NCBI RefSeq assembly: GCF_030486405.1
Contig: NZ_CP129613.1
Span: forward strand, 2,728,001 to 2,792,000
Length of the DNA: 64,000 bases
Direction: 5' to 3'
Origin: Mycolicibacterium sp. HK-90
Lineage (GTDB): Bacteria; Actinomycetota; Actinomycetes; Mycobacteriales; Mycobacteriaceae
Both the position numbers and the translations under genes were made by a program. Shown here one piece after another: positions 1 to 64,000 of this stretch; the first letter of the stretch is position 1, and each line of letters begins with the position of its first letter. The notes beneath the pieces were generated by a model. The model searched no databases. It saw nothing but the letters and a program-made list of their open reading frames with translations, and was not told the DNA's origin.

Positions 1-432
1 CTTACGGAACTCCATCAGCCGCACCAGATCCCCGACCGCGACCGCCTCCTCGACCAGCGAGGCCAGCATGCGTGGCGTCGACACCGCCACGTCGACACCC
101 CAGTTCTCGTCGAACAGCCACTCATTGCGGGGATCGTTCACCCGTGCCACCACCCGGGGCACCGCGAACTCCGTCTTGGCCAGCAAGCTGACCACGACAT
201 TGACCTTGTCGTCACCGGTCGCCGCGATCACCACGTCGAATTCCTCGAGCTTGACCGACTCCATCACGCTGAGCTCACAGGCGTCCCCGAGGCGCCAGTG
301 CGCGGCCGGGATGGAGTCGACGTCGATGTGGCTGGGATTGCGCTCCAGCAGGGTGACGTCGTGGTTGCTGTCCAGCAACTCGCGGGCGATGGAGCGGCCC
401 ACCGCCCCGGCTCCGGCGATGGCAACTTTCAT
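1..432 (-). CDS. ceoC: TrkA-type potassium uptake regulatory protein, C-terminus cut by the window edge
   Basis: The reverse strand from ATG at 432 reads MKVAIAGAGAVGRSIARELL, a Rossmann NAD-binding start (GxGxxG) of the RCK_N/TrkA_N family. It continues through the acidic end of the second strand (LLERNPSHID) and a GDAC segment. These cytoplasmic proteins bind NAD(H) and gate Trk/Ktr potassium uptake. The start follows an AGGAG ribosome site. It lies directly downstream of a second TrkA-like gene on the same strand, matching the ceoB-ceoC pair of mycobacteria. About 144 codons are visible; the C-terminal RCK_C part lies outside the window. Confidence 0.9.
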   Translation of the reverse strand, partial: MKVAIAGAGAVGRSIARELLDSNHDVTLLERNPSHIDVDSIPAAHWRLGDACELSVMESVKLEEFDVVIAATGDDKVNVVVSLLAKTEFAVPRVVARVNDPRNEWLFDENWGVDVAVSTPRMLASLVEEAVAVGDLVRLMEFRK

Positions 433-502
433 CGGCGCCACTCCTGTTCAGAAACCACTTCGGGAACCACGGACTCGTCGTTGGCAGGGCTCACGGCACC
501 GA

Positions 503-1177
503 TCATGCGGATCCGAGGTCCTCACTCGGCGGCAGTGCCGCGATGGCCAGCGCTTCGGCGATGTGCCCGGACACCGCCGCGGCATACACCTGGTCGCCGG
601 CCTGGATCACGGTCTTCGGTTCGGGTAGGTAGCCGCTGCCGAGCCGGATGATGAAGGCCACCCGGCCGCCGGTGGCCGCCTCCAGCTCGGTGACCAGGTG
701 CCCGGCCCAATTCTCGTGCAGCGGAAGCTCGGCCACGCCCACGTTGCCCGACGGATCCCGCCACTTGGTGGTCTCGGTTTCCCTGGTCAGCACGTTGAGC
801 AGGCGGTCGGTGGTCCACGGCACGGTGGCCACCGTCGGGATGCCCAGACGCTCGTAGACCGCGGCGCGCTTGGCGTCGTAGATGCGCGCCACCACGCGCT
901 CGACACCGAACGTCTCGCGTGCCACCCGGGCCGAGATGATGTTGGAGTTGTCGCCCGAGGACACCGCGGCGAAGGCGCCGGCCTCCTCGATCCCGGCCCG
1001 CAGCAGCACGTCGCGGTCGAAGCCCATGCCGAGCACGCGTTCACCGGCGAAATCCGGCGACAGGCGGTGGAAGGCGGCACTGTCGCGATCGATGACCGCG
1101 ACCTCGTGGCCGATCCGGGCCAGGCTGTCCGCGAGGGACGCGCCGACCCGCCCGCACCCCATGACGACTACACGCAC
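503..1177 (-). CDS. ceoB: TrkA-type potassium uptake regulatory protein
   Basis: A 224-residue RCK protein starting VRVVVMGCGRVGASLADSLA, with the glycine-rich NAD loop at residues 7-12 and the acidic residue of AVIDRDS. An RCK_C domain follows, ending in GDQVYAAA. GTG at 1177 is chosen because it places the Rossmann strand at the N-terminus; the open frame extends 64 codons further into non-conserved sequence. With ceoC, 70 bp downstream, it probably forms the cytoplasmic gating ring of a Trk potassium transporter whose membrane subunit is not in the window. It is divergent from the APC permease, with 106 bp between the two starts. Confidence 0.88.
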   Translation of the reverse strand: MRVVVMGCGRVGASLADSLARIGHEVAVIDRDSAAFHRLSPDFAGERVLGMGFDRDVLLRAGIEEAGAFAAVSSGDNSNIISARVARETFGVERVVARIYDAKRAAVYERLGIPTVATVPWTTDRLLNVLTRETETTKWRDPSGNVGVAELPLHENWAGHLVTELEAATGGRVAFIIRLGSGYLPEPKTVIQAGDQVYAAAVSGHIAEALAIAALPPSEDLGSA

Positions 1178-1283
1178 CCGACGGTCCTTTCCGGTGGCAG
1201 AAAAGCGCTGTTGCTCTATCCGTGCACTCGGAACGCTACAGCTTTGTGACGACTTTTCGTGTTCGGGCTTAGTCTTGGCTCTC

Positions 1284-3281
1284 GTGTCCAAGCTTTCGAC
1301 GGCAGCACGCCGTCTGGTCCTCGGGCGACCGTTTCGCAGCGACAAGCTCTCGCACACCCTGTTGCCCAAGCGAATCGCCCTGCCGGTGTTCGCTTCCGAT
1401 GCGTTGTCCTCGACGGCATACGCACCGGAGGAGATCTTCCTGGTGCTCTCGGTCGCCGGGCTGACCGCCTATTCGATGGCGCCATGGATCGGTTTGGCGG
1501 TCGCCGCGGTCATGCTCATCGTGATCGCCAGTTACCGGCAGAACGTGCACGCCTACCCGTCGGGCGGCGGCGACTACGAGGTGGTCACCACGAATCTCGG
1601 GCCGACCGCGGGCCTGACCGTGGCCAGCGCGCTGATGGTGGATTACGTCCTCACGGTGGCCGTGTCCATGTCCTCGGCCATGTCGAACATCGGCTCGGCA
1701 GTTCCGTTCGTCGCCGAGCACAAGGTGCTGTTCGCGGTCGCCGCGATTCTGCTGTTGGCTTCGCTGAACCTGCGCGGCATCCGGGAATCGGGCACCGCGT
1801 TCGCGATCCCCACCTACGCGTTCATGGTCGGCATCTTCATCATGCTGGCCTGGGGCCTGTTCCAGATCTACGTGCTCGATGAGCCCTTGCGGGCCGAATC
1901 CGCCGGTTTCGAGATGCATTCCGAGCACGGGGACGTGCTGGGGTTCGCGTTGATCTTCCTGGTGGCCCGGGCGTTCTCGTCAGGGTCGGCGGCACTGACC
2001 GGTGTCGAAGCGATCAGCAACGGCGTCCCGGCATTCCGTAAACCCAAGTCGCGTAACGCGGCCACCACCCTGCTGCTGCTCGGCGTCATCGCGGTGACGC
2101 TGTTCATGGGCATCATCCTGCTGGCCCAGGCGACCGGGGTGCAGATAGCCGAGCGGCCGCACGAGCAACTGGTGGGCGCGCCCGCCGACTATCACCAGAA
2201 GACGCTCATCGCCCAGTTGGCCGAGGCGGTGTTCCACAACTTTGGGCCCGGCCTGTTCCTCATCGCCCTCGTCACCGCGCTGATCCTGGTGCTGGCCGCC
2301 AACACCGCGTTCAACGGGTTCCCCGTGCTCGGGTCGATCCTGGCCCAGGACCGGTTCCTGCCGCGGCAGTTGCACACCCGTGGTGACCGGCTGGCGTTCT
2401 CCAACGGCATCCTGTTCCTGGCCTTCGCCGCGGTCGCGTTCGTGGTGGCGTTCCGGGCCGAGACCACCGCGCTGATCCAGCTCTACATCGTCGGCGTGTT
2501 CGTGTCGTTCACGCTCAGCCAGATCGGCATGGTCCGGCACTGGACCCGGCTGTTACGCACCGAGACCGACCCCGCGGTGCGGCGCCACATGATGCGGTCT
2601 CGCGTGATCAATGCCATCGGTCTGACCGCCACCGGCACGGTGCTGGTGATCGTGGTGGTGACCAAGTTCGTCGCCGGCGCCTGGATCGCCATCCTCGCGA
2701 TGGGCGCCCTGTTCGTGATCATGAAGCTCATCCACAAGCACTACGACACCGTGGCCCATGAACTCGAGGCGCAGGACGAGAGCGAGGGCGGCGACATCGT
2801 GCTGCCGAGCCGCAACCACGCGGTGGTCCTGGTGTCCAAACTGCATCTGCCGACAAAGCGGGCGCTGGCCTATGCGCGGGCCACCCGGCCGGATGTGCTG
2901 GAGGCCATTACGGTGAGCGTGGACGACGCCGAGACGCGCGCCCTGGTGCATCAGTGGGAGGACAGTGACATCAGTGTGCCGCTGAAGGTCATCGCCTCGC
3001 CTTATCGCGAAATCACCCGTCCGGTACTGGATTACGTAAAGCGGGTGACCAAGGAATCGCCGCGGACGGTGGTGACGGTGTTCATCCCCGAATACGTCGT
3101 GGGCCACTGGTGGGAGCAGGTGCTGCACAACCAGAGCGCCCTGCGACTCAAGGGCCGGCTGCTGTTCATGCCGAACGTCATGGTGACATCGGTTCCGTGG
3201 CAACTGAATTCGTCGGAGCGGTTGAAGGCGCTGCAGCCCCGCGCCACCCCCGGCGACGCGCGCAGGGGATTCCTGGAGTGA
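1284..3281 (+). CDS. APC-superfamily amino acid/cation permease
   Basis: A 665-residue polytopic membrane protein (VSKLSTAARR start) with the APC signature near the first helix (FASDALSSTAYAPEEI) and about 12 hydrophobic segments up to roughly residue 480. A soluble C-terminal domain follows (NHAVVLVSKLHLPTKRALAYA), as in the mycobacterial Rv2690c group. The substrate cannot be read from sequence; amino acid or potassium uptake is typical of such long APC proteins, and the neighbouring TrkA genes make a cation link attractive but unproven. GTG at 1284 is chosen because the annotated-style longer frame runs antisense through ceoB. It overlaps the next gene by 4 nt. Confidence 0.85.
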   Translation: MSKLSTAARRLVLGRPFRSDKLSHTLLPKRIALPVFASDALSSTAYAPEEIFLVLSVAGLTAYSMAPWIGLAVAAVMLIVIASYRQNVHAYPSGGGDYEVVTTNLGPTAGLTVASALMVDYVLTVAVSMSSAMSNIGSAVPFVAEHKVLFAVAAILLLASLNLRGIRESGTAFAIPTYAFMVGIFIMLAWGLFQIYVLDEPLRAESAGFEMHSEHGDVLGFALIFLVARAFSSGSAALTGVEAISNGVPAFRKPKSRNAATTLLLLGVIAVTLFMGIILLAQATGVQIAERPHEQLVGAPADYHQKTLIAQLAEAVFHNFGPGLFLIALVTALILVLAANTAFNGFPVLGSILAQDRFLPRQLHTRGDRLAFSNGILFLAFAAVAFVVAFRAETTALIQLYIVGVFVSFTLSQIGMVRHWTRLLRTETDPAVRRHMMRSRVINAIGLTATGTVLVIVVVTKFVAGAWIAILAMGALFVIMKLIHKHYDTVAHELEAQDESEGGDIVLPSRNHAVVLVSKLHLPTKRALAYARATRPDVLEAITVSVDDAETRALVHQWEDSDISVPLKVIASPYREITRPVLDYVKRVTKESPRTVVTVFIPEYVVGHWWEQVLHNQSALRLKGRLLFMPNVMVTSVPWQLNSSERLKALQPRATPGDARRGFLE

Positions 3282-4483
3282 CCGAGCTGACCCTGACCAC
3301 GGGCCCGGCGGCCAACGGTGGCAGCTGTGTGGCCCGGCACGACGGCCGGGTGGTGTTCGTTCGCTACGCCCTGCCCGGGGAGACGGTGCGGGTCAACGTG
3401 TTCGACCAACGCGGATCGTATTGGCACGCCGAGGTTGTCGAGGTGATCGAGGCGTCTCCGGACCGCGTCGACCCGTTGTGCCCGATCGCCGGCGTTGACG
3501 GCGCGGGGTGCTGCGATCTGGCGTTCGCCGAACCGGCCGCGGCCCGACGGCTCAAGGGTTCGGTGGTCGCCAACCAGCTGGCCCGGCTGGGCGGCTTCAC
3601 GTGGCGTGACGAGCAGAGCGCCGAGGCCGAACCGGTCGGTGCCGGCGAGGTCCACGGTTGGCGGACCCGTGTGCGGTTGGACACCACCACCGACGGCCGC
3701 GTCGGTTTTCACCGCTACCACAGCGCCGAGTTGGTCACCGACCTCCGCTGCGGGCAACTGCCCGCCGAGTTGACCGATGGGTTGGCCGACGCGCGGTGGA
3801 CGCCGGGCGCGCACGTGCACGTCGTGCTGGACTCCGACGGCCGTCGGCACGTGGTGCAGTCAGGCCCCAAGGACCCACGTAAGGCTGCCCGCAAGACCGC
3901 GACGCGCGTCGTCGAAGGTGAGTACGAGGCGGTCCAGCGCATCGGCGACCGGGAGTGGATGCTGCCCGTGACAGCGTTCTGGCAGGCCCACCGGGACGCG
4001 GCGGCGCTGTACAGCGCCTTGGTGGCCGAGTGGGCCGGACTGCGGCCCGGCATGACGGCGTGGGACCTGTACGGCGGCGCCGGGGTGTTCGCCGCCGCGC
4101 TGGCCGCGCAGGTCGGTCCGGACGGACGGGTGCTGTCCGTCGACACCTCCCGAGCCGCGGCACGGGCGGCCCGCGCCGCACTGGCCGACCTGCCGTGGGT
4201 CTCCGTGGTCACCGATTCGGTGCGTCGCGCCCTGTCGGCCGAGTCGGGACGTCCCGACGTCGCCGTGCTGGACCCGCCCCGCACCGGCGCGGGGCGCGAC
4301 GTGATCGATGCGCTGGCCGCCACCGAGGTGCCGAGGATCATCCACATCGGTTGTGAGGCCGCATCGTTCGCCCGCGACGTGGGGCTGTATCTGCGGCACG
4401 GCTACGCCGTGGAGGAACTGCGGGTGTTCGATTCGTTCCCGCTCACCCACCATGTGGAGTGCATCGCGGTACTGACCCGCTGA
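3278..4483 (+). CDS. TrmA/RumA-family class I RNA 5-methyluridine methyltransferase
   Basis: A 401-residue protein with an N-terminal TRAM-like beta domain (residues 1-60), a central insert, and a C-terminal SAM fold with DLYGGAGVFAAALA, DPPRTGAGRD and the catalytic cysteine in IHIGCEAASFARD (about C359). This order is diagnostic of SAM-dependent uracil-C5 RNA methyltransferases acting on rRNA or tRNA. It matches the position of Rv2689c. The GTG start overlaps the permease stop (GTGA), so translation is probably coupled. Which uridine is methylated cannot be inferred. Confidence 0.85.
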   Translation: MTELTLTTGPAANGGSCVARHDGRVVFVRYALPGETVRVNVFDQRGSYWHAEVVEVIEASPDRVDPLCPIAGVDGAGCCDLAFAEPAAARRLKGSVVANQLARLGGFTWRDEQSAEAEPVGAGEVHGWRTRVRLDTTTDGRVGFHRYHSAELVTDLRCGQLPAELTDGLADARWTPGAHVHVVLDSDGRRHVVQSGPKDPRKAARKTATRVVEGEYEAVQRIGDREWMLPVTAFWQAHRDAAALYSALVAEWAGLRPGMTAWDLYGGAGVFAAALAAQVGPDGRVLSVDTSRAAARAARAALADLPWVSVVTDSVRRALSAESGRPDVAVLDPPRTGAGRDVIDALAATEVPRIIHIGCEAASFARDVGLYLRHGYAVEELRVFDSFPLTHHVECIAVLTR

Positions 4484-4507
4484 CGTGCCGCCGGGTCTGG
4501 GACGGCG

Positions 4508-5596
4508 TCAATCCTGTGCGTCGGGACCGATCGTCGGGGTGGGGAAGTGGGCGTAGGTGGCGCGGTTGCCGCCTTCGGCCCGCGACTGGTTCATCGCGGT
4601 GTCGGCCAGCGCCACCAGGGCGTCGACGATCTGCTCGGTGGGCAGTTCGGTCAGCGGGCGCAGTTGACTGCAGGCCGTGCCGATGCTGGCGGTCAGCCGC
4701 ATGGGTGTGGTGGTGATCGCCATCCGGATCCGGTTGACCAGCGGTGAGGGGTCGTTGGTCTTGAACACGTCGGCGATCAGGAATTGGCTGTCGGACACAT
4801 GCGCGAGCGGGACTTTGTGGCGGACGGTTTCCCGGATGGCCTGCGCGACGGCGACCCGCGCATGCAGGGTGCTGTGGCTGCCGTCCATGTCGCTGAGCAG
4901 CGCCATGTCGTCGATGCCGACCGCCACGACGACGAGATATTGGTCGTCGTGGCGGCTGTGGGACCCCAGCATCGTCGCCGTGTGCATGTCGAACCCCTCG
5001 CGGTTGAGCAGGCCCGTCAGCGGGTCGATCTCGCCCGGGTGCTGGACGCGGTCGGGCTCGATCAACTCGATGGCGATCCGGCACAGCGCCGACGTGCTCA
5101 GGATCACCAGAAGCGCGACCAGGGCCCCGGCGGCCCCCAGCCAGGGATCCGTCAGGGCCACCCGGACGCCGAGAAACGCCACCACCGCCCCGGAGGCCAC
5201 CCAGGTCAGGTGCAGCACCCGTCTGCTGTGCAGGAACGCCGTATACGCGGTGACCAGGCTCAACGTGCTCGAACCCAGCAGGCCGATCGCCGGGTCCAGC
5301 AGCAGGATGCAGGTCGTCGCGATGCAGGCCGTGCCGATGCACACCACGATCCAGGACTGGGTGCGGCTGGGCCATTGCCGCCGCCACCACCACTGGGCCA
5401 AGGTCAACCCGCCGACGCTGACGGCGACCGCCACGTACCGGAGGGCACCGTGCGGCCCCAGCGGGCTGGTCAGGATCAGGAGCGGGATGAGACTCAGCCC
5501 GACGATGGTGGTTCCGACGGTGCGCTGCATCCCGGTGCGCTTGCCCTGCGCCGCGAGCAGGGCGGTGCGCGCATAGTAGTGATCGAACGGACTCAA
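4508..5596 (-). CDS. Membrane protein with degenerate GGDEF domain
   Basis: A 362-residue protein with five or six hydrophobic helices (residues 25-165), followed by a GGDEF-type domain that begins canonically with [17 protein letters not shown]. The catalytic GG(D/E)EF hairpin is replaced by [11 protein letters not shown], so the residues needed for cyclic-di-GMP synthesis are absent. It may act as a sensor or GTP-binding module instead. The frame begins with TTG at 5596 behind a GGGGTG sequence; an ATG 22 codons in is an alternative start. It is convergent with the methyltransferase gene and divergent from nhaA. Confidence 0.75.
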
Positions 5597-5789
5597 CCAG
5601 CACCCCGGAGTAATCGACTTCGCCTACACCTTACGTAATCACGGTGGCCGGGTTTTTGTCGCCGGTTTGACCGCCTGCCACGGAGTTCGTCGGCATTTGC
5701 TCGCGATGCCCGGCCTGTTAGCGTTGACCGCAGGTGTGCCGGGAAGTCTGGTCGGCATTCGATGCATGCCGACCACAGGAGCCCCGAGA

Positions 5790-7082
5790 ATGAGCAATCG
5801 CCGTGAGTTCAGCAGTCGACGTCTGCTGGCCCGCGGATCCTGGCCGGAGTGGCAGCGGGTCTCAGAGCTGTTGCGCACCGAAACCGTCGGTGGTGCCCTG
5901 TTGCTGGCGGCCGCGGGCGCGGCGCTGGTGTGGGCCAACTCGCCGTGGTCGGCCGGTTACCACCGGCTCTCGGAGTTGACCGTCGGCCCGCAGTCCCTGC
6001 ACCTCGATCTGAGCCTCTCGGCGTGGGCGGCCGACGGGCTGCTGGCGATCTTCTTCTTCGTCGTGGGTGTGGAACTCAAACGCGAGTTCGTTGCCGGGGA
6101 TCTCCGTGATCCGGCCCGCGCGGCGCTGCCCATCGCCGCGGCGGTGGGCGGCATGGTGGCGCCCGCGGCGATCTTCGTCGCGATCAACCTGTACTCGGGC
6201 CATCCCGAGAACCTCGAAGGGTGGGCGGTGCCGATCGCCACCGACATCGCCTTCGCGTTGGCCGTGCTGGCCGTGGTGTCCACGCACCTGCCCGCGGCGC
6301 TGCGGATCTTTCTGCTCACCCTGGCCGTCGTCGACGATCTGCTGGCGATCACCGTCATCGCCGTCTTCTTCACCGATCACGTGGCGCTCGGACCGTTGGC
6401 CGGCGCGCTGATCCCGATCGGGCTGTACGCGGTTGCGGTGCAGCGGGGGATCCGGCAGTGGTGGATCCTGGTGCCGCTGGCGGTGGTGGCCTGGGCGCTC
6501 GTACATGCCAGTGGGGTGCACGCCACGGTGGCGGGCGTGGTGCTCGGATTCACCGTGCCGGTGCTCGGCCGCCACGCCTCGGCCCAACACTTCGAACACC
6601 TCGTGCGGCCGCTCTCGGCGGGCTTCGCGGTGCCGGTCTTCGCGTTCTTCGCCGCCGGCGTGACCGTCCGCGGGTGGTCGGGCTTCGCCGACGCCATGTC
6701 TCATCCCGTGACGCTCGGGGTGATCGCCGGCCTCGTGCTCGGCAAGCCGATCGGCGTGCTGGGGACGACGTACCTGTTGGCCCGCTTTACCCACGCCACC
6801 CTCGACGAAGACCTCGCCTGGCGCGACGTGCTCGGGGTGGCGTTGCTGGCCGGGATCGGCTTCACCGTGTCGCTGCTGATCGGCGAACTGGCCTTCGGGC
6901 ACGCCACCGTGGCCGACGACGACGTCAAGATTGCCGTGGTCACCGGATCGGCGGTGGCCGGACTGCTCGCGTCGGTGGTTCTGGTGTCACGCAACGCCGC
7001 CTACCGGCGTATCCACCGGCTCGAAACCATCGACGCCGACGACGACGGTGTGCCCGACGTCTATCAGCCTCGGCAGGACTGA
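5790..7082 (+). CDS. nhaA: Na+/H+ antiporter NhaA
   Basis: A 430-residue antiporter with 11-12 predicted helices. NhaA landmarks are [39 protein letters not shown] (the A-T-D-I-A-F-A-L core of helix IV) and [17 protein letters not shown] with the paired ion-binding aspartates (helix V). It exports sodium or lithium in exchange for protons and contributes to pH homeostasis. ATG at 5790 is chosen because AGGAG lies about 10 nt upstream; an in-frame ATG exists 8 codons earlier. The C-terminal tail is acidic (DADDDGVPD). Confidence 0.95.
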
Positions 7083-7109
7083 GTTCTCAAGCGTGCGTAC
7101 ACTGACGGA

Positions 7110-9020
7110 ATGCTTGAACAGGTCCGCGGTCCCGCTGATCTGCAGCACCTGTCGCAGTCACAATTGAGTGATCTGGCGGCCGAGATCCGGCAGTTTCTGA
7201 TCCACAAGGTCGCTGCAACCGGCGGACATCTTGGCCCCAATCTGGGTGTCGTCGAACTCACCCTGGCGCTGCACCGTGTGTTCGATTCACCGCACGATCC
7301 GATCATCTTCGACACCGGCCATCAGGCCTACGTGCACAAGATGCTGACCGGGCGCGCACCGGATTTCGACACCCTGCGGTGCAAGGACGGCCTGTCGGGG
7401 TACCCGTCGCGCAGCGAGAGTGAGCACGACTGGGTGGAGTCCAGCCATGCCAGCACCGCGCTGTCTTACGCCGACGGTCTGGCCAAGGCCTTCGAGCTGA
7501 CCGGGCACCGCAATCGGCACGTGGTGGCGGTCGTCGGTGACGGTGCGCTGACCGGCGGCATGTGCTGGGAGGCGCTGAACAACATCGCGACCGGTGGTCG
7601 CCCCGTGGTCATCGTCGTCAACGACAACGGCCGCAGCTATGCGCCGACCATCGGCGGGTTCGCCGACCACCTCGCGGGCCTGCGCCTGCAGCCGGGTTAT
7701 GAGCGGATTCTCGAGGAGGGGCGCAAGGCCGTACGCGGTCTGCCCGTCGTCGGCGAGTTCTGCTACCAGTGCATGCACAGCATCAAGGCCGGTATCAAGG
7801 ACGCGATCGCCCCACAGGTGATGTTCACCGATCTGGGCATCAAGTACGTCGGCCCGATCGACGGGCACGACGAGCACGCGGTCGAGAACGCGCTGCGTCA
7901 CGCCCGTGGCTTCAACGCCCCGGTGATCGTGCACGTGGTGACCCGCAAGGGCATGGGCTACGCGCACGCCGAGAACGACGAGGCGGATCAGATGCACGCC
8001 TGCGGGGTCATCGACCCCGAGACGGGCCTGCCGACCAAGGCCTCGGCTCCCGGCTGGACCTCGGTGTTCTCCGACGAGCTGGTTCAGATCGGCGCCAAGC
8101 GGCGCGATGTCGTCGCGATCACCGCCGCCATGCCCGGCCCCACCGGTCTGAGTGCGTTCCGGGACCGGTTCCCCGACCGGTTCTTCGACGTGGGCATCGC
8201 CGAACAACACGCGATGACCTCGGCCGCGGGCCTGGCCATGGGTGGCCTGCATCCCGTGGTGGCGATCTACTCGACGTTCCTGAACCGCGCGTTCGACCAG
8301 CTGATGATGGATGTGGCGCTGCACAAGCTGCCCGTCACCATGGTGCTGGACCGGGCCGGTGTCACCGGGCCGGACGGGGCCAGCCACAACGGCGTCTGGG
8401 ACCTGTCGATCCTCGGCATCATCCCGGGCATCCGGGTCGCCGCGCCCCGCGACGGTGCCCGGCTACGGGAGGAATTGGGCGAGGCGCTGGCTGTCAACGA
8501 CGGCCCCACCGCGATCCGGTTCCCCAAAGGTGATGTGGGCGAAGATATTCCGGCCATCGAGCGCCGCGCGGGTGTAGACGTGCTCGCCGTTCCGGCCGCC
8601 GGTCTGACCGACGACGTATTGCTGGTCGCCGTCGGTTCGTTCGCGTCGATGGCGCTCGCGGTCGCCGAGCGGCTGCGCAATCAGGGCATCGGTGTCACGG
8701 TGGTGGATCCGCGTTGGGTGCTGCCGGTTCCCGATGCCCTCGGCGAGCTGGCTCGTGGTCACAAGCTGGTGGTCACCGTCGAGGACAACGGTGTGCACGG
8801 CGGTATCGGCTCGTCGGTGTCGGCGGCGCTGCGCCACGCCGAGATCGACGTGCCCTGCCGGGATCTCGGTGTTCCGCAGGAATTCCAGGACCACGCGTCC
8901 CGCGGGGAGGTGCTCGCCGAGATCGGGCTCACCGATCAGCACATCGCCCGCCAGATCACCGGGTGGATCGCCGCGATCGGTACGCCGGTGGGCGAGGAAG
9001 TCAGCCACCGGCTCGACTAG
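7110..9020 (+). CDS. dxs: 1-deoxy-D-xylulose-5-phosphate synthase
   Basis: A 636-residue thiamine-diphosphate enzyme of the transketolase family, the first step of the MEP isoprenoid pathway (pyruvate plus glyceraldehyde 3-phosphate). The thiamine motif [16 protein letters not shown], the N-terminal [16 protein letters not shown], the central [18 protein letters not shown] and the C-terminal transketolase domain are all present at full family length. A TACACT box lies 6 nt before the ATG, so a leaderless mRNA is likely. Its stop codon overlaps the stop of the convergent psiE gene within a CTAG. Confidence 0.97.
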
Positions 9021-9520
9021 GTGCCGTCGGGTTTGTCGCGCAGGTGATCGGCGCCTCGGCGCTGCAGTCGCAACACATAGATGGCGATCGCCAGCACGAG
9101 TACCAGGCCGCCGAGCACGCCGACCTGGACGATGGCGCGGGCGAACTCCGGTCCCTTGTCGAGCAACTTGGCGGCATCCACCGACACCACGACGATTTCT
9201 TTGATGCAGGCCAGGATGCCGACGATCAAGAACGGTTCGGCGACCAGTTCGCGAGACCGCAATGACGTTCGCACGGCATACAGCAGTTCCACGAAGATGA
9301 AGACCAGCAGCAGGCCGTCGAGTAATTCCAGCATGACGGGGACGGCCGGGGTGCTCCCGAGCCGCAGCATGGTGTTGACCTGGGCGACGATCAGCACGAG
9401 CGACCCGGCGAGCAGGAGTGCCGCGATCGACCAGTAGATGGTGTCCTCGGCGATCCTCAGCGCCCGGTCCGCGAATCGTTCCCGTTCCTGCTCGCCTTGG
9501 GTTTCCTGCTGCTGTGCCAC
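9017..9520 (-). CDS. psiE: PsiE-family membrane protein
   Basis: A 167-residue protein with four hydrophobic helices: [58 protein letters not shown] and [18 protein letters not shown]. The arrangement and the [24 protein letters not shown] block match the phosphate-starvation-inducible PsiE family (PF06146), whose biochemical role is unknown. The frame extends to a TTG at 9565, but GTG at 9520 has a TATCGT box 7 nt upstream on the reverse strand, which fits a leaderless start. Confidence 0.8.
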
Positions 9521-9578
9521 CGCACTGACGATATTCCAGTCCCGGGCGTTCGGTTGTGAACTCAACTAGGTTGCAGGC

Positions 9579-10478
9579 ATGGACGCCGAATTGCAGAGCT
9601 GGAAGGACGCTGGGCGGTTCTTCGACTACCTCGGCTTCGACATCTTCTACCGGGTCGAGGGAAGTGGGCCGAACCTTCTTCTGATCCACGGCTACCCGTT
9701 CAGTTCCTGGGACTGGTCGCTGATCTGGCCCAGGTTGACCGAGCGGTTCACCGTGATCGCGCCGGACATGATCGGCATGGGTTTCTCCGACAAGCCGGTC
9801 GCCTACGAATACACGGTGCACGATCACGCCGACATGCACGAGGCGCTGCTGGAGCACCTCGGGGTCCGCGGCGCCCACATCCTGGCGCATGATCTGGGCG
9901 ATTCGGTCGGCCAGGAGTTGTTGGCCCGCCACGAGTTCGGCGGCCGGTCCTACGGCGCGCTGGACATCGAATCGATCACCTGGCTCAACGGCGGGCTGTT
10001 CAACGAGTCCTACACCCCGCGGCTGTTGCAGAAGGCGATGTCGCGAACCCCGTTGGGCGACATCATGAGTCCGCTGCAGGGCAGCCGCCTCTCACGCCGG
10101 CTCGTGGAGCCGACCATCAACGAGATGTTCGGAGTGAACACCAAACCGTCGCCGGAGCTGATGGCGAAGTTCCATCAGATCCTGGAGCACAACGACGGTA
10201 AGCGGGTGCTGCACAAGGTCGGCCGGTTCGTCAACGACCGGTATGCCCACCGCAATCGGTGGGTGCGGGCCATGCGGGAGACCACGGTGTCGATGCGGCT
10301 CATCGACGGCCCGTCGGACCCGAATTCCGGACGCCACATGGCCCGTCGTTATCTCGAAGTCATCCCGAATCCCGACGTGGTGATGCTTGCCGACGACATC
10401 GCCCATTGGCCGCAGATCGAGGATCCCGAGGCCGTGCTGTCCCATTTCCTGGCCCACATCGACCGGATCGGTGGGTGA
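9579..10478 (+). CDS. Alpha/beta hydrolase with Asp nucleophile (epoxide hydrolase/haloalkane dehalogenase type)
   Basis: A 299-residue alpha/beta hydrolase with the oxyanion motif LLIHGYPFSSWDW and the nucleophile elbow AHDLGDS. Asp105 sits where serine occurs in esterases, as in epoxide hydrolases and haloalkane dehalogenases (HDWG). A late DDIAHWPQIEDPE segment supplies the candidate catalytic histidine. The substrate is unknown. A TAGGTT box 6 nt before the ATG suggests a leaderless transcript. It is divergent from psiE. Confidence 0.82.
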   Translation: MDAELQSWKDAGRFFDYLGFDIFYRVEGSGPNLLLIHGYPFSSWDWSLIWPRLTERFTVIAPDMIGMGFSDKPVAYEYTVHDHADMHEALLEHLGVRGAHILAHDLGDSVGQELLARHEFGGRSYGALDIESITWLNGGLFNESYTPRLLQKAMSRTPLGDIMSPLQGSRLSRRLVEPTINEMFGVNTKPSPELMAKFHQILEHNDGKRVLHKVGRFVNDRYAHRNRWVRAMRETTVSMRLIDGPSDPNSGRHMARRYLEVIPNPDVVMLADDIAHWPQIEDPEAVLSHFLAHIDRIGG

Positions 10479-10491
10479 ACGGGTCCGGCGG

Positions 10492-11748
10492 TCAGTCGGC
10501 GGACAACGCCGCGGTGAGCACCGGGATCGTCAGCTCCCGCTGCCAGGGCCGGACATTGGCCTCGACCAGGAACTCCGAGATCGCGGTGGCCACGTCACCG
10601 ACCGGATGCCAGTCCCAGCACAGGCGGCGGACCACCTCGGGTGTGATGAGATTCTCGGCGGGCACCGACACGCGCTCCGACAGCTCGGCCAGGCCGGTGC
10701 GGACCGCCTCCAGCCGGGCGGCGGCTTCCGGTTTGCGCCTGGCCCAGCGCGCCGCCGGCGGAGGGCCGCTCTGGGCTTCGTTCGCTTCGACGGGTTCGGT
10801 GCTCTCCCGGGCCCGGTTCAGCGCATCCAGCCAGACCTTCGCGCTGCGCCGCTGCTTGGAGCCACCGAAGACCGGCAGCGCAACGAGCTCGTCGACCGTT
10901 TTCGGATCGACCGTGGCCGCGTTGATGATCGCCGAGTCGGGCAGGATCCGTCCGGGAGCGATGTCCCGGCCGCGGGCGATGCTGTCGCGCGTGGTCCACA
11001 GCTCGCGGACCGCCGCCAGTGCCTGTGGGTTGCGCACCTTGTGGATGCCGGAGGTGCGCCGCCAGCGGTCGCGCCGGGTCGGCTGGGCCACATAAGTGCG
11101 CAGGTATTCGAATTCCTGTGCCGCCCAATCGGTTTTACCCTGCTCTTCGAGCACCGCGGCGATCGCGTGACGCAACTCCAGCAGCACCTCGACGTCCAGG
11201 GCGGCGTAGTTGAGCCATTCCTCGGGCAGCGGGCGCTTGGACCAGTCGGCTGCGCCGTGGCCCTTCATCAGTTGCAGGCCGAGCAGTCGCTGCACCATCG
11301 CGGCCAGGTTGACGCGCTCGAACCCCGCCAGGCGGCCGGCCAGTTCGGTGTCGTAGAGCTTGCCCGGCCGCAGGCCGATCTCGGCCAGGCACGGAAGATC
11401 CTGGTCGGCGGCGTGCAGCACCCATTCGTCGGCGGCCAGGGCATCGGCCACCGGCGCCATCGCGTCGATCGGGGAGCCGCCGTGGTTGACCGGGTCGATC
11501 AGAGCCGTGCCCGAGCCGGAGCGCCGGATCTGCACCAGATAAGCACGATTAGAGTAGCGGAAGCCCGACGCGCGCTCCGCGTCGATCGCGAACGGTCCGC
11601 TGCCCTTCGTGAGAGACGTTGCCGCAGAGGATATTTCGCTGGCGGTGACACAAACCTCGGGCACACCTTCGGCCGGGGCCAGCAGTGGCGTCGAATCTGC
11701 CTCTGCGGGCTCGACAGCTGCTGGGTCCTGGGTGTCCTGGCCGGTCAT
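10492..11748 (-). CDS. rnd: Ribonuclease D-like 3'-5' exonuclease with HRDC domain
   Basis: A 418-residue DEDDy exonuclease. Motifs are ExoI FAIDAERA, ExoII HAADQDLPCL and ExoIII YAALDVEVL, followed by one HRDC domain (RDRWRRTSGIHKVRNPQALAAVRELW) and an alpha-helical C-terminal extension. It corresponds in position and length to Rv2681. It probably trims tRNA or other RNA 3' ends in the cytoplasm. The start is 2 nt after the stop of the DUF3000 gene upstream, so the two form an operon. Confidence 0.9.
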   Translation of the reverse strand: MTGQDTQDPAAVEPAEADSTPLLAPAEGVPEVCVTASEISSAATSLTKGSGPFAIDAERASGFRYSNRAYLVQIRRSGSGTALIDPVNHGGSPIDAMAPVADALAADEWVLHAADQDLPCLAEIGLRPGKLYDTELAGRLAGFERVNLAAMVQRLLGLQLMKGHGAADWSKRPLPEEWLNYAALDVEVLLELRHAIAAVLEEQGKTDWAAQEFEYLRTYVAQPTRRDRWRRTSGIHKVRNPQALAAVRELWTTRDSIARGRDIAPGRILPDSAIINAATVDPKTVDELVALPVFGGSKQRRSAKVWLDALNRARESTEPVEANEAQSGPPPAARWARRKPEAAARLEAVRTGLAELSERVSVPAENLITPEVVRRLCWDWHPVGDVATAISEFLVEANVRPWQRELTIPVLTAALSAD

Positions 11749-11750
11749 CG

Positions 11751-12332
11751 TTATGCGCGCGTGCGGGAACTCAGGTCGGTGACACCGGCCGGGGGTAACC
11801 CGGCCGCATGCTCGAGAACTTCACAGAACGCCTCCACGTGTGGACCCAGCTCCAGGTTGGTCGCCGTCCACGAGGCCCGCAGCTCGAGCTGATGGGCCCG
11901 CGGCGGCCCGGAGATGTCGCCATAGCGTACCGAGGTGGTGGCGGTGACGGTACCGCCCAGCGCGGTGACGTGTTCGGCCCGCGACTCCAGGGCGTCCACC
12001 AGCCAGCTCCAGGCCACCTCGGGCAGCAGCGGGTCGACGGCCTCGGTGGAGTCCAGATCGGCCTGGATGTAGGCGACCAGGCGCATGGTGCCGTCCCACG
12101 CCTCGGCGCCGTCGGGATCGTGCAGCAGGATCAACCGCCCGAAGGCGTCACCCTCGGAACGCTCCGGGATCACCGTCGTCTCCGGATGTCGGACCTCGGC
12201 GCCCAGCGCGTAGCTGTACGGGGCCAGCCGCTGCGGCGGGCGTATCGGACCCAGCTCGATTTCCGGCCGTACGGTGGTGGCATTCATCGCCGCCACCGCC
12301 GTCCGGAACTGGGCCGGTTCGGCGGAGGTCAC
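11751..12332 (-). CDS. DUF3000 protein of unknown function
   Basis: A 193-residue protein beginning VTSAEPAQFRTAVAAMNA, with the RPEIELGPIRPPQRLAPYSYALGAEV block typical of actinobacterial DUF3000 proteins (Rv2680 position). No catalytic motif or membrane segment is evident. GTG at 12332 is preferred because family similarity begins there; the frame is open further upstream only because of opposite-strand coding. A TAGCGT box precedes it by 8 nt. It is co-directional with rnd and divergent from hemE; function in RNA metabolism is only suggested by the pairing with rnd. Confidence 0.82.
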   Translation of the reverse strand: MTSAEPAQFRTAVAAMNATTVRPEIELGPIRPPQRLAPYSYALGAEVRHPETTVIPERSEGDAFGRLILLHDPDGAEAWDGTMRLVAYIQADLDSTEAVDPLLPEVAWSWLVDALESRAEHVTALGGTVTATTSVRYGDISGPPRAHQLELRASWTATNLELGPHVEAFCEVLEHAAGLPPAGVTDLSSRTRA

Positions 12333-12442
12333 AGCATTTGACGCTAGTCGATGGGGCCGGGACCGTCCGCAGGCGCGCCGGTGTGGGGCGTCACGAACCG
12401 GCAACGGCCCGCCACGCTGGCCACATGGCACCATAGGAGCCG

Positions 12443-13504
12443 ATGAATACCCGCCGGGAGCTGCCCGATTCCCCCTATCTCGCCGCTGTCGCCGGCCGCA
12501 CCCCACACCGTGTGCCGGTGTGGTTCATGCGGCAGGCCGGCCGGTCGTTGCCCGAGTACCGCGCGCTGCGGGCTCAGCACCGCATGCTCGAGGCCTGCTT
12601 CGACCCGGAGCTGGTTTGCGAGATCACCCTGCAACCGGTCCGGAGGCACGGTGTCGACGCCGCGATCCTGTTCTCGGACATCGTGGTGCCGCTGAAGGCC
12701 GCCGGGATCGGCCTGGACATCGTCCCTGACGTGGGGCCGGTCATCGAACACCCGATCCGGTCGGTGGCCGATGTCGAGGGCATGAAACCGCTTGAACCGG
12801 TGCAGGTTTCACCGGTCACCGAGGCCGTCTCGATGCTGGTCCGGGAGTTGGGCGAGGTGCCGTTGATCGGATTCGCCGGTGCGCCGTTCACGCTGGCGTC
12901 CTACCTGGTGGAGGGCGGTCCCAGCCGTCACCACGAGCGGACCAAGGCGATGATGCTGGGCGAGTCGGCCACCTGGCACGCCCTGATGACCGCGCTGACC
13001 GATCTGACCATCGCCTTCCTGCAGGCCCAGGTCGATGCCGGGGTGGATGCCCTGCAGGTGTTCGACTCCTGGGCCGGCACGCTCTCCCTGGCCGACTACC
13101 GGACCTACGTGCTTCCGCACACCACGCGGGTGTTCGCCACCATGGCCGCCGCGGGCGTGCCGATGACGCACTTCGGCGTCGGTACCGCCGAGCTGCTGGG
13201 GGCGATGTCCGAGGCGCTGGGGTCCGCACCGGCCACGATGGTCGGGGTCGACTGGCGCACCTCGCTGGTGGATGCCGCGGCCCGGGTCAAGCCGGGCACC
13301 GCCCTGCAGGGCAACCTGGATCCGGTGGTACTGCTGGCGGGCTGGCCGGTGGCCGAGGCGGCGGTGCGGCGCGTGGTCGACGACGGGCGTGCCGCGGTGG
13401 CCGCCGGGGCGGCCGGGCATGTCTTCAACCTGGGCCACGGTGTGCTGCCGGCGACCGATCCCGGCATCATCACCGAGGCGGTGACGCTGGTGCACTCGCT
13501 GTGA
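12443..13504 (+). CDS. hemE: Uroporphyrinogen decarboxylase
   Basis: A 353-residue HemE. The signature [16 protein letters not shown] near residue 30, [29 protein letters not shown] and [10 protein letters not shown] are all present. It decarboxylates uroporphyrinogen III to coproporphyrinogen III in the cytoplasm. A TAGGAG ribosome site precedes the ATG. It begins a three-gene haem operon; its TGA overlaps the GTG of hemY. Confidence 0.97.
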
Positions 13505-14856
13505 GTGCCTCCTATTGCGTTGTCGGCGGCGGTATTTCAGGCCTCGTCGCCGCATACCGGTTGCGGTTGGCGGCCGGGCCGCGCGCCCTGATCACGCTGC
13601 TCGACCCGGCTGACCGGCTCGGCGGGGTGCTGCGCACCGAACGGGTCGGCGGTCAGCCGTTCGACGTCGGGGCCGAGGCGTTCGTGGTGCGCCGGCCCGA
13701 GATGCTGGACCTGCTCGCCGAGCTGGGCCTGGCCGGCCGGCAGCTCAGCCCCACCGGCGCCCGCCCCCTGATCTACAGCGGGGCCCGGCTGCATCAGCTG
13801 CCCCAAGGCACCCTGCAGGGCATACCCGCGCAGGCGTCGTCGATGCTCGGCCTGGTCGACGACGAAACGGTGGCGCGCATCCTCGACGAGAGGGCCCGTC
13901 CGCTGCGGTGGAACCGAGGCGCCGATCCGTCGGTCGCCGAGCTGGTCGGTGACCGGTTCGGCCCGCAGGTGGTGACCCGGTCCGTCGACCCGCTGCTGAC
14001 CGGGGTGTATGCCGGGTCATCGGTCACGATCGGGCTGCGTTCGGCGGTGCCGTCGCTGGCGGCCGCACTGGACCGGGGCGCGCGCAGCCTCACCGAGGCA
14101 GTGCGTGAGGCGCTGCCGCCGCCGTCCAGCGCGCCGGTTTTCGGCGCGGTCGACGGTGGCTACGCCGTGCTGTTGGAGGAGTTGCGCCGCCGGGCCGACG
14201 TGCGGTGGGTCCAGGTCGGTGCGGTGCGGGTGGACCGGCGTGAACGAGGCTGGGCGGTGCTCGACGACGAGGGCGCCACGTGGCATGCCGACGCGGTGCT
14301 GCTGGCGGTCCCGGCCCCGCGCCTGGCGACGCTGATCGAACACGTCGCGCCGCGCACGGCCGCGGCGGCCCGACGCATCAGGACGGCCTCGGCGGCGGTG
14401 GTGGCGCTGGCGCTGCCGGGTGGCACGCCGCTCCCGCAGCAGTCCGGGGTGCTGGTGGCCGCGGGGGAACGGCTCAACGCCAAGGCCATCACGATGTCCT
14501 CGCGCAAATGGGGCCGGCGCGGCAACGTCGAGATGGTGCGGCTGTCGTTCGGCCGCTACGGCGACGACATGGCCGCCAACACCGGCGATGACGACCTGCT
14601 GGCCTGGGCGGCCCGCGATCTGAACACCCTGTTCGGGGTCACGGTGGATCCGGTGGACAGCCATGTGCACCGCTGGATCGACGCCATGCCGCAGTACGGT
14701 CCCGGCCACGGTGAACTGGTCGCCGAGCTGCGGGCCGGGCTGCCTCCGACCCTGGCCGTGGCCGGCGGCTATCTGGACGGCATCGGGGTGCCTGCGTGTG
14801 TGGGAACCGCCACTCGAGCGGCCGCGGAACTGGTGAACAGCCGCGTGGCACGATAG
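13501..14856 (+). CDS. hemY: Coproporphyrinogen III oxidase/protoporphyrinogen oxidase HemY type
   Basis: A 451-residue FAD enzyme starting with the dinucleotide fold [17 protein letters not shown] and carrying [13 protein letters not shown] and a C-terminal FAD motif [18 protein letters not shown]. In actinobacteria this HemY type (CgoX) oxidises coproporphyrinogen III to coproporphyrin III, consistent with a chdC gene immediately downstream. The GTG overlaps the hemE stop. The annotation as hemG in some mycobacteria refers to the same gene. Confidence 0.92.
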
Positions 14857-14860
14857 GCGT

Positions 14861-15556
14861 ATGGCCAAGCTCGACTACGACGAACTGAACTCCACCATCC
14901 GCTACCTGATGTTCTCGGTGTTCGCGGTGAGCCCCGGGGAACTGGGCGAAGATCGCACCGAGGTGACCGCCGAGGCGGCGGCGTTCTTCAAGACCCAGGA
15001 AGAGCGTGGGGTGGTCGTGCGCGGCCTGTACGACGTGGCCGGGCTGCGGGCCGACGCCGACTTCATGGTCTGGACCCACGCCGACAACATCGAGGCGCTG
15101 CAGGCCACCTACTCGGACTTCCGCCGCGCCACCGCGCTGGGCCGCATCAGCGACCCGGTGTGGAGCAGCGTCGCGCTGCACCGGCCGGCCGAGTTCAACA
15201 AGAGCCACGTACCGGCGTTCATCGCCGGCGAGGATCCGGGCAACTACATCTGTGTGTACCCGTTCGTCCGCTCTTACGAGTGGTACCTGCTGCCCGACGA
15301 AGAGCGTCGCCGCATGCTGTCCGAGCACGGCATGGCCGCCCGCGGTTACAAGGATGTCCGGGCGAACACGGTGCCGGCGTTCGCGCTCGGCGACTACGAG
15401 TGGATCCTGGCCTTCGAGGCGCCCGAGCTGCACCGCATCGTCGACCTCATGCGCGACCTGCGGGCCACCGACGCCCGTCGGCACACCCGCGAGGAGACAC
15501 CGTTCTTCACCGGCCCGCGGGTCAGCGTCGAGGACCTGGTCGCCAAGCTGCCGTAG
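14861..15556 (+). CDS. chdC: Coproheme decarboxylase ChdC (HemQ)
   Basis: A 231-residue chlorite-dismutase-family protein with the segment [13 protein letters not shown] (the first Tyr, Y133, is the expected catalytic residue) and [12 protein letters not shown], whose histidine is the likely haem ligand. In monoderm and actinobacterial haem synthesis this enzyme removes two propionate carboxyls from coproheme, using peroxide, to give haem b. It follows hemY by 4 nt, completing hemE-hemY-chdC. Ferrochelatase (hemH) is not in the window. Confidence 0.93.
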
Positions 15557-15640
15557 CTCGTCGCGGTTTCGGCGACTGCCCGGGCGCAATGGTTCCCGGC
15601 ATGACCTGGGTTTTTGGTTAGCGGGTCTACCCTCGCGGAC

Positions 15641-16384
15641 ATGACTGCTCCGCAAGAATCCGATCGCTTCGAAGAGATGTACCGCGACGAGCGGACCGCG
15701 CACGGCCTGCCCGCCGCGACCCCTTGGGACATCGGTGGGCCACAGCCGGTCGTGCAGCAGCTCGTCGCCCTCGGCGCCGTCAAGGGCGAGGTGCTCGACC
15801 CCGGAACCGGGCCCGGCCACCATGCCATCCACTACGCGTCAAAAGGCTTGTCGGCCACCGGTATCGACGCGTCACCGGCCGCGATCGAGCGGGCTCGGCT
15901 GAACGCGCGGAAGGCCGGCGTCACGGTGGACTTCCAGGTGGCCGACGCGACGAAGCTGGACGGCCTCGAGGGCAGATTCGACACCGTCGTGGACACCGCG
16001 TTCTATCACGTCTTCACCGACGAGCCCGAGCTGCAGAAGTCGTATGTGCGGGCGTTGCACCGCGCCACCAAACCCGGGGCCCGCCTTTTCATGTACGAGT
16101 TCGGTGAGCACAACGTCAACGGCTTCAAGATGCCACGCTCGATGAGCGCCGACGATTTCCGTGCGGTTCTGCCCGATGCCGGCTGGGAGATCACCTATCT
16201 CGGAACCACCACCTACCAGGGCAACGTCAGTGTCGAGGTCTTCGAGATGATGGCGGCCCGCAATCCCGACATGGCCGGTCAGATGGAGCCCCTGCTGGAA
16301 CGCCTGCGGGTGATCGAACCCTGGCTCGTCGACGGTCGTGTGCACATGCCGTTCTGGGAGGTGCACGCGACCCGCGTCGACTGA
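15641..16384 (+). CDS. Class I SAM-dependent methyltransferase
   Basis: A 247-residue methyltransferase with a SAM-binding motif variant LDPGTGPGHHAIHYA, the acidic strand end GIDASPAAIERAR, and motif II DTVVDTAFYHVF. The substrate is unknown; it resembles the thiopurine/tellurite-type methyltransferases and matches Rv2675c in position. ATG at 15641 has a TACCCT box 7 nt upstream, supporting a leaderless start. Confidence 0.82.
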   Translation: MTAPQESDRFEEMYRDERTAHGLPAATPWDIGGPQPVVQQLVALGAVKGEVLDPGTGPGHHAIHYASKGLSATGIDASPAAIERARLNARKAGVTVDFQVADATKLDGLEGRFDTVVDTAFYHVFTDEPELQKSYVRALHRATKPGARLFMYEFGEHNVNGFKMPRSMSADDFRAVLPDAGWEITYLGTTTYQGNVSVEVFEMMAARNPDMAGQMEPLLERLRVIEPWLVDGRVHMPFWEVHATRVD

Positions 16385-16394
16385 TGCCCGCGCG

Positions 16395-16811
16395 TCAGGC
16401 GGACTTGGGCACCAGACGCAGCGAGATCGAGTTGATGCAGTACCGCTGGTCGGTCGGGGTCGGGTAGCCCTCGCCCTCGAAAACGTGCCCCAGGTGGCTG
16501 TGGCAGTTGGCGCACAACACCTCGACCCGGCGCATCCCCAGGGTGTTGTCCGGCCGCAGGATCACCGCGGCCGAATCGGCCGGGTCGTAGAACGACGGCC
16601 AGCCGCAGTGGGATTCGAATTTCTCGGTGCTGCGGAAGAGTTCGGCCCCGCAGGCCCGGCACTCGTAGACACCTTCGGTCTTGGTGTCGGTGTACTCACC
16701 GGTGAAAGGACGCTCGGTGCCGGCCCGACGCAGGACCGCGAACTCCTCCGGGGTGAGCTTCTCGCGCCACTGGTCGTCGGTCAGTTCCAGCCTGGGGCCC
16801 TCGGTCGTCAT
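16395..16811 (-). CDS. msrB: Peptide-methionine (R)-S-oxide reductase
   Basis: A 138-residue MsrB. Zinc-binding CxxC pairs are at C51/C54 and C100/C103, HCGWPSFYDP is the substrate-site segment, and the catalytic cysteine is C125 in RYCINSISLRL. It reduces methionine-R-sulfoxide in proteins and protects against oxidative damage. It is convergent with the preceding methyltransferase, with 10 bp between stops. Confidence 0.96.
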   Translation of the reverse strand: MTTEGPRLELTDDQWREKLTPEEFAVLRRAGTERPFTGEYTDTKTEGVYECRACGAELFRSTEKFESHCGWPSFYDPADSAAVILRPDNTLGMRRVEVLCANCHSHLGHVFEGEGYPTPTDQRYCINSISLRLVPKSA

Positions 16812-16975
16812 GTCTCCAAATTACGTGCCGGCGCGCGGTGGGCGCCAGGCATGGGCTCGGCAAAATCGCATCCGCCGCGGGCCCGGAAGGGTTCGGTCAG
16901 TTGGTGCAGGTAGCCCGTGGGATAGTGCGGTTTGGCCGCCATTCCCAGATCGTCGCTGCTGAACCTGCGCCGCGA

Positions 16976-17722
16976 TTACGCCCACACCAGGTCTCGGCTC
17001 GCGGCGCTCGGGGAGAGGCCGAACATCTCATGGCAGACCCGATTGGCGTGCGCACTGTCGGTGAACCCGGCCGCGTGTGCGGCGTCGGTGAGCGACGCGC
17101 CGTCACGCACCGCCTCGACGGCGCGTCGCAGCCGGGCCCACCGCACATACGTCGGAAACGACTGGCCCACTTGGTCGTTGAACAGCCGTCCCAGCCGGCC
17201 CGGGGACAGGCCGACCTCCTTGGCGACGTCGCCGAGGCGGACGACGCCCGGAAGCAGACCTGGGATCAGCTCGACGGCCGCGAGCACGCTGGGATGCCAG
17301 GTGCCGGCGGTCGGTCGCGAGTATCCGGACGGCGGCGCGGCCAACAGCTCGTCGAGCAGCCGGTCTGGCGGTAACGGGCTTGTCCAGCACGGAAGTTCGT
17401 CGCCGGCACGCACCCAGGCGGCGACGTCGTCACTGTCGGTGCCGGTGCGGCTGAATGCGCTGGGATCGAGGAACACCAGCACGCCCGAGGTGGGTTCGAG
17501 AATGCGGATGGAGTGGTCACGTCCGGACGGGATGATCGCGGCCGAGGTGACGGCTCGGCGGCCCTGGGCATCGGCCAGCTCGAACGCACCCGTCCAGGAC
17601 CGCACGACCTGCGTGGCCACATGGTGGTGTTGGCGCGCGTCGGACAAGGTGCCCGAGTAGCACAACGCACCTGCGACGACCGCCAGTGCGCCCGACCATG
17701 CCCCGTCGCGATTCCCGCCCAC
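16976..17722 (-). CDS. AraC/XylS-family transcriptional regulator
   Basis: A 248-residue protein with an N-terminal cupin-like effector domain and a C-terminal double helix-turn-helix: VVRLGDVAKEVGLSPGRLGRLFNDQVGQSFPTYVRWARLRRAVEAV and SLTDAAHAAGFTDSAHANRVCHEMFGLSPS. It is divergent from a small methyltransferase gene (90 bp between starts), the likeliest target along with itself. The ligand is unknown. Confidence 0.88.
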   Translation of the reverse strand: MGGNRDGAWSGALAVVAGALCYSGTLSDARQHHHVATQVVRSWTGAFELADAQGRRAVTSAAIIPSGRDHSIRILEPTSGVLVFLDPSAFSRTGTDSDDVAAWVRAGDELPCWTSPLPPDRLLDELLAAPPSGYSRPTAGTWHPSVLAAVELIPGLLPGVVRLGDVAKEVGLSPGRLGRLFNDQVGQSFPTYVRWARLRRAVEAVRDGASLTDAAHAAGFTDSAHANRVCHEMFGLSPSAASRDLVWA

Positions 17723-17812
17723 CTGCCCAATCTCTCACACGGCCGATCTGTACAAGCCGTACCGGCTGCGCTTCGGCGATGCTGGAGTCCTACGACCACG
17801 ACGGGAGCCCAC

Positions 17813-18385
17813 ATGCCGGCGATGTCACAGATCGAGCGCGCCTTCTGCAAGACCGCGCTGTGGAGGACAGGAACCGGGCAGGCGGTGTTCGGCAGCATCC
17901 CGGTCGACCGGCTGGGGCGCGATGTCCTCGAAATCGGCTCGGGCAGTGGCGATATCGCGGCCCGGCTGCGGCAAGCCCATCCGGAGTTGGCCATCACCGC
18001 CACGGACTTCGACCCGGCCATGGTGCGTACCGCCGCCCGTCGGCTGCAGATGTTCGGTGACGTGACGGTGCGCGGAGCCGATGCGACCGACCTGCCGTTC
18101 GCCGACGACTCGTTCGATTCGGTGCTGAGCTGCCTGATGCTGCACCACATCGTGGAGTGGGAGAAGGCCGTCGCCGAGATCGCCAGGGTCCTGCGGCCCG
18201 GCGGCGTGTTCACCGGCTACGACCTGACCCGCACCCCGGTGGCCACGGCGATCCACCGGCTCGACCGCTCGCCGTTCCGGCTGGTGAACCCCGACGAACT
18301 CGACGAGGTGTGCGCGCGGCACGGTCTGCAGATGCAGACCCGGACCCGGCTGGCGGGTCAGGTCATGCAGTTCACCTCGGTCTGA
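17813..18385 (+). CDS. UbiE-type class I methyltransferase
   Basis: A 190-residue protein with VLEIGSGSGDIAARL (SAM motif I), TATDFDPAMVRTA and the post-motif FADDSFDSVLSCLMLHHI, followed by EIARVLRPGGVF, typical of the methyltransf_11 family. The substrate is unknown. A GGGAG sequence precedes ATG 17813; a second ATG three codons in is possible. It is divergent from the AraC regulator and ends 1 nt before the stop of convergent aftC. Confidence 0.83.
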   Translation: MPAMSQIERAFCKTALWRTGTGQAVFGSIPVDRLGRDVLEIGSGSGDIAARLRQAHPELAITATDFDPAMVRTAARRLQMFGDVTVRGADATDLPFADDSFDSVLSCLMLHHIVEWEKAVAEIARVLRPGGVFTGYDLTRTPVATAIHRLDRSPFRLVNPDELDEVCARHGLQMQTRTRLAGQVMQFTSV

Positions 18386-18386
18386 C

Positions 18387-19664
18387 TCAGACCGGTGCGG
18401 CTTCCTTGGGGCGGCTCAGCCACGGCGGGTCGATGCCCTCGTCCAGCCGGCCGTCCTGCTTGGCGTCGAGGTAGCGGAAGTACAGCACGCAGAACACCAC
18501 GACGAGCATCAGCGACCAGCCGTAGGTGATCTTCATGTACTCCAGGAAGCGCCCGGTCGTCGGCCAGTGCACCAGCAGCCAGCGGTCCATCGTCATGAAT
18601 CCGTAGATCGCCAGCCAGGCCGGCCAGTTGCGGATCACCGAGTTCGGCAGCACCACGGTCATCAGGAACGGGAACAGCATCATCGAGTAGTAGCCCTGGC
18701 CCAGCGACAGCACCAGGAACGACGCGATCAGCAGCACGCCCGATGAGGTCAGCATCCAGAACAGCGGGTCGCGCTGGCGGTAGTGGCGGTAGAGCAGCCA
18801 GAGGCTGCCGATGGCCAGCAGCAGGAACACGATGCGCAGCAACAGGATCAACCAGGTAGGCAGGCCGTAGTAGATGCCGTTGCCCAGGATCGAGCTGTTG
18901 AAGTAGTCGCGGGTGGAGAAGATGTAGGGCACGGTGTTGCGGACGAAGCCCATCGGGTCCGAGACCATGAACCAGCCGACGCCGTTGAACAGCAGCGGCA
19001 CGCCGATCGCGGTGATGAATGTGTAGAACTGCCGGTTCAGCAACGGCAACAACAACAGTGGTGCCAGCGACGGCTTGATCACCAGCGTCAGACCGATGGC
19101 CACACCGGCCAGCAGCTGGCCTCTGACCGTGCCCACGAGCATCCAGCGGAAGAACAGCACGCCGCACAGCAGGATGCAACCGTTGATGTTGGTGAACACC
19201 AGGGTGTTGGTCACCGACTCGGTACAGAACATCGCGAGCAGGAGGGCCGGCATGGCGACCGAGCTGAACGAGAACTTGAACAGCCGTACCAGAAAGTAGG
19301 CAGCCAGGATGATCGCCACGGCGTTGAAGAAGACGAACCAGTACCGCGAGGCGTCCACCGGTAGGTAACCGAACGGGGCCAGCAGCAGGGTGCCGCCGGG
19401 GGAGTACAGGTAGTGCGGGTCGACGTAGTCGAAGTGCTCGTTGTAGATGTCCAGGCCGAGCTTGAAGTTGATCACCGCGCGGTACACCGGACCGAAGTCG
19501 TCGGTGATGTAGCCGTTGGTGGCCAGCACATAGCTGCGATGGATGATCGACAGGATCGCGACCGGCCACAGCACCGAACGCAGCACCGTGGCGGTGCTCG
19601 GCGGGGAGGTGCGGGGACGGAATGCGTTCACGAGACCTGAAACGATGGAATCTGCTGCCGCCAC
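18387..19664 (-). CDS. aftC: Alpha-(1->3)-arabinofuranosyltransferase AftC
   Basis: A 425-residue polytopic GT-C glycosyltransferase (GT87 type) with at least nine hydrophobic helices and an early periplasmic acidic motif GYITDDFGPVY. It matches Rv2673 in neighbourhood and features. AftC adds alpha-1,3 branches to the arabinan of arabinogalactan and lipoarabinomannan, using decaprenyl-phosphoarabinose. The GTG at 19664 has a TAAGGT box 6 nt upstream, fitting a leaderless start. Loss of this enzyme would alter the envelope arabinan. Confidence 0.9.
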   Translation of the reverse strand: MAAADSIVSGLVNAFRPRTSPPSTATVLRSVLWPVAILSIIHRSYVLATNGYITDDFGPVYRAVINFKLGLDIYNEHFDYVDPHYLYSPGGTLLLAPFGYLPVDASRYWFVFFNAVAIILAAYFLVRLFKFSFSSVAMPALLLAMFCTESVTNTLVFTNINGCILLCGVLFFRWMLVGTVRGQLLAGVAIGLTLVIKPSLAPLLLLPLLNRQFYTFITAIGVPLLFNGVGWFMVSDPMGFVRNTVPYIFSTRDYFNSSILGNGIYYGLPTWLILLLRIVFLLLAIGSLWLLYRHYRQRDPLFWMLTSSGVLLIASFLVLSLGQGYYSMMLFPFLMTVVLPNSVIRNWPAWLAIYGFMTMDRWLLVHWPTTGRFLEYMKITYGWSLMLVVVFCVLYFRYLDAKQDGRLDEGIDPPWLSRPKEAAPV

Positions 19665-19700
19665 CAGCGAACCTTATACCGACGCCGATCGGGCCCCGCG

Positions 19701-21281
19701 TCAGGCGGGACAGTACGTGTCGGTCTCGGGCAGTTTGCCGCTCTCCAGGTAGCCGGTCAGCGGTGGCAGCGCGCACGGCGTGTAGAGGCTGGCGCCGTGC
19801 CCGATGCCCTGCCACATCACCCGCCGGTTGTTGGCACCTGCGTTGATGACGGTCGCGGCGACGGCGGCGACGCCCTCGTTGCCGACGATCGGGTCGTTCT
19901 GCACGCCGAGCAGCAGCACCGGGATCTTGAGGTCCTGCGGATCCTTGGGGGCGGTGCTGCTGGGCCAGTTGAGACATTTGACGAGGTTCAGCGCGCCGAC
20001 GGCGCCGAACTGCGGATAGAGCTTGCCCCAGGCCACCACGAGTTCGCGAACCCGGTCCGGGGTGGGCCGGTTGAGCGCATCGCTGCAGGAGTTGACGAAC
20101 TGCCCGTCGGTCTGGCGAAGGCTCTCGGTCTGCATGATCAGCGCCGAGATCGGACCCGTGTCACCGGCGCGGGCGGCGGCCAGCGCCGTCGCCAGGTTGT
20201 TGGCGGCGGCCACCCGGTCGCCCTGGGGGAAACCCATTCCGGTGGCGATCGCCTCGGTCAGCAGGGCGACCGAGACCCCGCCGGGTCCGCGTCCGTCCCG
20301 CGCGTCGGCCAGCAGGGCGTCGATGGCGCCCTTGGGGTCGGGAGCCAGCGGACAGTTGGTGGCCACACACTGCGCGGCGAAGGCGTCCAGCGCGGCCTGC
20401 TGGCCCTTGACGCGCTGCTCGGCGGCGGCTTCGGCGCCGATGGCAAGTGGCAGCGGCGAGTCCAGGATCAGCCGCGACACCTTGTTGGGGTGTGAGCCGG
20501 CGTAGGCCAGCGCAACCTGGGCGCCGTTGCCGAGGCCGAGCAGGGCCAGGCTGGGCACATCCCAGGTGCTGCGCAGGCGTTCCAGATCCTCGGCGGCATG
20601 GATGTTGTCGTAGGCCGAGTCGCCCGGGGCGATCGTGTCGGTGCAACTGGTGGTCGCGGTCATGGTCACCGCGCCGAGGTTGGCCACCGGATCGTCACCG
20701 GCCTGGAACTGCGTCTGGTCCAGCATCTCCTGGCGGTCGTAGACGTCGCGGCAGTCGAGTGCACCGGACATGCCGATGCCGCGCCGGTCGACGGCGACGA
20801 TGGGGTGGGTCTTGAGGATGTCGGTTCCCGAGCGGGCCAACCACGTCGGCAGCTGCACCGAGGTGGGGATGTCGGTTCCGGTGGTCATCACGAGCGGGCC
20901 GGCGTCGGCCGGTGTCTGGGTGGACCGGGCGCGAACGACGCCGATGCTGACGGTGCCGCTGGCCCCGTTGATCGGGTCCAGATCGGCGTCATAGCTTGCG
21001 CAGTCCAGCGTGACGTCCGGTACCGGCTGGATCCCGGCGTCACCGAACAGCCGTGGGGTGCAGTCCCGCCAGGCCAGGTCGTTCTTGGGCGCTTCGATGC
21101 CGGGCGCAGCGGGCGGGGCCGCGGAGGTGGTCTCCGGTTGGCCCTGCGGCCGCGCGCCGGAATCGGTGGCGTAGCGCGGATCTGCAGCGAACAGCGGTGC
21201 GCAGGCGGTGAGTACGCCCAGGGACAGGACGGGCACGGCGACGGCCGACCTTCTGAGTGCTTTCACCAGCTGATGACGCAT
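19701..21281 (-). CDS. Secreted lipoprotein of alpha/beta hydrolase (TAP-like) fold, nucleophile serine missing
   Basis: A 526-residue protein with a signal peptide and lipobox LTAC (C27), then a proline-rich linker and an alpha/beta hydrolase region with a TAP-like C-terminal part. AVDRRGIGMSG precedes the elbow LLGLGNGAQVALAY, where the consensus GxSxG reads GLGNG, so the catalytic serine position is glycine. A homologue, Rv2672, is annotated as a possible secreted protease. ATG at 21281 is chosen because a TACTGT box lies 7 nt upstream; a GTG is present three codons earlier. Confidence 0.78.
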   Translation of the reverse strand: MRHQLVKALRRSAVAVPVLSLGVLTACAPLFAADPRYATDSGARPQGQPETTSAAPPAAPGIEAPKNDLAWRDCTPRLFGDAGIQPVPDVTLDCASYDADLDPINGASGTVSIGVVRARSTQTPADAGPLVMTTGTDIPTSVQLPTWLARSGTDILKTHPIVAVDRRGIGMSGALDCRDVYDRQEMLDQTQFQAGDDPVANLGAVTMTATTSCTDTIAPGDSAYDNIHAAEDLERLRSTWDVPSLALLGLGNGAQVALAYAGSHPNKVSRLILDSPLPLAIGAEAAAEQRVKGQQAALDAFAAQCVATNCPLAPDPKGAIDALLADARDGRGPGGVSVALLTEAIATGMGFPQGDRVAAANNLATALAAARAGDTGPISALIMQTESLRQTDGQFVNSCSDALNRPTPDRVRELVVAWGKLYPQFGAVGALNLVKCLNWPSSTAPKDPQDLKIPVLLLGVQNDPIVGNEGVAAVAATVINAGANNRRVMWQGIGHGASLYTPCALPPLTGYLESGKLPETDTYCPA

Positions 21282-21309
21282 GCTGACCACAGTAGCGACA
21301 CGTTTTGCA

Positions 21310-22080
21310 CTACCCGCGGACGTAGCGCGTGTACAGGTAGCCCTCGTCGTCGGTGAGCAGGTGTGCGGGCCGCATCCGGGTGTGGGCGTGGCCCGGGCCG
21401 GTGGCGATGCGCCGGGCGACCCCGCCGACCAGGATCGGAGCCACGGTCAAACACAGTTCGTCGAGCAGGTTCTCCTCGATCAGCAGGCTCAGCAGTTGCG
21501 GGCCGCCCTCGGTCAGTACGCGGAAGAGCTTGCGTCCGGCGAGGATTCGCAGTGCCACCGCCGGATCGACGCGGGTTGGGTCCGCGCCCGAGGCGTCGAG
21601 CACCTCGGCGACCCCGCCGAGACGGTGCTGTGCGTCGGCGACGGTCCTGGCCGCGGTCAGGATGATCGGGGGTACCTCGGTGCGGGTGAAGAACTTGGCG
21701 TCGTGTTCGAGCTCGGCCGATGCCGTGACGACGGCGATGGGCGGCACCTCCGCCTGGCCTCGACGCTGCCGTTCCTGTCGTTGTGCCGCGGACAGCTGCA
21801 CACCGGAGTAGTTCTCGATCCGCACGGTCGCCGCACCCATGAGGATGACGTCGGCGCGTTGCCGCATGAGATTGAACACAGCCCGGTCGCCCGGACCGCC
21901 CAGCCCGCCGGACTTGCCGTCCTCGGTGGCGCCGCCGTCGAGGCTGCTGATCATGTTGCCTCGGACCCAGCATCTCTGCAGGTCATCGGGATACGCGTAA
22001 TAGTCGGCCAGCGCTCCGTCGGCGATCTTGTCGACGTTTCCCAGCACGGTCAGGTCTGTCCCGGCGGTGTCATCGGACAT
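21310..22080 (-). CDS. ribD: RibD C-terminal-domain reductase (Rv2671 type)
   Basis: A 256-residue protein composed of the dihydrofolate-reductase-like RibD_C domain: NMISSLDGGATEDGKSGGLGGPGDRAVFN, ADVILMGAATVRIENY and VLTEGGPQLLSLLIEENLLDELCLTVAPILVGG. It lacks the deaminase domain of bifunctional RibD. The M. tuberculosis homologue Rv2671 is known to have dihydrofolate reductase activity and to contribute to para-aminosalicylate resistance when overproduced. It lies 28 bp upstream of the lipoprotein gene on the same strand and 34 bp from divergent zapE. Confidence 0.88.
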   Translation of the reverse strand: MSDDTAGTDLTVLGNVDKIADGALADYYAYPDDLQRCWVRGNMISSLDGGATEDGKSGGLGGPGDRAVFNLMRQRADVILMGAATVRIENYSGVQLSAAQRQERQRRGQAEVPPIAVVTASAELEHDAKFFTRTEVPPIILTAARTVADAQHRLGGVAEVLDASGADPTRVDPAVALRILAGRKLFRVLTEGGPQLLSLLIEENLLDELCLTVAPILVGGVARRIATGPGHAHTRMRPAHLLTDDEGYLYTRYVRG

Positions 22081-22114
22081 GAACTGAATTGGAGCACGTC
22101 GCTACGCTGCCTGC

Positions 22115-23152
22115 ATGCACGGGTCCAGCGGCGTCGCTCATCTCGCCGATCGCCATCCCACCGTCACACCGGAGCGGTTGGTCGCACAGCTGATTCCACC
22201 GCCGACGTTCGCCGACGTCAGCTACGACAGTTACCGCCCCGACCCGGCCGAGCCGTCACAGGCCGCCGCCGTGCAATCCTGCCGCAGTTTCTGCGAGCAG
22301 GCCACCGTTCGCCGGGCGGGTAAGAAGAAGCTGTTCGGCAAGCGCGAGGTGCTGCCGGGAGTGGGTTTGTACCTCGACGGCGGGTTCGGCGTCGGCAAGA
22401 CCCACCTGCTGGCCTCGACGTATTACACGCTGTCGCAGGGGGACGCACCGACCGCGTTCGCCACGTTCGGTGAGCTGACCCAGCTGGCCGGGGTGTTCGG
22501 CTACAACGAGTGCATCGACCTGCTGTCCGACTACATCGTGGTGTGCATCGACGAATTCGAACTCGACGATCCGGGCAACACCACGCTGATCTCGCGGTTG
22601 CTGTCGGCGTTGGTGGAGCGCGGGGTGTCGATCGCGGCCACCTCGAACACCCTGCCCGAGCAGCTCGGTGAGGGCCGGTTCGCCGCCCAGGACTTCCTGC
22701 GCGAGATCAACACGCTGGCCCAGATCTTCACCACGGTCCGCATCGAGGGACCCGACTATCGCCATCGGGATCTGCCGCCGGCGCCCGAGCCACTGTCCGA
22801 CGACGAGGTGGCGCAGCGGGCCGAGGAAGTCACCGGTGCGACGCTCGACGACTTCGACGCGCTGTGCGCGCATCTGGCCACCATGCATCCGTCGCGGTAT
22901 CACGCCCTGATCGAGGGCGTCACAGAGGTGTTCATCACCGGCGTTCACCCGATCGAGGACCAGAGCGTCGCGTTGCGACTGGTGGCGTTGACCGACCGGC
23001 TGTACGACGCGGGCATTCCGGTGCTGGCCTCGGGCACCAAGCTGGACACCATCTTCAGCCCGGAGATGGTGGCCGGCGGCTTCCGGAAGAAGTATCTGCG
23101 CGCCACCTCACGCCTGTTGGCCCTGACGGCGGCAGCCCAGAAGACGGCCTAA
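22115..23152 (+). CDS. zapE: ZapE/AFG1-family AAA ATPase
   Basis: A 345-residue P-loop ATPase with Walker A GGFGVGKTHLLAS and Walker B VVCIDEFELDD, followed by a sensor region ISRLLSALVERGVSIAATSNTLPE. These are hallmarks of the AFG1/ZapE family, which interacts with the division ring or with protein quality control. It corresponds to Rv2670c. A TACGCT box 6 nt before the ATG indicates a leaderless start. Confidence 0.88.
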   Translation: MHGSSGVAHLADRHPTVTPERLVAQLIPPPTFADVSYDSYRPDPAEPSQAAAVQSCRSFCEQATVRRAGKKKLFGKREVLPGVGLYLDGGFGVGKTHLLASTYYTLSQGDAPTAFATFGELTQLAGVFGYNECIDLLSDYIVVCIDEFELDDPGNTTLISRLLSALVERGVSIAATSNTLPEQLGEGRFAAQDFLREINTLAQIFTTVRIEGPDYRHRDLPPAPEPLSDDEVAQRAEEVTGATLDDFDALCAHLATMHPSRYHALIEGVTEVFITGVHPIEDQSVALRLVALTDRLYDAGIPVLASGTKLDTIFSPEMVAGGFRKKYLRATSRLLALTAAAQKTA

Positions 23153-23682
23153 TCCGGGCGGCTGACCGGCCGGACCATCACGTAGTCGTCCTCGACCCCG
23201 GTACCGAGCCGGAAAGTCTTGGTACCGCTCACGGTGAAACCGTTCTTGGTGTAGAACCGCTGGGCCCGTTGGTTGAGCTGGTTGACGCCCAGCCAGACGC
23301 AGCGCGCGCCGGATTCGGCCGCGGTGCTCAGCGCGGCGGTCATCAGGGCCTGGGCCGCCTCGCCGCCGTGGCGATCGGGCAGCACGTAGATCTTGGACAG
23401 TTCCATTGCCGGCCGCGGTGCCACCGCTCGCTGGACATCGGCATCGTCGGGGACACCGCGAATCAGCATGGCGTATCCCGTGATCGAGACGTCGCGGGCG
23501 ACCAGCACGACCCGGTCCGGATCGGTGAGGTATTCACCGAAGCGTTCCTCGGACAGGGTTTCGGCGATGAACGCGGCGATGTTGTCGGGGGTTACCGACG
23601 GGGGACAGGCCAGGGGAAAAGTGGCGGCCGCGACCGCGGCGAGGTCCGGGAGATCACCCGCCGTGGCGGGGTGGACGATCAA
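23149..23682 (-). CDS. GNAT-family N-acetyltransferase
   Basis: A 177-residue acetyltransferase with LSKIYVLPDRHGGEAAQALMTAAL (the acetyl-CoA pyrophosphate loop, R/Q-x-x-G-x-A/G degenerate) and CVWLGVNQLNQRAQRFYTKNGFTVSG. The substrate is unknown. The start is inferred as TTG at 23682 because it overlaps the upstream stop in TTGA and gives the family N-terminus LIVHPATAGDLPDL; the open frame beyond it overlaps the upstream gene. It matches Rv2669 in position and ends 4 nt inside convergent zapE. Confidence 0.8.
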   Translation of the reverse strand: MIVHPATAGDLPDLAAVAAATFPLACPPSVTPDNIAAFIAETLSEERFGEYLTDPDRVVLVARDVSITGYAMLIRGVPDDADVQRAVAPRPAMELSKIYVLPDRHGGEAAQALMTAALSTAAESGARCVWLGVNQLNQRAQRFYTKNGFTVSGTKTFRLGTGVEDDYVMVRPVSRPD

Positions 23683-24224
23683 GGGAGCGGCGCCCCCGGC
23701 TGCCACAGATTCCACTGGGCCAGGTGCTCGCCCGACTTGGTGTCGGTCAACACCACGTTGGTGACCAGCGCGCGGTAGACATCCCAGTAGACATCGCCGT
23801 TGACGGTGGCCCCCGGCGGCGCGTTTCGCAGCGCTGCCTCGAGCCGGTTGGGCGCATCGGTGTGCTTGGGCGCGTAGGCATCGGCGTATGGGGTGACGCC
23901 GTTGAACGTGAACGCCAGCGCCATCGCATATGGGTTGGGTGCAGCGATGGTGGTCACGGTGACCGGGGCCCGCCACGGGCCGCCCTGGGCGCGCCAGCGT
24001 GGTGAGCCGTTCCAGCCCCAGCCCGGCGGGACCTCGCTGGCGAGCACGTCGTGCACGGTGACGTCGGCGATGATGCCGTTGGCGGTCTCGACCCGCAGCG
24101 TCTCGCCGATCCGGCCGATGGGGGAGGCGCCCTCGGCCGAAGCCGCGGGCGGGGTCACCAAGGCGGCGACCGCCACCACCATGGCCGTGAACAGGGATGC
24201 GAACCAGCGAGGCATGCCAGGCAT
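23679..24224 (-). CDS. Secreted protein of unknown function (Rv2668 type)
   Basis: A 181-residue protein with a clear signal peptide (hydrophobic FASLFTAMVVAVAALV, cleavage after PPAASA) and a beta-rich mature part: RVETANGIIADVTVHDV, APVTVTTIAAPNPYAMALAFTF and GDVYWDVYRALVTNVVLTDTKSGEHLAQWNLW. The pattern resembles DUF1942-like immunoglobulin-type secreted mycobacterial proteins, but family assignment is tentative. It is translationally coupled to the GNAT gene. Confidence 0.75.
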   Translation of the reverse strand: MPGMPRWFASLFTAMVVAVAALVTPPAASAEGASPIGRIGETLRVETANGIIADVTVHDVLASEVPPGWGWNGSPRWRAQGGPWRAPVTVTTIAAPNPYAMALAFTFNGVTPYADAYAPKHTDAPNRLEAALRNAPPGATVNGDVYWDVYRALVTNVVLTDTKSGEHLAQWNLWQPGAPLP

Positions 24225-24295
24225 GATCGCACAGACTGGAACGTGTTACAGCCGGTTGGGCAGGCCTGTCGCGTTCTGCGGGCGCGTCGGATCCG

Positions 24296-25039
24296 TCATT
24301 CGGAGGTGTCCTGGTCTTTCGCCATGAACGGTGCCAGGGCGGCGGCCAGTTCGGTCTCGAAGCGGTCCGGATTCGCGCCGAGTCGGTGCAGTGGGCCGCC
24401 GTCGTCCTCGGCGTCGGCCAGGGCCAGCAGGATGTGTTCGGTGCCGATGTAGTTGTGGCCGAGTCGAAGTGCTTGGCGGAAGGTCAGCTCCAGCACCTTC
24501 TTGGCTGCTCCGTTGAAGGGGATCAGCGCCGGAACCTCCTCGGCGGGCGACGGCAGGGTGATGGCGGCGCGTGCGGATTCAGCTGTGATGCCTTGGTTGG
24601 CAAGGAGTTTGGCGGCGAGACCGTCCGGCTCGGCGAACAGGGCCAGTAGCAGGTGGTCGGGGGTGATCTCGGCGTTGCGTGCTTCGTGTGCGGTGTTCTG
24701 TGACACGACGACGACATTGCGGGCCCGTGGCGTGAACCGGCTGAACCCCGCTTTGGGGTCGAGGGTGGCCGGGTCGAAATCGGGGACCTTCGGGACAAAG
24801 CGTTTCTGGGCGGCCTGCTTGGTGACCCCCATGGCCTTGCCGATGTCGGTCCAGGAGGCGCCCGAGCGCCGGGCCTGATCCACGAAATGTCCGATCAGGT
24901 GGTCGGCGATGTCGCCGAGGGCGTCGGCGGCGATCACGGCGTCGATCAGTTGCTCGAGCGGCTCGGTGTGAGCCTTCTTGATCGCGCCGATGAGGTCGTC
25001 GAGACGGACAGGGTTGGTGATGGTGACGGGTTGGTTCAT
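24296..25039 (-). CDS. clpC2: ClpC2: HTH domain fused to Clp N-terminal repeats
   Basis: A 247-residue protein lacking AAA ATPase domains. Residues 61-82 (ASWTDIGKAMGVTKQAAQKR) form a helix-turn-helix; residues 100-240 hold Clp_N repeats (RARNVVVVSQNTAHEARNAEITPDHLLLALF and FRQALRLGHNYIGTEHILLAL). ClpC2 is known to bind the antibiotic cyclomarin through this Clp_N-like domain and so protect ClpC1. A TAGAGT box lies 6 nt before the ATG, inside a palindrome, so the transcript is probably leaderless and the gene probably represses itself. Confidence 0.9.
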   Translation of the reverse strand: MNQPVTITNPVRLDDLIGAIKKAHTEPLEQLIDAVIAADALGDIADHLIGHFVDQARRSGASWTDIGKAMGVTKQAAQKRFVPKVPDFDPATLDPKAGFSRFTPRARNVVVVSQNTAHEARNAEITPDHLLLALFAEPDGLAAKLLANQGITAESARAAITLPSPAEEVPALIPFNGAAKKVLELTFRQALRLGHNYIGTEHILLALADAEDDGGPLHRLGANPDRFETELAAALAPFMAKDQDTSE

Positions 25040-25040
25040 G

Positions 25041-25087
25041 CGTCAACTCTAGGTTGACGACCTGTGATCGTCAACCTGAAGTTGACG
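25041..25087. promoter_or_regulatory. Two tandem 19-bp palindromes over the clpC2 promoter
   Basis: Two copies of CGTCAAC-N5-GTTGACG occupy 25041-25059 and 25069-25087, with centres 28 bp apart. On the reverse strand the predicted clpC2 -10 box (TAGAGT) is inside the first copy, so protein bound here would block RNA polymerase. The second copy lies between clpC2 and the divergent sensor kinase gene. The most economical candidate for the binding protein is ClpC2 itself through its helix-turn-helix. Confidence 0.8.
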
Positions 25088-25150
25088 ACGAATCGGTGGT
25101 GGGTGCGGTGCCAGAATCTCGACCTCGGTGGATCGGGCAAGATAGCGCCA

Positions 25151-26548
25151 GTGAATCTCGAAGATCGCGTGCTCCGGCTGTTGCGGCCCGTGCTGCGTCC
25201 GGTGATGCGGGTGCTGTCGCTGCGCACCATCGTCATCGTGGGTGCGCTGTCGGTGGTGGTCACGGTCATCACGCTCGGCACCTGGGTGTGGATCGGCGTC
25301 ACCAACGATCAGTACAGCCAGTTGGACCGCCGCCTGGATTCACTGAGCAGTCTGGGTGACGTCAGCACGCTGCTCACCACCGCGAAGCCGGGTTCGGCCG
25401 ACCAGTCCATACCCGACGACGGCGGTCTGGTCCGCACCGCGCACATCGGCGGCGTCAGCGTGTCGGTGCCCAGTGACATCGTCTTGCCGCAGTTGGAGAA
25501 CGGCTACTCGAACACCACGATCGACGGGGTCGAGTACCGGGTCCGCACGTTCACGGCGGGCCCGGCCGTCATCGCGCTCGGAGCGCCCCTGGCCGAGACC
25601 CAGCGCCGGATCGACGAACTGCACCTGCGGGTGTTGCTGATCTGCGCCGGCGTCATCGGCAGCACGATCGTGGTGGGCTGGGTCATCTCGCTGGTGATGA
25701 TCACCCCGTTCCGTCTGCTCGCCCAGCAGGCCCGCGCCATCAATGCGCAGTCCAAGCCCGACGAGGTCCAGGTGCGCGGCGTGCGTGAGGCGGTGGAGAT
25801 CGCCGAGGCCGTCGAGGGCATGCTGGCGCGCATCGGCAACGAGCAGGAACGCACCAAGGCGGCGTTGGAATCGGCGCGCGATTTCGCCGCGGTGGCCTCC
25901 CACGAACTGCGCACCCCGCTGACCGCCATGCGCACCAACCTGGAGGTGCTGTCCACGCTGGACATGACCGCCGAGCAGCGCCAAGAGGTGATCGGCGACG
26001 TGATGCGCACGCAGAGCCGCATCGAAGGCACCCTGACCGCCCTGGAGCGGCTGGCGCAGGGCGAGCTGACCACGGTCGAGGATTTCGTGCCGATGGATGT
26101 CACCGAGTTGCTCGACCGCGCGGCCCACGACGCGTTGCGGACGTATCCGGGCTTGCGGGCCACCCTCATGCCTTCGCCGACGGTGTTGATGCTCGGGATG
26201 CCGGCCGGGCTGCGTCTGGTGATCGACAACGCCATCGCCAATGCCGTCAAACATGGCGGCGCCACCGAGATCCGGCTCAGCGCGGTCAGTTCGGCCGACG
26301 ACGTTCAGATCGTGGTCGACGACAACGGTTCGGGAGTGCCCGAGGCTGAGCGAGCCGAGGTGTTCGAGCGGTTCGCCCGCGGGTCCACTGCCTCGCGGTC
26401 GGGATCGGGGCTCGGGCTGGCCCTGGTCGCCCAGCAGGCCGAATTGCACGGCGGCACAGCTGCTTTGACGGAGAGCCCGCTCGGCGGTGCACGGCTGTTG
26501 TTGCGCCTGCCGCTGACCCGGGCGCGGATGGACGACGCCCCGTTCTGA
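25151..26548 (+). CDS. PrrB-like sensor histidine kinase without adjacent regulator
   Basis: A 465-residue membrane kinase: helix at about 23-48, periplasmic domain, second helix near 190-212, HAMP linker, H-box ASHELRTPLTAMRTNLEVLSTL, N-box DNAIANAVKHGG, G1 DDNGSGVP and G2 GSGLGLALV. It closely resembles mycobacterial PrrB along its whole length as recalled. No response regulator is adjacent, so it is either a paralogue of the PrrA/PrrB kinase or acts on a distant partner. GTG 25151 places the first helix correctly; an earlier GTG at 25064 lies inside the clpC2 operator. Confidence 0.85.
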   Translation: MNLEDRVLRLLRPVLRPVMRVLSLRTIVIVGALSVVVTVITLGTWVWIGVTNDQYSQLDRRLDSLSSLGDVSTLLTTAKPGSADQSIPDDGGLVRTAHIGGVSVSVPSDIVLPQLENGYSNTTIDGVEYRVRTFTAGPAVIALGAPLAETQRRIDELHLRVLLICAGVIGSTIVVGWVISLVMITPFRLLAQQARAINAQSKPDEVQVRGVREAVEIAEAVEGMLARIGNEQERTKAALESARDFAAVASHELRTPLTAMRTNLEVLSTLDMTAEQRQEVIGDVMRTQSRIEGTLTALERLAQGELTTVEDFVPMDVTELLDRAAHDALRTYPGLRATLMPSPTVLMLGMPAGLRLVIDNAIANAVKHGGATEIRLSAVSSADDVQIVVDDNGSGVPEAERAEVFERFARGSTASRSGSGLGLALVAQQAELHGGTAALTESPLGGARLLLRLPLTRARMDDAPF

Positions 26549-26557
26549 GTCGGGGGC

Positions 26558-27244
26558 TCAGCAGTCGATGGCGGGAAACTGGCGGGCCAGGATCTCGTCG
26601 AGGAAGCCCGCGGCCTCACGCCCGGCTCGCTCCGCGTCTCCGGCCGCGATCGCCTCGACCAACTCGTCGTGCGGGAACATGCCGCCGGGGGCGGCGCTGG
26701 CCGTCGCGACGCTGGCGGTGATCGCCTCGAGCAGGCCGCGGTAGATCTCGATCAGCACCGGGTTGTGCGACGCCCGCACGACGGCCAGGTGGAACTCGGT
26801 GTCGGACCGGGTGAACTCGGCGTGGTCGGTGGTGTCGGTGTGGGCCAGGTGGGTCCGTAGTTCGGCGATGTCCTGCTCGGTGCGGGCGACGGCGGCCAGT
26901 CGCGCGCCTTCCACCTCCAGGCAGCGCCGGACCTGCAGCACGTCGCGCAGTTCGGACCCGCACAGCCGGCGCAGCGCCGCCGATACCTCGCTGGTGGCCC
27001 GTACGTAGGTGCCGTCGCCCTGCCGGACTTCGAAGATGCCGTTGTGGGCCAGCGCGCGGACGGCTTCGCGAACCGTGTTGCGGCCCACGCCGAGTGCCTC
27101 GACCAATTCGGGCTCGGTCGGGATCCGGCTGTCGACCGGCCATTCGCCGGAGGTGACCAGGGTGCGCAGCTGCTCGATGACCTGATCGACCAGGCCCGTG
27201 CGTCGCGTTGTGGCGAGCGGCACTCCAAAAGTCCTTTCATCCAA
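26558..27244 (-). CDS. GntR/FadR-family transcriptional regulator
   Basis: A 228-residue regulator with winged helix SRIPTEPELVEALGVGRNTVREAVRALAHNGIFEVRQGDGTYV (residues 40-82) and a C-terminal FCD effector domain containing DTEFHLAVVRASHN. It is divergent from the MFS transporter gene with 27 bp between starts, so it most likely controls that transporter. The ligand is unknown. Confidence 0.9.
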   Translation of the reverse strand: MDERTFGVPLATTRRTGLVDQVIEQLRTLVTSGEWPVDSRIPTEPELVEALGVGRNTVREAVRALAHNGIFEVRQGDGTYVRATSEVSAALRRLCGSELRDVLQVRRCLEVEGARLAAVARTEQDIAELRTHLAHTDTTDHAEFTRSDTEFHLAVVRASHNPVLIEIYRGLLEAITASVATASAAPGGMFPHDELVEAIAAGDAERAGREAAGFLDEILARQFPAIDC

Positions 27245-27271
27245 TCATGGGATGTATGGCATCATAGCCGG
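27245..27271. promoter_or_regulatory. Shared gntR/MFS intergenic control region
   Basis: The 27-bp gap between the divergent gntR and MFS starts contains GATG-TATGG-CATC, a short inverted repeat (27251-27263) overlapping where both promoters must lie. It is a candidate GntR operator; the arms are only 4 bp, so confidence is low. Confidence 0.35.
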
Positions 27272-28525
27272 GTGAGTAGGTCTCTGCGCAAGAAATCCCT
27301 GGACAGTTACGAGCACGATCTGGAGCTCGAGCTGGACGGTGCCGTAGAGATCCGCCCCGCGACGATGGCGGCGGGTGGCGCCCTGCTGGTGGTCGCGGTG
27401 ATCCTGACGGCGCTGAACCTGCGCCCGGCGATCACAAGTATCGGTCCGGTCCTCGGCGAGATGCGCGAATCGCTCGGCGCGTCGGCGGTCTGGGCCGGGG
27501 TGCTGACCACCCTGCCCGGGCTGTGCTTCGCCGCGGCGGGGCTGGCCGCACCGTGGCTGGCTCGCCGGATCGGGCTGGGGCGGGCGATCTCGATCGCCCT
27601 GGTGATCCTCAGCATCGGTCTGGTCACCCGTGTGCTGGACGGCCCCCTGGTGGTGATCGGCGGCACGCTGGTGGCCACGGGCGGCATCGCTCTGGTCAAC
27701 GTGCTCATCCCCGTGGTGATCAAGGGTTCGTTCCCGGCCCAGATCGGTCTGATGACCGGCATCTACACCGCCGCCCTGCAGGGTGGCGGGGCGCTGGGCT
27801 CTGCGGTCACCCCGCCGCTGGAGCCTCTGCTCGGTGGCTGGCGCGGGGCGCTGGGATCCTGGGCATTGGTGGCCGTCGTCGCGCTGCTGTTCTGGCTGGT
27901 GGGCGCTCGGGGCATCAGTCAGGCCCGCACCGAGCAAGCCGCCTCGGGTGGTTCCGCGCGGTCGCTGTTGCGCAGCCCGCTGGCCTGGACCATCACGTTG
28001 TTCTTCGGCTGCCAGTCGTTCCTGGCCTATGTGGTGATGGGCTGGCTCCCCGAGGTGTTCATCGACAACGGGGTCAGCAAGACCGACGCCGGGCTGTTGC
28101 TCGGGTTGGTGTCGATTCTCGCGGTGCCGATCAGCCTGATCGTGCCGCCGCTGGCGGCCAAGCAGAAGAACCAGAGCGGGTGGATCGTCGGCCTCGGTGT
28201 GATCGGGATGGTCGGCATGATCGGTCTGCTCGTCGATCCTGGTGCGGCGCCGCTGCTGTGGAGCTTCTTCGTCGGCATCGGGATGAGCGTGTTCTCGTTG
28301 GCGCTCACGGTGATCGCGCTGCGAGCACGTAATGCCGAGGACACCGCGAGGCTGTCCGGCATGGCGCAGGGCTTCGGCTACCTGCTGGCCGGCGTGGGAC
28401 CGTTCACCTTCGGGTTGCTCCACGACTTGACCGCGGGCTGGACGGCACCGTTCGTCATGGTGCTGGTGGTCTACCTGGTCCAGATGGTGGCCGGTGCGTT
28501 CGCCGGCCGTAACCGCTACGTGTGA
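27272..28525 (+). CDS. MFS transporter, CynX/NimT type
   Basis: A 417-residue major facilitator with 12 hydrophobic segments and the family-typical start TALNLRPAITSIGPVL in helix 1, plus LARRIGLGRAI between helices 2 and 3. This is the cyanate/2-nitroimidazole transporter branch (CynX, NimT), whose substrates vary. GTG 27272 is chosen because the frame upstream is antisense to gntR. Its charged N-terminal stretch (DSYEHDLELELD) is long for the family. Confidence 0.85.
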   Translation: MSRSLRKKSLDSYEHDLELELDGAVEIRPATMAAGGALLVVAVILTALNLRPAITSIGPVLGEMRESLGASAVWAGVLTTLPGLCFAAAGLAAPWLARRIGLGRAISIALVILSIGLVTRVLDGPLVVIGGTLVATGGIALVNVLIPVVIKGSFPAQIGLMTGIYTAALQGGGALGSAVTPPLEPLLGGWRGALGSWALVAVVALLFWLVGARGISQARTEQAASGGSARSLLRSPLAWTITLFFGCQSFLAYVVMGWLPEVFIDNGVSKTDAGLLLGLVSILAVPISLIVPPLAAKQKNQSGWIVGLGVIGMVGMIGLLVDPGAAPLLWSFFVGIGMSVFSLALTVIALRARNAEDTARLSGMAQGFGYLLAGVGPFTFGLLHDLTAGWTAPFVMVLVVYLVQMVAGAFAGRNRYV

Positions 28526-28544
28526 GTCAACCGCGACGTCCGAG

Positions 28545-28563
28545 CCACAAGTCCAGCTTGTGA
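28545..28563. promoter_or_regulatory. Palindromic operator upstream of the TDT transporter
   Basis: CCACAAGTCCAGCTTGTGA contains the inverted repeat CACAAG-N5-CTTGTG and lies 57 bp before the transporter start. It matches 17 of 19 bases of a palindrome upstream of the lysR gene at 30785-30803, which marks it as a probable binding site of that LysR protein. Confidence 0.75.
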
Positions 28564-28619
28564 TGCCACAACATCGTGGCCCCTACCGGTGACCGGGGCG
28601 GCCCACCACCATTGGTGAG

Positions 28620-29756
28620 GTGACCACCTACGCAGCAGCCTATACAGCGGAGAGGCCGTTCCACACCGCCCTGCTGGCGGAACTGGACAGCGCCGGGTCG
28701 GCCTTCCGGCACATCACACCGAACTGGTTCGCCTCCGTGATGGGCACCGGGATCGTCGCGACGGCGGCGGCGACCCTGCCGCTGCGGGCGCCGGGCCTGC
28801 ACGAATTCGCCACCGCGGTATGGATTCTCGCCGGCATCGTGCTGGTGGTGCTGACAGCCGCGTTCGGCACGCATTGGGTCCGGCACCGCGAGCAGGCGAA
28901 AGCCTATGCCGCACACCAGGTGGTGGGCCAGTTCTACGGAGCTCCGGCGATGGCCTTGCTCACCGTCGGAGCGGGTGCGCTGCTGCTGGGCCCGCCGATC
29001 ATCGGTCCATCCGCGGCCCTGGCCGTCGACGTGACGCTGTGGACTGCCGGCACGGTGCTGGGATTGGTTGTGGCTCTGTGGCTTCCGTTCGCGATGATGA
29101 CCCGTGAGGATCACACCGATGTGGAGGCGGTGCCGGCCTGGATGATGCCGGTGGTCTCACCCATGGTCTCGGCGTCCACCGGCGCCCTGCTGATGTCGCA
29201 CCTCGGCCCGGGCCAGGCGGGCCTGACCTTGTTGGTGGCCTGCTACGCGATGTTCGGCCTGAGCCTGCTGGCCGGCCTGATCACCACCACGATGGTGTAC
29301 TCACGCCTGATGCACGGCGGCTTCGGCGAGGTGCGGGCGATCCCGACGGTCTGGATCCTGCTCGGCGTCGTCGGCCAGTCCGTCACGGCGGCCAACCTGT
29401 TGGCGTCCCATGCCGGGTCGGTGCTCATGGATCCCTCCATCGTGTCGGCGCTGCATGCCTTCGGCATCGTCTATGGCCTGGTGATGGGTGGTTTCGGGGC
29501 CTTCGTCTTCTGCCTGGCGACGGCGCTGACGGTGCACGCCGCACGCCAGGGATTGTCGTTCAGCCTGACCTGGTGGAGTTTCACCTTCCCCGTGGGCACC
29601 TGCGTCACGGGTGCGTCCGCGCTCGGCGCGGCCACCGGCGCCGTCGTGATCTCCTGGCTCGCGGTCGCGCTGTACGTTCTGCTGCTCGGCGCGTGGGCGA
29701 CGGTCGCCACCAACACCGTCGGCGGCCTGCGGTCGGGCCGGTTGTTGCGCGGCTGA
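28620..29756 (+). CDS. TDT-family (TehA/Mae1/SSU1) transporter
   Basis: A 378-residue protein with ten hydrophobic helices. ITPNWFASVMGTGIVATAAATLPL at the first helix is the family signature of C4-dicarboxylate/tellurite/sulfite (TDT) transporters. The substrate could be malate, sulfite or another anion and cannot be chosen from sequence. The GTG start follows GGTGAG. It is convergent with lysR; both promoters carry the same palindrome. Confidence 0.85.
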   Translation: MTTYAAAYTAERPFHTALLAELDSAGSAFRHITPNWFASVMGTGIVATAAATLPLRAPGLHEFATAVWILAGIVLVVLTAAFGTHWVRHREQAKAYAAHQVVGQFYGAPAMALLTVGAGALLLGPPIIGPSAALAVDVTLWTAGTVLGLVVALWLPFAMMTREDHTDVEAVPAWMMPVVSPMVSASTGALLMSHLGPGQAGLTLLVACYAMFGLSLLAGLITTTMVYSRLMHGGFGEVRAIPTVWILLGVVGQSVTAANLLASHAGSVLMDPSIVSALHAFGIVYGLVMGGFGAFVFCLATALTVHAARQGLSFSLTWWSFTFPVGTCVTGASALGAATGAVVISWLAVALYVLLLGAWATVATNTVGGLRSGRLLRG

Positions 29757-29821
29757 CGCCTGGGCGGGCGCGCCGAGCGCGACGCAAGCGTCGTAAATCT
29801 GTTGTGGCAATGACGTTTACG

Positions 29822-30763
29822 TCACTCTCGGGGATAGGAACCGATGTGGCTGAGCAGGTCGCGCACCGCCCCGGCCGGCGGGGTGCGTCCGCCCGACCAG
29901 ATGGCGCGCAGTTCGCGACGCAGATCGAGCCCGGCGATCGGCACTTCGCGTAAGCGGCCGAGGGTGAGGTCGTCCTCGACGGCCAGCCTGCTCATCACCG
30001 CCGGCCCGGCACCGGCCAGCACCGCGGCGCGCATCGCGGCGGCCGAGGAGAGTTCGATGGCGGGATCGGCCTGCCGGCTCGCGGGCCCCAGCGTGGCGCG
30101 CAACGCGGCGCTCAGGGCTTCCCTTGTGCCCGAACCGGATTCCCGCGAAACCAGCGCGGTGTCGTTCAGCTGGGCAGGGCTGACCGGTGCGGATCGCCGC
30201 GCCCATTTGTGATCCGGCGGCACCACGGTGACCAGTTCATCGTGGGCGATCACCCGGCTGCGCAGGCCTGTCGGTGCGCCGGGAGATTCGATGAATCCCA
30301 GGTCGGCTGAACCGTCGTGCACGGCGGCGATCACCTGATCACTGTTGGCCGCCGAGAGGATCACCCGTGGCGCGGACACCCCGCGGCGGGCGGCGTCGGC
30401 CTGCAGCGAAACCAACCAGCGGGGCATGAGTTGCTCGGCAATGGTCAGGCTGGCCGCCACGGTGATGCGACTGTGGCTTTCACTGCGCAGCGAAGCCAAC
30501 CCGGCATCCACACGCTGTGCGACGTCGAGCAACTGGTCGGCCCATTCGGCGACCACTGAGCCGGCCGCGGTCAGCCGAGATCCCCGGGGGCCGCGCTGCA
30601 CCAGCCGGACCCCGGTCTGGGCCTCGATCGAGGCCAGTCGCGAGGACACCGCCTGTTGGGTGAGACCGAGCTCACGTCCGGCCGCTCCGAGACTGCCGGT
30701 GCGCGCGATGGCCAGCAGCACCTCGAACGCTGCGAGCTCGGGCATCCGGGCGCTGAGCGGCAT
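29822..30763 (-). CDS. LysR-family transcriptional regulator
   Basis: A 313-residue regulator with N-terminal helix-turn-helix LLAIARTGSLGAAGRELGLTQQAVSSRLASIEAQTGVRLVQR and a LysR substrate-binding domain (GSADLGFIESPGAPTGLRSR; VSRESGSGTREAL). The ESGSGT segment resembles CysB/CbbR-type anion pockets. ATG 30763 is the first methionine before the conserved domain; the open frame beyond is not conserved. Its own promoter palindrome (30785-30803) suggests autoregulation and control of the convergent TDT gene. Confidence 0.88.
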   Translation of the reverse strand: MPLSARMPELAAFEVLLAIARTGSLGAAGRELGLTQQAVSSRLASIEAQTGVRLVQRGPRGSRLTAAGSVVAEWADQLLDVAQRVDAGLASLRSESHSRITVAASLTIAEQLMPRWLVSLQADAARRGVSAPRVILSAANSDQVIAAVHDGSADLGFIESPGAPTGLRSRVIAHDELVTVVPPDHKWARRSAPVSPAQLNDTALVSRESGSGTREALSAALRATLGPASRQADPAIELSSAAAMRAAVLAGAGPAVMSRLAVEDDLTLGRLREVPIAGLDLRRELRAIWSGGRTPPAGAVRDLLSHIGSYPRE

Positions 30764-30784
30764 GCCCAGGATGCTAGGTCGTGG

Positions 30785-30803
30785 CCACAAATCCTGCTTG
30801 TGA
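30785..30803. promoter_or_regulatory. Palindromic operator upstream of lysR
   Basis: CCACAAATCCTGCTTGTGA lies 22 bp upstream of the lysR start and 48 bp upstream of the aromatic leader peptide. Its inverted arms CACAA/TTGTG and its 17/19 identity with the site at 28545-28563 suggest a LysR box serving at least two promoters. Confidence 0.75.
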
Positions 30804-30837
30804 ACGCACCGGTTGTGGCGCTCGCGAGACTGTGGTG

Positions 30838-30843
30838 TACCGT
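30838..30843 (+). promoter_or_regulatory. Candidate -10 box for the aromatic leader transcript
   Basis: TACCGT fits the mycobacterial TANNNT -10 pattern and ends 7 nt before the GTG of the leader peptide at 30851, so the leader could be translated from a leaderless mRNA. Confidence 0.45.
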
Positions 30844-30850
30844 GGCCGAC

Positions 30851-30925
30851 GTGACTATCGGTGTGTGTGCCAGCTATTGGCGCTTTATCAAGGCTCCGGG
30901 CGGAGCCGATAAAGCGCAGCACTAA
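30851..30925 (+). CDS. Aromatic leader peptide (24 aa) for attenuation of the DAHP synthase gene
   Basis: GTG at 30851 opens a 24-codon frame reading VTIGVCASYWRFIKAPGG and ending at TAA 30925. It contains Tyr-Trp-Arg-Phe, one codon for each aromatic amino acid, immediately before and inside a strong hairpin. Ribosome stalling at scarce aromatic tRNAs could thus sense all three end products. C. glutamicum aroF has a comparable leader peptide (AroR). A second GTG in frame is at 30863. This is inference from codon content, structure and position. Confidence 0.75.
   Translation: MTIGVCASYWRFIKAPGGADKAQH
30880..30917 (+). promoter_or_regulatory. Attenuator hairpin overlapping the leader peptide
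   Basis: GCGCTTTATC (30880-30889) pairs with GATAAAGCGC (30908-30917), and GGCTCC (30892-30897) with GGAGCC (30902-30907), giving a 16-bp stem with an AA bulge and GGGC loop. The 5' arm starts at the last base of the Trp codon. GGCTCCGGG (30892-30900) can alternatively pair with CCCGGAGCC at 30937-30945, giving two mutually exclusive folds. Confidence 0.75.
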
Positions 30926-30946
30926 GCACGCATCCACCCGGAGCCC

Positions 30947-30981
30947 AGGCAGTGACCATCGGTCGCTGCCTTTCGTCGTTA
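30947..30981 (+). terminator. Terminator-like hairpin before the DAHP synthase gene
   Basis: AGGCAG-T-GACC (30947-30957) pairs with GGTC-G-CTGCCT (30961-30971) around an ATC loop and is followed by TTCGTCGTT. It is a weakly U-rich intrinsic terminator candidate located 59 bp before the gene start, where an attenuator terminator is expected. Confidence 0.5.
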
Positions 30982-31030
30982 CAGGGCGCCGGACGTTCAC
31001 CAGGTGCCCATACCAGGAAGGCACCCGAAC

Positions 31031-32083
31031 ATGAACGTGGCGCAGATCGCCAACGTCCCAGCCACATCGAACCGGCGCGTCCGTAGTTTCAGCGCGATTC
31101 CCAGCCCGCACGACGTGCTCACCGAGTTCCCGCTGGGGGAGCGTCGTGCCGAGCGGGTGGCGCGCGATCGCGACGAGATCGCCGACATTCTGGCGGGTCG
31201 TGACGACCGGCTGCTGGTGGTCGTCGGCCCGTGTTCGGTGCACGATCCCGCCGCCGCCCTCGAGTACGCCGGTCGGCTGGTCAAGGTGGCCGACGAGCTC
31301 AAAGACCAGCTCAAGATCGTGATGCGGGTGTACTTCGAGAAGCCGCGCACCACCATCGGCTGGAAGGGCCTGATCAACGACCCGGGCATGGACGGCACCT
31401 TCGACGTCGCCCGCGGCTTGCGGACCGCCCGTCAACTGCTCCTCGACATCATCGACATCGGCCTGCCGGTCGGGTGCGAGTTCCTAGAACCGACCAGCCC
31501 GCAGTACATCGCCGACGCCGTGGCCTGGGGCGCGATCGGCGCCCGGACCACCGAATCGCAGGTGCATCGTCAACTGGCGTCGGGGCTTTCCATGCCGGTC
31601 GGGTTCAAGAACGGCACCGACGGCAATGTCCAGGTCGCGGTCGACGGGGTGAAAGCCGCTGCCGCCGAGCATGTCTTCTTCGGCATGGACGATCTCGGCC
31701 GTGGTGCGGTGGTCAGCACCGCGGGCAACGAGGACTGCCATGCGATCCTGCGCGGTGGTACCGACGGACCGAACTACGGTGCCGAGGCCGTCACCGACGC
31801 CGCCGCCAAGCTGAGCGGCGCCGGCCTGCCCGGCCGAGTCGTGATCGATTGCAGCCACGCCAATTCCGGTAAGGACCACGTGCGCCAGGCATCGGTGGCC
31901 GCCGAGGTGGCCCAGCTGGTTCGCGACGGCCTGCCGATCAGCGGCGTGATGCTCGAGAGCTTCCTGGTGGCGGGCGCCCAGTCGCCCGAGGCCCGGCCGC
32001 TCACCTACGGTCAGTCGGTCACCGACAAGTGCATGGATTGGGAGGCAACCGATCTGGTGCTGCGAGAGCTCGCTCGCCGGTAG
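31031..32083 (+). CDS. Class I 3-deoxy-7-phosphoheptulonate (DAHP) synthase
   Basis: A 350-residue AroF/G/H-type enzyme with VVVGPCSVHDP, KPRTTIGWKGLINDP, GARTTESQVHRQLASGLS, VGFKNGTDG and VIDCSHANSGKDH, all characteristic of class I DAHP synthases that join phosphoenolpyruvate and erythrose 4-phosphate at the head of the shikimate pathway. Mycobacteria normally rely on a class II enzyme, so this is probably a second isozyme. ATG 31031 is preferred over GTG 31004 because AAGGAAGG precedes it. The leader-peptide attenuator upstream is the likely control. Confidence 0.93.
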   Translation: MNVAQIANVPATSNRRVRSFSAIPSPHDVLTEFPLGERRAERVARDRDEIADILAGRDDRLLVVVGPCSVHDPAAALEYAGRLVKVADELKDQLKIVMRVYFEKPRTTIGWKGLINDPGMDGTFDVARGLRTARQLLLDIIDIGLPVGCEFLEPTSPQYIADAVAWGAIGARTTESQVHRQLASGLSMPVGFKNGTDGNVQVAVDGVKAAAAEHVFFGMDDLGRGAVVSTAGNEDCHAILRGGTDGPNYGAEAVTDAAAKLSGAGLPGRVVIDCSHANSGKDHVRQASVAAEVAQLVRDGLPISGVMLESFLVAGAQSPEARPLTYGQSVTDKCMDWEATDLVLRELARR

Positions 32084-32085
32084 GG

Positions 32086-32898
32086 CTAGGTCCCGCTCGG
32101 CTTGCGGTAGCGGCCGCTGGGATCACGGTCGAACATGGGTGGGCCGGCGGGGTCGAGCTCGATGAACACGTCGTCGCCCGGGTCGTCGGGCGCACTGAAG
32201 ACGACGACGCGAGATCCCGCCAGTGGAACCCGGGCGTGATGGGCGACCATGTTCGCCGTCACCACCCGGTGACCGTGCGGGCTGTCGAACTCGACGGTGA
32301 CGGTGAACTCGGGATCGTCGTCGGTCCAGCGCTTCAGGAACTCCACCTTGCGCACGACGCCGGTCGAACGCACGCCATTCCGCCGCAGGGCCGCCAACCA
32401 GGCCTGGCGCCGCCGGGCGTACCGCACACCCCGCCAGGCCGAGACGGTGGCCAGTGCCACACCGGCCGAGCACACCACGCTGACCAGGGCCACCACGCCG
32501 CCGGCGAAATCCCTGAACCACACTGCGGCGCCGAGCAATCCGACCGCGACGCCGGCCAGTACGGGTATCACGGCCACCCGGTTACCGGTACTGCGCTGAC
32601 CGAAGGTGTCGCGGGCTTCGTCGGCGACGATGGTCGCGAGGATGGCGGGCAGGAACGAACCCACGATGGCGGCCACACCCACCCATGGCGATGGGTTGTC
32701 GGTCTGCATGCTGTGAAACCAGTACGCCCCGCCGAAGGCGACGGGCACCCACAGGGTGAAGGTGACCACGGCGAAGAACCGCAGCGTCTCCGATGGCCGT
32801 GATACCGGCACGGTGATGCGACCGTGCTTCTCGACCGTGGAGAAGTGCGGGAGCGTGCTTTCCCAGCTGCCGGGCTGCTGTGCGGTATCGCCGGCCAT
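32086..32898 (-). CDS. DUF3592-like membrane protein
   Basis: A 270-residue protein with four hydrophobic helices (about 40-60, 72-90, 108-128 and 132-152) and a soluble C-terminal part with VRSTGVVRKVEFLKRW...PEFTVTVEFDSPHGHRVV and GSRVVVFSAPDDPGDDVFIELDP. That arrangement resembles DUF3592 proteins, whose function is unknown. It converges on the DAHP synthase gene, 2 bp away. Confidence 0.65.
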   Translation of the reverse strand: MAGDTAQQPGSWESTLPHFSTVEKHGRITVPVSRPSETLRFFAVVTFTLWVPVAFGGAYWFHSMQTDNPSPWVGVAAIVGSFLPAILATIVADEARDTFGQRSTGNRVAVIPVLAGVAVGLLGAAVWFRDFAGGVVALVSVVCSAGVALATVSAWRGVRYARRRQAWLAALRRNGVRSTGVVRKVEFLKRWTDDDPEFTVTVEFDSPHGHRVVTANMVAHHARVPLAGSRVVVFSAPDDPGDDVFIELDPAGPPMFDRDPSGRYRKPSGT

Positions 32899-33017
32899 AC
32901 GGTGCTCCCTTTTCTCTCGGGACCACCAGTATTACGGGGAGACGCCGGGCATCGGATGCCGCGGACGGGGGATCGTCCCGGTTCTCACCAATTGCTCACA
33001 GCCTCAACACAGATCGA

Positions 33018-34613
33018 TCAGGCGCTGGCGTTGTCGTCCGCGCTGGGCAGGTCGTCCGCGTCGGGCTGCCAGCTGCCCGGCATCATCGGCAGCGTGGTGC
33101 CGTTGCCGAACGTGTCGTCGGCCATCGTGGTCAGCCCGGCCGGGGTGGCAATCGTGGACTTCGTTGCGGTACCGGTGAATCCGAGGTCCCCCGCACCGCT
33201 GCTCGAGGCGGTGGTGGTCGGCTGCTCGGGTGGCGGCGCGGTCGCGTCGCCGTCGGCCGTCATGAACTCGTAGCGGTAGCCGCGGTCTTTGGCCGTCCCG
33301 CCGCGTCGCTTGCGGGCCTGGGCACGTCGCCGGTTGATGGCCGACGCGGCTGCGGCGGCCGCCGCGGACGCCCCGACCGAGTCCGAGGCCTGGGCTGTGG
33401 CGCTGTAACGCATGGTCGGCCCGAAACCGAATCCTGGACCCTCGCCGGAGACCGCGTAGATGCTGGTTTCGGCGCCGGTGGCCATCGGGGTGGGCGCCGG
33501 CGCCGCCGGGGCGGCCGGTGCGGAGGTCGGGGCCGGCGCGGCCGGGGCGGCCGCGGGGGCCGAAGGTGCCGAGGGGCTCGGCATCGCGGCGACCCCGGGT
33601 TGCTCGGCGGGTGGGGCGATCTCCTCGGCCGGCGCGTCGATCGGGATGTCGTAGGCCTGTGCCAGCCCGACGATCCCGAGCAGCCCGAGCATGGCCGGAG
33701 ACACCGCGGCGGTCACCGCAGCGTACAGCGGGGTTCCGAGGATGGCGAAGACGGCTCCGTACGCGCCGAGGAAGAACACGTTGATGTAGGTGGTGAACAG
33801 CAGCGACGGGTCGGCGATGATCTCGGCCAGGACCTGCGGGATCCGCCAGGGCTCGAGGATGAATTCCCTGAGCTGGTCGTACATCCCATAGAAGTGCTCA
33901 GATTGTCCGGCCAGCCAGTTCCCGATCGGGTCGTTCGCCTCGACCCACTCGACGAACTCCTTGTACGAACTGATCAAGTCGCTCAAGCTGAGGGACGAGC
34001 TGGATTCCGTGGCACGGGCCTGGGCCGCGGACTGCATCATGGTGGCCGTCGCCGCACCACTCTCACCTACACCCGGGGCCAGCAACACCGGTGCCGGGGC
34101 GGAGGGCGGCGCGGTCGCCACGGCCACTTCCGTGGCGGCTTGATATGCGGTCATGGTGGTGGCCGCCTGGACCCACATCCGGACGTAGTCGGCCTCGTTG
34201 ACCGCTATCGGAATGGTGTTGATCCCGAAGAAATTGGTGGCGACCAGCACGCCCAGGGTGGCCCGGTTGCCAGCGAGTTCGGCCAACGTCGGCATGGCCG
34301 CGAGCGCGGCGGTGTAGGACGCGGCTGCCGTCTCCAACTGGGCAGCCACCCCGGCGCTGCTGGCACTGGTCTGGCTCAGCCAGGCCAGGTACGGACCATG
34401 CGCCGCCGTGTAGCGCTCGGCACTCGGGCCTTCCCAGGCTCCGGCCCGTACGGTGCCCATCAGGGTCGTCAATTCGGCTGCCGCCGAGGAGTATTCGGTG
34501 CTGAGCGAGGACCAGGCGCCGGCCGCGGCCAACAGCGGCCCGGCGCCGGGGCCACTGCTGAGCAGGGCCGAATGGATCTCGGGAGGCACGGCCATCCACA
34601 CCGGGGCGGTCAT
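33018..34613 (-). CDS. PPE-family protein
   Basis: A 531-residue PPE protein: [29 protein letters not shown] at the N-terminus (Pro10-Pro11-Glu12), [22 protein letters not shown] in the helical hairpin, and a C-terminal alanine/proline-rich region with repeated [19 protein letters not shown] proteins are exported by type VII systems and many act in nutrient uptake at the outer membrane. No PE partner is adjacent. It lies downstream of a haem oxygenase and behind an IdeR-like box, which points to haem or iron acquisition. Confidence 0.93.
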
Positions 34614-34755
34614 CGTGGATCACCCCCGCGGGGCGTGGTGACATCGTTTGCAGTTGTGGAGATGGGGGTGCAGATGGTCATCGCGTTGTCCGGGATGCAG
34701 GCGTGCAGGTGGCCCGGGGTCTCCTCTCGATTTCTTTGCTCCCCCAGCGGCTAAC

Positions 34756-34774
34756 TATGGTTAGCGTAAGCTAA
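34756..34774 (-). promoter_or_regulatory. IdeR-like iron box upstream of the PPE gene
   Basis: On the reverse strand TTAGCTTACGCTAACCATA matches the mycobacterial IdeR consensus TTAGGTTAGGCTAACCTAA at 15 of 19 positions. It is 143 bp upstream of the PPE start, in the 222-bp gap below the haem oxygenase gene. Overlapping palindromes GCTAAC-N4-GTTAGC (34750-34765) and GTTAGC-N4-GCTAAC (34760-34775) surround it. Confidence 0.7.
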
Positions 34775-34835
34775 CTTCCGCCGATTTGGGGTATGAACTT
34801 CCTATGTATTGGCAGGTCGTCGATTCAGGTCTGGG

Positions 34836-35489
34836 TCAGCGGCGGTATGCGGGCAGATTTGCGGTGAGCTCGTCGAACAACGCCTGGTTCAACGCGAAGG
34901 CCACCTTCACCTCGTCCACCACGCGCGCGGCGTCGTCGAGGTCGAGGTCGAGGGCATCGAGCCGGGCGCGATAGCCGTCCTTGTACGGCTTTGCGCGCAT
35001 GGGGAATTCGTAGAACGACAAGCCGGCGCCGCCCAAGGCGAAGGCTCGGTCGAGTATCCGGCCGATGGCCTGACCGCCCGAGAGATCACCGAGGTAGCGG
35101 GTGTAGTGATGGGCCACCAGGGCGCCGCCCCAGTCCGCGTCGGCGATCCGGGTGCAGTACGCGCGGGCGGCGGGGGAGTCGACCTCGCGCGCCGAGCCGG
35201 GCGCCCAGTGGTCGAGGTCGGCAGCGATCGTGGCCGACCGCTCCAGCGCCGGGTCGTAGAACGCCGCGACGACGGGGTCGTGGCGGCGGGCCCGGACGGT
35301 GTCCTCCAAGGTGCGGTAGACCGCGCGCAACCGCAGCAGATAGTCGACGTAGCCCTGCTCGTTGACCCGTCCGTTCAGCAGTTCCGACATGAACGACGAG
35401 TGCTCGGCGGCGTCATGTTCGCTTCGCGAGTCCTCGCGCATGGCGACGGACAGCGATCGGACGGCCTCAGGGACAACGGCGCTCGGCAT
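34836..35489 (-). CDS. Canonical haem oxygenase (HmuO/HO-1 type)
   Basis: A 217-residue haem oxygenase with the proximal-histidine region SRSEHDAAEHSSFMSELLNG and the distal-helix motif YTRYLGDLSGGQAIGRIL. It cleaves haem to biliverdin, CO and iron in the cytoplasm. This is the canonical fold, distinct from the MhuD-type enzyme usually discussed in mycobacteria. It lies 92 bp downstream of a tetR gene on the same strand and upstream of the PPE gene. Confidence 0.9.
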   Translation of the reverse strand: MPSAVVPEAVRSLSVAMREDSRSEHDAAEHSSFMSELLNGRVNEQGYVDYLLRLRAVYRTLEDTVRARRHDPVVAAFYDPALERSATIAADLDHWAPGSAREVDSPAARAYCTRIADADWGGALVAHHYTRYLGDLSGGQAIGRILDRAFALGGAGLSFYEFPMRAKPYKDGYRARLDALDLDLDDAARVVDEVKVAFALNQALFDELTANLPAYRR

Positions 35490-35513
35490 ACTCTGGCTCC
35501 AGATGGTTTTAAC

Positions 35514-35546
35514 GACAGGTTGTCAACATCATGCCGACAATCTGTC
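35514..35546. promoter_or_regulatory. Paired TetR-type operators before the haem oxygenase gene
   Basis: GACAGGTTGTC (35514-35524) and GACAATCTGTC (35536-35546) are both GACA-N3-TGTC palindromes with centres 22 bp apart, two helical turns. They sit 25-57 bp upstream of the haem oxygenase start. The adjacent TetR protein is the obvious candidate ligand. Confidence 0.65.
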
Positions 35547-35581
35547 AGAAAACCTAGCACCGGGTCTGGCGGCGTGGGGTC

Positions 35582-36148
35582 TTACCTTTCGGCCGCCAGC
35601 GCACGCAGCACAAATCGTTCGATGGCCGCGACCGCAAGATGGCGCGGCGCCAGGCACGCATGGATCAACGACATGGTGGCGGCCTCGTCGTCGACGACGA
35701 ACTTCCCGTCGGCCACACCCTGCGCGAGGATCTCGCGCAGCACGTTCTCGACGGCCACCACGTGATCGCGGATGGCCAGCATGGTCTCGTTCGACAGGGC
35801 GCCATAGAGCTGCATGCCCATGCCCATGTGGAATTCCTGCCCGGCTTCGAGCTGGTGCCGGATGTAAACCCGAAGTCGCCCAACGGGATCGTCCACCTCC
35901 GACAGGGCCGCCCGCAGCCCGTCGAGGTAGCGGCTCGTCTCATGGGATGCGAAGGCGATCACCACCGACTCTTTGTCCGGGAAGTGGTGATAGATCGCGG
36001 TCCGGCCGATTCCGGCCTCGGCCGCGAGCTTGGCCATCGTGATCGCGTCGAAGCTGTGCTCGGTCATCAGGGCGGCGAAGGCTTCGAAGATGCGCTGCTG
36101 GATCTGCTCGCGGTGTTCTTCGACCGATGAGGCGCTGATCCTGGGCAC
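35582..36148 (-). CDS. TetR-family transcriptional regulator
   Basis: A 188-residue TetR with helix-turn-helix FDAITMAKLAAEAGIGRTAIYHHFPDKESVV (residues 33-63) and a helical ligand domain. It is immediately upstream of and co-directional with the haem oxygenase gene, so it may respond to haem or a related ligand and control that gene through the GACA-N3-TGTC pair. The frame begins with GTG at 36148. Confidence 0.9.
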   Translation of the reverse strand: MPRISASSVEEHREQIQQRIFEAFAALMTEHSFDAITMAKLAAEAGIGRTAIYHHFPDKESVVIAFASHETSRYLDGLRAALSEVDDPVGRLRVYIRHQLEAGQEFHMGMGMQLYGALSNETMLAIRDHVVAVENVLREILAQGVADGKFVVDDEAATMSLIHACLAPRHLAVAAIERFVLRALAAER

Positions 36149-36184
36149 GCTCGAGTCTAACGCCCGCCCTGCCTGCGGATTCTG

Positions 36185-36203
36185 TTAGTGCAGGCTTAGT
36201 TCC
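36185..36203. promoter_or_regulatory. Weak IdeR-like box upstream of tetR
   Basis: TTAGTGCAGGCTTAGTTCC keeps the TTAG half and AGGCT core but matches the IdeR consensus at only 11 of 19 positions. It is 37 bp upstream of the tetR start. It would make tetR and the haem oxygenase iron-responsive if real. Confidence 0.3.
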
Positions 36204-36269
36204 CGGATCGGTTTCGCGCGGTCCTACAGTCGCGATACCCAACTGAAGAACGGTGGTACCTCGTGCGGC

Positions 36270-36764
36270 ATGCCTTGCGGGCCGAACTTCGTCCGACCGT
36301 GGGCCAGGATCACCGCCAAACGGGATCCCGGTTCGCTGGAGCGGCTGCCGGTGGTCGACGAGGGGCGCCACATCCGCTTCGCGTCCCGGACCTCTGATGT
36401 GGAACTGCCCGGGTCCGTGGGAGTTCCCGCCGGTGGTGTGTACTGGCAGCACGCCAATGACCCGATCACCTGGTGGTCGTTCGACCGGCTGCAGCGCCCG
36501 GACTGGCTACGGGAACCGCTGGGTCCGGATGTCGATCCGGGGATGCGGTGGCTGCCGTTCGTCACGTTCTGGCAGGTGACGCTGGACATGATCTTCTCCG
36601 CCGACGTGCCCTATGGCTACGGGCATGCCTTCGGTCCGGACGCGGCTGACCTGTGGGTCGAGTTCCTGGCTCCGCGGGGTTGGGATCCCGCTGTCACCCA
36701 ACGCATTCAGGACGCGATCGCGGGGAGCGCGGTCCGAGTGACCTCGACAGCCCGCAGGGCGTAG
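36270..36764 (+). pseudogene. C-terminal remnant of an Abhydrolase_9-family membrane hydrolase
   Basis: The 164 residues align with only the C-terminal end of the mycobacterial alpha/beta-hydrolase family with N-terminal membrane helices (Rv1069c type): LERLPVVDEGRHIRFASR, VYWQHANDPITWWSFDRLQRPDWLREP and GPDVDPGMRWLPFVTFWQVTLDM. The membrane part and serine nucleophile that should precede are absent; tetR upstream DNA lies there instead. It is probably a decayed fragment left beside the island boundary. It may be expressed from ATG 36270. Confidence 0.7.
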
Positions 36765-36772
36765 ATGCACCG

Positions 36773-36887
36773 TCGAGCGGATGACGGGATTCGAACCCGC
36801 GACCCTCACCTTGGCAAGGTGATGCGCTACCAACTGCGCTACATCCGCGCGCCACGAGCGAGATCGTCGCCCGTCGCGATGCAGAAC
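36773..36887. repeat. Left 115-bp direct repeat containing tRNA-Gly (candidate att site)
   Basis: This segment is identical to 46795-46909 and the copies are 10,022 bp apart. It covers the whole tRNA-Gly gene and 39 bp of its upstream region. Weaker similarity continues beyond the right end (a shared TGCGCAG-CACAAATCC pattern), which could mean duplication rather than a simple integrase core. Confidence 0.85.
36776..36848 (-). tRNA. tRNA-Gly (GCC), left copy
   Basis: The reverse strand folds as a tRNA: acceptor GCGGATG/CATCCGC, D-arm, anticodon loop CTTGCCAAG (GCC) and T-loop GGTTCGAATCC. CCA is not encoded. It is identical to the copy at 46798-46870 and lies inside a perfect 115-bp direct repeat. 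Confidence 0.95.
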
Positions 36888-37064
36888 GGTAGCCCACCGA
36901 TGTGCGCAGGCACAAATCCCGCCCTCTGACTTGCTTTGTGGGGCAACGTAAACGATGTGCCTCAACGGATTGACAAGCCGTGACGTCGCGGTTCCGCTGC
37001 GCGGTACGTCCGGTGATCCGGATGCCGGTGGCGGGGGTCACAGCTCAGTTCGTAGGATTCCTGG

Positions 37065-38771
37065 ATGCCGCTCAACGTCGGTGAGACGTTCGCCGTGTTC
37101 CGGATCGTTCGTGTGCTGGGGTCAGGCGGGACGGGGGAGGTCTACCTCGCTCAGCACCCCCGGCGTCCTGGCATGGAGGCGCTCAGGGTGTTGCCCACGG
37201 ATTGGTCGGCCGAGCCCGGGTACCCGGAGCGGTGTGGGCTTGAGGCGGATCTGGCCGCCACCTTGTGGCATCCCAGCATCGCCAGGGTCCGTGGTCACGG
37301 CGAGCACGACGGACGGCTCTGGGTATCGGCGGACTTCGTCGACGGCACCGATCTCGCCGACCTCCTCGAGCAGCGATATCCCAATGGTCTGCCCCGCGAA
37401 CAGGTTTTCAGCATCATCACCGCGGTCGCCGGGGCCCTCGACTACGCACACAAGCACGGCGTGCTGCATCGTGACGTGAGGCCGGCCAACATCATCCTCA
37501 CCGGCATCGACGGGGAGGCGGAACAGCGTGCCGTTCTGGCCGACTTCGGTATCGCTCGCACCATCGGGGATCGGTCCGGCTATGCCGCACCCGAACAACT
37601 GGTGGGGGAGGACGTCGACGCTCGCGCCGATCAGTACGCCCTGGCCTGCACGGCCTACCACCTCTTGACCGGCACGCAACTGTTCGCGCACGCCAATCCC
37701 GCCGTTATGGTCAGCCGCCACGTCAACTCGAAGCCACCGGCATTGGCCGATACCCGGCCCGATCTGGCCGGCCTCGACCGGGTGCTGGCCATCGCCCTCG
37801 CCAAGAATCCGGCTGACCGATTCATCAGCTGCGGCGCGTTCGCCCACGCGCTGGCCGATGAAACCCCGATGCCCGCACTGACTTTGGCACCGCCCACGGC
37901 CGCACCGCCACCCGATCGGCGGACTCGGCTGCCCGAGAAGCCAAACTGGGTGCCGGTGGCGGCGGTCGCTGCCGTTGGCCTCGCCGCCAGTGTCGTTGTG
38001 GGGCAACTCGGGCCGTCCCCTGACGCCGCCGCCAGCGAACCGCCGAGCCAGCTGCCGAGCACCTCCATCGTCAACGCCCCAAACGTCGCGATGACCCCGT
38101 CACCCTCCGAGCCGGTCTTCGACGGCCTCTACCGCCTCGACTACGACAATGCCCACGCCACCCTCAACGCCAACCCGTGGCCGGCGGCGGGCAGCCAAAT
38201 CGCAAGCTACTGGTGGGCATTCCGATCGACCTGCAAACCCTCGGGATGCGTTGCGACGTCGACGCGCATGGACAGCGTCAACCGTGCCGTGCCCTACATC
38301 GAAGGCGGCGGCGTCATGACCGCCGTGTTCCGCTTCGTTAACAATGCTTGGCAGGGCGATCCGGCGAGAGGCTCGCTGCCCTGCGAGGCGCCGCTCATCG
38401 GTCAAGCCCAGGCCATGGACACGGCGTTGTCGTTGACGCCACAGCCTGACGGCGCGCTGGCCGGCGTGCAGACCACCACGATCCAATCCGGCGAGTGCGG
38501 CTTGCAAGGCGCGGTGATCACCGTGCCCGTCCACGCCACCCGGCTCGAAGACCGCCCACCGGGGGACGTGGTCGCCGATCCGGCCACGGTCCCGGATCCG
38601 CTGCCGCCGGCTCCTGCGCTTGCCCCACCGCTACCCCCGCCGCCTGGGCCTCCGGTACCCGCGCCTCCGCCTCCGCCTGCGCCCGTTGGGGAGGTGCTCC
38701 CGGCTCCGTCCATCGGCCCGATCATGCCGCCACCCGGCGCGCCGCCGCCACCGCCACCGCCCGCGCCGTAA
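37065..38771 (+). CDS. Membrane Ser/Thr protein kinase-like protein with atypical lysines
   Basis: A 568-residue protein with kinase domain 9-265: glycine loop GSGGTGEVYLA, Glu60, HRDVRPAN (135-142), DFG (160-162), APE (175-177). The ATP-binding lysine position is Arg41 (MEALRVLP) and the HRDxK lysine is Arg139, so activity may be reduced or absent. One transmembrane helix (about 297-318) leads to an extracellular domain FDGLYRLDYDNAHATLNANPW with paired cysteines, then a proline-rich tail. TAGGAT lies 6 nt before the ATG (leaderless). It is the first gene in the island. Confidence 0.85.
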   Translation: MPLNVGETFAVFRIVRVLGSGGTGEVYLAQHPRRPGMEALRVLPTDWSAEPGYPERCGLEADLAATLWHPSIARVRGHGEHDGRLWVSADFVDGTDLADLLEQRYPNGLPREQVFSIITAVAGALDYAHKHGVLHRDVRPANIILTGIDGEAEQRAVLADFGIARTIGDRSGYAAPEQLVGEDVDARADQYALACTAYHLLTGTQLFAHANPAVMVSRHVNSKPPALADTRPDLAGLDRVLAIALAKNPADRFISCGAFAHALADETPMPALTLAPPTAAPPPDRRTRLPEKPNWVPVAAVAAVGLAASVVVGQLGPSPDAAASEPPSQLPSTSIVNAPNVAMTPSPSEPVFDGLYRLDYDNAHATLNANPWPAAGSQIASYWWAFRSTCKPSGCVATSTRMDSVNRAVPYIEGGGVMTAVFRFVNNAWQGDPARGSLPCEAPLIGQAQAMDTALSLTPQPDGALAGVQTTTIQSGECGLQGAVITVPVHATRLEDRPPGDVVADPATVPDPLPPAPALAPPLPPPPGPPVPAPPPPPAPVGEVLPAPSIGPIMPPPGAPPPPPPPAP

Positions 38772-38942
38772 CCCCCGGCCAGGTGGCATCCGGAACTCCG
38801 GCCTACGCCGAGAAGTCGCGTCACCGGCGACCTGCCGAAGCGGCGGAGAGCCCGACCTACGGCGAACTAGATGTCCGCAAAAGCGATTTGCCGGCAAAGG
38901 AATTGGGGACCGCCCGGCTGCGGCCAATCGGCGCGGGGGACT

Positions 38943-38964
38943 GACGGGCCGAGCTCGGCCCGTC
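38943..38964. terminator. Perfect 22-bp palindrome between convergent genes
   Basis: GACGGGCCGAG is followed immediately by its reverse complement CTCGGCCCGTC. It lies between the kinase stop and the end of the oppositely oriented ESX cassette, so it may act as a bidirectional terminator. There is no T-tract. Confidence 0.45.
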
Positions 38965-38977
38965 ACAATCCGAAGCG

Positions 38978-39133
38978 TCAGTCGGTGACCACGCTGACGC
39001 TGGTATCGTCCGGTAGCGTCGCCTCCACATCGGCACCGCCATCAACCGGTTGCAGGACGGCGGCGACCTTGCCGAGATCGAGCGGATTGGTCTGGACGCC
39101 GCCGGGCTCTGGGTTCGCCTTATAGGCGAGGGA
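38978..39133 (-). pseudogene. In-frame extension beyond the stop of the 69-aa cassette gene
   Basis: Directly after the TGA at 39134-39136 the same frame stays open for 51 codons (SLAYKANPEPGGVQTNPLD ... VSVVTD) and ends at TGA 38978. The composition is protein-like, so the TGA may be a nonsense mutation that truncated an originally about 121-residue protein. It could equally be chance or read-through sequence. Confidence 0.4.
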
Positions 39134-39343
39134 TCACCTCTCGTGGATGAAGAACATCCCAAAGGAATCCGGTCGTACGTGAACGCGTGTCTCTTTTCCA
39201 TCGACCATGGCCGTCAAATAGCACCAACCGCCGGGGGGTGTTCCTGTGACAAGTTTGACCACGTGTTCCACCAGAGCATCTTCTGGCAGCTCCAGATTGA
39301 CTGGAGCGCCGTGCGGACCGACGAATGACAGAAGATTAGTCAT
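39134..39343 (-). CDS. Small protein at the end of the ESX cassette
   Basis: A 69-residue protein, MTNLLSFVGPHGAPVNLELPED..., with no recognised domain; it is short, mildly acidic and beta-prone. The start overlaps the preceding membrane-protein gene by 8 nt (ATGACTAA), so translation is coupled. It may serve as a partner or immunity protein of the cassette. The frame continues after the stop, which suggests truncation. Confidence 0.55.
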   Translation of the reverse strand: MTNLLSFVGPHGAPVNLELPEDALVEHVVKLVTGTPPGGWCYLTAMVDGKETRVHVRPDSFGMFFIHER

Positions 39344-39626
39344 CAGTCTTCACCGTTCGTTTGCGAAGCGTCCACAAGAGGTGGCCGACGCCGTAGATTC
39401 CCGTCGCGGCGCCCAGCACGACGGTGGTGGTGCTGACCCGCGAGGAAAATACCACGCCGATCCAGCACGAAATAGACATAGCAATCATGGCCAACGCAGA
39501 AGCGAGGTGTGTACGTTGCACAAGCTGTGGGCGCTCCGGCGTACCCCGGCGCATACCCCAGGTGATCGCAATACCAATAGCAAGTCCCGCGAGAATTGCC
39601 AATGTTAAAGCTCCCATGGGAGTCAT
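39336..39626 (-). CDS. Small membrane protein of the ESX cassette
   Basis: A 96-residue protein with three hydrophobic helices (ALTLAILAGLAIGIAITWG, ALAMIAMSISCWIGVVF, TVVLGAATGIYGVGHLLW). No family recognised. ATG 39626 overlaps the stop of the 281-residue ESX-type protein (ATGA) and its own stop overlaps the next start, giving strict coupling. An inner-membrane immunity or anchoring role is possible but unproven. Confidence 0.65.
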   Translation of the reverse strand: MTPMGALTLAILAGLAIGIAITWGMRRGTPERPQLVQRTHLASALAMIAMSISCWIGVVFSSRVSTTTVVLGAATGIYGVGHLLWTLRKRTVKTDD

Positions 39627-40468
39627 CCGCAATGCCTCATCTCGTTCAACGAATTGACTACCAGCGCGCCACCGCTGAGGATCATGGGAAAGGTGCCTCC
39701 AAGGGTAAACGGCATGCCAGCTATACCAATTGCCACACCAGCGGTACCGGCAAGCGTTTGGCCAATATTGTTCCACACGTCGATGTTGTCGCAGTTGGGG
39801 AACATAGGGTCAGGGCTGGCGTCGATAACGGTGGGTTCCTTGGGTTGCGGCTCGGTTTTGATGACCGGCGGCTCCCAGTCGTCGTCGGCTCCGTCTTGCT
39901 TGAATCCACCCCAACTGGCGGCTTGGATCGTCGTATCCCCGAACCGGATACCGTCAAGTTCAGTCGCCTTTCCTTGAAGGCGTTGACCGACAAGAGAATC
40001 CGTCTGTAGAAGCTGTTCAGCGTGCCATCGAATGTTTTCGGCGTGTTCGGCCAGCGCCCGGTTCCGACTCTGAATCGTGGCGATGTCATAGCGGCGTCCG
40101 TCGGTGACCGTCAGATTGTCGGCGACCTTGAAACCATCCGCCTCGGCTTCGCTGATGGCCGTCAGCGTAGCGTTCTTGGCGGTGTTGATGTCGTGGGCGC
40201 CGTTCTCGGCGAGGTTGGCGGCTTCACGCTGCACCTGTCCGTGGTGTTGGGCCACGCCAACGTCTGCCGTCACTCGGTCGTATGCGGCATCCCGGGCGGA
40301 GCCCGACCAATCAGCGCCGCCCACAGCATTGCGGTGTTGGTCGAACAAGCTGTCAGCGCTGTCAGCTGCCGCCCGCCACCGTGCTGCCGCCCTGGTGAGA
40401 TGGTCCGTTTTCCAGGCCGCTATCCCCGAACGGGTGGATATCGCCGTTGGCGCTGCGACCGCATTCAT
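39623..40468 (-). CDS. WXG-type type VII secretion substrate, possible effector
   Basis: A 281-residue protein whose first 175 residues are helical with a Trp-Ser-Gly turn (GADWSGSARDAAYDRV, W54), like WXG100/EspA-type ESX substrates. A linker rich in proline and acid residues precedes a hydrophobic C-terminal segment (VWNNIGQTLAGTAGVAIGIAGMP) that could insert into membranes. The upstream EspC-like partner overlaps it by 4 nt. An antibacterial or host-directed effector role is inference from this architecture. Confidence 0.7.
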   Translation of the reverse strand: MNAVAAPTAISTRSGIAAWKTDHLTRAAARWRAAADSADSLFDQHRNAVGGADWSGSARDAAYDRVTADVGVAQHHGQVQREAANLAENGAHDINTAKNATLTAISEAEADGFKVADNLTVTDGRRYDIATIQSRNRALAEHAENIRWHAEQLLQTDSLVGQRLQGKATELDGIRFGDTTIQAASWGGFKQDGADDDWEPPVIKTEPQPKEPTVIDASPDPMFPNCDNIDVWNNIGQTLAGTAGVAIGIAGMPFTLGGTFPMILSGGALVVNSLNEMRHCG

Positions 40469-40737
40469 AGCGTCCTCGAAATCTGGTCGCCACCCTCGCC
40501 ATCGGTCGTGGTGTACGTGGCAGCGCTGGCGTATATCAGGCCGGCGTTCTCAGACACGCGCTCAGATTGGCGTGCCTGTATGGCAGTCAGGGCGGCGTCA
40601 AGGGCGCTCACCCCAGCCTCGCTTGGCTGGCTACCTGATGCGCCGGCCACAGGGCCAGCCGCAAGATCCCCAGCAACTACATCGCCTTGTGCCGCTGCCG
40701 CGCGCAGCGAATCAGCGTCGACCTGCATATCTACCAT
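40465..40737 (-). CDS. EspC/DUF2580-like type VII secretion protein
   Basis: A 90-residue protein of the ESX-associated EspC-like type: a VDADSLRAAAAQGDVVAGDLAAG helix, a second helix LDAALTAIQARQSERVSENAGLIYASA and the secretion motif YxxxD (Y75-TTT-D79) near the C-terminus. Such proteins are co-secreted with a larger partner, here the next gene. ATG 40737 follows a strong GGGGGGTG sequence. It starts the four-gene cassette. Confidence 0.75.
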   Translation of the reverse strand: MVDMQVDADSLRAAAAQGDVVAGDLAAGPVAGASGSQPSEAGVSALDAALTAIQARQSERVSENAGLIYASAATYTTTDGEGGDQISRTL

Positions 40738-41185
40738 GTACACCCCCCGGTTGATCTTGACGTTATCACCCTTCGCGGACGACACGGGCAACCCTCGGCG
40801 ACCAAAAATCGGTGCGCCGTGGGTTCATTGTTGGTTGGAGTGTTAGAGCTCGCGGCCGAGAATCCCGCCTAGCCCGGGGAGTGGCCGAGATGCAAGCCGC
40901 CGTCCGTAATCTCGGTGCTTGGCGCGTGGGAAGTTGCGGAACGGGACGGCTGGCTTGCCCCAATCGCCATCGCGGCTTTCCCACTCGCCGAGTATGACGG
41001 TATCGACGGGGCGGCAAGGGTATGCGTTTCGCGAACACCCTTTAACCGCACGGGTATCCGCCACCGTGGAGGAACCTCTGTAGGTAAGGGTGTCGGCCGC
41101 CGTGGATGCCCTTATGGCGGTGGGGCGTACATGATGGGGCATGGTTCCAGTACCCCCATATAGGGGTTACCTGAAACGTAGTTGC
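40738..41185. other. Intergenic stretch before the ESX cassette
   Basis: These 448 bp hold no gene that can be supported. The left end must carry the promoter of the ESX cassette. At 41149-41167 ACCCC-CATATA-GGGGT forms a small inverted repeat upstream of the zinc-ribbon gene and could be an operator. Several AAGGGT words recur at about 41014-41096 without a clear pattern. Confidence 0.5.
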
Positions 41186-41488
41186 ATGGATATTGCATGC
41201 GAACCCGAGGGGGTGGCCACGTGCCGTTCCTGTCGGCGCGCCCAGCGGGCCGCCACACCGCCGAGACCCCCAGCCACGCGCCGCTGCAACATCTGCGGCG
41301 TGTCGGTCCTCAGCCCGCACCAGATATGTAACCAGCACAAGGGATTACGCCGCCGAACCTGCCGCTGGTGCGGCACCGACTTCATCGGCCCCCGCGGCAC
41401 CAACTGCTGCAGCGACGCCTGTCGCCAGGCCGGGCGTGACAAATCGCCGGAGCTTCGCCGGACCGCTATGGGGTCGCGGAGATGTTGA
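41186..41488 (+). CDS. Small multi-zinc-ribbon protein
   Basis: A 100-residue protein with four cysteine pairs: CRSCRR, CNICGVSVLSPHQIC-NQH, CRWCGTDF and CCSDACRQAG. The pattern CxxC-x-CxxC suggests two zinc ribbons of a nucleic-acid-binding type seen in phage and island genes. The function is unknown. It overlaps the convergent next gene by 23 bp. The basic, Arg-rich composition fits nucleic-acid contact. Confidence 0.55.
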   Translation: MDIACEPEGVATCRSCRRAQRAATPPRPPATRRCNICGVSVLSPHQICNQHKGLRRRTCRWCGTDFIGPRGTNCCSDACRQAGRDKSPELRRTAMGSRRC

Positions 41489-42245
41489 GACCTGCCCGAC
41501 GTTCGTAGAGTTGCATCGCTTGGGTGACGAACTGGGTCGCACCGTAGAGCGCGAAGTCGAAACCGTCTTCATCGAAGAGATGGGGGTTCGGGCGCTGCGT
41601 GTCCAGCCAGAAGTAACCATGTGCAGCGGCTGAGCCCATCCGCCACAGCTGCAGCACGGCGAACCCATCCGTGCTGTTGACGGCCACCATCTTCTGCAGC
41701 ATCGACACGGTGTCGGGCGGTGGGTTCAGCTTGGTCGCACCCAACGCCGTCGCCCGGGCCTCCAGCGCCGTCATCTGACTCGCGAACTCGGATACGATCT
41801 GCTGCCGCTGCTGTTCCAATTCCGCGTTCGCGGGCTTGCTGGAAAGCGTGTTGAACGCCTTGCGCTGTTCGTCTAGGTTCACATGCCCGATCTGGAGACC
41901 TCGAAGCTGCCGCTCAACGGACGAGTTGGGCTCCAACAGCCACCGCACCCGAACGGAAGACATCAGGACGGTCCGCAGAGCCGTTAGAGGCGCGTAATGA
42001 CGCATCGGCTCATCGCTGACCATCGCATCCACTACCGAGCCCAGATGGTCCAGCGCCATGACAATGCCGTGGTGCGCCACTTTTGACGTCTCCGACTCGA
42101 TGGCATCGTCGGCTGCTAGATCACTGCCCGGACGAGGGCGACGATCCACTCTCCCCTTGATGGTCCACGGATCACCGACATCCCGAACCCACTGCACGAC
42201 ACGACGCCGCGGTCCTCTGTCCAAGTACACGCCACACAGTTTCAC
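41466..42245 (-). CDS. Unrecognised helical island protein (possible HEPN-like)
   Basis: A 259-residue, mostly helical cytoplasmic protein. HHGIVMALDHLGSVVDAMVSDEP, APLTALRTVLMSSVRVRWLLEP and RMGSAAAHGYFW are reminiscent of DUF5677/HEPN-like four-helix proteins, but no catalytic RxxxxH motif is certain. The frame begins with GTG at 42245. It is divergent from the membrane-anchored gene 42300-42938. Confidence 0.6.
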   Translation of the reverse strand: MKLCGVYLDRGPRRRVVQWVRDVGDPWTIKGRVDRRPRPGSDLAADDAIESETSKVAHHGIVMALDHLGSVVDAMVSDEPMRHYAPLTALRTVLMSSVRVRWLLEPNSSVERQLRGLQIGHVNLDEQRKAFNTLSSKPANAELEQQRQQIVSEFASQMTALEARATALGATKLNPPPDTVSMLQKMVAVNSTDGFAVLQLWRMGSAAAHGYFWLDTQRPNPHLFDEDGFDFALYGATQFVTQAMQLYERRAGLNISATP

Positions 42246-42299
42246 CCGACTGGCCGACAGCTTGCCCGATACCCGGAGTCCCCGCCTATCGTGTCAGCC

Positions 42300-42938
42300 A
42301 TGGCGGACGCTGTTGGTATTGCTGGGTTGATCATCGGCGGCGTCGGAAGCGCCGCAGGTGTCGGCGCGCTGGTGTACGCCCACATCGCCAACGCCAACGC
42401 CAAGAAGTCGGGCAAGGCGGCCGACGACAGCAAGCAGCTGGCGGAACAGGCGAACGACTTGGCGCGTGAGTCCAACACCATCGCTACCGATGCCCGCCAG
42501 CTGGCCGAGGAAGCCAACGAGTTCAGTCGGCGCGGTGAAGCCCGCGAGACGGAACGCCACGACGTGCACTGGGAAGGCGACTGGGACCGGCCAGGCCGCT
42601 ACGTGCTGAGCAAACTGGGCGACGACGAGGCTCACGCCGTTACCGCCACCGTCGTGTACGACGGGGAGCGCGCGACGCAGCGAGCCGACATCATCACCGA
42701 CAACGGCCACCAACTGATCTTCGAGTTCTCCACCGCCGTCAGGGACTTCCGCGATGAGGTCCGCGACCACCGACGACGCCGCGAGGCCGACACGACGGGC
42801 CTGGGCTTGGGCTCTACGTGGGGCATGAATGTCCATCGCGTCGATCACCGCGTCGAATGGACGACGCCGAAGGGCAATCCCAGGCTGCACGAGGACGGCG
42901 GCCTGACGATGTTCGATCACTTCTACCCGGACAACTGA
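42300..42938 (+). CDS. Membrane-anchored coiled-coil protein of unknown function
   Basis: A 212-residue protein with an N-terminal membrane helix (VGIAGLIIGGVGSAAGVGALVYAHI), a coiled-coil stretch (KQLAEQANDLARESNTIATDARQLAEEANEF) and a beta-rich soluble domain beginning HDVHWEGDWDRPGRYVLSKLG. No family recognised. A TATCGT box 7 nt before ATG 42300 suggests a leaderless transcript. An envelope sensor of the island is conceivable. Confidence 0.65.
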   Translation: MADAVGIAGLIIGGVGSAAGVGALVYAHIANANAKKSGKAADDSKQLAEQANDLARESNTIATDARQLAEEANEFSRRGEARETERHDVHWEGDWDRPGRYVLSKLGDDEAHAVTATVVYDGERATQRADIITDNGHQLIFEFSTAVRDFRDEVRDHRRRREADTTGLGLGSTWGMNVHRVDHRVEWTTPKGNPRLHEDGGLTMFDHFYPDN

Positions 42939-43168
42939 CCAACCGTCACCACCCGATGACATGGGACAAGGGGGGGTGGGGTCAAATCTCTGCCCGGTCC
43001 CCGCCGCCCCTCCGCCCGGTTAGGGGTCATACCCCCCGAGGGCGGAAAGTGAACAAAACACGTGTTCGCGGGGATGCCGCCAGGAAGGTGCAGCAATAGG
43101 TTCGGCCGGCGGTCGTTGCGCCTGGTCGGGCTACGTGTGGTGACGGCGTCCAAGACCGTCGTGCGTGT

Positions 43169-43504
43169 TCACTTTTCGGCCAATCCGCTGTTGTCCGCGG
43201 GCCAGTACAGGTAGGTGACCAGCGCTTGCATCTCGCCACTTTCGGCTGACCCCGAAGCGCTGTCCACCACCACGTGTTCGAGCTGTTCTCCAGGCCTGAG
43301 CAGATTGGCCTCGATGTACTGCCAGGCGAGCCATTGAAGCTGATCGTAGGGTGCGTAGGGCAGCATGATGGTGGTCTGCTCGGTCTTCGCCTTGGGCATG
43401 GTGGGCATTGTCGCTTGCAACTGACGTTGGCTGGGCGGCTTCTGCGAGGTCGGCGCAGGTTGTGCCGTCGCTGGTTCGATACGCAATTGCGCCCCACAGG
43501 TCAC
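43169..43504 (-). CDS. Hypothetical protein
   Basis: A 111-residue frame starting with GTG; the later part (TTIMLPYAPYDQLQWLAWQYIEANLLRPGEQLEHVVVDSAS) looks globular. The N-terminal 35 residues are low-complexity and the true start may be one of the two internal ATGs (MPTMPKAK). It is divergent from the 272-residue gene, with 22 bp between starts. No family recognised. The 230 bp before it (42939-43168) hold only an AACACGTGTT palindrome and an inverted pair AAAGTGAACA/TGTTCACTTT. Confidence 0.5.
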   Translation of the reverse strand: MTCGAQLRIEPATAQPAPTSQKPPSQRQLQATMPTMPKAKTEQTTIMLPYAPYDQLQWLAWQYIEANLLRPGEQLEHVVVDSASGSAESGEMQALVTYLYWPADNSGLAEK

Positions 43505-43526
43505 ACACCGCCGCTACCGTGGGGGC

Positions 43527-44345
43527 GTGGCGGCTACGGGGTTGGAGGTGCGACTGCACCAGGGCCGCGAGCGTGCCGAGGTGTCGAAATTCGCCCGCAC
43601 GCTCGATGAGATCGTGCTGTCGCTGCGCGAGGTTGACCAGGTGTATCTGCTGCGCGGTACCCGCGCCACCTGGGTGTTGGACCGGGTGGAGCATCAGCGT
43701 GATGACCTGGTGGTGCGGTTGGGGCCGCGCAATGTGCCGTCGGGCCGCGATGTATCGGACATGATGGTGCCGGTCCAGGCGCTGGTGGATGGCGCTGAGG
43801 TGCTGCAGGAACACGCGGCGGTCCCAGAGTTGTTCGCGCCCAAGACCGTAACGAGGTTGGCCAAGCTCGCTACCCCGACGGGTGGGGTGCAGGGGGTATC
43901 GCTGGCCACGTACAACGGCAAGACGCGCGACCTGGTGGAACTGGACAACGCGGTGCGGGACAACGCCATCGCCGCGGTGAATCCCATCCAGATTGCCTAC
44001 GGGTCGGTGACGGGCACATTGTCGGCCCTGCGTCACGTGCAGCGACGCCAAGGCGGGGTGCAGGTGACGGTGCGTGACGACTTGGAGCGCCGGGCCATCA
44101 CGGGTGTCGTTGGGGAGTCGCAGGCCGAGCAGTTGCGGCCGTTGTGGCGGCATCGGGTGCAGCTGAGCGGCATCATCAAGCGCAACGGCAGCGGCCAGGC
44201 GATTCGTATCGACGTGGACAGCATCGAGCAGATGCCCGAGGACAACAGTGGGAGACCATCGACGGCCGAGCTGCTGGGTGTTGCGTCGGGCTGGCTGGGT
44301 GACATGACGGTGGACGACTACATCGCGGAGCTGCGTAATGGCTAA
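43527..44345 (+). CDS. Partner protein of the PIN nuclease (possible antitoxin)
   Basis: A 272-residue protein: helix-rich N-terminal half (KFARTLDEIVLSLREVDQVYLL), then a beta-rich segment QLSGIIKRNGSGQAIRIDVDSIEQMPED resembling an OB or small-barrel fold, and a tail DDYIAELRNG typical of antitoxin C-termini. The gene overlaps the PIN gene by 8 nt and both are tightly coupled. TACCGT 6 nt before the GTG suggests a leaderless start. It may neutralise the PIN nuclease, but it is unusually large for an antitoxin. Confidence 0.65.
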   Translation: MAATGLEVRLHQGRERAEVSKFARTLDEIVLSLREVDQVYLLRGTRATWVLDRVEHQRDDLVVRLGPRNVPSGRDVSDMMVPVQALVDGAEVLQEHAAVPELFAPKTVTRLAKLATPTGGVQGVSLATYNGKTRDLVELDNAVRDNAIAAVNPIQIAYGSVTGTLSALRHVQRRQGGVQVTVRDDLERRAITGVVGESQAEQLRPLWRHRVQLSGIIKRNGSGQAIRIDVDSIEQMPEDNSGRPSTAELLGVASGWLGDMTVDDYIAELRNG

Positions 44346-44868
44346 GGCCAAAAGTGAACTGCCGCCAGTGATCTACGTGGACACCTGCGTGTACATCGAC
44401 GTGTTGACTCAGGAACCCACACTGCACCCTGAGACCGAGGAACCGCGTTGGAAAAGCGCAAAAGCGTTGCTGGACGCGGTGAATGACGGGCGGGTGGTGT
44501 TGGCTACATCATCTTTGGTCGACGCGGAGGTGGGCAGTTTCGCGACGCTGCGCGACGACGGCGACACGTTCCTCAAGAAGGTGCGCGGCTGGTTCGACGC
44601 GCCGCCTCCCGGCACCCGCTACGTCGAGGTTGACCGGATGATCGCTCGGGACGCCGAACGGTTGCAGAAGGCATGGAGGCCGCATGCTGCGCCAGGTAAG
44701 AAGATGAATGGTGCTGATGCGGTCCACTTGGCGGCGTCGGTCAGGCTTAAATGCGACTACCTGATGACGGGTGACGGTGGTTTCCCCGTGGGTCACACAG
44801 TGGATGGCGTGAAAGTTCGTTACGCCGAGTCGGTTTGGCCGCAGACCATATTCGATGAGCTAGGTTAG
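44338..44868 (+). CDS. PIN-domain ribonuclease (possible toxin)
   Basis: A 176-residue PIN protein with the acidic cluster D15 (VIYVDTCVYID), E64 (SSLVDAEVG), D127 (NGADAVHLAASV) and D146 (YLMTGDGGF). This is the metal-dependent ribonuclease fold used by VapC toxins, although it is longer than typical VapC (about 130). Its ATG overlaps the upstream partner gene by 8 nt. Confidence 0.8.
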   Translation: MAKAKSELPPVIYVDTCVYIDVLTQEPTLHPETEEPRWKSAKALLDAVNDGRVVLATSSLVDAEVGSFATLRDDGDTFLKKVRGWFDAPPPGTRYVEVDRMIARDAERLQKAWRPHAAPGKKMNGADAVHLAASVRLKCDYLMTGDGGFPVGHTVDGVKVRYAESVWPQTIFDELG

Positions 44869-44887
44869 CCACTCCAGCGAGGGGTGG

Positions 44888-44961
44888 TGGGGCGGGCGGG
44901 GCTCGAACCCGCGACCTCCGGATTATGAGTCCGTGGCTCTGACCGTCTGAGCTACCGCCCC
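44888..44961 (-). tRNA. tRNA with CAU anticodon (Met or lysidine-type Ile)
   Basis: On the reverse strand the 74-nt gene has acceptor GGGGCGG/CCGCCCC, an anticodon loop CTCATAA (CAT) and T-arm GCGGG-TTCGAGC-CCCGC. The discriminator A and an encoded CCA (44885-44887) follow. It lies inside the island between the PIN gene and the iterons, so it may be an accessory tRNA rather than the housekeeping methionine tRNA. Confidence 0.9.
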
Positions 44962-45011
44962 CTGTTCGGTGGTGAACTTACCGTCGCCCGTCTGTCGCCG
45001 CTACGAATCGA

Positions 45012-45059
45012 CGCATTTGCACTGATCTGCGCATATGCGTACAAGCGCGCATATGCGTA
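45012..45059. repeat. Three iterons with 18-bp spacing
   Basis: CGCATTTGC at 45012, CGCATATGCG at 45030 and CGCATATGCG at 45048 repeat every 18 bp; the last two belong to a 13-bp direct repeat GCGCATATGCGTA (45029-45041 and 45047-45059). Each full unit is a palindrome. They lie just upstream of the small genes preceding the recombinase and may be an operator, replication iterons or arm-type recombinase sites. Confidence 0.7.
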
Positions 45060-45111
45060 ATCACGTTGCACCCCTTGGTATTTCGTGGCGCAAGAGCTAC
45101 CGTCACCCACC

Positions 45112-45447
45112 ATGAAGAACAACTATTGCCCACCAATCACCATTCCCGGGCCGTCGCGGATCGCGGCCGACCGGCTGGCCACCGCGGCTCGACCAGGGAC
45201 CGTTCGCGACATCCTGACCGACTATGCCGACCAGCTGACCACCGCGGGCGCGTTCGCCGACGTGACGGCCCGCGACGCCCGCGCCATCGCGGCGGTTATG
45301 GCGTGGGACTGCTGCCACGGCGGTGAATCCACCGCGCTGCGGCAGCGAGCCGCCGCCGTCACCGCAGGCGCGTGGGGTGGCTGGGACAGCCCCACGGGGG
45401 TGGTGCGCGCGTTTACCATCGCGGCGACCGTCTTGGACGCGCTGTGA
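45112..45447 (+). CDS. Small island protein upstream of the recombinase
   Basis: A 111-residue protein, helical, with RIAADRLATAARPGTVRDILTDYADQLTTAGAFADVTARDARAIAAVMAWDCCHGGE. No family recognised. ATG 45112 lies 8 nt after a TACCGT box; a GTG at 45085 is in frame upstream. It starts an overlapping three-gene run that ends in the recombinase, so a role in regulating or directing recombination is possible. Confidence 0.6.
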   Translation: MKNNYCPPITIPGPSRIAADRLATAARPGTVRDILTDYADQLTTAGAFADVTARDARAIAAVMAWDCCHGGESTALRQRAAAVTAGAWGGWDSPTGVVRAFTIAATVLDAL

Positions 45448-45629
45448 CGGCCCGCGGGCTGGCCGCGCTGGCTGAGCGGGCCGGATTCGATCTGTGGGTG
45501 TACCGCGACACCGCCGAGCTGTTCACCGCATGGGTGCCGGTCGTGCCGTCGTACTCCGGATCCGTTGCAGGGTGCTGGGATTGGCTGGCCGACCGGCTGG
45601 CCCAAGACAGTGAGGGGTCGGCACGATGA
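45444..45629 (+). CDS. Small island protein in the recombinase run
   Basis: A 61-residue protein beginning VTARGLAALAERAGFDLWVYRD. The GTG overlaps the preceding stop (GTGA) and its own stop overlaps the recombinase ATG (ATGA). No family recognised. Confidence 0.55.
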   Translation: MTARGLAALAERAGFDLWVYRDTAELFTAWVPVVPSYSGSVAGCWDWLADRLAQDSEGSAR

Positions 45630-46495
45630 GCGGCCCCGCACCCTTGCCGCTACCGGAACCGTGGCGCGAACTGGTCGAGGCGTTCATACGTGCTGAGACT
45701 GCGGCCGGCCGGTAGCCCGCCACCGTCCGCAAGCGTCGCAGCGACCTGGGCAGGCTGGCCCGCAGTGTGGGAGGTGACCCACGGGGCGTGACGGAGGCGC
45801 AGCTGGAGGCGTGGTTAGAACGAAACCGCCACTGGGCCATAGAGACCCGCCGCAGCCACCGCAACACCACCGTGACGTTCTTCCGGTGGGCACACCGCAA
45901 AGGCCACATTCCCACCGACCCCGCGGCCGAGCTGCCGGTGGTGCGACCCGCCACCGCTGTGCCGCGACCTGCTCCAGATGCCGCGTGGCGACACGCGATC
46001 CAGGTGGCCGACCCACGGACGCGGCTGATGCTGCGGTTGGCGGGGGAGGTGGGTCTGCGTCGCGCTGAGGTGGCGCAGGTACATACCCGCGACCTGACGA
46101 CCGGCGCGGGCGGTCCCCAGCTGCTGGTCCACGGGAAGGGCGGAAAGCTGCGCGTGGTGCCGCTGACCGACGACCTGGCCGACCTGATCGCCCAGGGGGC
46201 ACCGGGTCACAGCCCGGAGATGGCGGCGTACGGGGTGGACGGGTGGTTGTTCCCCGGCGACGACAACGGCCACTTGCCACCCGTATGGGTCGGCAAGATG
46301 GTCGCTGCGGTGCTGCCGGGCATCTGGACGATGCACACCCTCCGTCACAGGTTCGCGACCCGCGCCTATCGCGGCACGGGCAATCTGCGCGCGGTGCAGA
46401 CGCTGCTGGGTCACTCGTCGGTCGCCACCACCGAGCGGTACACCGCGGTGGACCACGACGAGGTGCGAGCCGCGATGATGGCGGCACTCGACTGA
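45626..46495 (+). pseudogene. Tyrosine recombinase interrupted by an in-frame TAG
   Basis: Frame from ATG 45626 reads MSGPAPLPLPEPWRELVEAF...TAAGR, meets TAG at 45713-45715, then continues in the same frame PATVRKRRSDLGRLARSVGG and a complete tyrosine recombinase. Catalytic residues are intact: Arg in GEVGLRRAEV, Lys in GKGGKLRVVP, HTLRHRF, LLGHSSVATT and the nucleophile in TTERYTAV. The interruption lies in the N-terminal core-binding domain, before residue 31. Translation from GTG 45767 would omit about 47 residues, so the protein is probably inactive or altered. Confidence 0.8.
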
Positions 46496-46604
46496 TGTCG
46501 GCCCGTCTGAGCAAATAACCCCGCAGCTAACCCTCAGTGGATTGTTGGGGGCACGCGGTGTTTTCAGCGGACTAAAAATAGCGTCTGAGATGGCGAAACT
46601 CTGG

Positions 46605-46676
46605 TGCGCGATACTGGGATTGAACCAGTGACCTCTTCCGTGTCAGGGAAGCGCTCTCCCGCTGAGCTAATCGCGC
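46605..46676 (-). tRNA. tRNA-Val (GAC)
   Basis: The reverse strand gives acceptor GCGCGAT/ATCGCGC, anticodon loop CTGACAC (GAC), T-arm CACTGGTTCAATCCCAGT-type and an encoded CCA (46602-46604). It lies 109 bp downstream of the recombinase stop, in the Gly-Cys-Val tRNA cluster. Confidence 0.93.
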
Positions 46677-46696
46677 GGGTTGAAACTCTTACTTGG

Positions 46697-46767
46697 AGGT
46701 GGAGACGGGAATCGAACCCGTGTGCACGGCTTTGCAGGCCGTTGCCTCACCACTCGGCCACTCCACC
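46697..46767 (-). tRNA. tRNA-Cys (GCA)
   Basis: A 71-nt gene on the reverse strand with acceptor GGTGGAG/CTCCACC, anticodon loop CTGCAAA (GCA) and U73 discriminator. It is between tRNA-Val and the right tRNA-Gly. Confidence 0.93.
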
Positions 46768-46794
46768 GCTGGGGTTGATGCCACAATCGCACCT

Positions 46795-46909
46795 TCGAGC
46801 GGATGACGGGATTCGAACCCGCGACCCTCACCTTGGCAAGGTGATGCGCTACCAACTGCGCTACATCCGCGCGCCACGAGCGAGATCGTCGCCCGTCGCG
46901 ATGCAGAAC
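46795..46909. repeat. Right 115-bp direct repeat containing tRNA-Gly
   Basis: Perfect copy of 36773-36887. The right copy is separated from the recombinase gene by tRNA-Val and tRNA-Cys, which is awkward for a simple att interpretation and favours either a recombination-driven duplication or a carried tRNA copy. Confidence 0.85.
46798..46870 (-). tRNA. tRNA-Gly (GCC), right copy
   Basis: Identical to the tRNA-Gly at 36776-36848 and first in a Gly-Cys-Val cluster read right to left. That cluster order is the usual one in mycobacteria as I recall it, so this is probably the ancestral copy. Confidence 0.95.
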
Positions 46910-46979
46910 ATTAGTCCACGGACGTGCGCAGACACAAATCCCCATTACGGGAGGGCAACGGGCGGCCAAAAATGGTGTT

Positions 46980-47483
46980 TCAGAACAGGTGATACGCCTC
47001 CGGTGACAGGGCGAATCCGTGGCGGGACTTGGTGTCGCGACATGTGACACCGGTCCCGGTGCTCTCGCATCGCAGGGCCCCGGCGGTGATCGAGTCCTGC
47101 TCCGCCAGTTGGGTGTCCGCGCTCGGCGTGCTGTCGCCGGCGCAGACGAAGGCGGCCGGCCGCCCGGGGTGCAGCGTGATGCCGCGGCCGTAATCCAGCT
47201 CACAGCTGGCGGGGCGCAGTGGTGGGGCCCAGCTACGTTCGGCGATGTCGCAGCGGGCCATGGTGGCGTCGAGCAGGCAACGCACGTTTCCCGACGGGGA
47301 CGTGAAGGCGGTCGGCCGGTCGACCTGGCGGTTCACCAGCCCGGACACGCTGCGGATGTTCGCCGTTACGGCAGATGCCGGATCTGTCACGGGTGCCGAT
47401 GTGCTGTGGCAGCCGGTAAACAAGGCGCTAGCAGCAAAAACCGCGCCGCCGACGGCCGTCGAGCGGATCCGCAGGTGAACCAT
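46980..47483 (-). CDS. Lipoprotein of DUF6636 type
   Basis: A 167-residue protein with a signal peptide ending in lipobox LFTGC (MVHLRIRSTAVGGAVFAASALFTGC) and a mature domain TAFTSPSGNVRCLLDATMARCDIAE...CELDYGRGI...AFVCAGDST, the cysteine-rich pattern of DUF6636 actinobacterial exported proteins. ATG 47483 is chosen over the longer frame because it gives a normal signal sequence. It probably sits on the outer face of the cytoplasmic membrane; function unknown. Confidence 0.75.
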   Translation of the reverse strand: MVHLRIRSTAVGGAVFAASALFTGCHSTSAPVTDPASAVTANIRSVSGLVNRQVDRPTAFTSPSGNVRCLLDATMARCDIAERSWAPPLRPASCELDYGRGITLHPGRPAAFVCAGDSTPSADTQLAEQDSITAGALRCESTGTGVTCRDTKSRHGFALSPEAYHLF

Positions 47484-47601
47484 GACGGGTGACCATACGC
47501 CCACGTCGGCGTGCATATTTGGCAAATCAAACAAGTCGATCGGGCGGATACCGATTCGGGTCTGGCCGGGTATGCGTGCTAGTGTTCGACGTCGTTCCCA
47601 C

Positions 47602-47673
47602 GGTCTCGTAGCTCAGTGGGAGAGCGTCCGCCTCACACGCGGAAGGTCGCTGGTTCGAACCCAGCCGGGACCA
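47602..47673 (+). tRNA. tRNA-Val (CAC)
   Basis: A forward-strand tRNA with acceptor GGTCTCG/CGGGACC (one G-U pair), anticodon loop CTCACAC (CAC), T-arm GCTGGTTCGAACCCAGC and an encoded CCA (47674-47676). Confidence 0.95.
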
Positions 47674-47781
47674 CCATCACCTCAGGCGGCTTCGGAGAAA
47701 TCCGGGGCCGTTTTTTCGTGTCGGGACACACAGTTCACCGTGACCGGGTGTTGTCCGTCCGATTCGGTAGGGTCCTCCGAC

Positions 47782-50193
47782 GTGACTCAGAGCGTGACCG
47801 TCGGAACCATCAGATCCGTTACCTCCCGTCTGGCCGAGGAACTCGCCGTGGGCGAGGGGCAGGTCGCCGCCGCGGTGGCCCTGCTGGACGAGGGCGCGAC
47901 GGTCCCGTTCATCGCCCGGTACCGCAAGGAAGTGACCGGCAGTCTCGACGACGGCCAGTTGCGCACCCTCGAGGAGCGCCTGGGCTACCTGCGCGAGCTC
48001 GACCAGCGCCGTGAGGCCGTGCTGGCCTCCATCCAGGAGCAGGGCAAGCTCACCGACGAACTGCGGGCCGCGCTGATGTCGGCCGACACCAAGGCCCGGG
48101 TCGAGGACATCTACCTGCCCTACAAGCCCAAGCGGCGCACCAAGGCTCAGATCGCCAAGGAGGCGGGCCTGGAGCCGCTGGCCGACCGGCTGCTGGCCGA
48201 TCCGACGCTGGTGCCCGACGAGGTGGCCGCGGAGTTCCTCAACGACGACGTGGCCGACGCGCCCGCCGCACTGGAAGGCGCCCGCCACATCATCATCGAG
48301 CGCGCCTCCGAGGACGCCGAGCTGGTCGGCGCGACTCGGGAGAAGTTCTGGGCCGACGGCTCGCTGCGCACCGGCCCGTGGTCCGAAGAGGCTGCGAAAA
48401 GCCCTGCCGCGCAGAAGTTCCGGGACTACTTCGAGTTCTCCGAGCCGCTGGAGAACATGCCGTCGCACCGGGTGCTGGCCGTGCTGCGCGGCGAGAAGGA
48501 ACAGGCGCTGTCGCTGAACTTCGACGGCGGCGAGGACGAGCTGTACCAGGCGATGATCGCCCAGGCTCTCGGTATCGACATGACCGCCAAGGCCCCGGCC
48601 ACCCCGTGGCTGGCCACCACCGTCCGGCTGGCCTGGCGCGCCAAGCTGATGATCTCGGCTGCGGTCGACGCGCGGATCAGGCTGCGCCAGCGGGCCGAGG
48701 ACGAGGCGGTGGCGGTGTTCGCCCGCAACCTCAAGGACCTGCTGCTGGCCGCGCCCGCCGGCACCCGCGCCACCCTCGGCCTGGACCCGGGCTTCCGCAC
48801 CGGGGTCAAGGTCGCCGTCGTCGACGCCACCGGCAAGGTCGTGGATACCTGCGCGATCTTCCCGCATCAGCCGCAGAAGCAGTGGGACCAGGCCAAGGCC
48901 ACCCTGGCGGCGCTGATCGCCCGGCACAACGTCGAGCTGATCGCGGTCGGCAACGGGACCGCGTCGCGCGAGACCGACGCGCTGGCCGGTGAGCTGATCG
49001 CCGACATCCGCTCCGCCGGGGCCAAGGCTCCGGCCAAGGCCATGGTCAGCGAGGCCGGCGCCTCGGTGTACTCGGCCTCGGAGTACGCGGCCCGGGAGAT
49101 GCCGAACCTCGACGTGACCCTGCGCGGTGCGGTCTCGATCGCCCGTCGCCTGCAGGATCCGCTGGCCGAGCTGGTGAAGATCGATCCGAAGTCGATCGGG
49201 GTCGGGCAGTATCAGCACGACGTGACACCGGGCTCGCTGGCGCGCAGCCTCGACGCGGTGGTCGAAGACGCGGTGAACGCGGTGGGCGTGGACCTCAACA
49301 CCGCGTCGGTGCCGCTGTTGGCCCGGGTCTCGGGGGTCACCGAATCGCTGGCCGAGGCCATCGTGGCGCACCGCGAGAGCGCCGGCGCGTTCCGCAGCCG
49401 CAAGGCGCTGCTCGACGTTCCGCGCCTGGGGCCGAAGGCTTTCGAACAATGCGCGGGCTTCCTGCGGATCCGTGACGGGGAGGATCCGCTGGATGCCTCC
49501 GGCGTCCACCCCGAGTCCTACCCGGTGGTGCGGCGGATCCTGGACCGCTCCAACGTCACCCTGGGCGAGCTGATCGGGGACGAGCGCACCCTGCGGGGGC
49601 TCAAGCCTGCCGACTTCGCCGACGATCGGTTCGGCATCCCGACCGTCACCGACATCCTGGCCGAACTGGAGAAGCCTGGGCGTGACCCACGGCCCGCGTT
49701 CTCCACGGCCACCTTTGCCGCGGGCGTCGAGAAGGTCGCCGACCTCAAGGTCGGCATGGTGCTGGAGGGCGTGGTGACCAACGTCGCGGCCTTCGGCGCC
49801 TTCGTCGACGTGGGCGTGCACCAGGACGGCCTGGTGCACGTCTCGGCGATGGCCGACCGGTTCATCTCCGACCCGCACGAGGTGGTGAAGTCCGGGCAGG
49901 TGGTCAAGGTCAAGGTCGTCGACGTCGACGTGGAACGGCAACGGATCGGACTGTCCCTGCGCCTCAACGACACCCCGCAGCAGGGCAAGCGGCCCGACCG
50001 CAATGACCGCGGCAACCAGGGCGGCCAGAACCGCCGGGACGGCGGCGGCAACCAGGGCCGTGGTGGCGGTAACCAGGGGCGCGGCGGGGACCGGCGAAAC
50101 CAGAACCGCGGCAACAACTCCGGTCGCCGCGAGTCCAACCAGCCGATGGGTTCGATGGCCGAGGCCCTGCGCAACGCAGGTTTCGGAAAGTAG
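47782..50193 (+). CDS. tex: Tex-family S1 RNA-binding transcription factor
   Basis: An 803-residue Tex protein: N-terminal helical region (PFIARYRKEVTGSLDDGQLRTLEERL), YqgF/RNase H-like domain (ATLGLDPGFRTGVKVAVVDATGKV), helix-hairpin-helix segments (VPLLARVSGVTESLAEAIVAHR) and a C-terminal S1 domain (KVGMVLEGVVTNVAAFGAFVDVGVHQDGLVHVSAM). The last about 70 residues are Gly/Arg/Asn-rich repeats (GGGNQGRGGGNQGRGG) that may bind RNA. It acts in the cytoplasm on transcription or RNA stability. Start GTG 47782; a GTG 4 codons later is possible. Confidence 0.93.
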   Translation: MTQSVTVGTIRSVTSRLAEELAVGEGQVAAAVALLDEGATVPFIARYRKEVTGSLDDGQLRTLEERLGYLRELDQRREAVLASIQEQGKLTDELRAALMSADTKARVEDIYLPYKPKRRTKAQIAKEAGLEPLADRLLADPTLVPDEVAAEFLNDDVADAPAALEGARHIIIERASEDAELVGATREKFWADGSLRTGPWSEEAAKSPAAQKFRDYFEFSEPLENMPSHRVLAVLRGEKEQALSLNFDGGEDELYQAMIAQALGIDMTAKAPATPWLATTVRLAWRAKLMISAAVDARIRLRQRAEDEAVAVFARNLKDLLLAAPAGTRATLGLDPGFRTGVKVAVVDATGKVVDTCAIFPHQPQKQWDQAKATLAALIARHNVELIAVGNGTASRETDALAGELIADIRSAGAKAPAKAMVSEAGASVYSASEYAAREMPNLDVTLRGAVSIARRLQDPLAELVKIDPKSIGVGQYQHDVTPGSLARSLDAVVEDAVNAVGVDLNTASVPLLARVSGVTESLAEAIVAHRESAGAFRSRKALLDVPRLGPKAFEQCAGFLRIRDGEDPLDASGVHPESYPVVRRILDRSNVTLGELIGDERTLRGLKPADFADDRFGIPTVTDILAELEKPGRDPRPAFSTATFAAGVEKVADLKVGMVLEGVVTNVAAFGAFVDVGVHQDGLVHVSAMADRFISDPHEVVKSGQVVKVKVVDVDVERQRIGLSLRLNDTPQQGKRPDRNDRGNQGGQNRRDGGGNQGRGGGNQGRGGDRRNQNRGNNSGRRESNQPMGSMAEALRNAGFGK

Positions 50194-50196
50194 CGG

Positions 50197-50916
50197 CTAC
50201 GCGGACTGCTCCGGGGCCTGATCGGCCTCGGAGTGGCTGCGCCGCCACGAGCGGTATCCACGGTGCGCGGCGAACGCCCCGATGACGGCCGTCACGCACC
50301 ACACGCCGATCGCGGTGTAGGCCAGCGGGGCCGACAGGTCACCGATCGAGGCGCCCAGCGCGGTGTAGACGAACGCGCGGGGTACTGACCCGATGAACGC
50401 ACCGACCGCCATCTGCCACATCGGGACCCCGAACGCGCCGAAGGCGTAGGACGCCAGCGCGTCGGACACCCCGGGCACGAAACGCTGACCGACCACCGCC
50501 CACAGGCCGCCCCGCTCGATCTGGCGGTCCAGCCGGTCGGCTCGGCGCGCCCCGAGCAGGGCCCGGGCGCTGTCTCGCCCGGCGCGCCGCCCGATCAGAC
50601 TGGCCACCACGGCGGTGCCCACGGTCGCGCCCAATGTCACGAAGGTGCCCAGCACCGGGCCGAACAACACGCCACTGCCCGCGGCCAGGATCGGCCCGGG
50701 CACGAACAACGCCCCCAGACAGGCTGAGACGACGACGTAGGCCAGCGGTGCGGCGGGCCCGGTGGCGGCCACCGCGCCCCGGATGTCGTCGATGTCGACG
50801 ACGCGCGCGACGGCCACCAGGTAGAAGAGGCCGAACAAGAACGCCGCGAAGGCGACGAGGCGCAGGATGTGCGCTCGCCGGTTGGGGGCGGCGGGGGAGT
50901 CGTCGGTGTCAGTCAT
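50197..50916 (-). CDS. TVP38/TMEM64 (VTT)-family membrane protein
   Basis: A 239-residue polytopic protein with the SNARE-associated/VTT signature LFVPGPILAAGSGVLFGPVLGTFVTLGATVGTAVVASLIGRRAGR and GQRFVPGVSDALASYAFGAFGVPMWQMAVGAFIGSVPRAFVYTALG. This family may act in lipid transport or membrane homeostasis; the exact role is unknown. Start taken at ATG 50916, with a longer TTG/GTG frame available. It converges on tex. Confidence 0.83.
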   Translation of the reverse strand: MTDTDDSPAAPNRRAHILRLVAFAAFLFGLFYLVAVARVVDIDDIRGAVAATGPAAPLAYVVVSACLGALFVPGPILAAGSGVLFGPVLGTFVTLGATVGTAVVASLIGRRAGRDSARALLGARRADRLDRQIERGGLWAVVGQRFVPGVSDALASYAFGAFGVPMWQMAVGAFIGSVPRAFVYTALGASIGDLSAPLAYTAIGVWCVTAVIGAFAAHRGYRSWRRSHSEADQAPEQSA

Positions 50917-51005
50917 CGCGCACACGATTGTTCCCCACGGCGCGATACCTCGGCGCGTAGCGTGAGGTCAGACGCGGGTGCGAGGACGCGACGAAAGGAA
51001 TCACC

Positions 51006-51410
51006 ATGGACATCGCGTTGGTGGCCACCACGAGAGGCCCGTTCGACGAGGCCGTCGCTCGCACGCGACAAGCCTTGGCCGACCAGGGATTCGGGGTGTT
51101 AACCGAGATCGACATCAAGTCCACGCTCAACGCCAAACTGGGCGGTGGTGCCGGTGACGAGGTGGGGGATTACCTGATCTTGGGCGCCTGCAATCCACAG
51201 TTCGCTCAGCAGGCGCTCAACGCATTTCCGCAGATCGGCGTGCTGCTGCCGTGCAACGTGGTGTTGCGCACCGGTGGTGGCGGTGACGGGGTGGTCGTCG
51301 TCGAGGCGATGAATCCGAACCTGATGGCCGAGGTTACCGACGAGCCGGCCCTGGCCGACATCGCCGCCGAGGTCGGCCGGCGCCTGCAGGCTGCGATCGA
51401 CAGTCTGTAG
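51006..51410 (+). CDS. DUF302 protein
   Basis: A 134-residue small alpha/beta protein of the DUF302 family: FDEAVARTRQALADQGFGVLTEIDIKSTLNAKL and YLILGACNPQFAQQALNAFPQIGVLLPCNVVL. The proteins are cytoplasmic and of unknown function, sometimes linked with redox or metal stress. A GAAAGGA ribosome site precedes the ATG. Confidence 0.88.
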   Translation: MDIALVATTRGPFDEAVARTRQALADQGFGVLTEIDIKSTLNAKLGGGAGDEVGDYLILGACNPQFAQQALNAFPQIGVLLPCNVVLRTGGGGDGVVVVEAMNPNLMAEVTDEPALADIAAEVGRRLQAAIDSL

Positions 51411-51418
51411 GGGCTGCG

Positions 51419-51775
51419 TCACCCCGACGCCGCATCGATCACTCCGTCGAGAATCTCGCGCGAGGTCGACAAGTCCCGGATCGCCCGCTCGATCCGGGTC
51501 CGTTCGGCGGACAGCTCGGTGAGCAGACGGGATGTGGCCTGCGGGGCGGGCCCGCCGTCGGCATCGCGCAGGCACGGCAGGAGCGACGAGATGGTGCGAC
51601 TGTGCAGACCGGCGGCATAGAGCTCCTGGATGCGGATCACCCGGTCGACGGCCTGTTCCGGATACTCGCGTTGCCCACCGGGGGTGCGGTTGGCCGCCAG
51701 CAGCCCCTGCTGTTCGTAGTACCGCAGCGACCGTTGGCTGACCCCGGTGCGGCGCGCGAGTTCGCCTATGCGCAT
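51419..51775 (-). CDS. MerR-family transcriptional regulator
   Basis: A 118-residue MerR protein: MRIGELARRTGVSQRSLRYYEQQGLLAANRTPGGQREY (winged HTH) and a coiled-coil dimerisation helix. No metal-binding cysteine cluster is obvious, so a small-molecule ligand is likely. ATG 51775 starts the conserved domain. It is divergent from the deacetylase gene, whose promoter has a MerR-type 20-bp spacer. Confidence 0.88.
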   Translation of the reverse strand: MRIGELARRTGVSQRSLRYYEQQGLLAANRTPGGQREYPEQAVDRVIRIQELYAAGLHSRTISSLLPCLRDADGGPAPQATSRLLTELSAERTRIERAIRDLSTSREILDGVIDAASG

Positions 51776-51797
51776 ACGCCAGTTATACCGACGCGGG

Positions 51798-51829
51798 TTG
51801 ACCCTGACATTGGTGTCAGCTCGTACCGT
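51798..51829 (+). promoter_or_regulatory. MerR-type promoter with 20-bp spacer and central palindrome
   Basis: TTGACC (-35, 51798-51803) and TACCGT (-10, 51824-51829) are separated by 20 bp, and the spacer contains CTGACA-TTGG-TGTCAG (51804-51819). Overlong spacers with a dyad are the hallmark of MerR-activated promoters. The -10 box ends 5 nt before the deacetylase ATG, so that transcript would be leaderless. Confidence 0.75.
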
Positions 51830-51834
51830 TCGGC

Positions 51835-52689
51835 ATGACCACATTGCAGCCGCCCTTCGTCTACAGCCCGATCACCGAACGTGCACCGATCCACTGGCCC
51901 GGCGGAGCGCGGGTGGCGGTGTACATCGGGCTGAACGTCGAACACTTCCTCGCCGATCGCCCATCGACGAGCATCTGGCCGGGTACCGCGGATTTGACCC
52001 CTGACGCGCTCAATTACGGCTGGCGGGATTACGGCGCCCGGGTGGGGATCTGGCGCACGATCGGGGCCCTCGACCGGCACGGCATCCGCCCCAGCGTGCT
52101 GCTGAACTCGGCTGTCATCCAACATCATCCGCAGATCGTCGCCGCCGGGGTGGAACGGAACTGGACCTGGCTGGCGCACGGGCAGACGAACTCGATCCTG
52201 CACTCCGGACTGACCGTCGACGAGGAGCGTCGGGTTCTGGCCGAGATCGCCGATGACATCGCCGGTGCCACGGGCCGCCGCCCGTTGGGCTGGATGGGCC
52301 CTGGCTTGACCGAAACCGCGCACACTCCGGAGCTGTTGGCCGAACTCGGTTTTCGCTATGTCCTCGACTGGACCAACGACGACCAGCCCTACCCGCTCAC
52401 CGTACCGGGCATGCTCAGTGTGCCGTATTCGGTGGAGCTCAATGACCTCCTGATCTTCGGAAAAGGTTTCACCGGGCCGGAATTCGTCCAGATGGTCAAA
52501 GACCAGTACGAGCAGTTGCACGCCGACTCGGCGACCAGCGGCCGGGTGATGGCGCTGGCTCTGCACCCCTTCGTGATCGGGCAGCCCTTCCGGCACAAGT
52601 ACCTCGAACAGGTGCTGGAGTACCTGGCCGCGCAGACCGACGCGTGGTTGACGACAAGCGATGAAATCGCGGCGATCCGAAGGGATTGA
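51835..52689 (+). CDS. Polysaccharide deacetylase/allantoinase-like family protein
   Basis: A 284-residue NodB-homology protein (PuuE-like): VAVYIGLNVEHFLADRP, YGWRDYGARVGIWRTIGALDRHGIRPSVLLNSAV, AHGQTNSI and GWMGPGLTETAHTPELLAELGFRYVLDWTNDDQPY. The metal site appears only partly conserved, so the reaction (deacetylation or allantoin-type amide hydrolysis) is uncertain. Regulated, probably, by the divergent MerR. Confidence 0.82.
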   Translation: MTTLQPPFVYSPITERAPIHWPGGARVAVYIGLNVEHFLADRPSTSIWPGTADLTPDALNYGWRDYGARVGIWRTIGALDRHGIRPSVLLNSAVIQHHPQIVAAGVERNWTWLAHGQTNSILHSGLTVDEERRVLAEIADDIAGATGRRPLGWMGPGLTETAHTPELLAELGFRYVLDWTNDDQPYPLTVPGMLSVPYSVELNDLLIFGKGFTGPEFVQMVKDQYEQLHADSATSGRVMALALHPFVIGQPFRHKYLEQVLEYLAAQTDAWLTTSDEIAAIRRD

Positions 52690-52742
52690 TTGCGAACGCC
52701 AACAGCTGCAACACGATGGGCCCCACAATCCTGGACCGTCGT

Positions 52743-52758
52743 TGTGAGAGGTGTCACA
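52743..52758. promoter_or_regulatory. CRP/FNR-type site upstream of cyp124
   Basis: TGTGA-GAGGTG-TCACA is a perfect match to the CRP half-site consensus TGTGA-N6-TCACA (also reported for mycobacterial CRP, Rv3676). It is 67 bp before the cyp124 start, in the 135-bp gap after the deacetylase gene, which fits activation or repression by cAMP-responsive CRP. Confidence 0.7.
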
Positions 52759-52824
52759 CTGCGGTAGGGCGGTGGGGCCGAGGACCGATGGTCCGCACCG
52801 CAGGGGAGCGCGGGGAGGACCACG

Positions 52825-54126
52825 ATGACAACGATCACCGGCATTGCCCATCGCACCAACGGCACCGCGCCACCGTCGGTTCCACTTGCCGAGATCGACC
52901 TGGGATCGCTCGACTTCTGGGGTCGTGACGACGACGTGCGCGACGGGGCCTTCGCCACCCTCCGACACGACGCCCCGATCTCGTTCTTCGAGGTGGCCGA
53001 GTTCGCCGGATTCCCCGCGGGCGCCGGGCACTGGGCGATGACCCGCTATGAGGACGTGCACTTCGTCAGCCGGCACCCTGAGCTGTTCAGCTCGCGTCCC
53101 ACGAGCACGACACTCAACGACGTTCCTGCCGAGATCGCCGAATTCTTCGGGTCGATGATCACCCTGGACGATCCCCGCCACACCCGGCTGCGGTGCATCG
53201 TCAACCGGGCCTTCACTCCCAAGGTGATCGCACGGATCGAGCAGAGCGTGCGGGACCGGGCCCGCCGGCTGGTGTCGGAGTTGGTGGACGCGCATCCGGA
53301 TGGCACTGCGGACTTCGTCGACGAGGTGGCTTCGCCGCTGCCACTGCAGATCATCTGCGACATGATGGGCGTGCCGGAGGAAGACCAGGCCAAGCTGTTC
53401 CACTGGACCTCCGTCATCATGGGGGCCGGGGACGACGAGGTATCACCTGATGAGTTCGGCGATTATCTGCAGGTGGCCACCGAACTCGCCGGGTACGGCG
53501 TCGCATTGGCCGAACAGCGCCGCGAGCATCCAGGTGACGACCTGACGACCAGTCTGGTGCAGGCCGAAGTCGACGGAGAACGCTTGTCGTCCAACGAGAT
53601 CGCGTCGTTCTTCATCCTGCTGACGGCAGCGGGCAACGATACGACCCGAAATGCGATCAGCCACGGCATGGTCGCGCTGAGCCGTTACCCGGAAGAGCGC
53701 GCGAGGTGGTGGAACGACTTCGACGCGGTGTCGCCGACGGCAGTGGAGGAGATCGTGCGGTGGGCGTCACCGATCATCTTCATGCGGCGCACCCTCACCG
53801 AGGACCTGGAACGCGGCGGCGTCCAGATGAAGGCCGGTGACAAGGTTTCGATGTGGTACAACTCGGCCAATCGTGACGAGCAGATCTTCGCCGATCCGTG
53901 GCGGTTCGATGTGTTGCGAGACCCCAATCCGCATGTCGGATACGGTGGCGGCGGAGTGCATTTCTGCCTGGGCGCCAACCTCGCCCGGCGGGAGATCCGG
54001 GTGGCCTTCGACGAGCTGCGTCGCCAGGTGCCGGACATCGTGGCGGTCGGTGAACCGTCGATCCTGCGCTCGGGGTTCGTGCACGGGGTCAAACACCTAC
54101 CCGTCGCGTGGAGTGCCGTCGGCTAG
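52825..54126 (+). CDS. cyp124: Cytochrome P450, CYP124 type
   Basis: A 433-residue P450: I-helix LTAAGNDTTRNAISHGMVAL, ExxR in VEEIVRW, and haem-ligand loop GGGGVHFCLGANLARREIR. Nearly every block matches my memory of M. tuberculosis CYP124A1 (Rv2266), including LGSLDFWGRDDDVRDGAFATLR and SANRDEQIFADPWRFD. CYP124 omega-hydroxylates methyl-branched lipids and cholesterol derivatives. Redox partners are not in the window. Confidence 0.9.
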   Translation: MTTITGIAHRTNGTAPPSVPLAEIDLGSLDFWGRDDDVRDGAFATLRHDAPISFFEVAEFAGFPAGAGHWAMTRYEDVHFVSRHPELFSSRPTSTTLNDVPAEIAEFFGSMITLDDPRHTRLRCIVNRAFTPKVIARIEQSVRDRARRLVSELVDAHPDGTADFVDEVASPLPLQIICDMMGVPEEDQAKLFHWTSVIMGAGDDEVSPDEFGDYLQVATELAGYGVALAEQRREHPGDDLTTSLVQAEVDGERLSSNEIASFFILLTAAGNDTTRNAISHGMVALSRYPEERARWWNDFDAVSPTAVEEIVRWASPIIFMRRTLTEDLERGGVQMKAGDKVSMWYNSANRDEQIFADPWRFDVLRDPNPHVGYGGGGVHFCLGANLARREIRVAFDELRRQVPDIVAVGEPSILRSGFVHGVKHLPVAWSAVG

Positions 54127-54131
54127 CGGCG

Positions 54132-54377
54132 TCACTTCCAGTCGTGAAACGCGGACAGCAGCCGGTCGCGGAACTCCGGGTCCAGGTTCTCGCCGCGGAT
54201 CCGTCCCAGCGTCTCGACGGTGGTCTGCAACTGCTGGATGTAGTTCTGGCAGCCGTCGCAGTCGACCAGGTGGATGTCGAAGCGCGCCCTGGTATCCAGG
54301 TCGAGGGAACCGTCGAGATAGGCCGTGACCAGTTCCACGAGTTCGTTGCAGTTCATCGACGCGTCCATCGCGGTCAC
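54132..54377 (-). CDS. Anti-sigma factor with zinc-finger (zf-HC2)
   Basis: An 81-residue protein: MNCNELVELVTAYLDGSLDLDTRARFDIHLVDCDGCQNYIQQLQTTVETL. The C-x-H-x3-C-x2-C arrangement (ARFDIHLVDCDGC) is the zinc-binding anti-sigma signature of ZAS proteins. It is cytoplasmic, without a membrane helix. GTG 54377 overlaps the sigma stop (GTGA), so the two are translationally coupled and it probably binds and inhibits that sigma factor. Confidence 0.88.
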   Translation of the reverse strand: MTAMDASMNCNELVELVTAYLDGSLDLDTRARFDIHLVDCDGCQNYIQQLQTTVETLGRIRGENLDPEFRDRLLSAFHDWK

Positions 54378-55009
54378 ACCTTCTCCTTCAGGTAATCCTC
54401 GAGCACCTGGCGCACGGCGGCCCGGCCCCGGTGCAGCAACACCCGCTGATTGGCCGTGCTGATCTCGAGCAGGGTGCTGACCTCGGCGGATTCGAAGCCC
54501 AGCACGTCCCGGAGGGTCACCACCTGGCGCTGGCGCAGTGGCAACCTGTCGAGTTCGCGGCGCGCCACCTCCATCAGTTCCCCGCCGAGAACCGAACCTT
54601 CCGGAGTATCCGGGAAGGGGACGGGCGCCTCGTCCTCCTTCCAGTGGCCCGGCCAGGTGTCGCCGGCCCGGAACCGGGCGGGATCCACGGTGCCGCCGCT
54701 GGCCGCGAGCACCTCGAGGTCGGTGAGGCGTCGCTCCCTCACGCCGCGGCCTTTGGCGATGTTCACCATGATTGTGAAAAGCCATGTGCGCAGCGATGAT
54801 CGGCCCTCGAACCGGTCGATTCCTCGCAGTACGGCGATCCAGGTTTCCTGGACGACCTCCTCGGCGAGTTCATGCGTCGAGACGTAGCCACGCGCCACCC
54901 GCAACATCGTCGGGGTGTGGAGGTCGACGAGTGCGGTGAAGGCCGCCTCATCGCCGGCGCGCAGGGCGGCGATGACGACGGCCTCGGTTTCGGCCGCGCT
55001 CGTGGCCAT
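54374..55009 (-). CDS. ECF-family RNA polymerase sigma factor
   Basis: A 211-residue sigma factor with region 2 (ALVDLHTPTMLRVARGYVSTHELAEEVVQETWIAVLRGIDRFEGRSSLRTWLFTIMVNIAKGR) and region 4 (VARRELDRLPLRQRQVVTLRDVLGFESAEVSTLLEISTANQRVLLHRGRAAVRQVL). ATG 55009 is chosen as the family start. It lies 17 bp downstream of the DUF417 gene and overlaps the anti-sigma gene, giving a stress operon. Its signal and subgroup cannot be read from sequence. Confidence 0.92.
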   Translation of the reverse strand: MATSAAETEAVVIAALRAGDEAAFTALVDLHTPTMLRVARGYVSTHELAEEVVQETWIAVLRGIDRFEGRSSLRTWLFTIMVNIAKGRGVRERRLTDLEVLAASGGTVDPARFRAGDTWPGHWKEDEAPVPFPDTPEGSVLGGELMEVARRELDRLPLRQRQVVTLRDVLGFESAEVSTLLEISTANQRVLLHRGRAAVRQVLEDYLKEKV

Positions 55010-55026
55010 TGCTGAATCGTAACGAC

Positions 55027-55527
55027 TCAACGGCGTTGGGCGGCCCGGATGGACAGCGCATCGAGCAAGGTCCACACCGATATGCCCAGCAGTGCGAGAT
55101 CCTTGACGAGGAACTGGCCGGTCGCCGACAGCACCGGAAAGCCGCCGGCCGACGCTTCGCTGACACCCGGCGTGGTGAACATGAAGCTGATGGTGGCGAC
55201 GAACAGTCCGATCGCCAGCACGCTGCCCACCGCCGACGCCCGCGGGAACCACGGCCTGACCGCCAACAACGCCGCCGTCACGAGCTCGAGCACGCCGAGC
55301 AGGGCCGAGAACGTGGTGACCGAGAAGATGCCGTACATCCAGCTCATCAATGGGCTGTTGGCGACGAGTGGCTCGATTCCCTGAGCCTCGTAGGAGGTGA
55401 ACTTCATCGCCCCGATCCAGGCGATGACCGCCACGAGTCCGTAACGCGGCAGCAGCGTTCCGGCGGTGGTGAGGACGGATCGGGCGCGGACGGCGCTCGG
55501 ACCCAGGGGTTGATGGATGACGCTCAT
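55027..55527 (-). CDS. DUF417/RclC-like membrane protein
   Basis: A 166-residue protein with four or five hydrophobic helices in the YkgB/RclC arrangement (YGLVAVIAWIGAMKFTSYEAQGIEPLVANSPLMSW, ALLGVLELVTAALLAV). E. coli RclC helps resist reactive chlorine; the role here is inferred only from that homology. It heads the operon with the ECF sigma and its anti-sigma factor, suggesting the sigma factor senses an oxidant-type stress. Confidence 0.85.
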   Translation of the reverse strand: MSVIHQPLGPSAVRARSVLTTAGTLLPRYGLVAVIAWIGAMKFTSYEAQGIEPLVANSPLMSWMYGIFSVTTFSALLGVLELVTAALLAVRPWFPRASAVGSVLAIGLFVATISFMFTTPGVSEASAGGFPVLSATGQFLVKDLALLGISVWTLLDALSIRAAQRR

Positions 55528-55607
55528 GGTCGGTCCCTTCGAGTTCGGATGCTTACCGAACTGAGTGCCTGCCGAGGCGCCGAGCGTTACACCGTAGGTT
55601 GATACCC

Positions 55608-56408
55608 GTGGATACCCCGATTGCTGTCGTCACCGGGGCGAGCCGCGGTGCGGGCCGCGGGATCGCCGCGGCCCTGCTCGCCTCGGGCTGGCGGGTGTAT
55701 GTCACCGGGCGGACGGTGACCGATCCGGCCGACGGCGGCATCGCCGTCCAAGTCGACCACTCCGACGACGCGGCCGTGGCTGCGCTGTTCGAGCGGATCG
55801 GCGAGCAGGAGGGCCGGCTGGACCTCCTGGTCAACAACGCCGCCGCGATCCACGACGACCTGGTCAACCCGAAACCGTTCTGGGCGAAGCCGATCGCTTT
55901 GGCCGACGTGCTCGACGTCGGGCTGCGCTCGGCCTACGTGGCGTCCTGGCACGCCGCGCCGCTGCTGGTGGCCGCCGGCCGTGGGTTGATCGCGTTCACG
56001 TCGTCGCCCGGATCGGTCTGCTACATGCACGGGCCCGCCTACGGAGCCCAGAAGGCGGGCGTGGACAAGCTGGCCGCCGACATGGCGGTCGACTTCGCCG
56101 ATACCGGGGTGTCGACGGTGTCGATCTGGATGGGCATCCTGCTCACCGAGAAGTTCAAGGCCGCGTTCGCCGGCCACCCCGACGCTCTCGCCAAGACGGC
56201 CGAGCATGCCGAAACTCCGGAATTCACCGGCTATCTCATCGATGCACTGTATCGCGATCCGGACTTGGCGCAGCTGTCGGGAAAGACGGTCATCGGTGCC
56301 GAACTCGCGACCCGCTACGGCATCACCGACGAAGGCGGACGGGTGCCGCCGTCGCATCGGGACATGCTGGGGGCTCCGCGGGAACCCAGTTCGGTCGTCG
56401 TCAGGTAG
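55608..56408 (+). CDS. Short-chain dehydrogenase/reductase
   Basis: A 266-residue SDR: cofactor motif VVTGASRGAGRGIAAALL, LVNNAA, catalytic Ser in FTSSPGSVCYMHGP and YxxxK in AYGAQKAG. NAD(P)-dependent oxidoreductase; substrate unknown. GTG 55608 directly precedes VDTPIAVVTG; a TTG three codons earlier is possible. Convergent with the dehydrogenase downstream, with adjacent stops. Confidence 0.9.
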   Translation: MDTPIAVVTGASRGAGRGIAAALLASGWRVYVTGRTVTDPADGGIAVQVDHSDDAAVAALFERIGEQEGRLDLLVNNAAAIHDDLVNPKPFWAKPIALADVLDVGLRSAYVASWHAAPLLVAAGRGLIAFTSSPGSVCYMHGPAYGAQKAGVDKLAADMAVDFADTGVSTVSIWMGILLTEKFKAAFAGHPDALAKTAEHAETPEFTGYLIDALYRDPDLAQLSGKTVIGAELATRYGITDEGGRVPPSHRDMLGAPREPSSVVVR

Positions 56409-57476
56409 TCACCGCCGCCGGAACCCGGTGTGGCTGCGGATCAGCGGGAGCGTCGCGAGCGTGGCGAACCCGGGTTCGGCCTCGCACACCGCGGGCACCG
56501 CGTTGAGGACCTGCATCGCCGTGGCGACGTTCGCTGCCCGGACATGCTCGGCCATGGTGGCCTCGCGGGTGAAGCTGGCCAGGGCGAAGAAGTGGGTCTG
56601 CATCGACGGATCGCCCTCGATGGTCAGCGTCCAGCCGTGCTTGGGCCGCGGCCAGTGGTCCGGGTACTCGTTGCCGACGGTCCACAGGGTCTCGATCTCG
56701 ACGAGCGGCTCGCCGTCGCGCACCCCGACCCAGTTCCACCGCTGCCCGGCAGTGGTGCCGGCTTCCAGGACATGGTCGAAGATCTGGTGGTCGTGCCGGG
56801 CGGCGACCGCTTCCACCGATGAGGTGACCTCGTCGATGTCGGCGCCCAGCGCATCGGCCAGCAGCCACACCTGCTCGGTGAACAATTCGTTGTTGAACGC
56901 CAGGAATTCGGTTGTGCCCACGCCGATCTCATCCACCGGCCGGCCGAACGACATGTTGTCGAAGGTGATGTGGGTGCTGTCGTAGTCCGACCAGTCGGCA
57001 CGCTCCTGCAGCGTGATCTTGTCGATCCGCCTGCTCATTCCCGACAACGCCAACGGCAGCGCGCCGGACAGGTTCCCGGGGTTCAGGCCGCTGCCGTGCA
57101 CCGACGTCCCACCCGCCGCGCAGGCGGCCAGCAGCCGGTCTCGGTCGGGCTCCGGCATCCGTTGCGGGTGGAACAGGAACGCGGTCGTCACCACGTTCTT
57201 GCCGCCGGCCAGCAGTGCGCACACGTCATCCAGGTTCGTGACCCGCGGCGTGTAGACGACGCAGTCGGCCTGCAGATCGAGGATGGCCTGCACATCGGTG
57301 GTGGCCAGCACGCCGATCGGCGCCCGGCCCAGCAGTTCACCGACGTCGAGGCCATTCTTGGCGTCCGAGTACACCCGCACCCCGACCAGCTCGAGGTCCG
57401 GCCGGTCGTCCAGCGTCGCCGCCAGCGTCTCGACACCCACCGCGCCGGTGCCCCACTGAATCACCCGATATGCCAC
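56409..57476 (-). CDS. DapB/diaminopentanoate dehydrogenase-like NAD(P) oxidoreductase
   Basis: A 355-residue protein starting with Rossmann motif VIQWGTGAVGVETLAATL, followed by DADCVVYTPR-type substrate segment and GSGLNPGNLSGALPLAL. It belongs to the dihydrodipicolinate-reductase-like family common in mycobacteria (Rv0926c type as I recall). The substrate is unknown; a catabolic hydroxylated or amino-acid derivative is typical. Confidence 0.8.
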   Translation of the reverse strand: MAYRVIQWGTGAVGVETLAATLDDRPDLELVGVRVYSDAKNGLDVGELLGRAPIGVLATTDVQAILDLQADCVVYTPRVTNLDDVCALLAGGKNVVTTAFLFHPQRMPEPDRDRLLAACAAGGTSVHGSGLNPGNLSGALPLALSGMSRRIDKITLQERADWSDYDSTHITFDNMSFGRPVDEIGVGTTEFLAFNNELFTEQVWLLADALGADIDEVTSSVEAVAARHDHQIFDHVLEAGTTAGQRWNWVGVRDGEPLVEIETLWTVGNEYPDHWPRPKHGWTLTIEGDPSMQTHFFALASFTREATMAEHVRAANVATAMQVLNAVPAVCEAEPGFATLATLPLIRSHTGFRRR

Positions 57477-57582
57477 GTGTTTTCGCCTCCCGTATCGCCG
57501 CCTTGGAGATAGTTCGACAGGCTAGTCAATTTGTGGCGCGGTGTACCGCGGTCGGCGAAATGGGTCGGGCTCGGGTGCGGCG

Positions 57583-58080
57583 TCAGATTCCGGCCAGATA
57601 GCGGCGCGTCACCACCCGTTGGAGCAGTCGTGTCACCGGCCCGCCCAACCGGCTCCACCAGGTGGCCGGCCGGGAGAAGGCGACCACCTCGGCGTGCACC
57701 GTGTCGGCGGCGGGGTCGTAGCGCACCGAGAACAACTCCTCGCCCGATTCGGGGTGACCGGCCAGGGTTCCGTACGCGAAACCGATCCGGTCGGGTTCGT
57801 CGAGCACATAGACCACCCGGCATGGCGCCGGAACGGGTCCGATCCGGACCACCAGTTCCGTACCCACCGCGGCGGCTTCGGTGCTGGCCTGGACCCGCAG
57901 ACCCGCACCGCGCTGCATACCCCAGCGCAGCACGTCCGCGCCGGCTTGTTCGAAGCGGTCGCGGCCGGTGCCGATCGGCGCCGAGGCGCGGATGTGGCGG
58001 TACCCCGCGGGCAGGTCGCCGGCGGTGGCGCCCACCTCGGGATAGGTCAACGACCGCCGCGCCAGGTCATGCAGTTTCAC
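57583..58080 (-). CDS. DUF1990 protein
   Basis: A 165-residue protein with the DUF1990 pattern: LTYPEVGATAGDLPAGYRHIRASAPIGTG and FAYGTLAGHPESGEELFSVRYDPAADTVHAEVVAFSRPATWWSRLGGPVTRLLQRVVTRRYL. A START-like lipid-binding fold is thought likely for this family. It is divergent from the thioesterase gene, 31 bp between starts. Confidence 0.87.
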   Translation of the reverse strand: MKLHDLARRSLTYPEVGATAGDLPAGYRHIRASAPIGTGRDRFEQAGADVLRWGMQRGAGLRVQASTEAAAVGTELVVRIGPVPAPCRVVYVLDEPDRIGFAYGTLAGHPESGEELFSVRYDPAADTVHAEVVAFSRPATWWSRLGGPVTRLLQRVVTRRYLAGI

Positions 58081-58111
58081 GTCACCACCATGGCACTAAT
58101 ACGGTGGTTTC

Positions 58112-58732
58112 GTGGCCCCAGAAACAACGCACCCCGGCGGAGGGTTCAACCCGCCCGACCCGACCGATCGCGGCGGCCCCGATTACGGCCGTTTCATCGA
58201 GGCGGTGCGCACGCTGCAGGACCACGCTCGCGGCGCCGACGCGCCGGACGACGTGATCACCGAAGCCGCCGACCTGCTCGAGAAGGTTTCGGCGCTGCTG
58301 GCCCCCTATGAGGCCGACGAATGGAATTCACCGTCCGGCCGTCGAATGGACCTGCCCAACCGTGGCAACGTCAACAATGTGCCGGTCCACCTGGAACGCA
58401 CCGCCGACAACCGCATCGCCGGAACCGCCCACTTCCGGCGCTTCCACCTCGGCCGCAACGGTGCCGTGCACGGTGGCTCACTGGCGCTGCTGTTCGATTC
58501 ACTGCTCGGGTATACCGCGGCCAAACTGACCGGCAGCATGTACCAGCGCACCGCGTATCTGCACGTCAATTACCGCAAGATCGCCCCGATCCAGAAGGAT
58601 CTGCAGGTGCAGGCCGGCATCGACCGCATCGAGGGACGCAAGATCTTCGTCGAGGGACGATTGCTCGACGGCGACGACGTGCTCGCCGAGGCCGAGGCTT
58701 TGTTCGTGCGACTCAAGCCGGGGCAGCCATGA
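58112..58732 (+). CDS. PaaI-type hotdog thioesterase
   Basis: A 206-residue protein with a hotdog fold: RFHLGRNGAVHGGSLALLFDSLLG is the PaaI/4-hydroxybenzoyl-CoA thioesterase active-site helix, and YLHVNYRKIAPI, LQVQAGIDRIEGRKIFVEGRLLDGDDVLAEAEALFV the beta strands. It probably hydrolyses acyl-CoA. Its stop overlaps the next ATG (ATGA). Confidence 0.88.
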   Translation: MAPETTHPGGGFNPPDPTDRGGPDYGRFIEAVRTLQDHARGADAPDDVITEAADLLEKVSALLAPYEADEWNSPSGRRMDLPNRGNVNNVPVHLERTADNRIAGTAHFRRFHLGRNGAVHGGSLALLFDSLLGYTAAKLTGSMYQRTAYLHVNYRKIAPIQKDLQVQAGIDRIEGRKIFVEGRLLDGDDVLAEAEALFVRLKPGQP

Positions 58733-59160
58733 GCCTCTCGGAGAACCTGGCCGAGGTGAAGCGGCGCTGGACGGCATGGCGGGACAAGCTTCGCGCGCGC
58801 CCGGCCGCCGACTTCGCCTACCGGATCGCCATCGGCGTCTTCGGCACGATCGTGCTGGCGGTCGGCATCATCGCCATTCCGTATCCCGGCCCCGGCTGGG
58901 CCATCGTGTTCCTCGGCTTGGCGATCCTGGCCAGCGAGTTCGCCTTCGCCAAGCGGGCGCTGCACTACGTCCGGGTGCGCTACGACGCCGTCATGGCCTG
59001 GTTCGACCGCCAGCACATCGCGGTCAAGGGTCTCAGCGCGGCGTTCACCGGATTGATCGTGGTGGCCACGCTGTGGCTGTTCGGTGTGATCGGCTGGAGT
59101 GCGGGCCTGGTCGGGCTGGAGCAGCCGTGGCTCAAGAGCCCGATCGGCATGGGGTCTTGA
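58729..59160 (+). CDS. TIGR02611-type PGPGW membrane protein
   Basis: A 143-residue protein with two hydrophobic helices (IAIGVFGTIVLAVGIIAIPYPGPGWAIVFLGLAILASEFAFA and GLSAAFTGLIVVATLWLFGVIGW) around the PGPGW motif that defines the family. Function unknown. It is coupled to the thioesterase gene. Confidence 0.85.
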   Translation: MSLSENLAEVKRRWTAWRDKLRARPAADFAYRIAIGVFGTIVLAVGIIAIPYPGPGWAIVFLGLAILASEFAFAKRALHYVRVRYDAVMAWFDRQHIAVKGLSAAFTGLIVVATLWLFGVIGWSAGLVGLEQPWLKSPIGMGS

Positions 59161-59258
59161 GCCACGGGCCCGCAGGGGTCCTGATCAGCAACACCGATGA
59201 CCCACACGGATAGCATGGTCGCGTTCGCACTAGCCCTCGCATGGTAGGAGACTCCCCG

Positions 59259-61307
59259 ATGAGCGCCGCCCCCAGCCCAGCCCTCGCTGCCCCGATCCGG
59301 GTCGCGGCCGGGACTACCGCCGGCGCGGCGGTGCGCGAGGCGGATCTGCCCAGTCGAGGAACGCCCGACGCGATCGTGGTGGTGCGCGACGGCGAGGGAC
59401 GCCTGCGCGACTTGTCGTGGACCCCGGACACCGATGTCGAGGTGACGCCGGTGGCCGCCAACACCGAGGACGGCCGCAGCGTGATCCGGCACTCGTGCGC
59501 CCACGTGCTGGCCCAAGCTGTGCAGGACCTCTTCCCGCAGGCCAAGCTGGGTATCGGGCCGCCGATCACCGACGGCTTCTATTACGACTTCGACGTCGCC
59601 GAGCCGTTCACGCCCGAGGACCTGGAGAAGCTCGAAAAGCGCATGCAGAAGATCGTCAAGGACGGTCAGCTGTTCTCCCGGCGCGTCTACGACTCCAAGG
59701 ACCAGGCCCGCGAGGAACTGGCCAACGAGCCGTACAAGCTCGAGCTTGTCGACGACAAGTCCGGCGCGGATGACCCGGAGGTCATGGAAGTCGGCGGCGA
59801 TGAGCTGACGGCCTACGACAACCTCAACGCCCGCACCAAGGAGCGGGTCTGGGGCGATCTGTGCCGCGGCCCCCACATCCCGACCACCAAGTACATCCCG
59901 GCGTTCAAGCTGACCCGCAGCAGCGCGGCGTACTGGCGTGGCGACCAGAACAACGCCAGCCTGCAGCGGGTCTATGGCACGGCCTGGGAGTCGCAGGAGG
60001 CCCTGGACCGGCACCTCGAGCTGATCGAGGAGGCGCAGCGCCGCGACCACCGCAAGCTCGGTGTCGAGCTGGACCTGTTCAGCTTCCCCGACGAGCTCGG
60101 CTCGGGTCTGCCGGTGTTCCACCCTCGGGGCGGCGTGATCCGTAAGGAGCTGGAGGACTACTCGCGGCGCAAGCACTCCGAGGCCGGCTACGAGTTCGTC
60201 AACACCCCGCACATCACCAAGGAACACCTGTACATCACCTCGGGCCACCTGGAGTGGTACGCCGACGGCATGTACCCGCCGATGCACATCGACGCGGAGT
60301 ACAACGAGGACGGCACGGTGCGCAAGCCCGGGCAGGACTACTACCTCAAGCCGATGAACTGCCCGATGCATCACCTGATCTACCGGGCCCGGGGCCGCTC
60401 ATACCGCGAACTTCCGTTGCGGCTCTTCGAGTTCGGCTCGGTGTACCGGTACGAGAAGTCCGGTGTGGTGCACGGGCTGACCCGGGTGCGCGGCATGACT
60501 CAGGACGACGCGCACATCTACACCACGCGGGAGCAGATGCGCGACGAGCTGACCTCGCTGCTGCAGTTCGTGCTCGACCTGCTCTCCGATTACGGTCTGG
60601 ACGACTACTACCTGGAGCTGTCCACCAAGGATCCCGACAAGTACGTGGGCTCCGACGAGATGTGGGACGAGGCCACCGAGACCCTGCGGTCGGTCGCCGA
60701 AGCCTCGGGTCTGGATCTGGTGCCGGATCCGGGCGGCGCGGCGTTCTACGGGCCCAAGATCTCCGTCCAGGTCAAGGATGCGCTGGGCCGCAACTGGCAG
60801 ATGTCCACGATCCAGCTGGACTTCAACATGCCCGACCGGTTCGAGCTGGAGTACACCGCGGCCGACGGGTCGCGCCGGCGCCCCGTTCTGATCCACCGCG
60901 CGCTGTTCGGTTCGATCGAGCGGTTCTTCGGCGTCCTCACCGAGCACTACGCGGGCGCATTCCCGGCCTGGCTGGCGCCGGTGCAGGTGGTCGGAATCCC
61001 CGTCGCCGATGCCCACTTGGATTACCTGTATGACGTTGCCGCCAAACTGAAGTCGCGCGGCGTGCGCGTCGAGGTCGACGGCAGCGACGACCGGATGGCG
61101 AAGAAAATCGTCAACCACACCAACCTGAAGGTGCCGTTCATGCTGCTGGCGGGGGACAAGGACATAGAAGCCGGCGCCGTGTCTTTCCGGTTCGGTGACC
61201 GCACGCAGATCAACGGCGTGCCCGTCGACGAGGCGGTGGAGGCGATCGTCAAGTGGATCGCCGGCCGCAACAACGTGGTGCCGACGGCGGACCTGGTCAA
61301 GGTGTGA
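59259..61307 (+). CDS. thrS: Threonyl-tRNA synthetase
   Basis: A 682-residue class II synthetase: N-terminal editing domain ([26 protein letters not shown]), motif 2 region ([34 protein letters not shown]), catalytic core ([13 protein letters not shown]) and C-terminal anticodon-binding domain. It charges tRNA-Thr. ATG 59259 is chosen because GGTAGGAG precedes it by about 9 nt; the frame is open to 59241. A TAGCAT box at 59212-59217 may be its -10. Confidence 0.97.
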
Positions 61308-61326
61308 TGAGCGCTTGCGCGAAGAG
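61305..61326 (+). repeat. 22-bp repeat at the thrS stop codon
   Basis: The sequence beginning TGATGAGCGCTTGCGC starts with the thrS stop codon and is identical to a copy at 63554-63575, which starts with the patA stop codon. It contains the inverted word GCGC-TT-GCGC. Confidence 0.7.
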
Positions 61327-61347
61327 CCGAAGGGTGGGAACCACGCA

Positions 61348-61968
61348 ATGACGGGCGACGAGCGGTCGATCGTGGACCCCGGCGGCGAAGACGCCATCAT
61401 CGACCATGGCGTGGGTGAACCCGACCACTTGCAGCGGCTGTGGACACCGCACCGCATGAGCTACATCGTCGATGCGGTCAAGAACGACAACAAGATCGGC
61501 TCGGCCGGCTCGTCGCAGCCGTTCACCGACATCCCCGAGATGTCCGACGAGGACGGGCTCATGGTGGCCCGCGGGGAACTGGTCTACGCGGTGCTCAACC
61601 TCTACCCGTACAACCCGGGCCATCTCATGGTGGTGCCCTACCGGCGGGTGTCGGAGCTGGAGGACCTGACCGAGCCCGAGAGTGCTGAGCTGATGGCGTT
61701 CACGCAGAAGGCGATTCGCGTCATCAAGGCCGTCTCGCGTCCGCACGGGTTCAATGTCGGACTGAACCTGGGCATCTCGGCGGGCGGATCGCTCGCCGAG
61801 CACCTGCACATGCATGTGGTGCCGCGCTGGGGCGGCGACGCGAACTTCATCACGATCATCGGTGGCGCCAAGGTTATTCCGCAGCTGCTGAGCGAGACGC
61901 GGGAGCTGCTGGCCACGGAATGGGCTCGCCAGTCAGGGCGAGGACAGCGACGGGATATGGATCCGTGA
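61348..61968 (+). CDS. HIT-family hydrolase/AP4A phosphorylase (Rv2613c type)
   Basis: A 206-residue HIT protein with the triad HLHMHVVPRW, preceded by VYAVLNLYPYNPGHLMVVPYRRV. The M. tuberculosis homologue Rv2613c is known as a diadenosine tetraphosphate phosphorylase. ATG 61348 follows a GGTGGGAA sequence. Its stop overlaps the pgsA1 start, so it begins a run into phosphatidylinositol synthesis. Confidence 0.9.
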   Translation: MTGDERSIVDPGGEDAIIDHGVGEPDHLQRLWTPHRMSYIVDAVKNDNKIGSAGSSQPFTDIPEMSDEDGLMVARGELVYAVLNLYPYNPGHLMVVPYRRVSELEDLTEPESAELMAFTQKAIRVIKAVSRPHGFNVGLNLGISAGGSLAEHLHMHVVPRWGGDANFITIIGGAKVIPQLLSETRELLATEWARQSGRGQRRDMDP

Positions 61969-62648
61969 GCAACCTCTTCCTGATGAGCCGGGCGGCCTAC
62001 GCGAAGCTGTCGCGGCCGGTGGCCAAGGCGGCGCTGCGCGCGGGTCTCACCCCCGACATCGTCACCATCGTCGGTACCGCCGGGTCGGTCACCGCCGCAC
62101 TGACCCTGTTCCCGATCGGTCAGTTGTGGTGGGGCGCGTTCGCCGTGTTCCTCTTCGTGCTCGCCGACATGCTCGACGGGGCGATGGCCCGGGAACGCGG
62201 GGGCGGCACCCGGTTCGGCGCCGTACTGGACGCGGCGTGTGACCGTATCGCCGACGGCGCCATTTTCGCCGGCCTGCTGTGGTGGGCGGCGTTCGGCCTG
62301 CACAACTCGACGCTCGTGGTCGCGCTCCTGATCTGCCTGGTCACCTCACAGGTGATCTCCTACATCAAGGCGCGCGCCGAGGCCAGCGGGTTGCGCGGGG
62401 ACGGCGGCATCATCGAGCGCCCGGAGCGACTGGTGATCGTGCTGGTCGGGGCGGGGCTCTCGGGTGTGCCGTTCCTGCACATCCCATGGCTGCTGCACGT
62501 TGCGGCCTGGCTGCTGGCGGTGGCCAGCGTCATCACCGTGGCACAGCGGATACACGCGGTGCGCACCTCGCCGGGCGCCATGGACCTGCTGCCGCTGCAG
62601 CCGTCGCCGCCGGACAACGGCGACACAAAGGAGCCGGGAGCCTCGTGA
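61965..62648 (+). CDS. pgsA1: Phosphatidylinositol phosphate synthase
   Basis: A 227-residue CDP-alcohol phosphotransferase. The motif D-x2-DG-x2-AR-x8-G-x3-D-x3-D is exact (DMLDGAMARERGGGTRFG followed by AVLDAACD). It has six hydrophobic helices and acts at the cytoplasmic membrane, transferring inositol phosphate to CDP-diacylglycerol. The GTG overlaps the HIT-gene stop and its own stop overlaps patA. Confidence 0.93.
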   Translation: MSNLFLMSRAAYAKLSRPVAKAALRAGLTPDIVTIVGTAGSVTAALTLFPIGQLWWGAFAVFLFVLADMLDGAMARERGGGTRFGAVLDAACDRIADGAIFAGLLWWAAFGLHNSTLVVALLICLVTSQVISYIKARAEASGLRGDGGIIERPERLVIVLVGAGLSGVPFLHIPWLLHVAAWLLAVASVITVAQRIHAVRTSPGAMDLLPLQPSPPDNGDTKEPGAS

Positions 62649-63556
62649 ACATCCCGTTTTCCGGACAGGTGACCGACCTGGGTTATGCGGCAGGTTGGCA
62701 ACTGGTCCGATCGATGCCGGAAGTACTGGCGCGCAACATCTTCGACGCGGGTGCCTGGTACGCCGCCCGGGATGGTGGTCCGCAGCAGCTGCGCAAGAAT
62801 CTGGCCAGGGTGATCGGCGTGCCGCCGGCCGAGGTGCCGGACGAGCTGATGCGTGCTTCACTGGCCTCATACGCCCGGTACTGGCGGGAGGCGTTCCGGT
62901 TGCCGTCGATGGATCTGACCGCTGTGGCAAAGCGTCTCGACGAGGTGTTCGTCGGCGCGGACAAGCTGCGGGTCGCCCACGAAGCGGGCCGCGGCGCAGT
63001 GCTGGCGTTGCCGCACAGTGGCAACTGGGACATGGCCGGCGTGTGGCTGGCCCAGCAGTTCGGCACCTTCGCCACCGTCGCCGAACGGCTCAAGCCCGAA
63101 TCGCTGTACCGGCGGTTCATCGACTACCGGGAAAGCCTCGGGTTCGAGGTCTTCCCGCTGTCCGGCGGGGAACGTCCGCCGTTCGAGGTGCTCTCGGAAC
63201 GGTTGCGGGACAACATGTTCGTCTGTCTGATGGCTGACCGCGACCTCACCCGCAATGGTGTCGAGGTCAAGTTCTTCGGTGAACTCACCCGGATGCCCGC
63301 AGGTCCGGCCAAGTTGGCCATCGCAACCGGCGCACCGCTGCATCCGGCGCATGTCCACTACGACGGGGACGATTGTGTGGTCGAGATCTTCGATGCCATC
63401 GACACCTCCTCGAAGGATGTCACGGTGGTGACCCAGGCACTGGCCGACCGGTTCGCCACGAACATCGCCGCCCACCCCGCCGACTGGCACATGCTGCAGC
63501 CGCAATGGCTGGCCGACCTGTCCGACGAACGCCGCGCCCGACTGGGTACCACCTGA
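62645..63556 (+). CDS. patA: Phosphatidylinositol mannoside acyltransferase PatA
   Basis: A 303-residue LPLAT-type acyltransferase with the HxxxxD motif HSGNWD (ALPHSGNWDMAGV) and LKPESLYRRFIDYRESLGFEVFPL. It acylates the mannose of PIM1/PIM2 at the inner membrane. GTG 62645 overlaps the pgsA1 stop. It corresponds to Rv2611c. Confidence 0.93.
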   Translation: MNIPFSGQVTDLGYAAGWQLVRSMPEVLARNIFDAGAWYAARDGGPQQLRKNLARVIGVPPAEVPDELMRASLASYARYWREAFRLPSMDLTAVAKRLDEVFVGADKLRVAHEAGRGAVLALPHSGNWDMAGVWLAQQFGTFATVAERLKPESLYRRFIDYRESLGFEVFPLSGGERPPFEVLSERLRDNMFVCLMADRDLTRNGVEVKFFGELTRMPAGPAKLAIATGAPLHPAHVHYDGDDCVVEIFDAIDTSSKDVTVVTQALADRFATNIAAHPADWHMLQPQWLADLSDERRARLGTT

Positions 63557-63575
63557 TGAGCGCTTGCGCGAAGAG
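63554..63575 (+). repeat. 22-bp repeat at the patA stop codon
   Basis: Second identical copy of the element at 61305-61326, again starting at the stop codon of the upstream gene, here between patA and pimA. Confidence 0.7.
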
Positions 63576-63590
63576 GCGACGGAGCTAGCC

Positions 63591-64000
63591 ATGCGTATCG
63601 GGATGGTCTGCCCCTATTCGTTCGATGTGCCGGGCGGGGTGCAATCCCATGTGCTGCAGCTGGCCGAGGTGATGCGTGCGGGTGGGCACGACGTCAGCGT
63701 CCTGGCTCCGTCGTCACCGCACGTGAAACTGCCGGAGTACGTGGTGTCGGGCGGCAAGGCCGTCCCGATTCCGTACAACGGATCGGTGGCGCGGCTGCGG
63801 TTCGGGCCCGCCACCCACCGCAAGGTCAAGAGGTGGCTGCTCGAGGGGGACTTCGACGTGCTGCACCTGCACGAACCCAACGCGCCCAGCCTGTCCATGT
63901 TGGCGCTGCAGGCGGCCGAAGGCCCGATCGTGGCGACCTTTCACACCTCGACGACAAAATCGTTGACACTCAGCGTGTTCCAGGGAATTCTGCGTCCCTT
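63591..64000 (+). CDS. pimA: Phosphatidylinositol mannosyltransferase PimA, C-terminus cut
   Basis: The first 136 residues of a GT4-type glycosyltransferase: MRIGMVCPYSFDVPGGVQSHVLQLAEVMRAGGHDVSVLAP, then YVVSGGKAVPIPYNGSVARLRFGP and VLHLHEPNAPSLSMLAL. PimA transfers mannose from GDP-mannose to the 2-position of the inositol ring of phosphatidylinositol, the first step of PIM synthesis. The gene follows patA and continues past the window edge. Confidence 0.95.
   Translation, partial: MRIGMVCPYSFDVPGGVQSHVLQLAEVMRAGGHDVSVLAPSSPHVKLPEYVVSGGKAVPIPYNGSVARLRFGPATHRKVKRWLLEGDFDVLHLHEPNAPSLSMLALQAAEGPIVATFHTSTTKSLTLSVFQGILRP

Follow-up and report, generated by a model that had tools for sequence, protein, structure and literature searches.

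A leader peptide with aromatic codons and a putative helix relay to the ribosome site of a mycobacterial class I DAHP synthase gene

Analysis of the region that precedes the class I DAHP synthase gene in the window, i.e. the whole stretch of 64,000 nucleotides analyzed here, suggests a ribosome-mediated attenuator in which a pause on the aromatic codons of a leader peptide would be relayed through the helices P2, P4, P6 and P5 to the ribosome site of the gene; on the basis of sequence comparison and modelled folding we assign this reading a probability of about two in three. As the entry enzyme of the shikimate pathway, DAHP synthase catalyses the first step in the formation of aromatic amino acids. 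The mRNA would start at or next to the GTG of the leader, which would be translated at once. As long as charged aromatic tRNAs are plentiful, the ribosome would pass the YWRF codons, and P2 would be prevented, initially by the ribosome and then by P1, leaving CCCGGAGCCC free for downstream pairing as P4; with P4 formed, the ribosome site would be held in P5 and expression would be low. Scarcity of Tyr-, Trp- or (less surely) Phe-tRNA would make the ribosome wait on TAT TGG CGC TTT, where it covers the 5' arm of P1; P2 would then form and exclude P4, GGGCGCC would pair as P6 with GGTGCCC, and P6 would withdraw GGTGCC from P5, uncovering the ribosome site for high expression. The direction of the modelled relay is the one that physiology calls for: a stall would bring P2, P2 would shut out P4, P6 would take over from P5 and the site would open. 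P3 would stand outside the switch by strand competition; its probable effect is to reduce or pace transcription whether or not the ribosome stalls. We infer that stalling takes place in vivo, that the transcript is leaderless and that P6 displaces P5, the last being in our view the weakest step of the mechanism. A fuller version, according to which one pause on the Tyr-Trp-Phe block is passed on via P1, P2, P4, P6 and P5 with P3 as a mere hinge, acts mainly on translation, reads all end products and is widespread in actinobacteria, is put forward tentatively, at something under even odds.

Table 1. Features of the leader region and the gene behind it (positions in the window)
Feature	Position	Strand	Composition or basis
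TACCGT, -10 box (TANNNT)	30838..30843	+	7 nt before leader start codon
Leader peptide ORF, GTG...TAA	30851..30925	+	VTIGVCASYWRFIKAPGGADKAQH*; 24 codons; relatives have related leaders
Probable sensor codons TAT TGG CGC TTT (Tyr-Trp-Arg-Phe)	30875..30886	+	codon position, codon choice
P1, leader hairpin	30880..30917	+	30880-30889/30908-30917 and 30892-30897/30902-30907
P2	30892..30945	+	GGCTCCGGG (30892-30900) with CCCGGAGCC (30937-30945), exact complement; alternative to P1 and P4
P4	30938..30992	+	CCGGAGCCC (30938-30946) with GGGCGCCGG (30984-30992); one inner mismatch
P3, terminator-like	30947..30980	+	11-bp hairpin 30947-30971, loop ATC, T-rich tail TTCGTCGTT (30972-30980)
P6	30984..31009	+	GGGCGCC (30984-30990) with GGTGCCC (31003-31009); alternative to P4 and P5
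P5	31003..31025	+	GGTGCC (31003-31008) with GGCACC (31020-31025); encloses ribosome site
AGGAAGG, ribosome-binding site of DAHP synthase gene	31015..31021	+	
Class I 3-deoxy-7-phosphoheptulonate synthase gene (aroF/G/H family)	31031..32083	+	TIGR00034

The gene was correctly named as a class I DAHP synthase in the original prediction: its product matches TIGR00034 with 493 bits, starts from the ATG at 31031 and is 97% identical to the M. houstonense enzyme (80 of 116 relatives were retained). The genome carries a single DAHP synthase of each class, I and II. A divergent LysR-type regulator gene (29822–30763, minus strand) adjoins the leader, with a TehA/TDT-like transporter gene (28620–29756, plus strand) beyond it, and six tRNA genes recognized by Rfam are spread over 36776–47673; the Rfam gathering search of the window returned tRNAs only and no match at the leader.

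The 24-codon frame with its Tyr-Trp-Arg-Phe string had been read correctly base for base. Its start codon is preceded by a TANNNT box, and so are the start codons of related leaders: among 217 leader-like loci the box lies at 7 nt in 188, at 6 nt in 22 and at 8 nt in 2, the start codon being picked among in-frame candidates with TANNNT 5–9 nt away. These 212 boxed loci represent 182 distinct leader regions, some species being counted twice. The five others (L070, L072, L073, L075 and L081) are proteobacterial and, having no box at 5–9 nt, were discarded as chance matches. The box scan covered 237 of 238 loci, L077 being too short; 20 of the 237 gave no match in the leader scan, and inspection of these revealed a divergent or broken leader in L022 and L097 (Trp to Arg), L061–L064, L066, L069, L079, L175 and L232, and no leader in L058, L065, L067, L068, L071, L074, L076, L078 and L080. 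The usual distance between a -10 box and the transcription start places the mRNA start at the first codon of the leader; combined with the near-fixed spacing of the box, this suggests that the transcript is leaderless and starts at about 30850–30851. Leaderless mRNAs are described as common in mycobacteria in passages of PMC4633059.

Stalling of the ribosome on the aromatic codons, as originally proposed, is backed by the composition of the leaders, by their codon choice and by the fit of these codons to the limit of P2 formation. In a motif-based scan, 137 of 141 distinct leaders contain Tyr, Trp and Phe, a count that is partly circular because the scan required aromatic motifs. Numbered from the Ala of the APG-type motif in 156 distinct leaders (3 of 159 peptides lacked this anchor and were omitted), aromatic residues occur at codon -6 in 146, -5 in 133, -4 in 27 and -3 in 149, so that 455 of all 492 fall between -6 and -3. 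Codon choice within the block (TAT 151:TAC 6, TTT 160:TTC 11) is the reverse of that in 59 enzyme genes (TAT 7:TAC 285, TTT 4:TTC 520). The TTT codon is part of P1, whose pairing may hold it; TAT is outside all named helices. Rare, wobble-read codons would provide the early hesitation that a sensor requires, and sensing by stalling at the aromatic codons appears well supported by these comparisons.

The position of the ribosome was modelled with masks, which are crude, the edge being given in nucleotides past the first base of the A-site codon. The mask was slid over the nascent RNA of the window from codon 7 to codon 24; within codons 7–22, edge +9 allows P2 only at codons 9–12 (Y, W, R, F). 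In this mask model P4 forms at codons 13 to 22 and P2 again at codons 23–24 or at the stop codon; a shorter window RNA also permits P2 at codons 3 and 8. The permissive stretch becomes codons 8–11 at edge +12 and 7–10 at +15, both of which leave the Phe codon outside. The idea that one peptide senses all three end products thus holds at +9 and fails for Phe at +12 or +15; in the model the Phe codon lies just at the border of the permissive window and its sensing is less sure than that of Tyr and Trp. Otherwise the sensor is so placed that stalling would free P2 and passage would block it. Among 144 leaders at edge 9, P2 forms with the ribosome at codon -3 in 135 of 141, at -2 in 19 of 141 and at -1 in 1 of 141. 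Only this downstream boundary is sharp; upstream of codon -7 many leaders permit P2 as well, among them 92 of 141 with the ribosome at -8 and 83 of 137 at -10. Altogether, 418 of 439 aromatic codons are P2-permissive at edge 9 against 772 of 1691 others, the aromatic count dropping to 312 of 439 at edge 12 and 277 of 439 at edge 15. The M. tuberculosis ribosome is said, in passages of PMC13236596, to mask about 26 nt.

Each hairpin of the original prediction was recovered: the 16-bp hairpin overlapping the sensor codons (P1, with 10+6 pairs and two unpaired As on the 5' side, formed in the window without a modelled ribosome), the perfect alternative pairing (P2), the second hairpin with its tail (P3) and the GGTGCC/GGCACC pair around AGGAAGG (P5), which in this species has an extra outer stem. 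P4, which encloses P3 and is alternative to P2 and P6, and P6 itself are pairings absent from that list. The folded region has a stability z of -5.84, and 0 of 200 dinucleotide shuffles were equally stable. Comparison of 58 distinct Mycobacterium sequences shows 98.3% paired cells for P1, 100% for P2, 99.4% for P3, 96.6% for P4, 97.4% for P5 and 94.3% for P6, against 36–55% in slid controls of the two whole structures. P2 is invariant across these sequences and, because the helix bases are nearly all invariant, Mycobacterium alone offers little covariation. In an alignment of 38 diverse sequences, from which 11 named rows had been excluded for their irregular structure (which favours the tally), P2 and P3 together have 49 cells changed on both sides in 10 pairs, most of them in P3, as compared to 13.1 +- 5.5 in shuffles and at most 10 in slides. 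For P2 alone there are 11 such cells in 3 pairs (shuffles 2.9 +- 1.4, 0/500; slides at most 3) and for P1 alone 28 in 9 pairs (shuffles 10.2 +- 2.6, 0/500; slides at most 19). The shuffles leave relatedness in, related sequences are not independent and the genome samples overlap; read with this, the covariation supports P1, P2 and P3.

The downstream pairings were assessed by swapping: the pairing between the regions of one sequence was compared with that of regions exchanged between sequences (2000 permutations), in one version with the P2 region placed with the help of P2 itself and in a second with P3 located independently. With 42 diverse sequences, P2, P4 and P6 gave 0/2000 in both versions and P5 gave 0 and 4/2000; none of six controls fell below 500/2000 in the first version, and in the second version the control of the leader with the region after P3 gave 21/2000. 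With 19 more distant sequences, the counts out of 2000 in the two versions were 0 and 0 for P2, 1 and 0 for P4, 0 and 6 for P6, and 16 and 173 for P5, and those of the controls 10 and 17 for the leader with the ribosome site and 280 and 13 for the leader with the region after P3. From these counts, P4 appears firm, P6 good and P5 firm only among the nearer relatives. Shuffling each sequence separately, we obtained p<=0.05 for P4 in 135, for P6 in 105 and for P5 in 77 of 187 regions (of 188 distinct ones, L061 having no usable start). Strands that have changed and are still complementary occur in Arthrobacter L063 (P4 CTTCAGAGCC/GGTTCTGGAG, P6 CCGGCGGG/CCCGCCGG), in Brachybacterium L069 (P4 CAGAGCC/GGCTCTG, P5 GGGTCC/GGACCC) and in L218 (P5 GAGTGCC/GGCACTC). 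The leader segment that forms P2 also beat swapped partners with the ribosome-site region and with the region after P3, both of which were intended as controls.

Folding of the window at rest places the ribosome site inside a helix (P5 0.98). A stall at Tyr or Trp exchanges P4 for P2 while P5 remains at 0.98, and opening of the ribosome site then costs 6.86 (Tyr) and 6.85 (Trp) instead of 7.07 kcal/mol, almost no change; P6 was not seen replacing P5 in equilibrium folding of the window. Lower costs that the relay does not predict are 5.83 kcal/mol for a ribosome at the stop codon and 4.60 kcal/mol for one at Phe (P2 0.06, P4 0.83). Masked folding was extended to 180 of 188 distinct regions. 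Here a Trp stall raises mean P2 from 0.25 to 0.84 and mean P6 from 0.17 to 0.33, and lowers P4 from 0.49 to 0.05 and P5 from 0.60 to 0.46; the opening cost falls by more than 0.5 kcal in 78 of the 180 and rises in 23, the corresponding numbers for a Tyr stall being 74 and 32. Since transcription proceeds from 5' to 3', P6 has the chance to form while the 3' strand of P5 has yet to be made. Folding of nascent RNAs shows mean P6 rising from 0.59 to 0.84, by more than 0.2 in 64 of 180 with a fall in 6, which lends the modelled relay support and does not amount to proof.

A serious possibility, somewhat short of an even chance, is mixed control, in which termination at P3 would be modulated without strand competition (by coaxial P2 on P3, by Rho or by ribosome-polymerase coupling) in addition to translational control via P5. 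Conservation of both the terminator-like hairpin and the P4/P6/P5 chain speaks for it, as does the position of P2, which in the window ends 1 nt before P3. Of three stems of at least 9 bp with a T-rich end found on both strands of the 64 kb, P3 looks the most terminator-like, with a tail that resembles that of E. coli rrnB T1; a consensus terminator scan of 30700–31100 did not list it. Averaged over 84 rows of the main Mycobacterium clade, the 8 nt past the stem contain 4.0 Ts; the mean is 5.0 for 19 others and 6.3 for genus g11 (9 rows). Such tails, together with the conservation and covariation of P3, would suit classical transcription attenuation as in trp, P3 being an intrinsic terminator that P2 prevents on stalling; passages of PMC11802643 describe C. 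glutamicum aroR as transcriptional, and M. tuberculosis ilvB1 operates in this manner according to passages of PMC13236596. We nevertheless consider such control rather unlikely. P2 and P3 have no base in common in the window, and P3 stays at 0.99 in every masked state computed there. A classical antiterminator was sought among upstream partners of both P3 strands and none was found beyond chance: a competitor reached p<=0.05 in only 1 and 2 of 187 regions, and the strands' own upstream pairing was below swapped pairing. As no upstream segment competes for P3, no classical antiterminator is seen, i.e. none that shares a strand with the terminator as in a classical transcription attenuator. The original prediction had left open which fold is the antiterminator; P2 does form on stalling in the model, but what it excludes is P4. 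Moreover, Ts past P3 are few in 5 Rhodococcus/Nocardia-like rows (1.6; the P3 call is doubtful there) and in 6 Micrococcales rows (2.3), all of which keep the leader. The string TTCG[TC]C is found at the end of P3 (window 30970–30980) in 103 of 187 distinct regions, including rows without a T-run.

Arrest by the nascent peptide, with YWRFIxAPGG stalling the ribosome in response to a ligand, would explain why the stretch from Tyr to APGG is conserved; it is very improbable, since the aromatic block differs by clade (YWRF, YFWF, YYWF, WRFYF, WFTYA, YPYF), most residues before it are variable, and APGG is accounted for by the GCTCCGGG pairing. Least probable of all is a conserved but unregulated 5' region with structure for mRNA stability only, which gives no reason why codon choice is reversed or why the aromatic codons agree with the P2 limit.

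The element proposed here as a ribosome-mediated attenuator with a relay to the ribosome site follows its enzyme closely. Class I DAHP synthase (E <= 1e-60) is encoded by 90 of the 248 genus genomes; in the family sample the figure is 211 of 251, and in the class sample 58 of 296. Within the genus, allowing up to 2 mismatches, the leader pattern is found in 89 of 248 genomes, all 89 of which carry the enzyme (lists compared by eye), and none of the 158 genomes that lack the enzyme holds the pattern before another gene. The first refuting condition of the original prediction, absence of the YWRF frame or hairpins from related genomes, was not borne out: the leader pattern is present in 89 of the 90 enzyme genomes of the genus. 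In one of these (G173) leader and enzyme are on different contigs, and the sole enzyme genome without the pattern (G055) has a leader in which Tyr is replaced by Met (L191). The upstream regions retrieved came from a subset of the enzyme genomes, covering 19 of the 26 family genera with the enzyme (31 were sampled) and class-sample loci; a leader was seen in 19 of the 19 family genera examined, with aromatic blocks such as YWRF, YWRFF, YFWF, YYWF, WRFYF and others, and also in Promicromonospora, Arthrobacter and Brachybacterium. In another family (f21) all 16 rows have a leader, 12 of them without Trp; 11 of these belong to one genus (g68, putatively Micromonospora). The 16 leaders of f21 (within L258–L276) retain the -10 box and an APGG- or ALGG-type motif, and in the g68 rows P3 is followed by CTTCGTCATGAG and not by a T-run. 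No leader was seen in the f18 rows L266, L269 and L274. The core GGCTCCGGGNGGAGCC has its only exact match in the genome at this locus; with up to 2 mismatches it occurs at 51 places, as against 169 for the reversed control.

The aroR-aroF attenuator of C. glutamicum was reportedly treated by Neshat et al. in 2014. According to passages of PMC11802643 and PMC4046766, aroR precedes aroF, contains Phe-Tyr-Phe and responds to limitation of Phe, not of Tyr, at the level of transcription; a passage of PMC7356990 calls the control translational. Like aroR, the leader of the window is a short aromatic ORF before a class I DAHP synthase gene, whereas it unites Tyr, Trp and Phe in one block and ranges over many genera. 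The Phe-Tyr-Phe string of aroR is found in two rows of a putative Corynebacterium genus, L233 (MRMWRFYF) and L224 (MRNWRFYF), and both have the same GGCTCCGG/CCGGAGCC pair of leader with downstream sequence, followed by a hairpin, as in the window. On the strength of WRFYF combined with the same RNA core, we take the leader of the window to be a relative of aroR, probably of common origin. The P4/P6/P5 chain present in the window was not seen by eye in rows L232 and L233 of that genus. The attenuators of E. coli trp, pheA and ilvGMEDA likewise have a leader peptide with codons for the product, mutually exclusive helices and an effect set by the position of the ribosome; the window differs from them in having no antiterminator that shares a strand, a leaderless start as suggested by the -10 box, and three aromatic products together. 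The trp and pheA attenuators are also covered in passages of PMC11802643.

Among mycobacterial systems, leaderless cysteine-rich uORFs are described in passages of PMC4633059 and PMC13236596 as acting by translation attenuation, stalling being said to unmask the ribosome site. They resemble the leader of the window, itself a predicted leaderless uORF, in having product codons, and differ from it in the amino acid and in the proposed helix relay. The ilvB1 attenuator of M. tuberculosis, with four sensor codons (LVVI) and a terminator/antiterminator pair according to passages of PMC13236596, is likewise a mycobacterial sensor-codon leader peptide, the terminator/antiterminator pair being its own. 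The uORFC-13-1 motif before aroF, given in passages of PMC8632094 for Acholeplasma and environmental sequences with a terminator-type model, is likened here by description only, as a uORF before a DAHP synthase gene. Passages of a 2005 survey of actinobacterial amino-acid genes (PMC1262725) state that no conserved RNA structures were found before Phe and Tyr operons. While aroR-type leaders and translation attenuation of mycobacterial cysteine genes are already known, searches of open-licence papers turned up neither the YWRF leader and its range nor the P4/P6/P5 chain.

One leader architecture thus precedes class I DAHP synthase genes across the 19 family genera examined and in some further actinobacteria, and what may be a logic of single codons covering three amino acids together can be put to the test there. 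The way in which the sensor codons agree with rare synonymous codon use and with the calculated P2 limit would make it a clean system for locating the mRNA edge of the stalled mycobacterial ribosome, and it suits the question whether attenuation can be relayed over about 130 nt to translation. Natural variants of the leader occur. In L175 (genome G154) a deletion has taken away the leader stop together with the 3' arm of P1, so that P2 remains as a tight hairpin; under the proposed model this leader would be locked on. Other variants are a stop directly after YWRFI in L108, Trp to Arg in L022 and L097, and Tyr to His in L190. In M. houstonense (L002, 757–1516 and 1783 onward) the leader and the first ~160 codons of the DAHP synthase gene occur as a tandem duplicate, the first 660 of 760 compared bases being identical, and L082 also has two copies of the leader.
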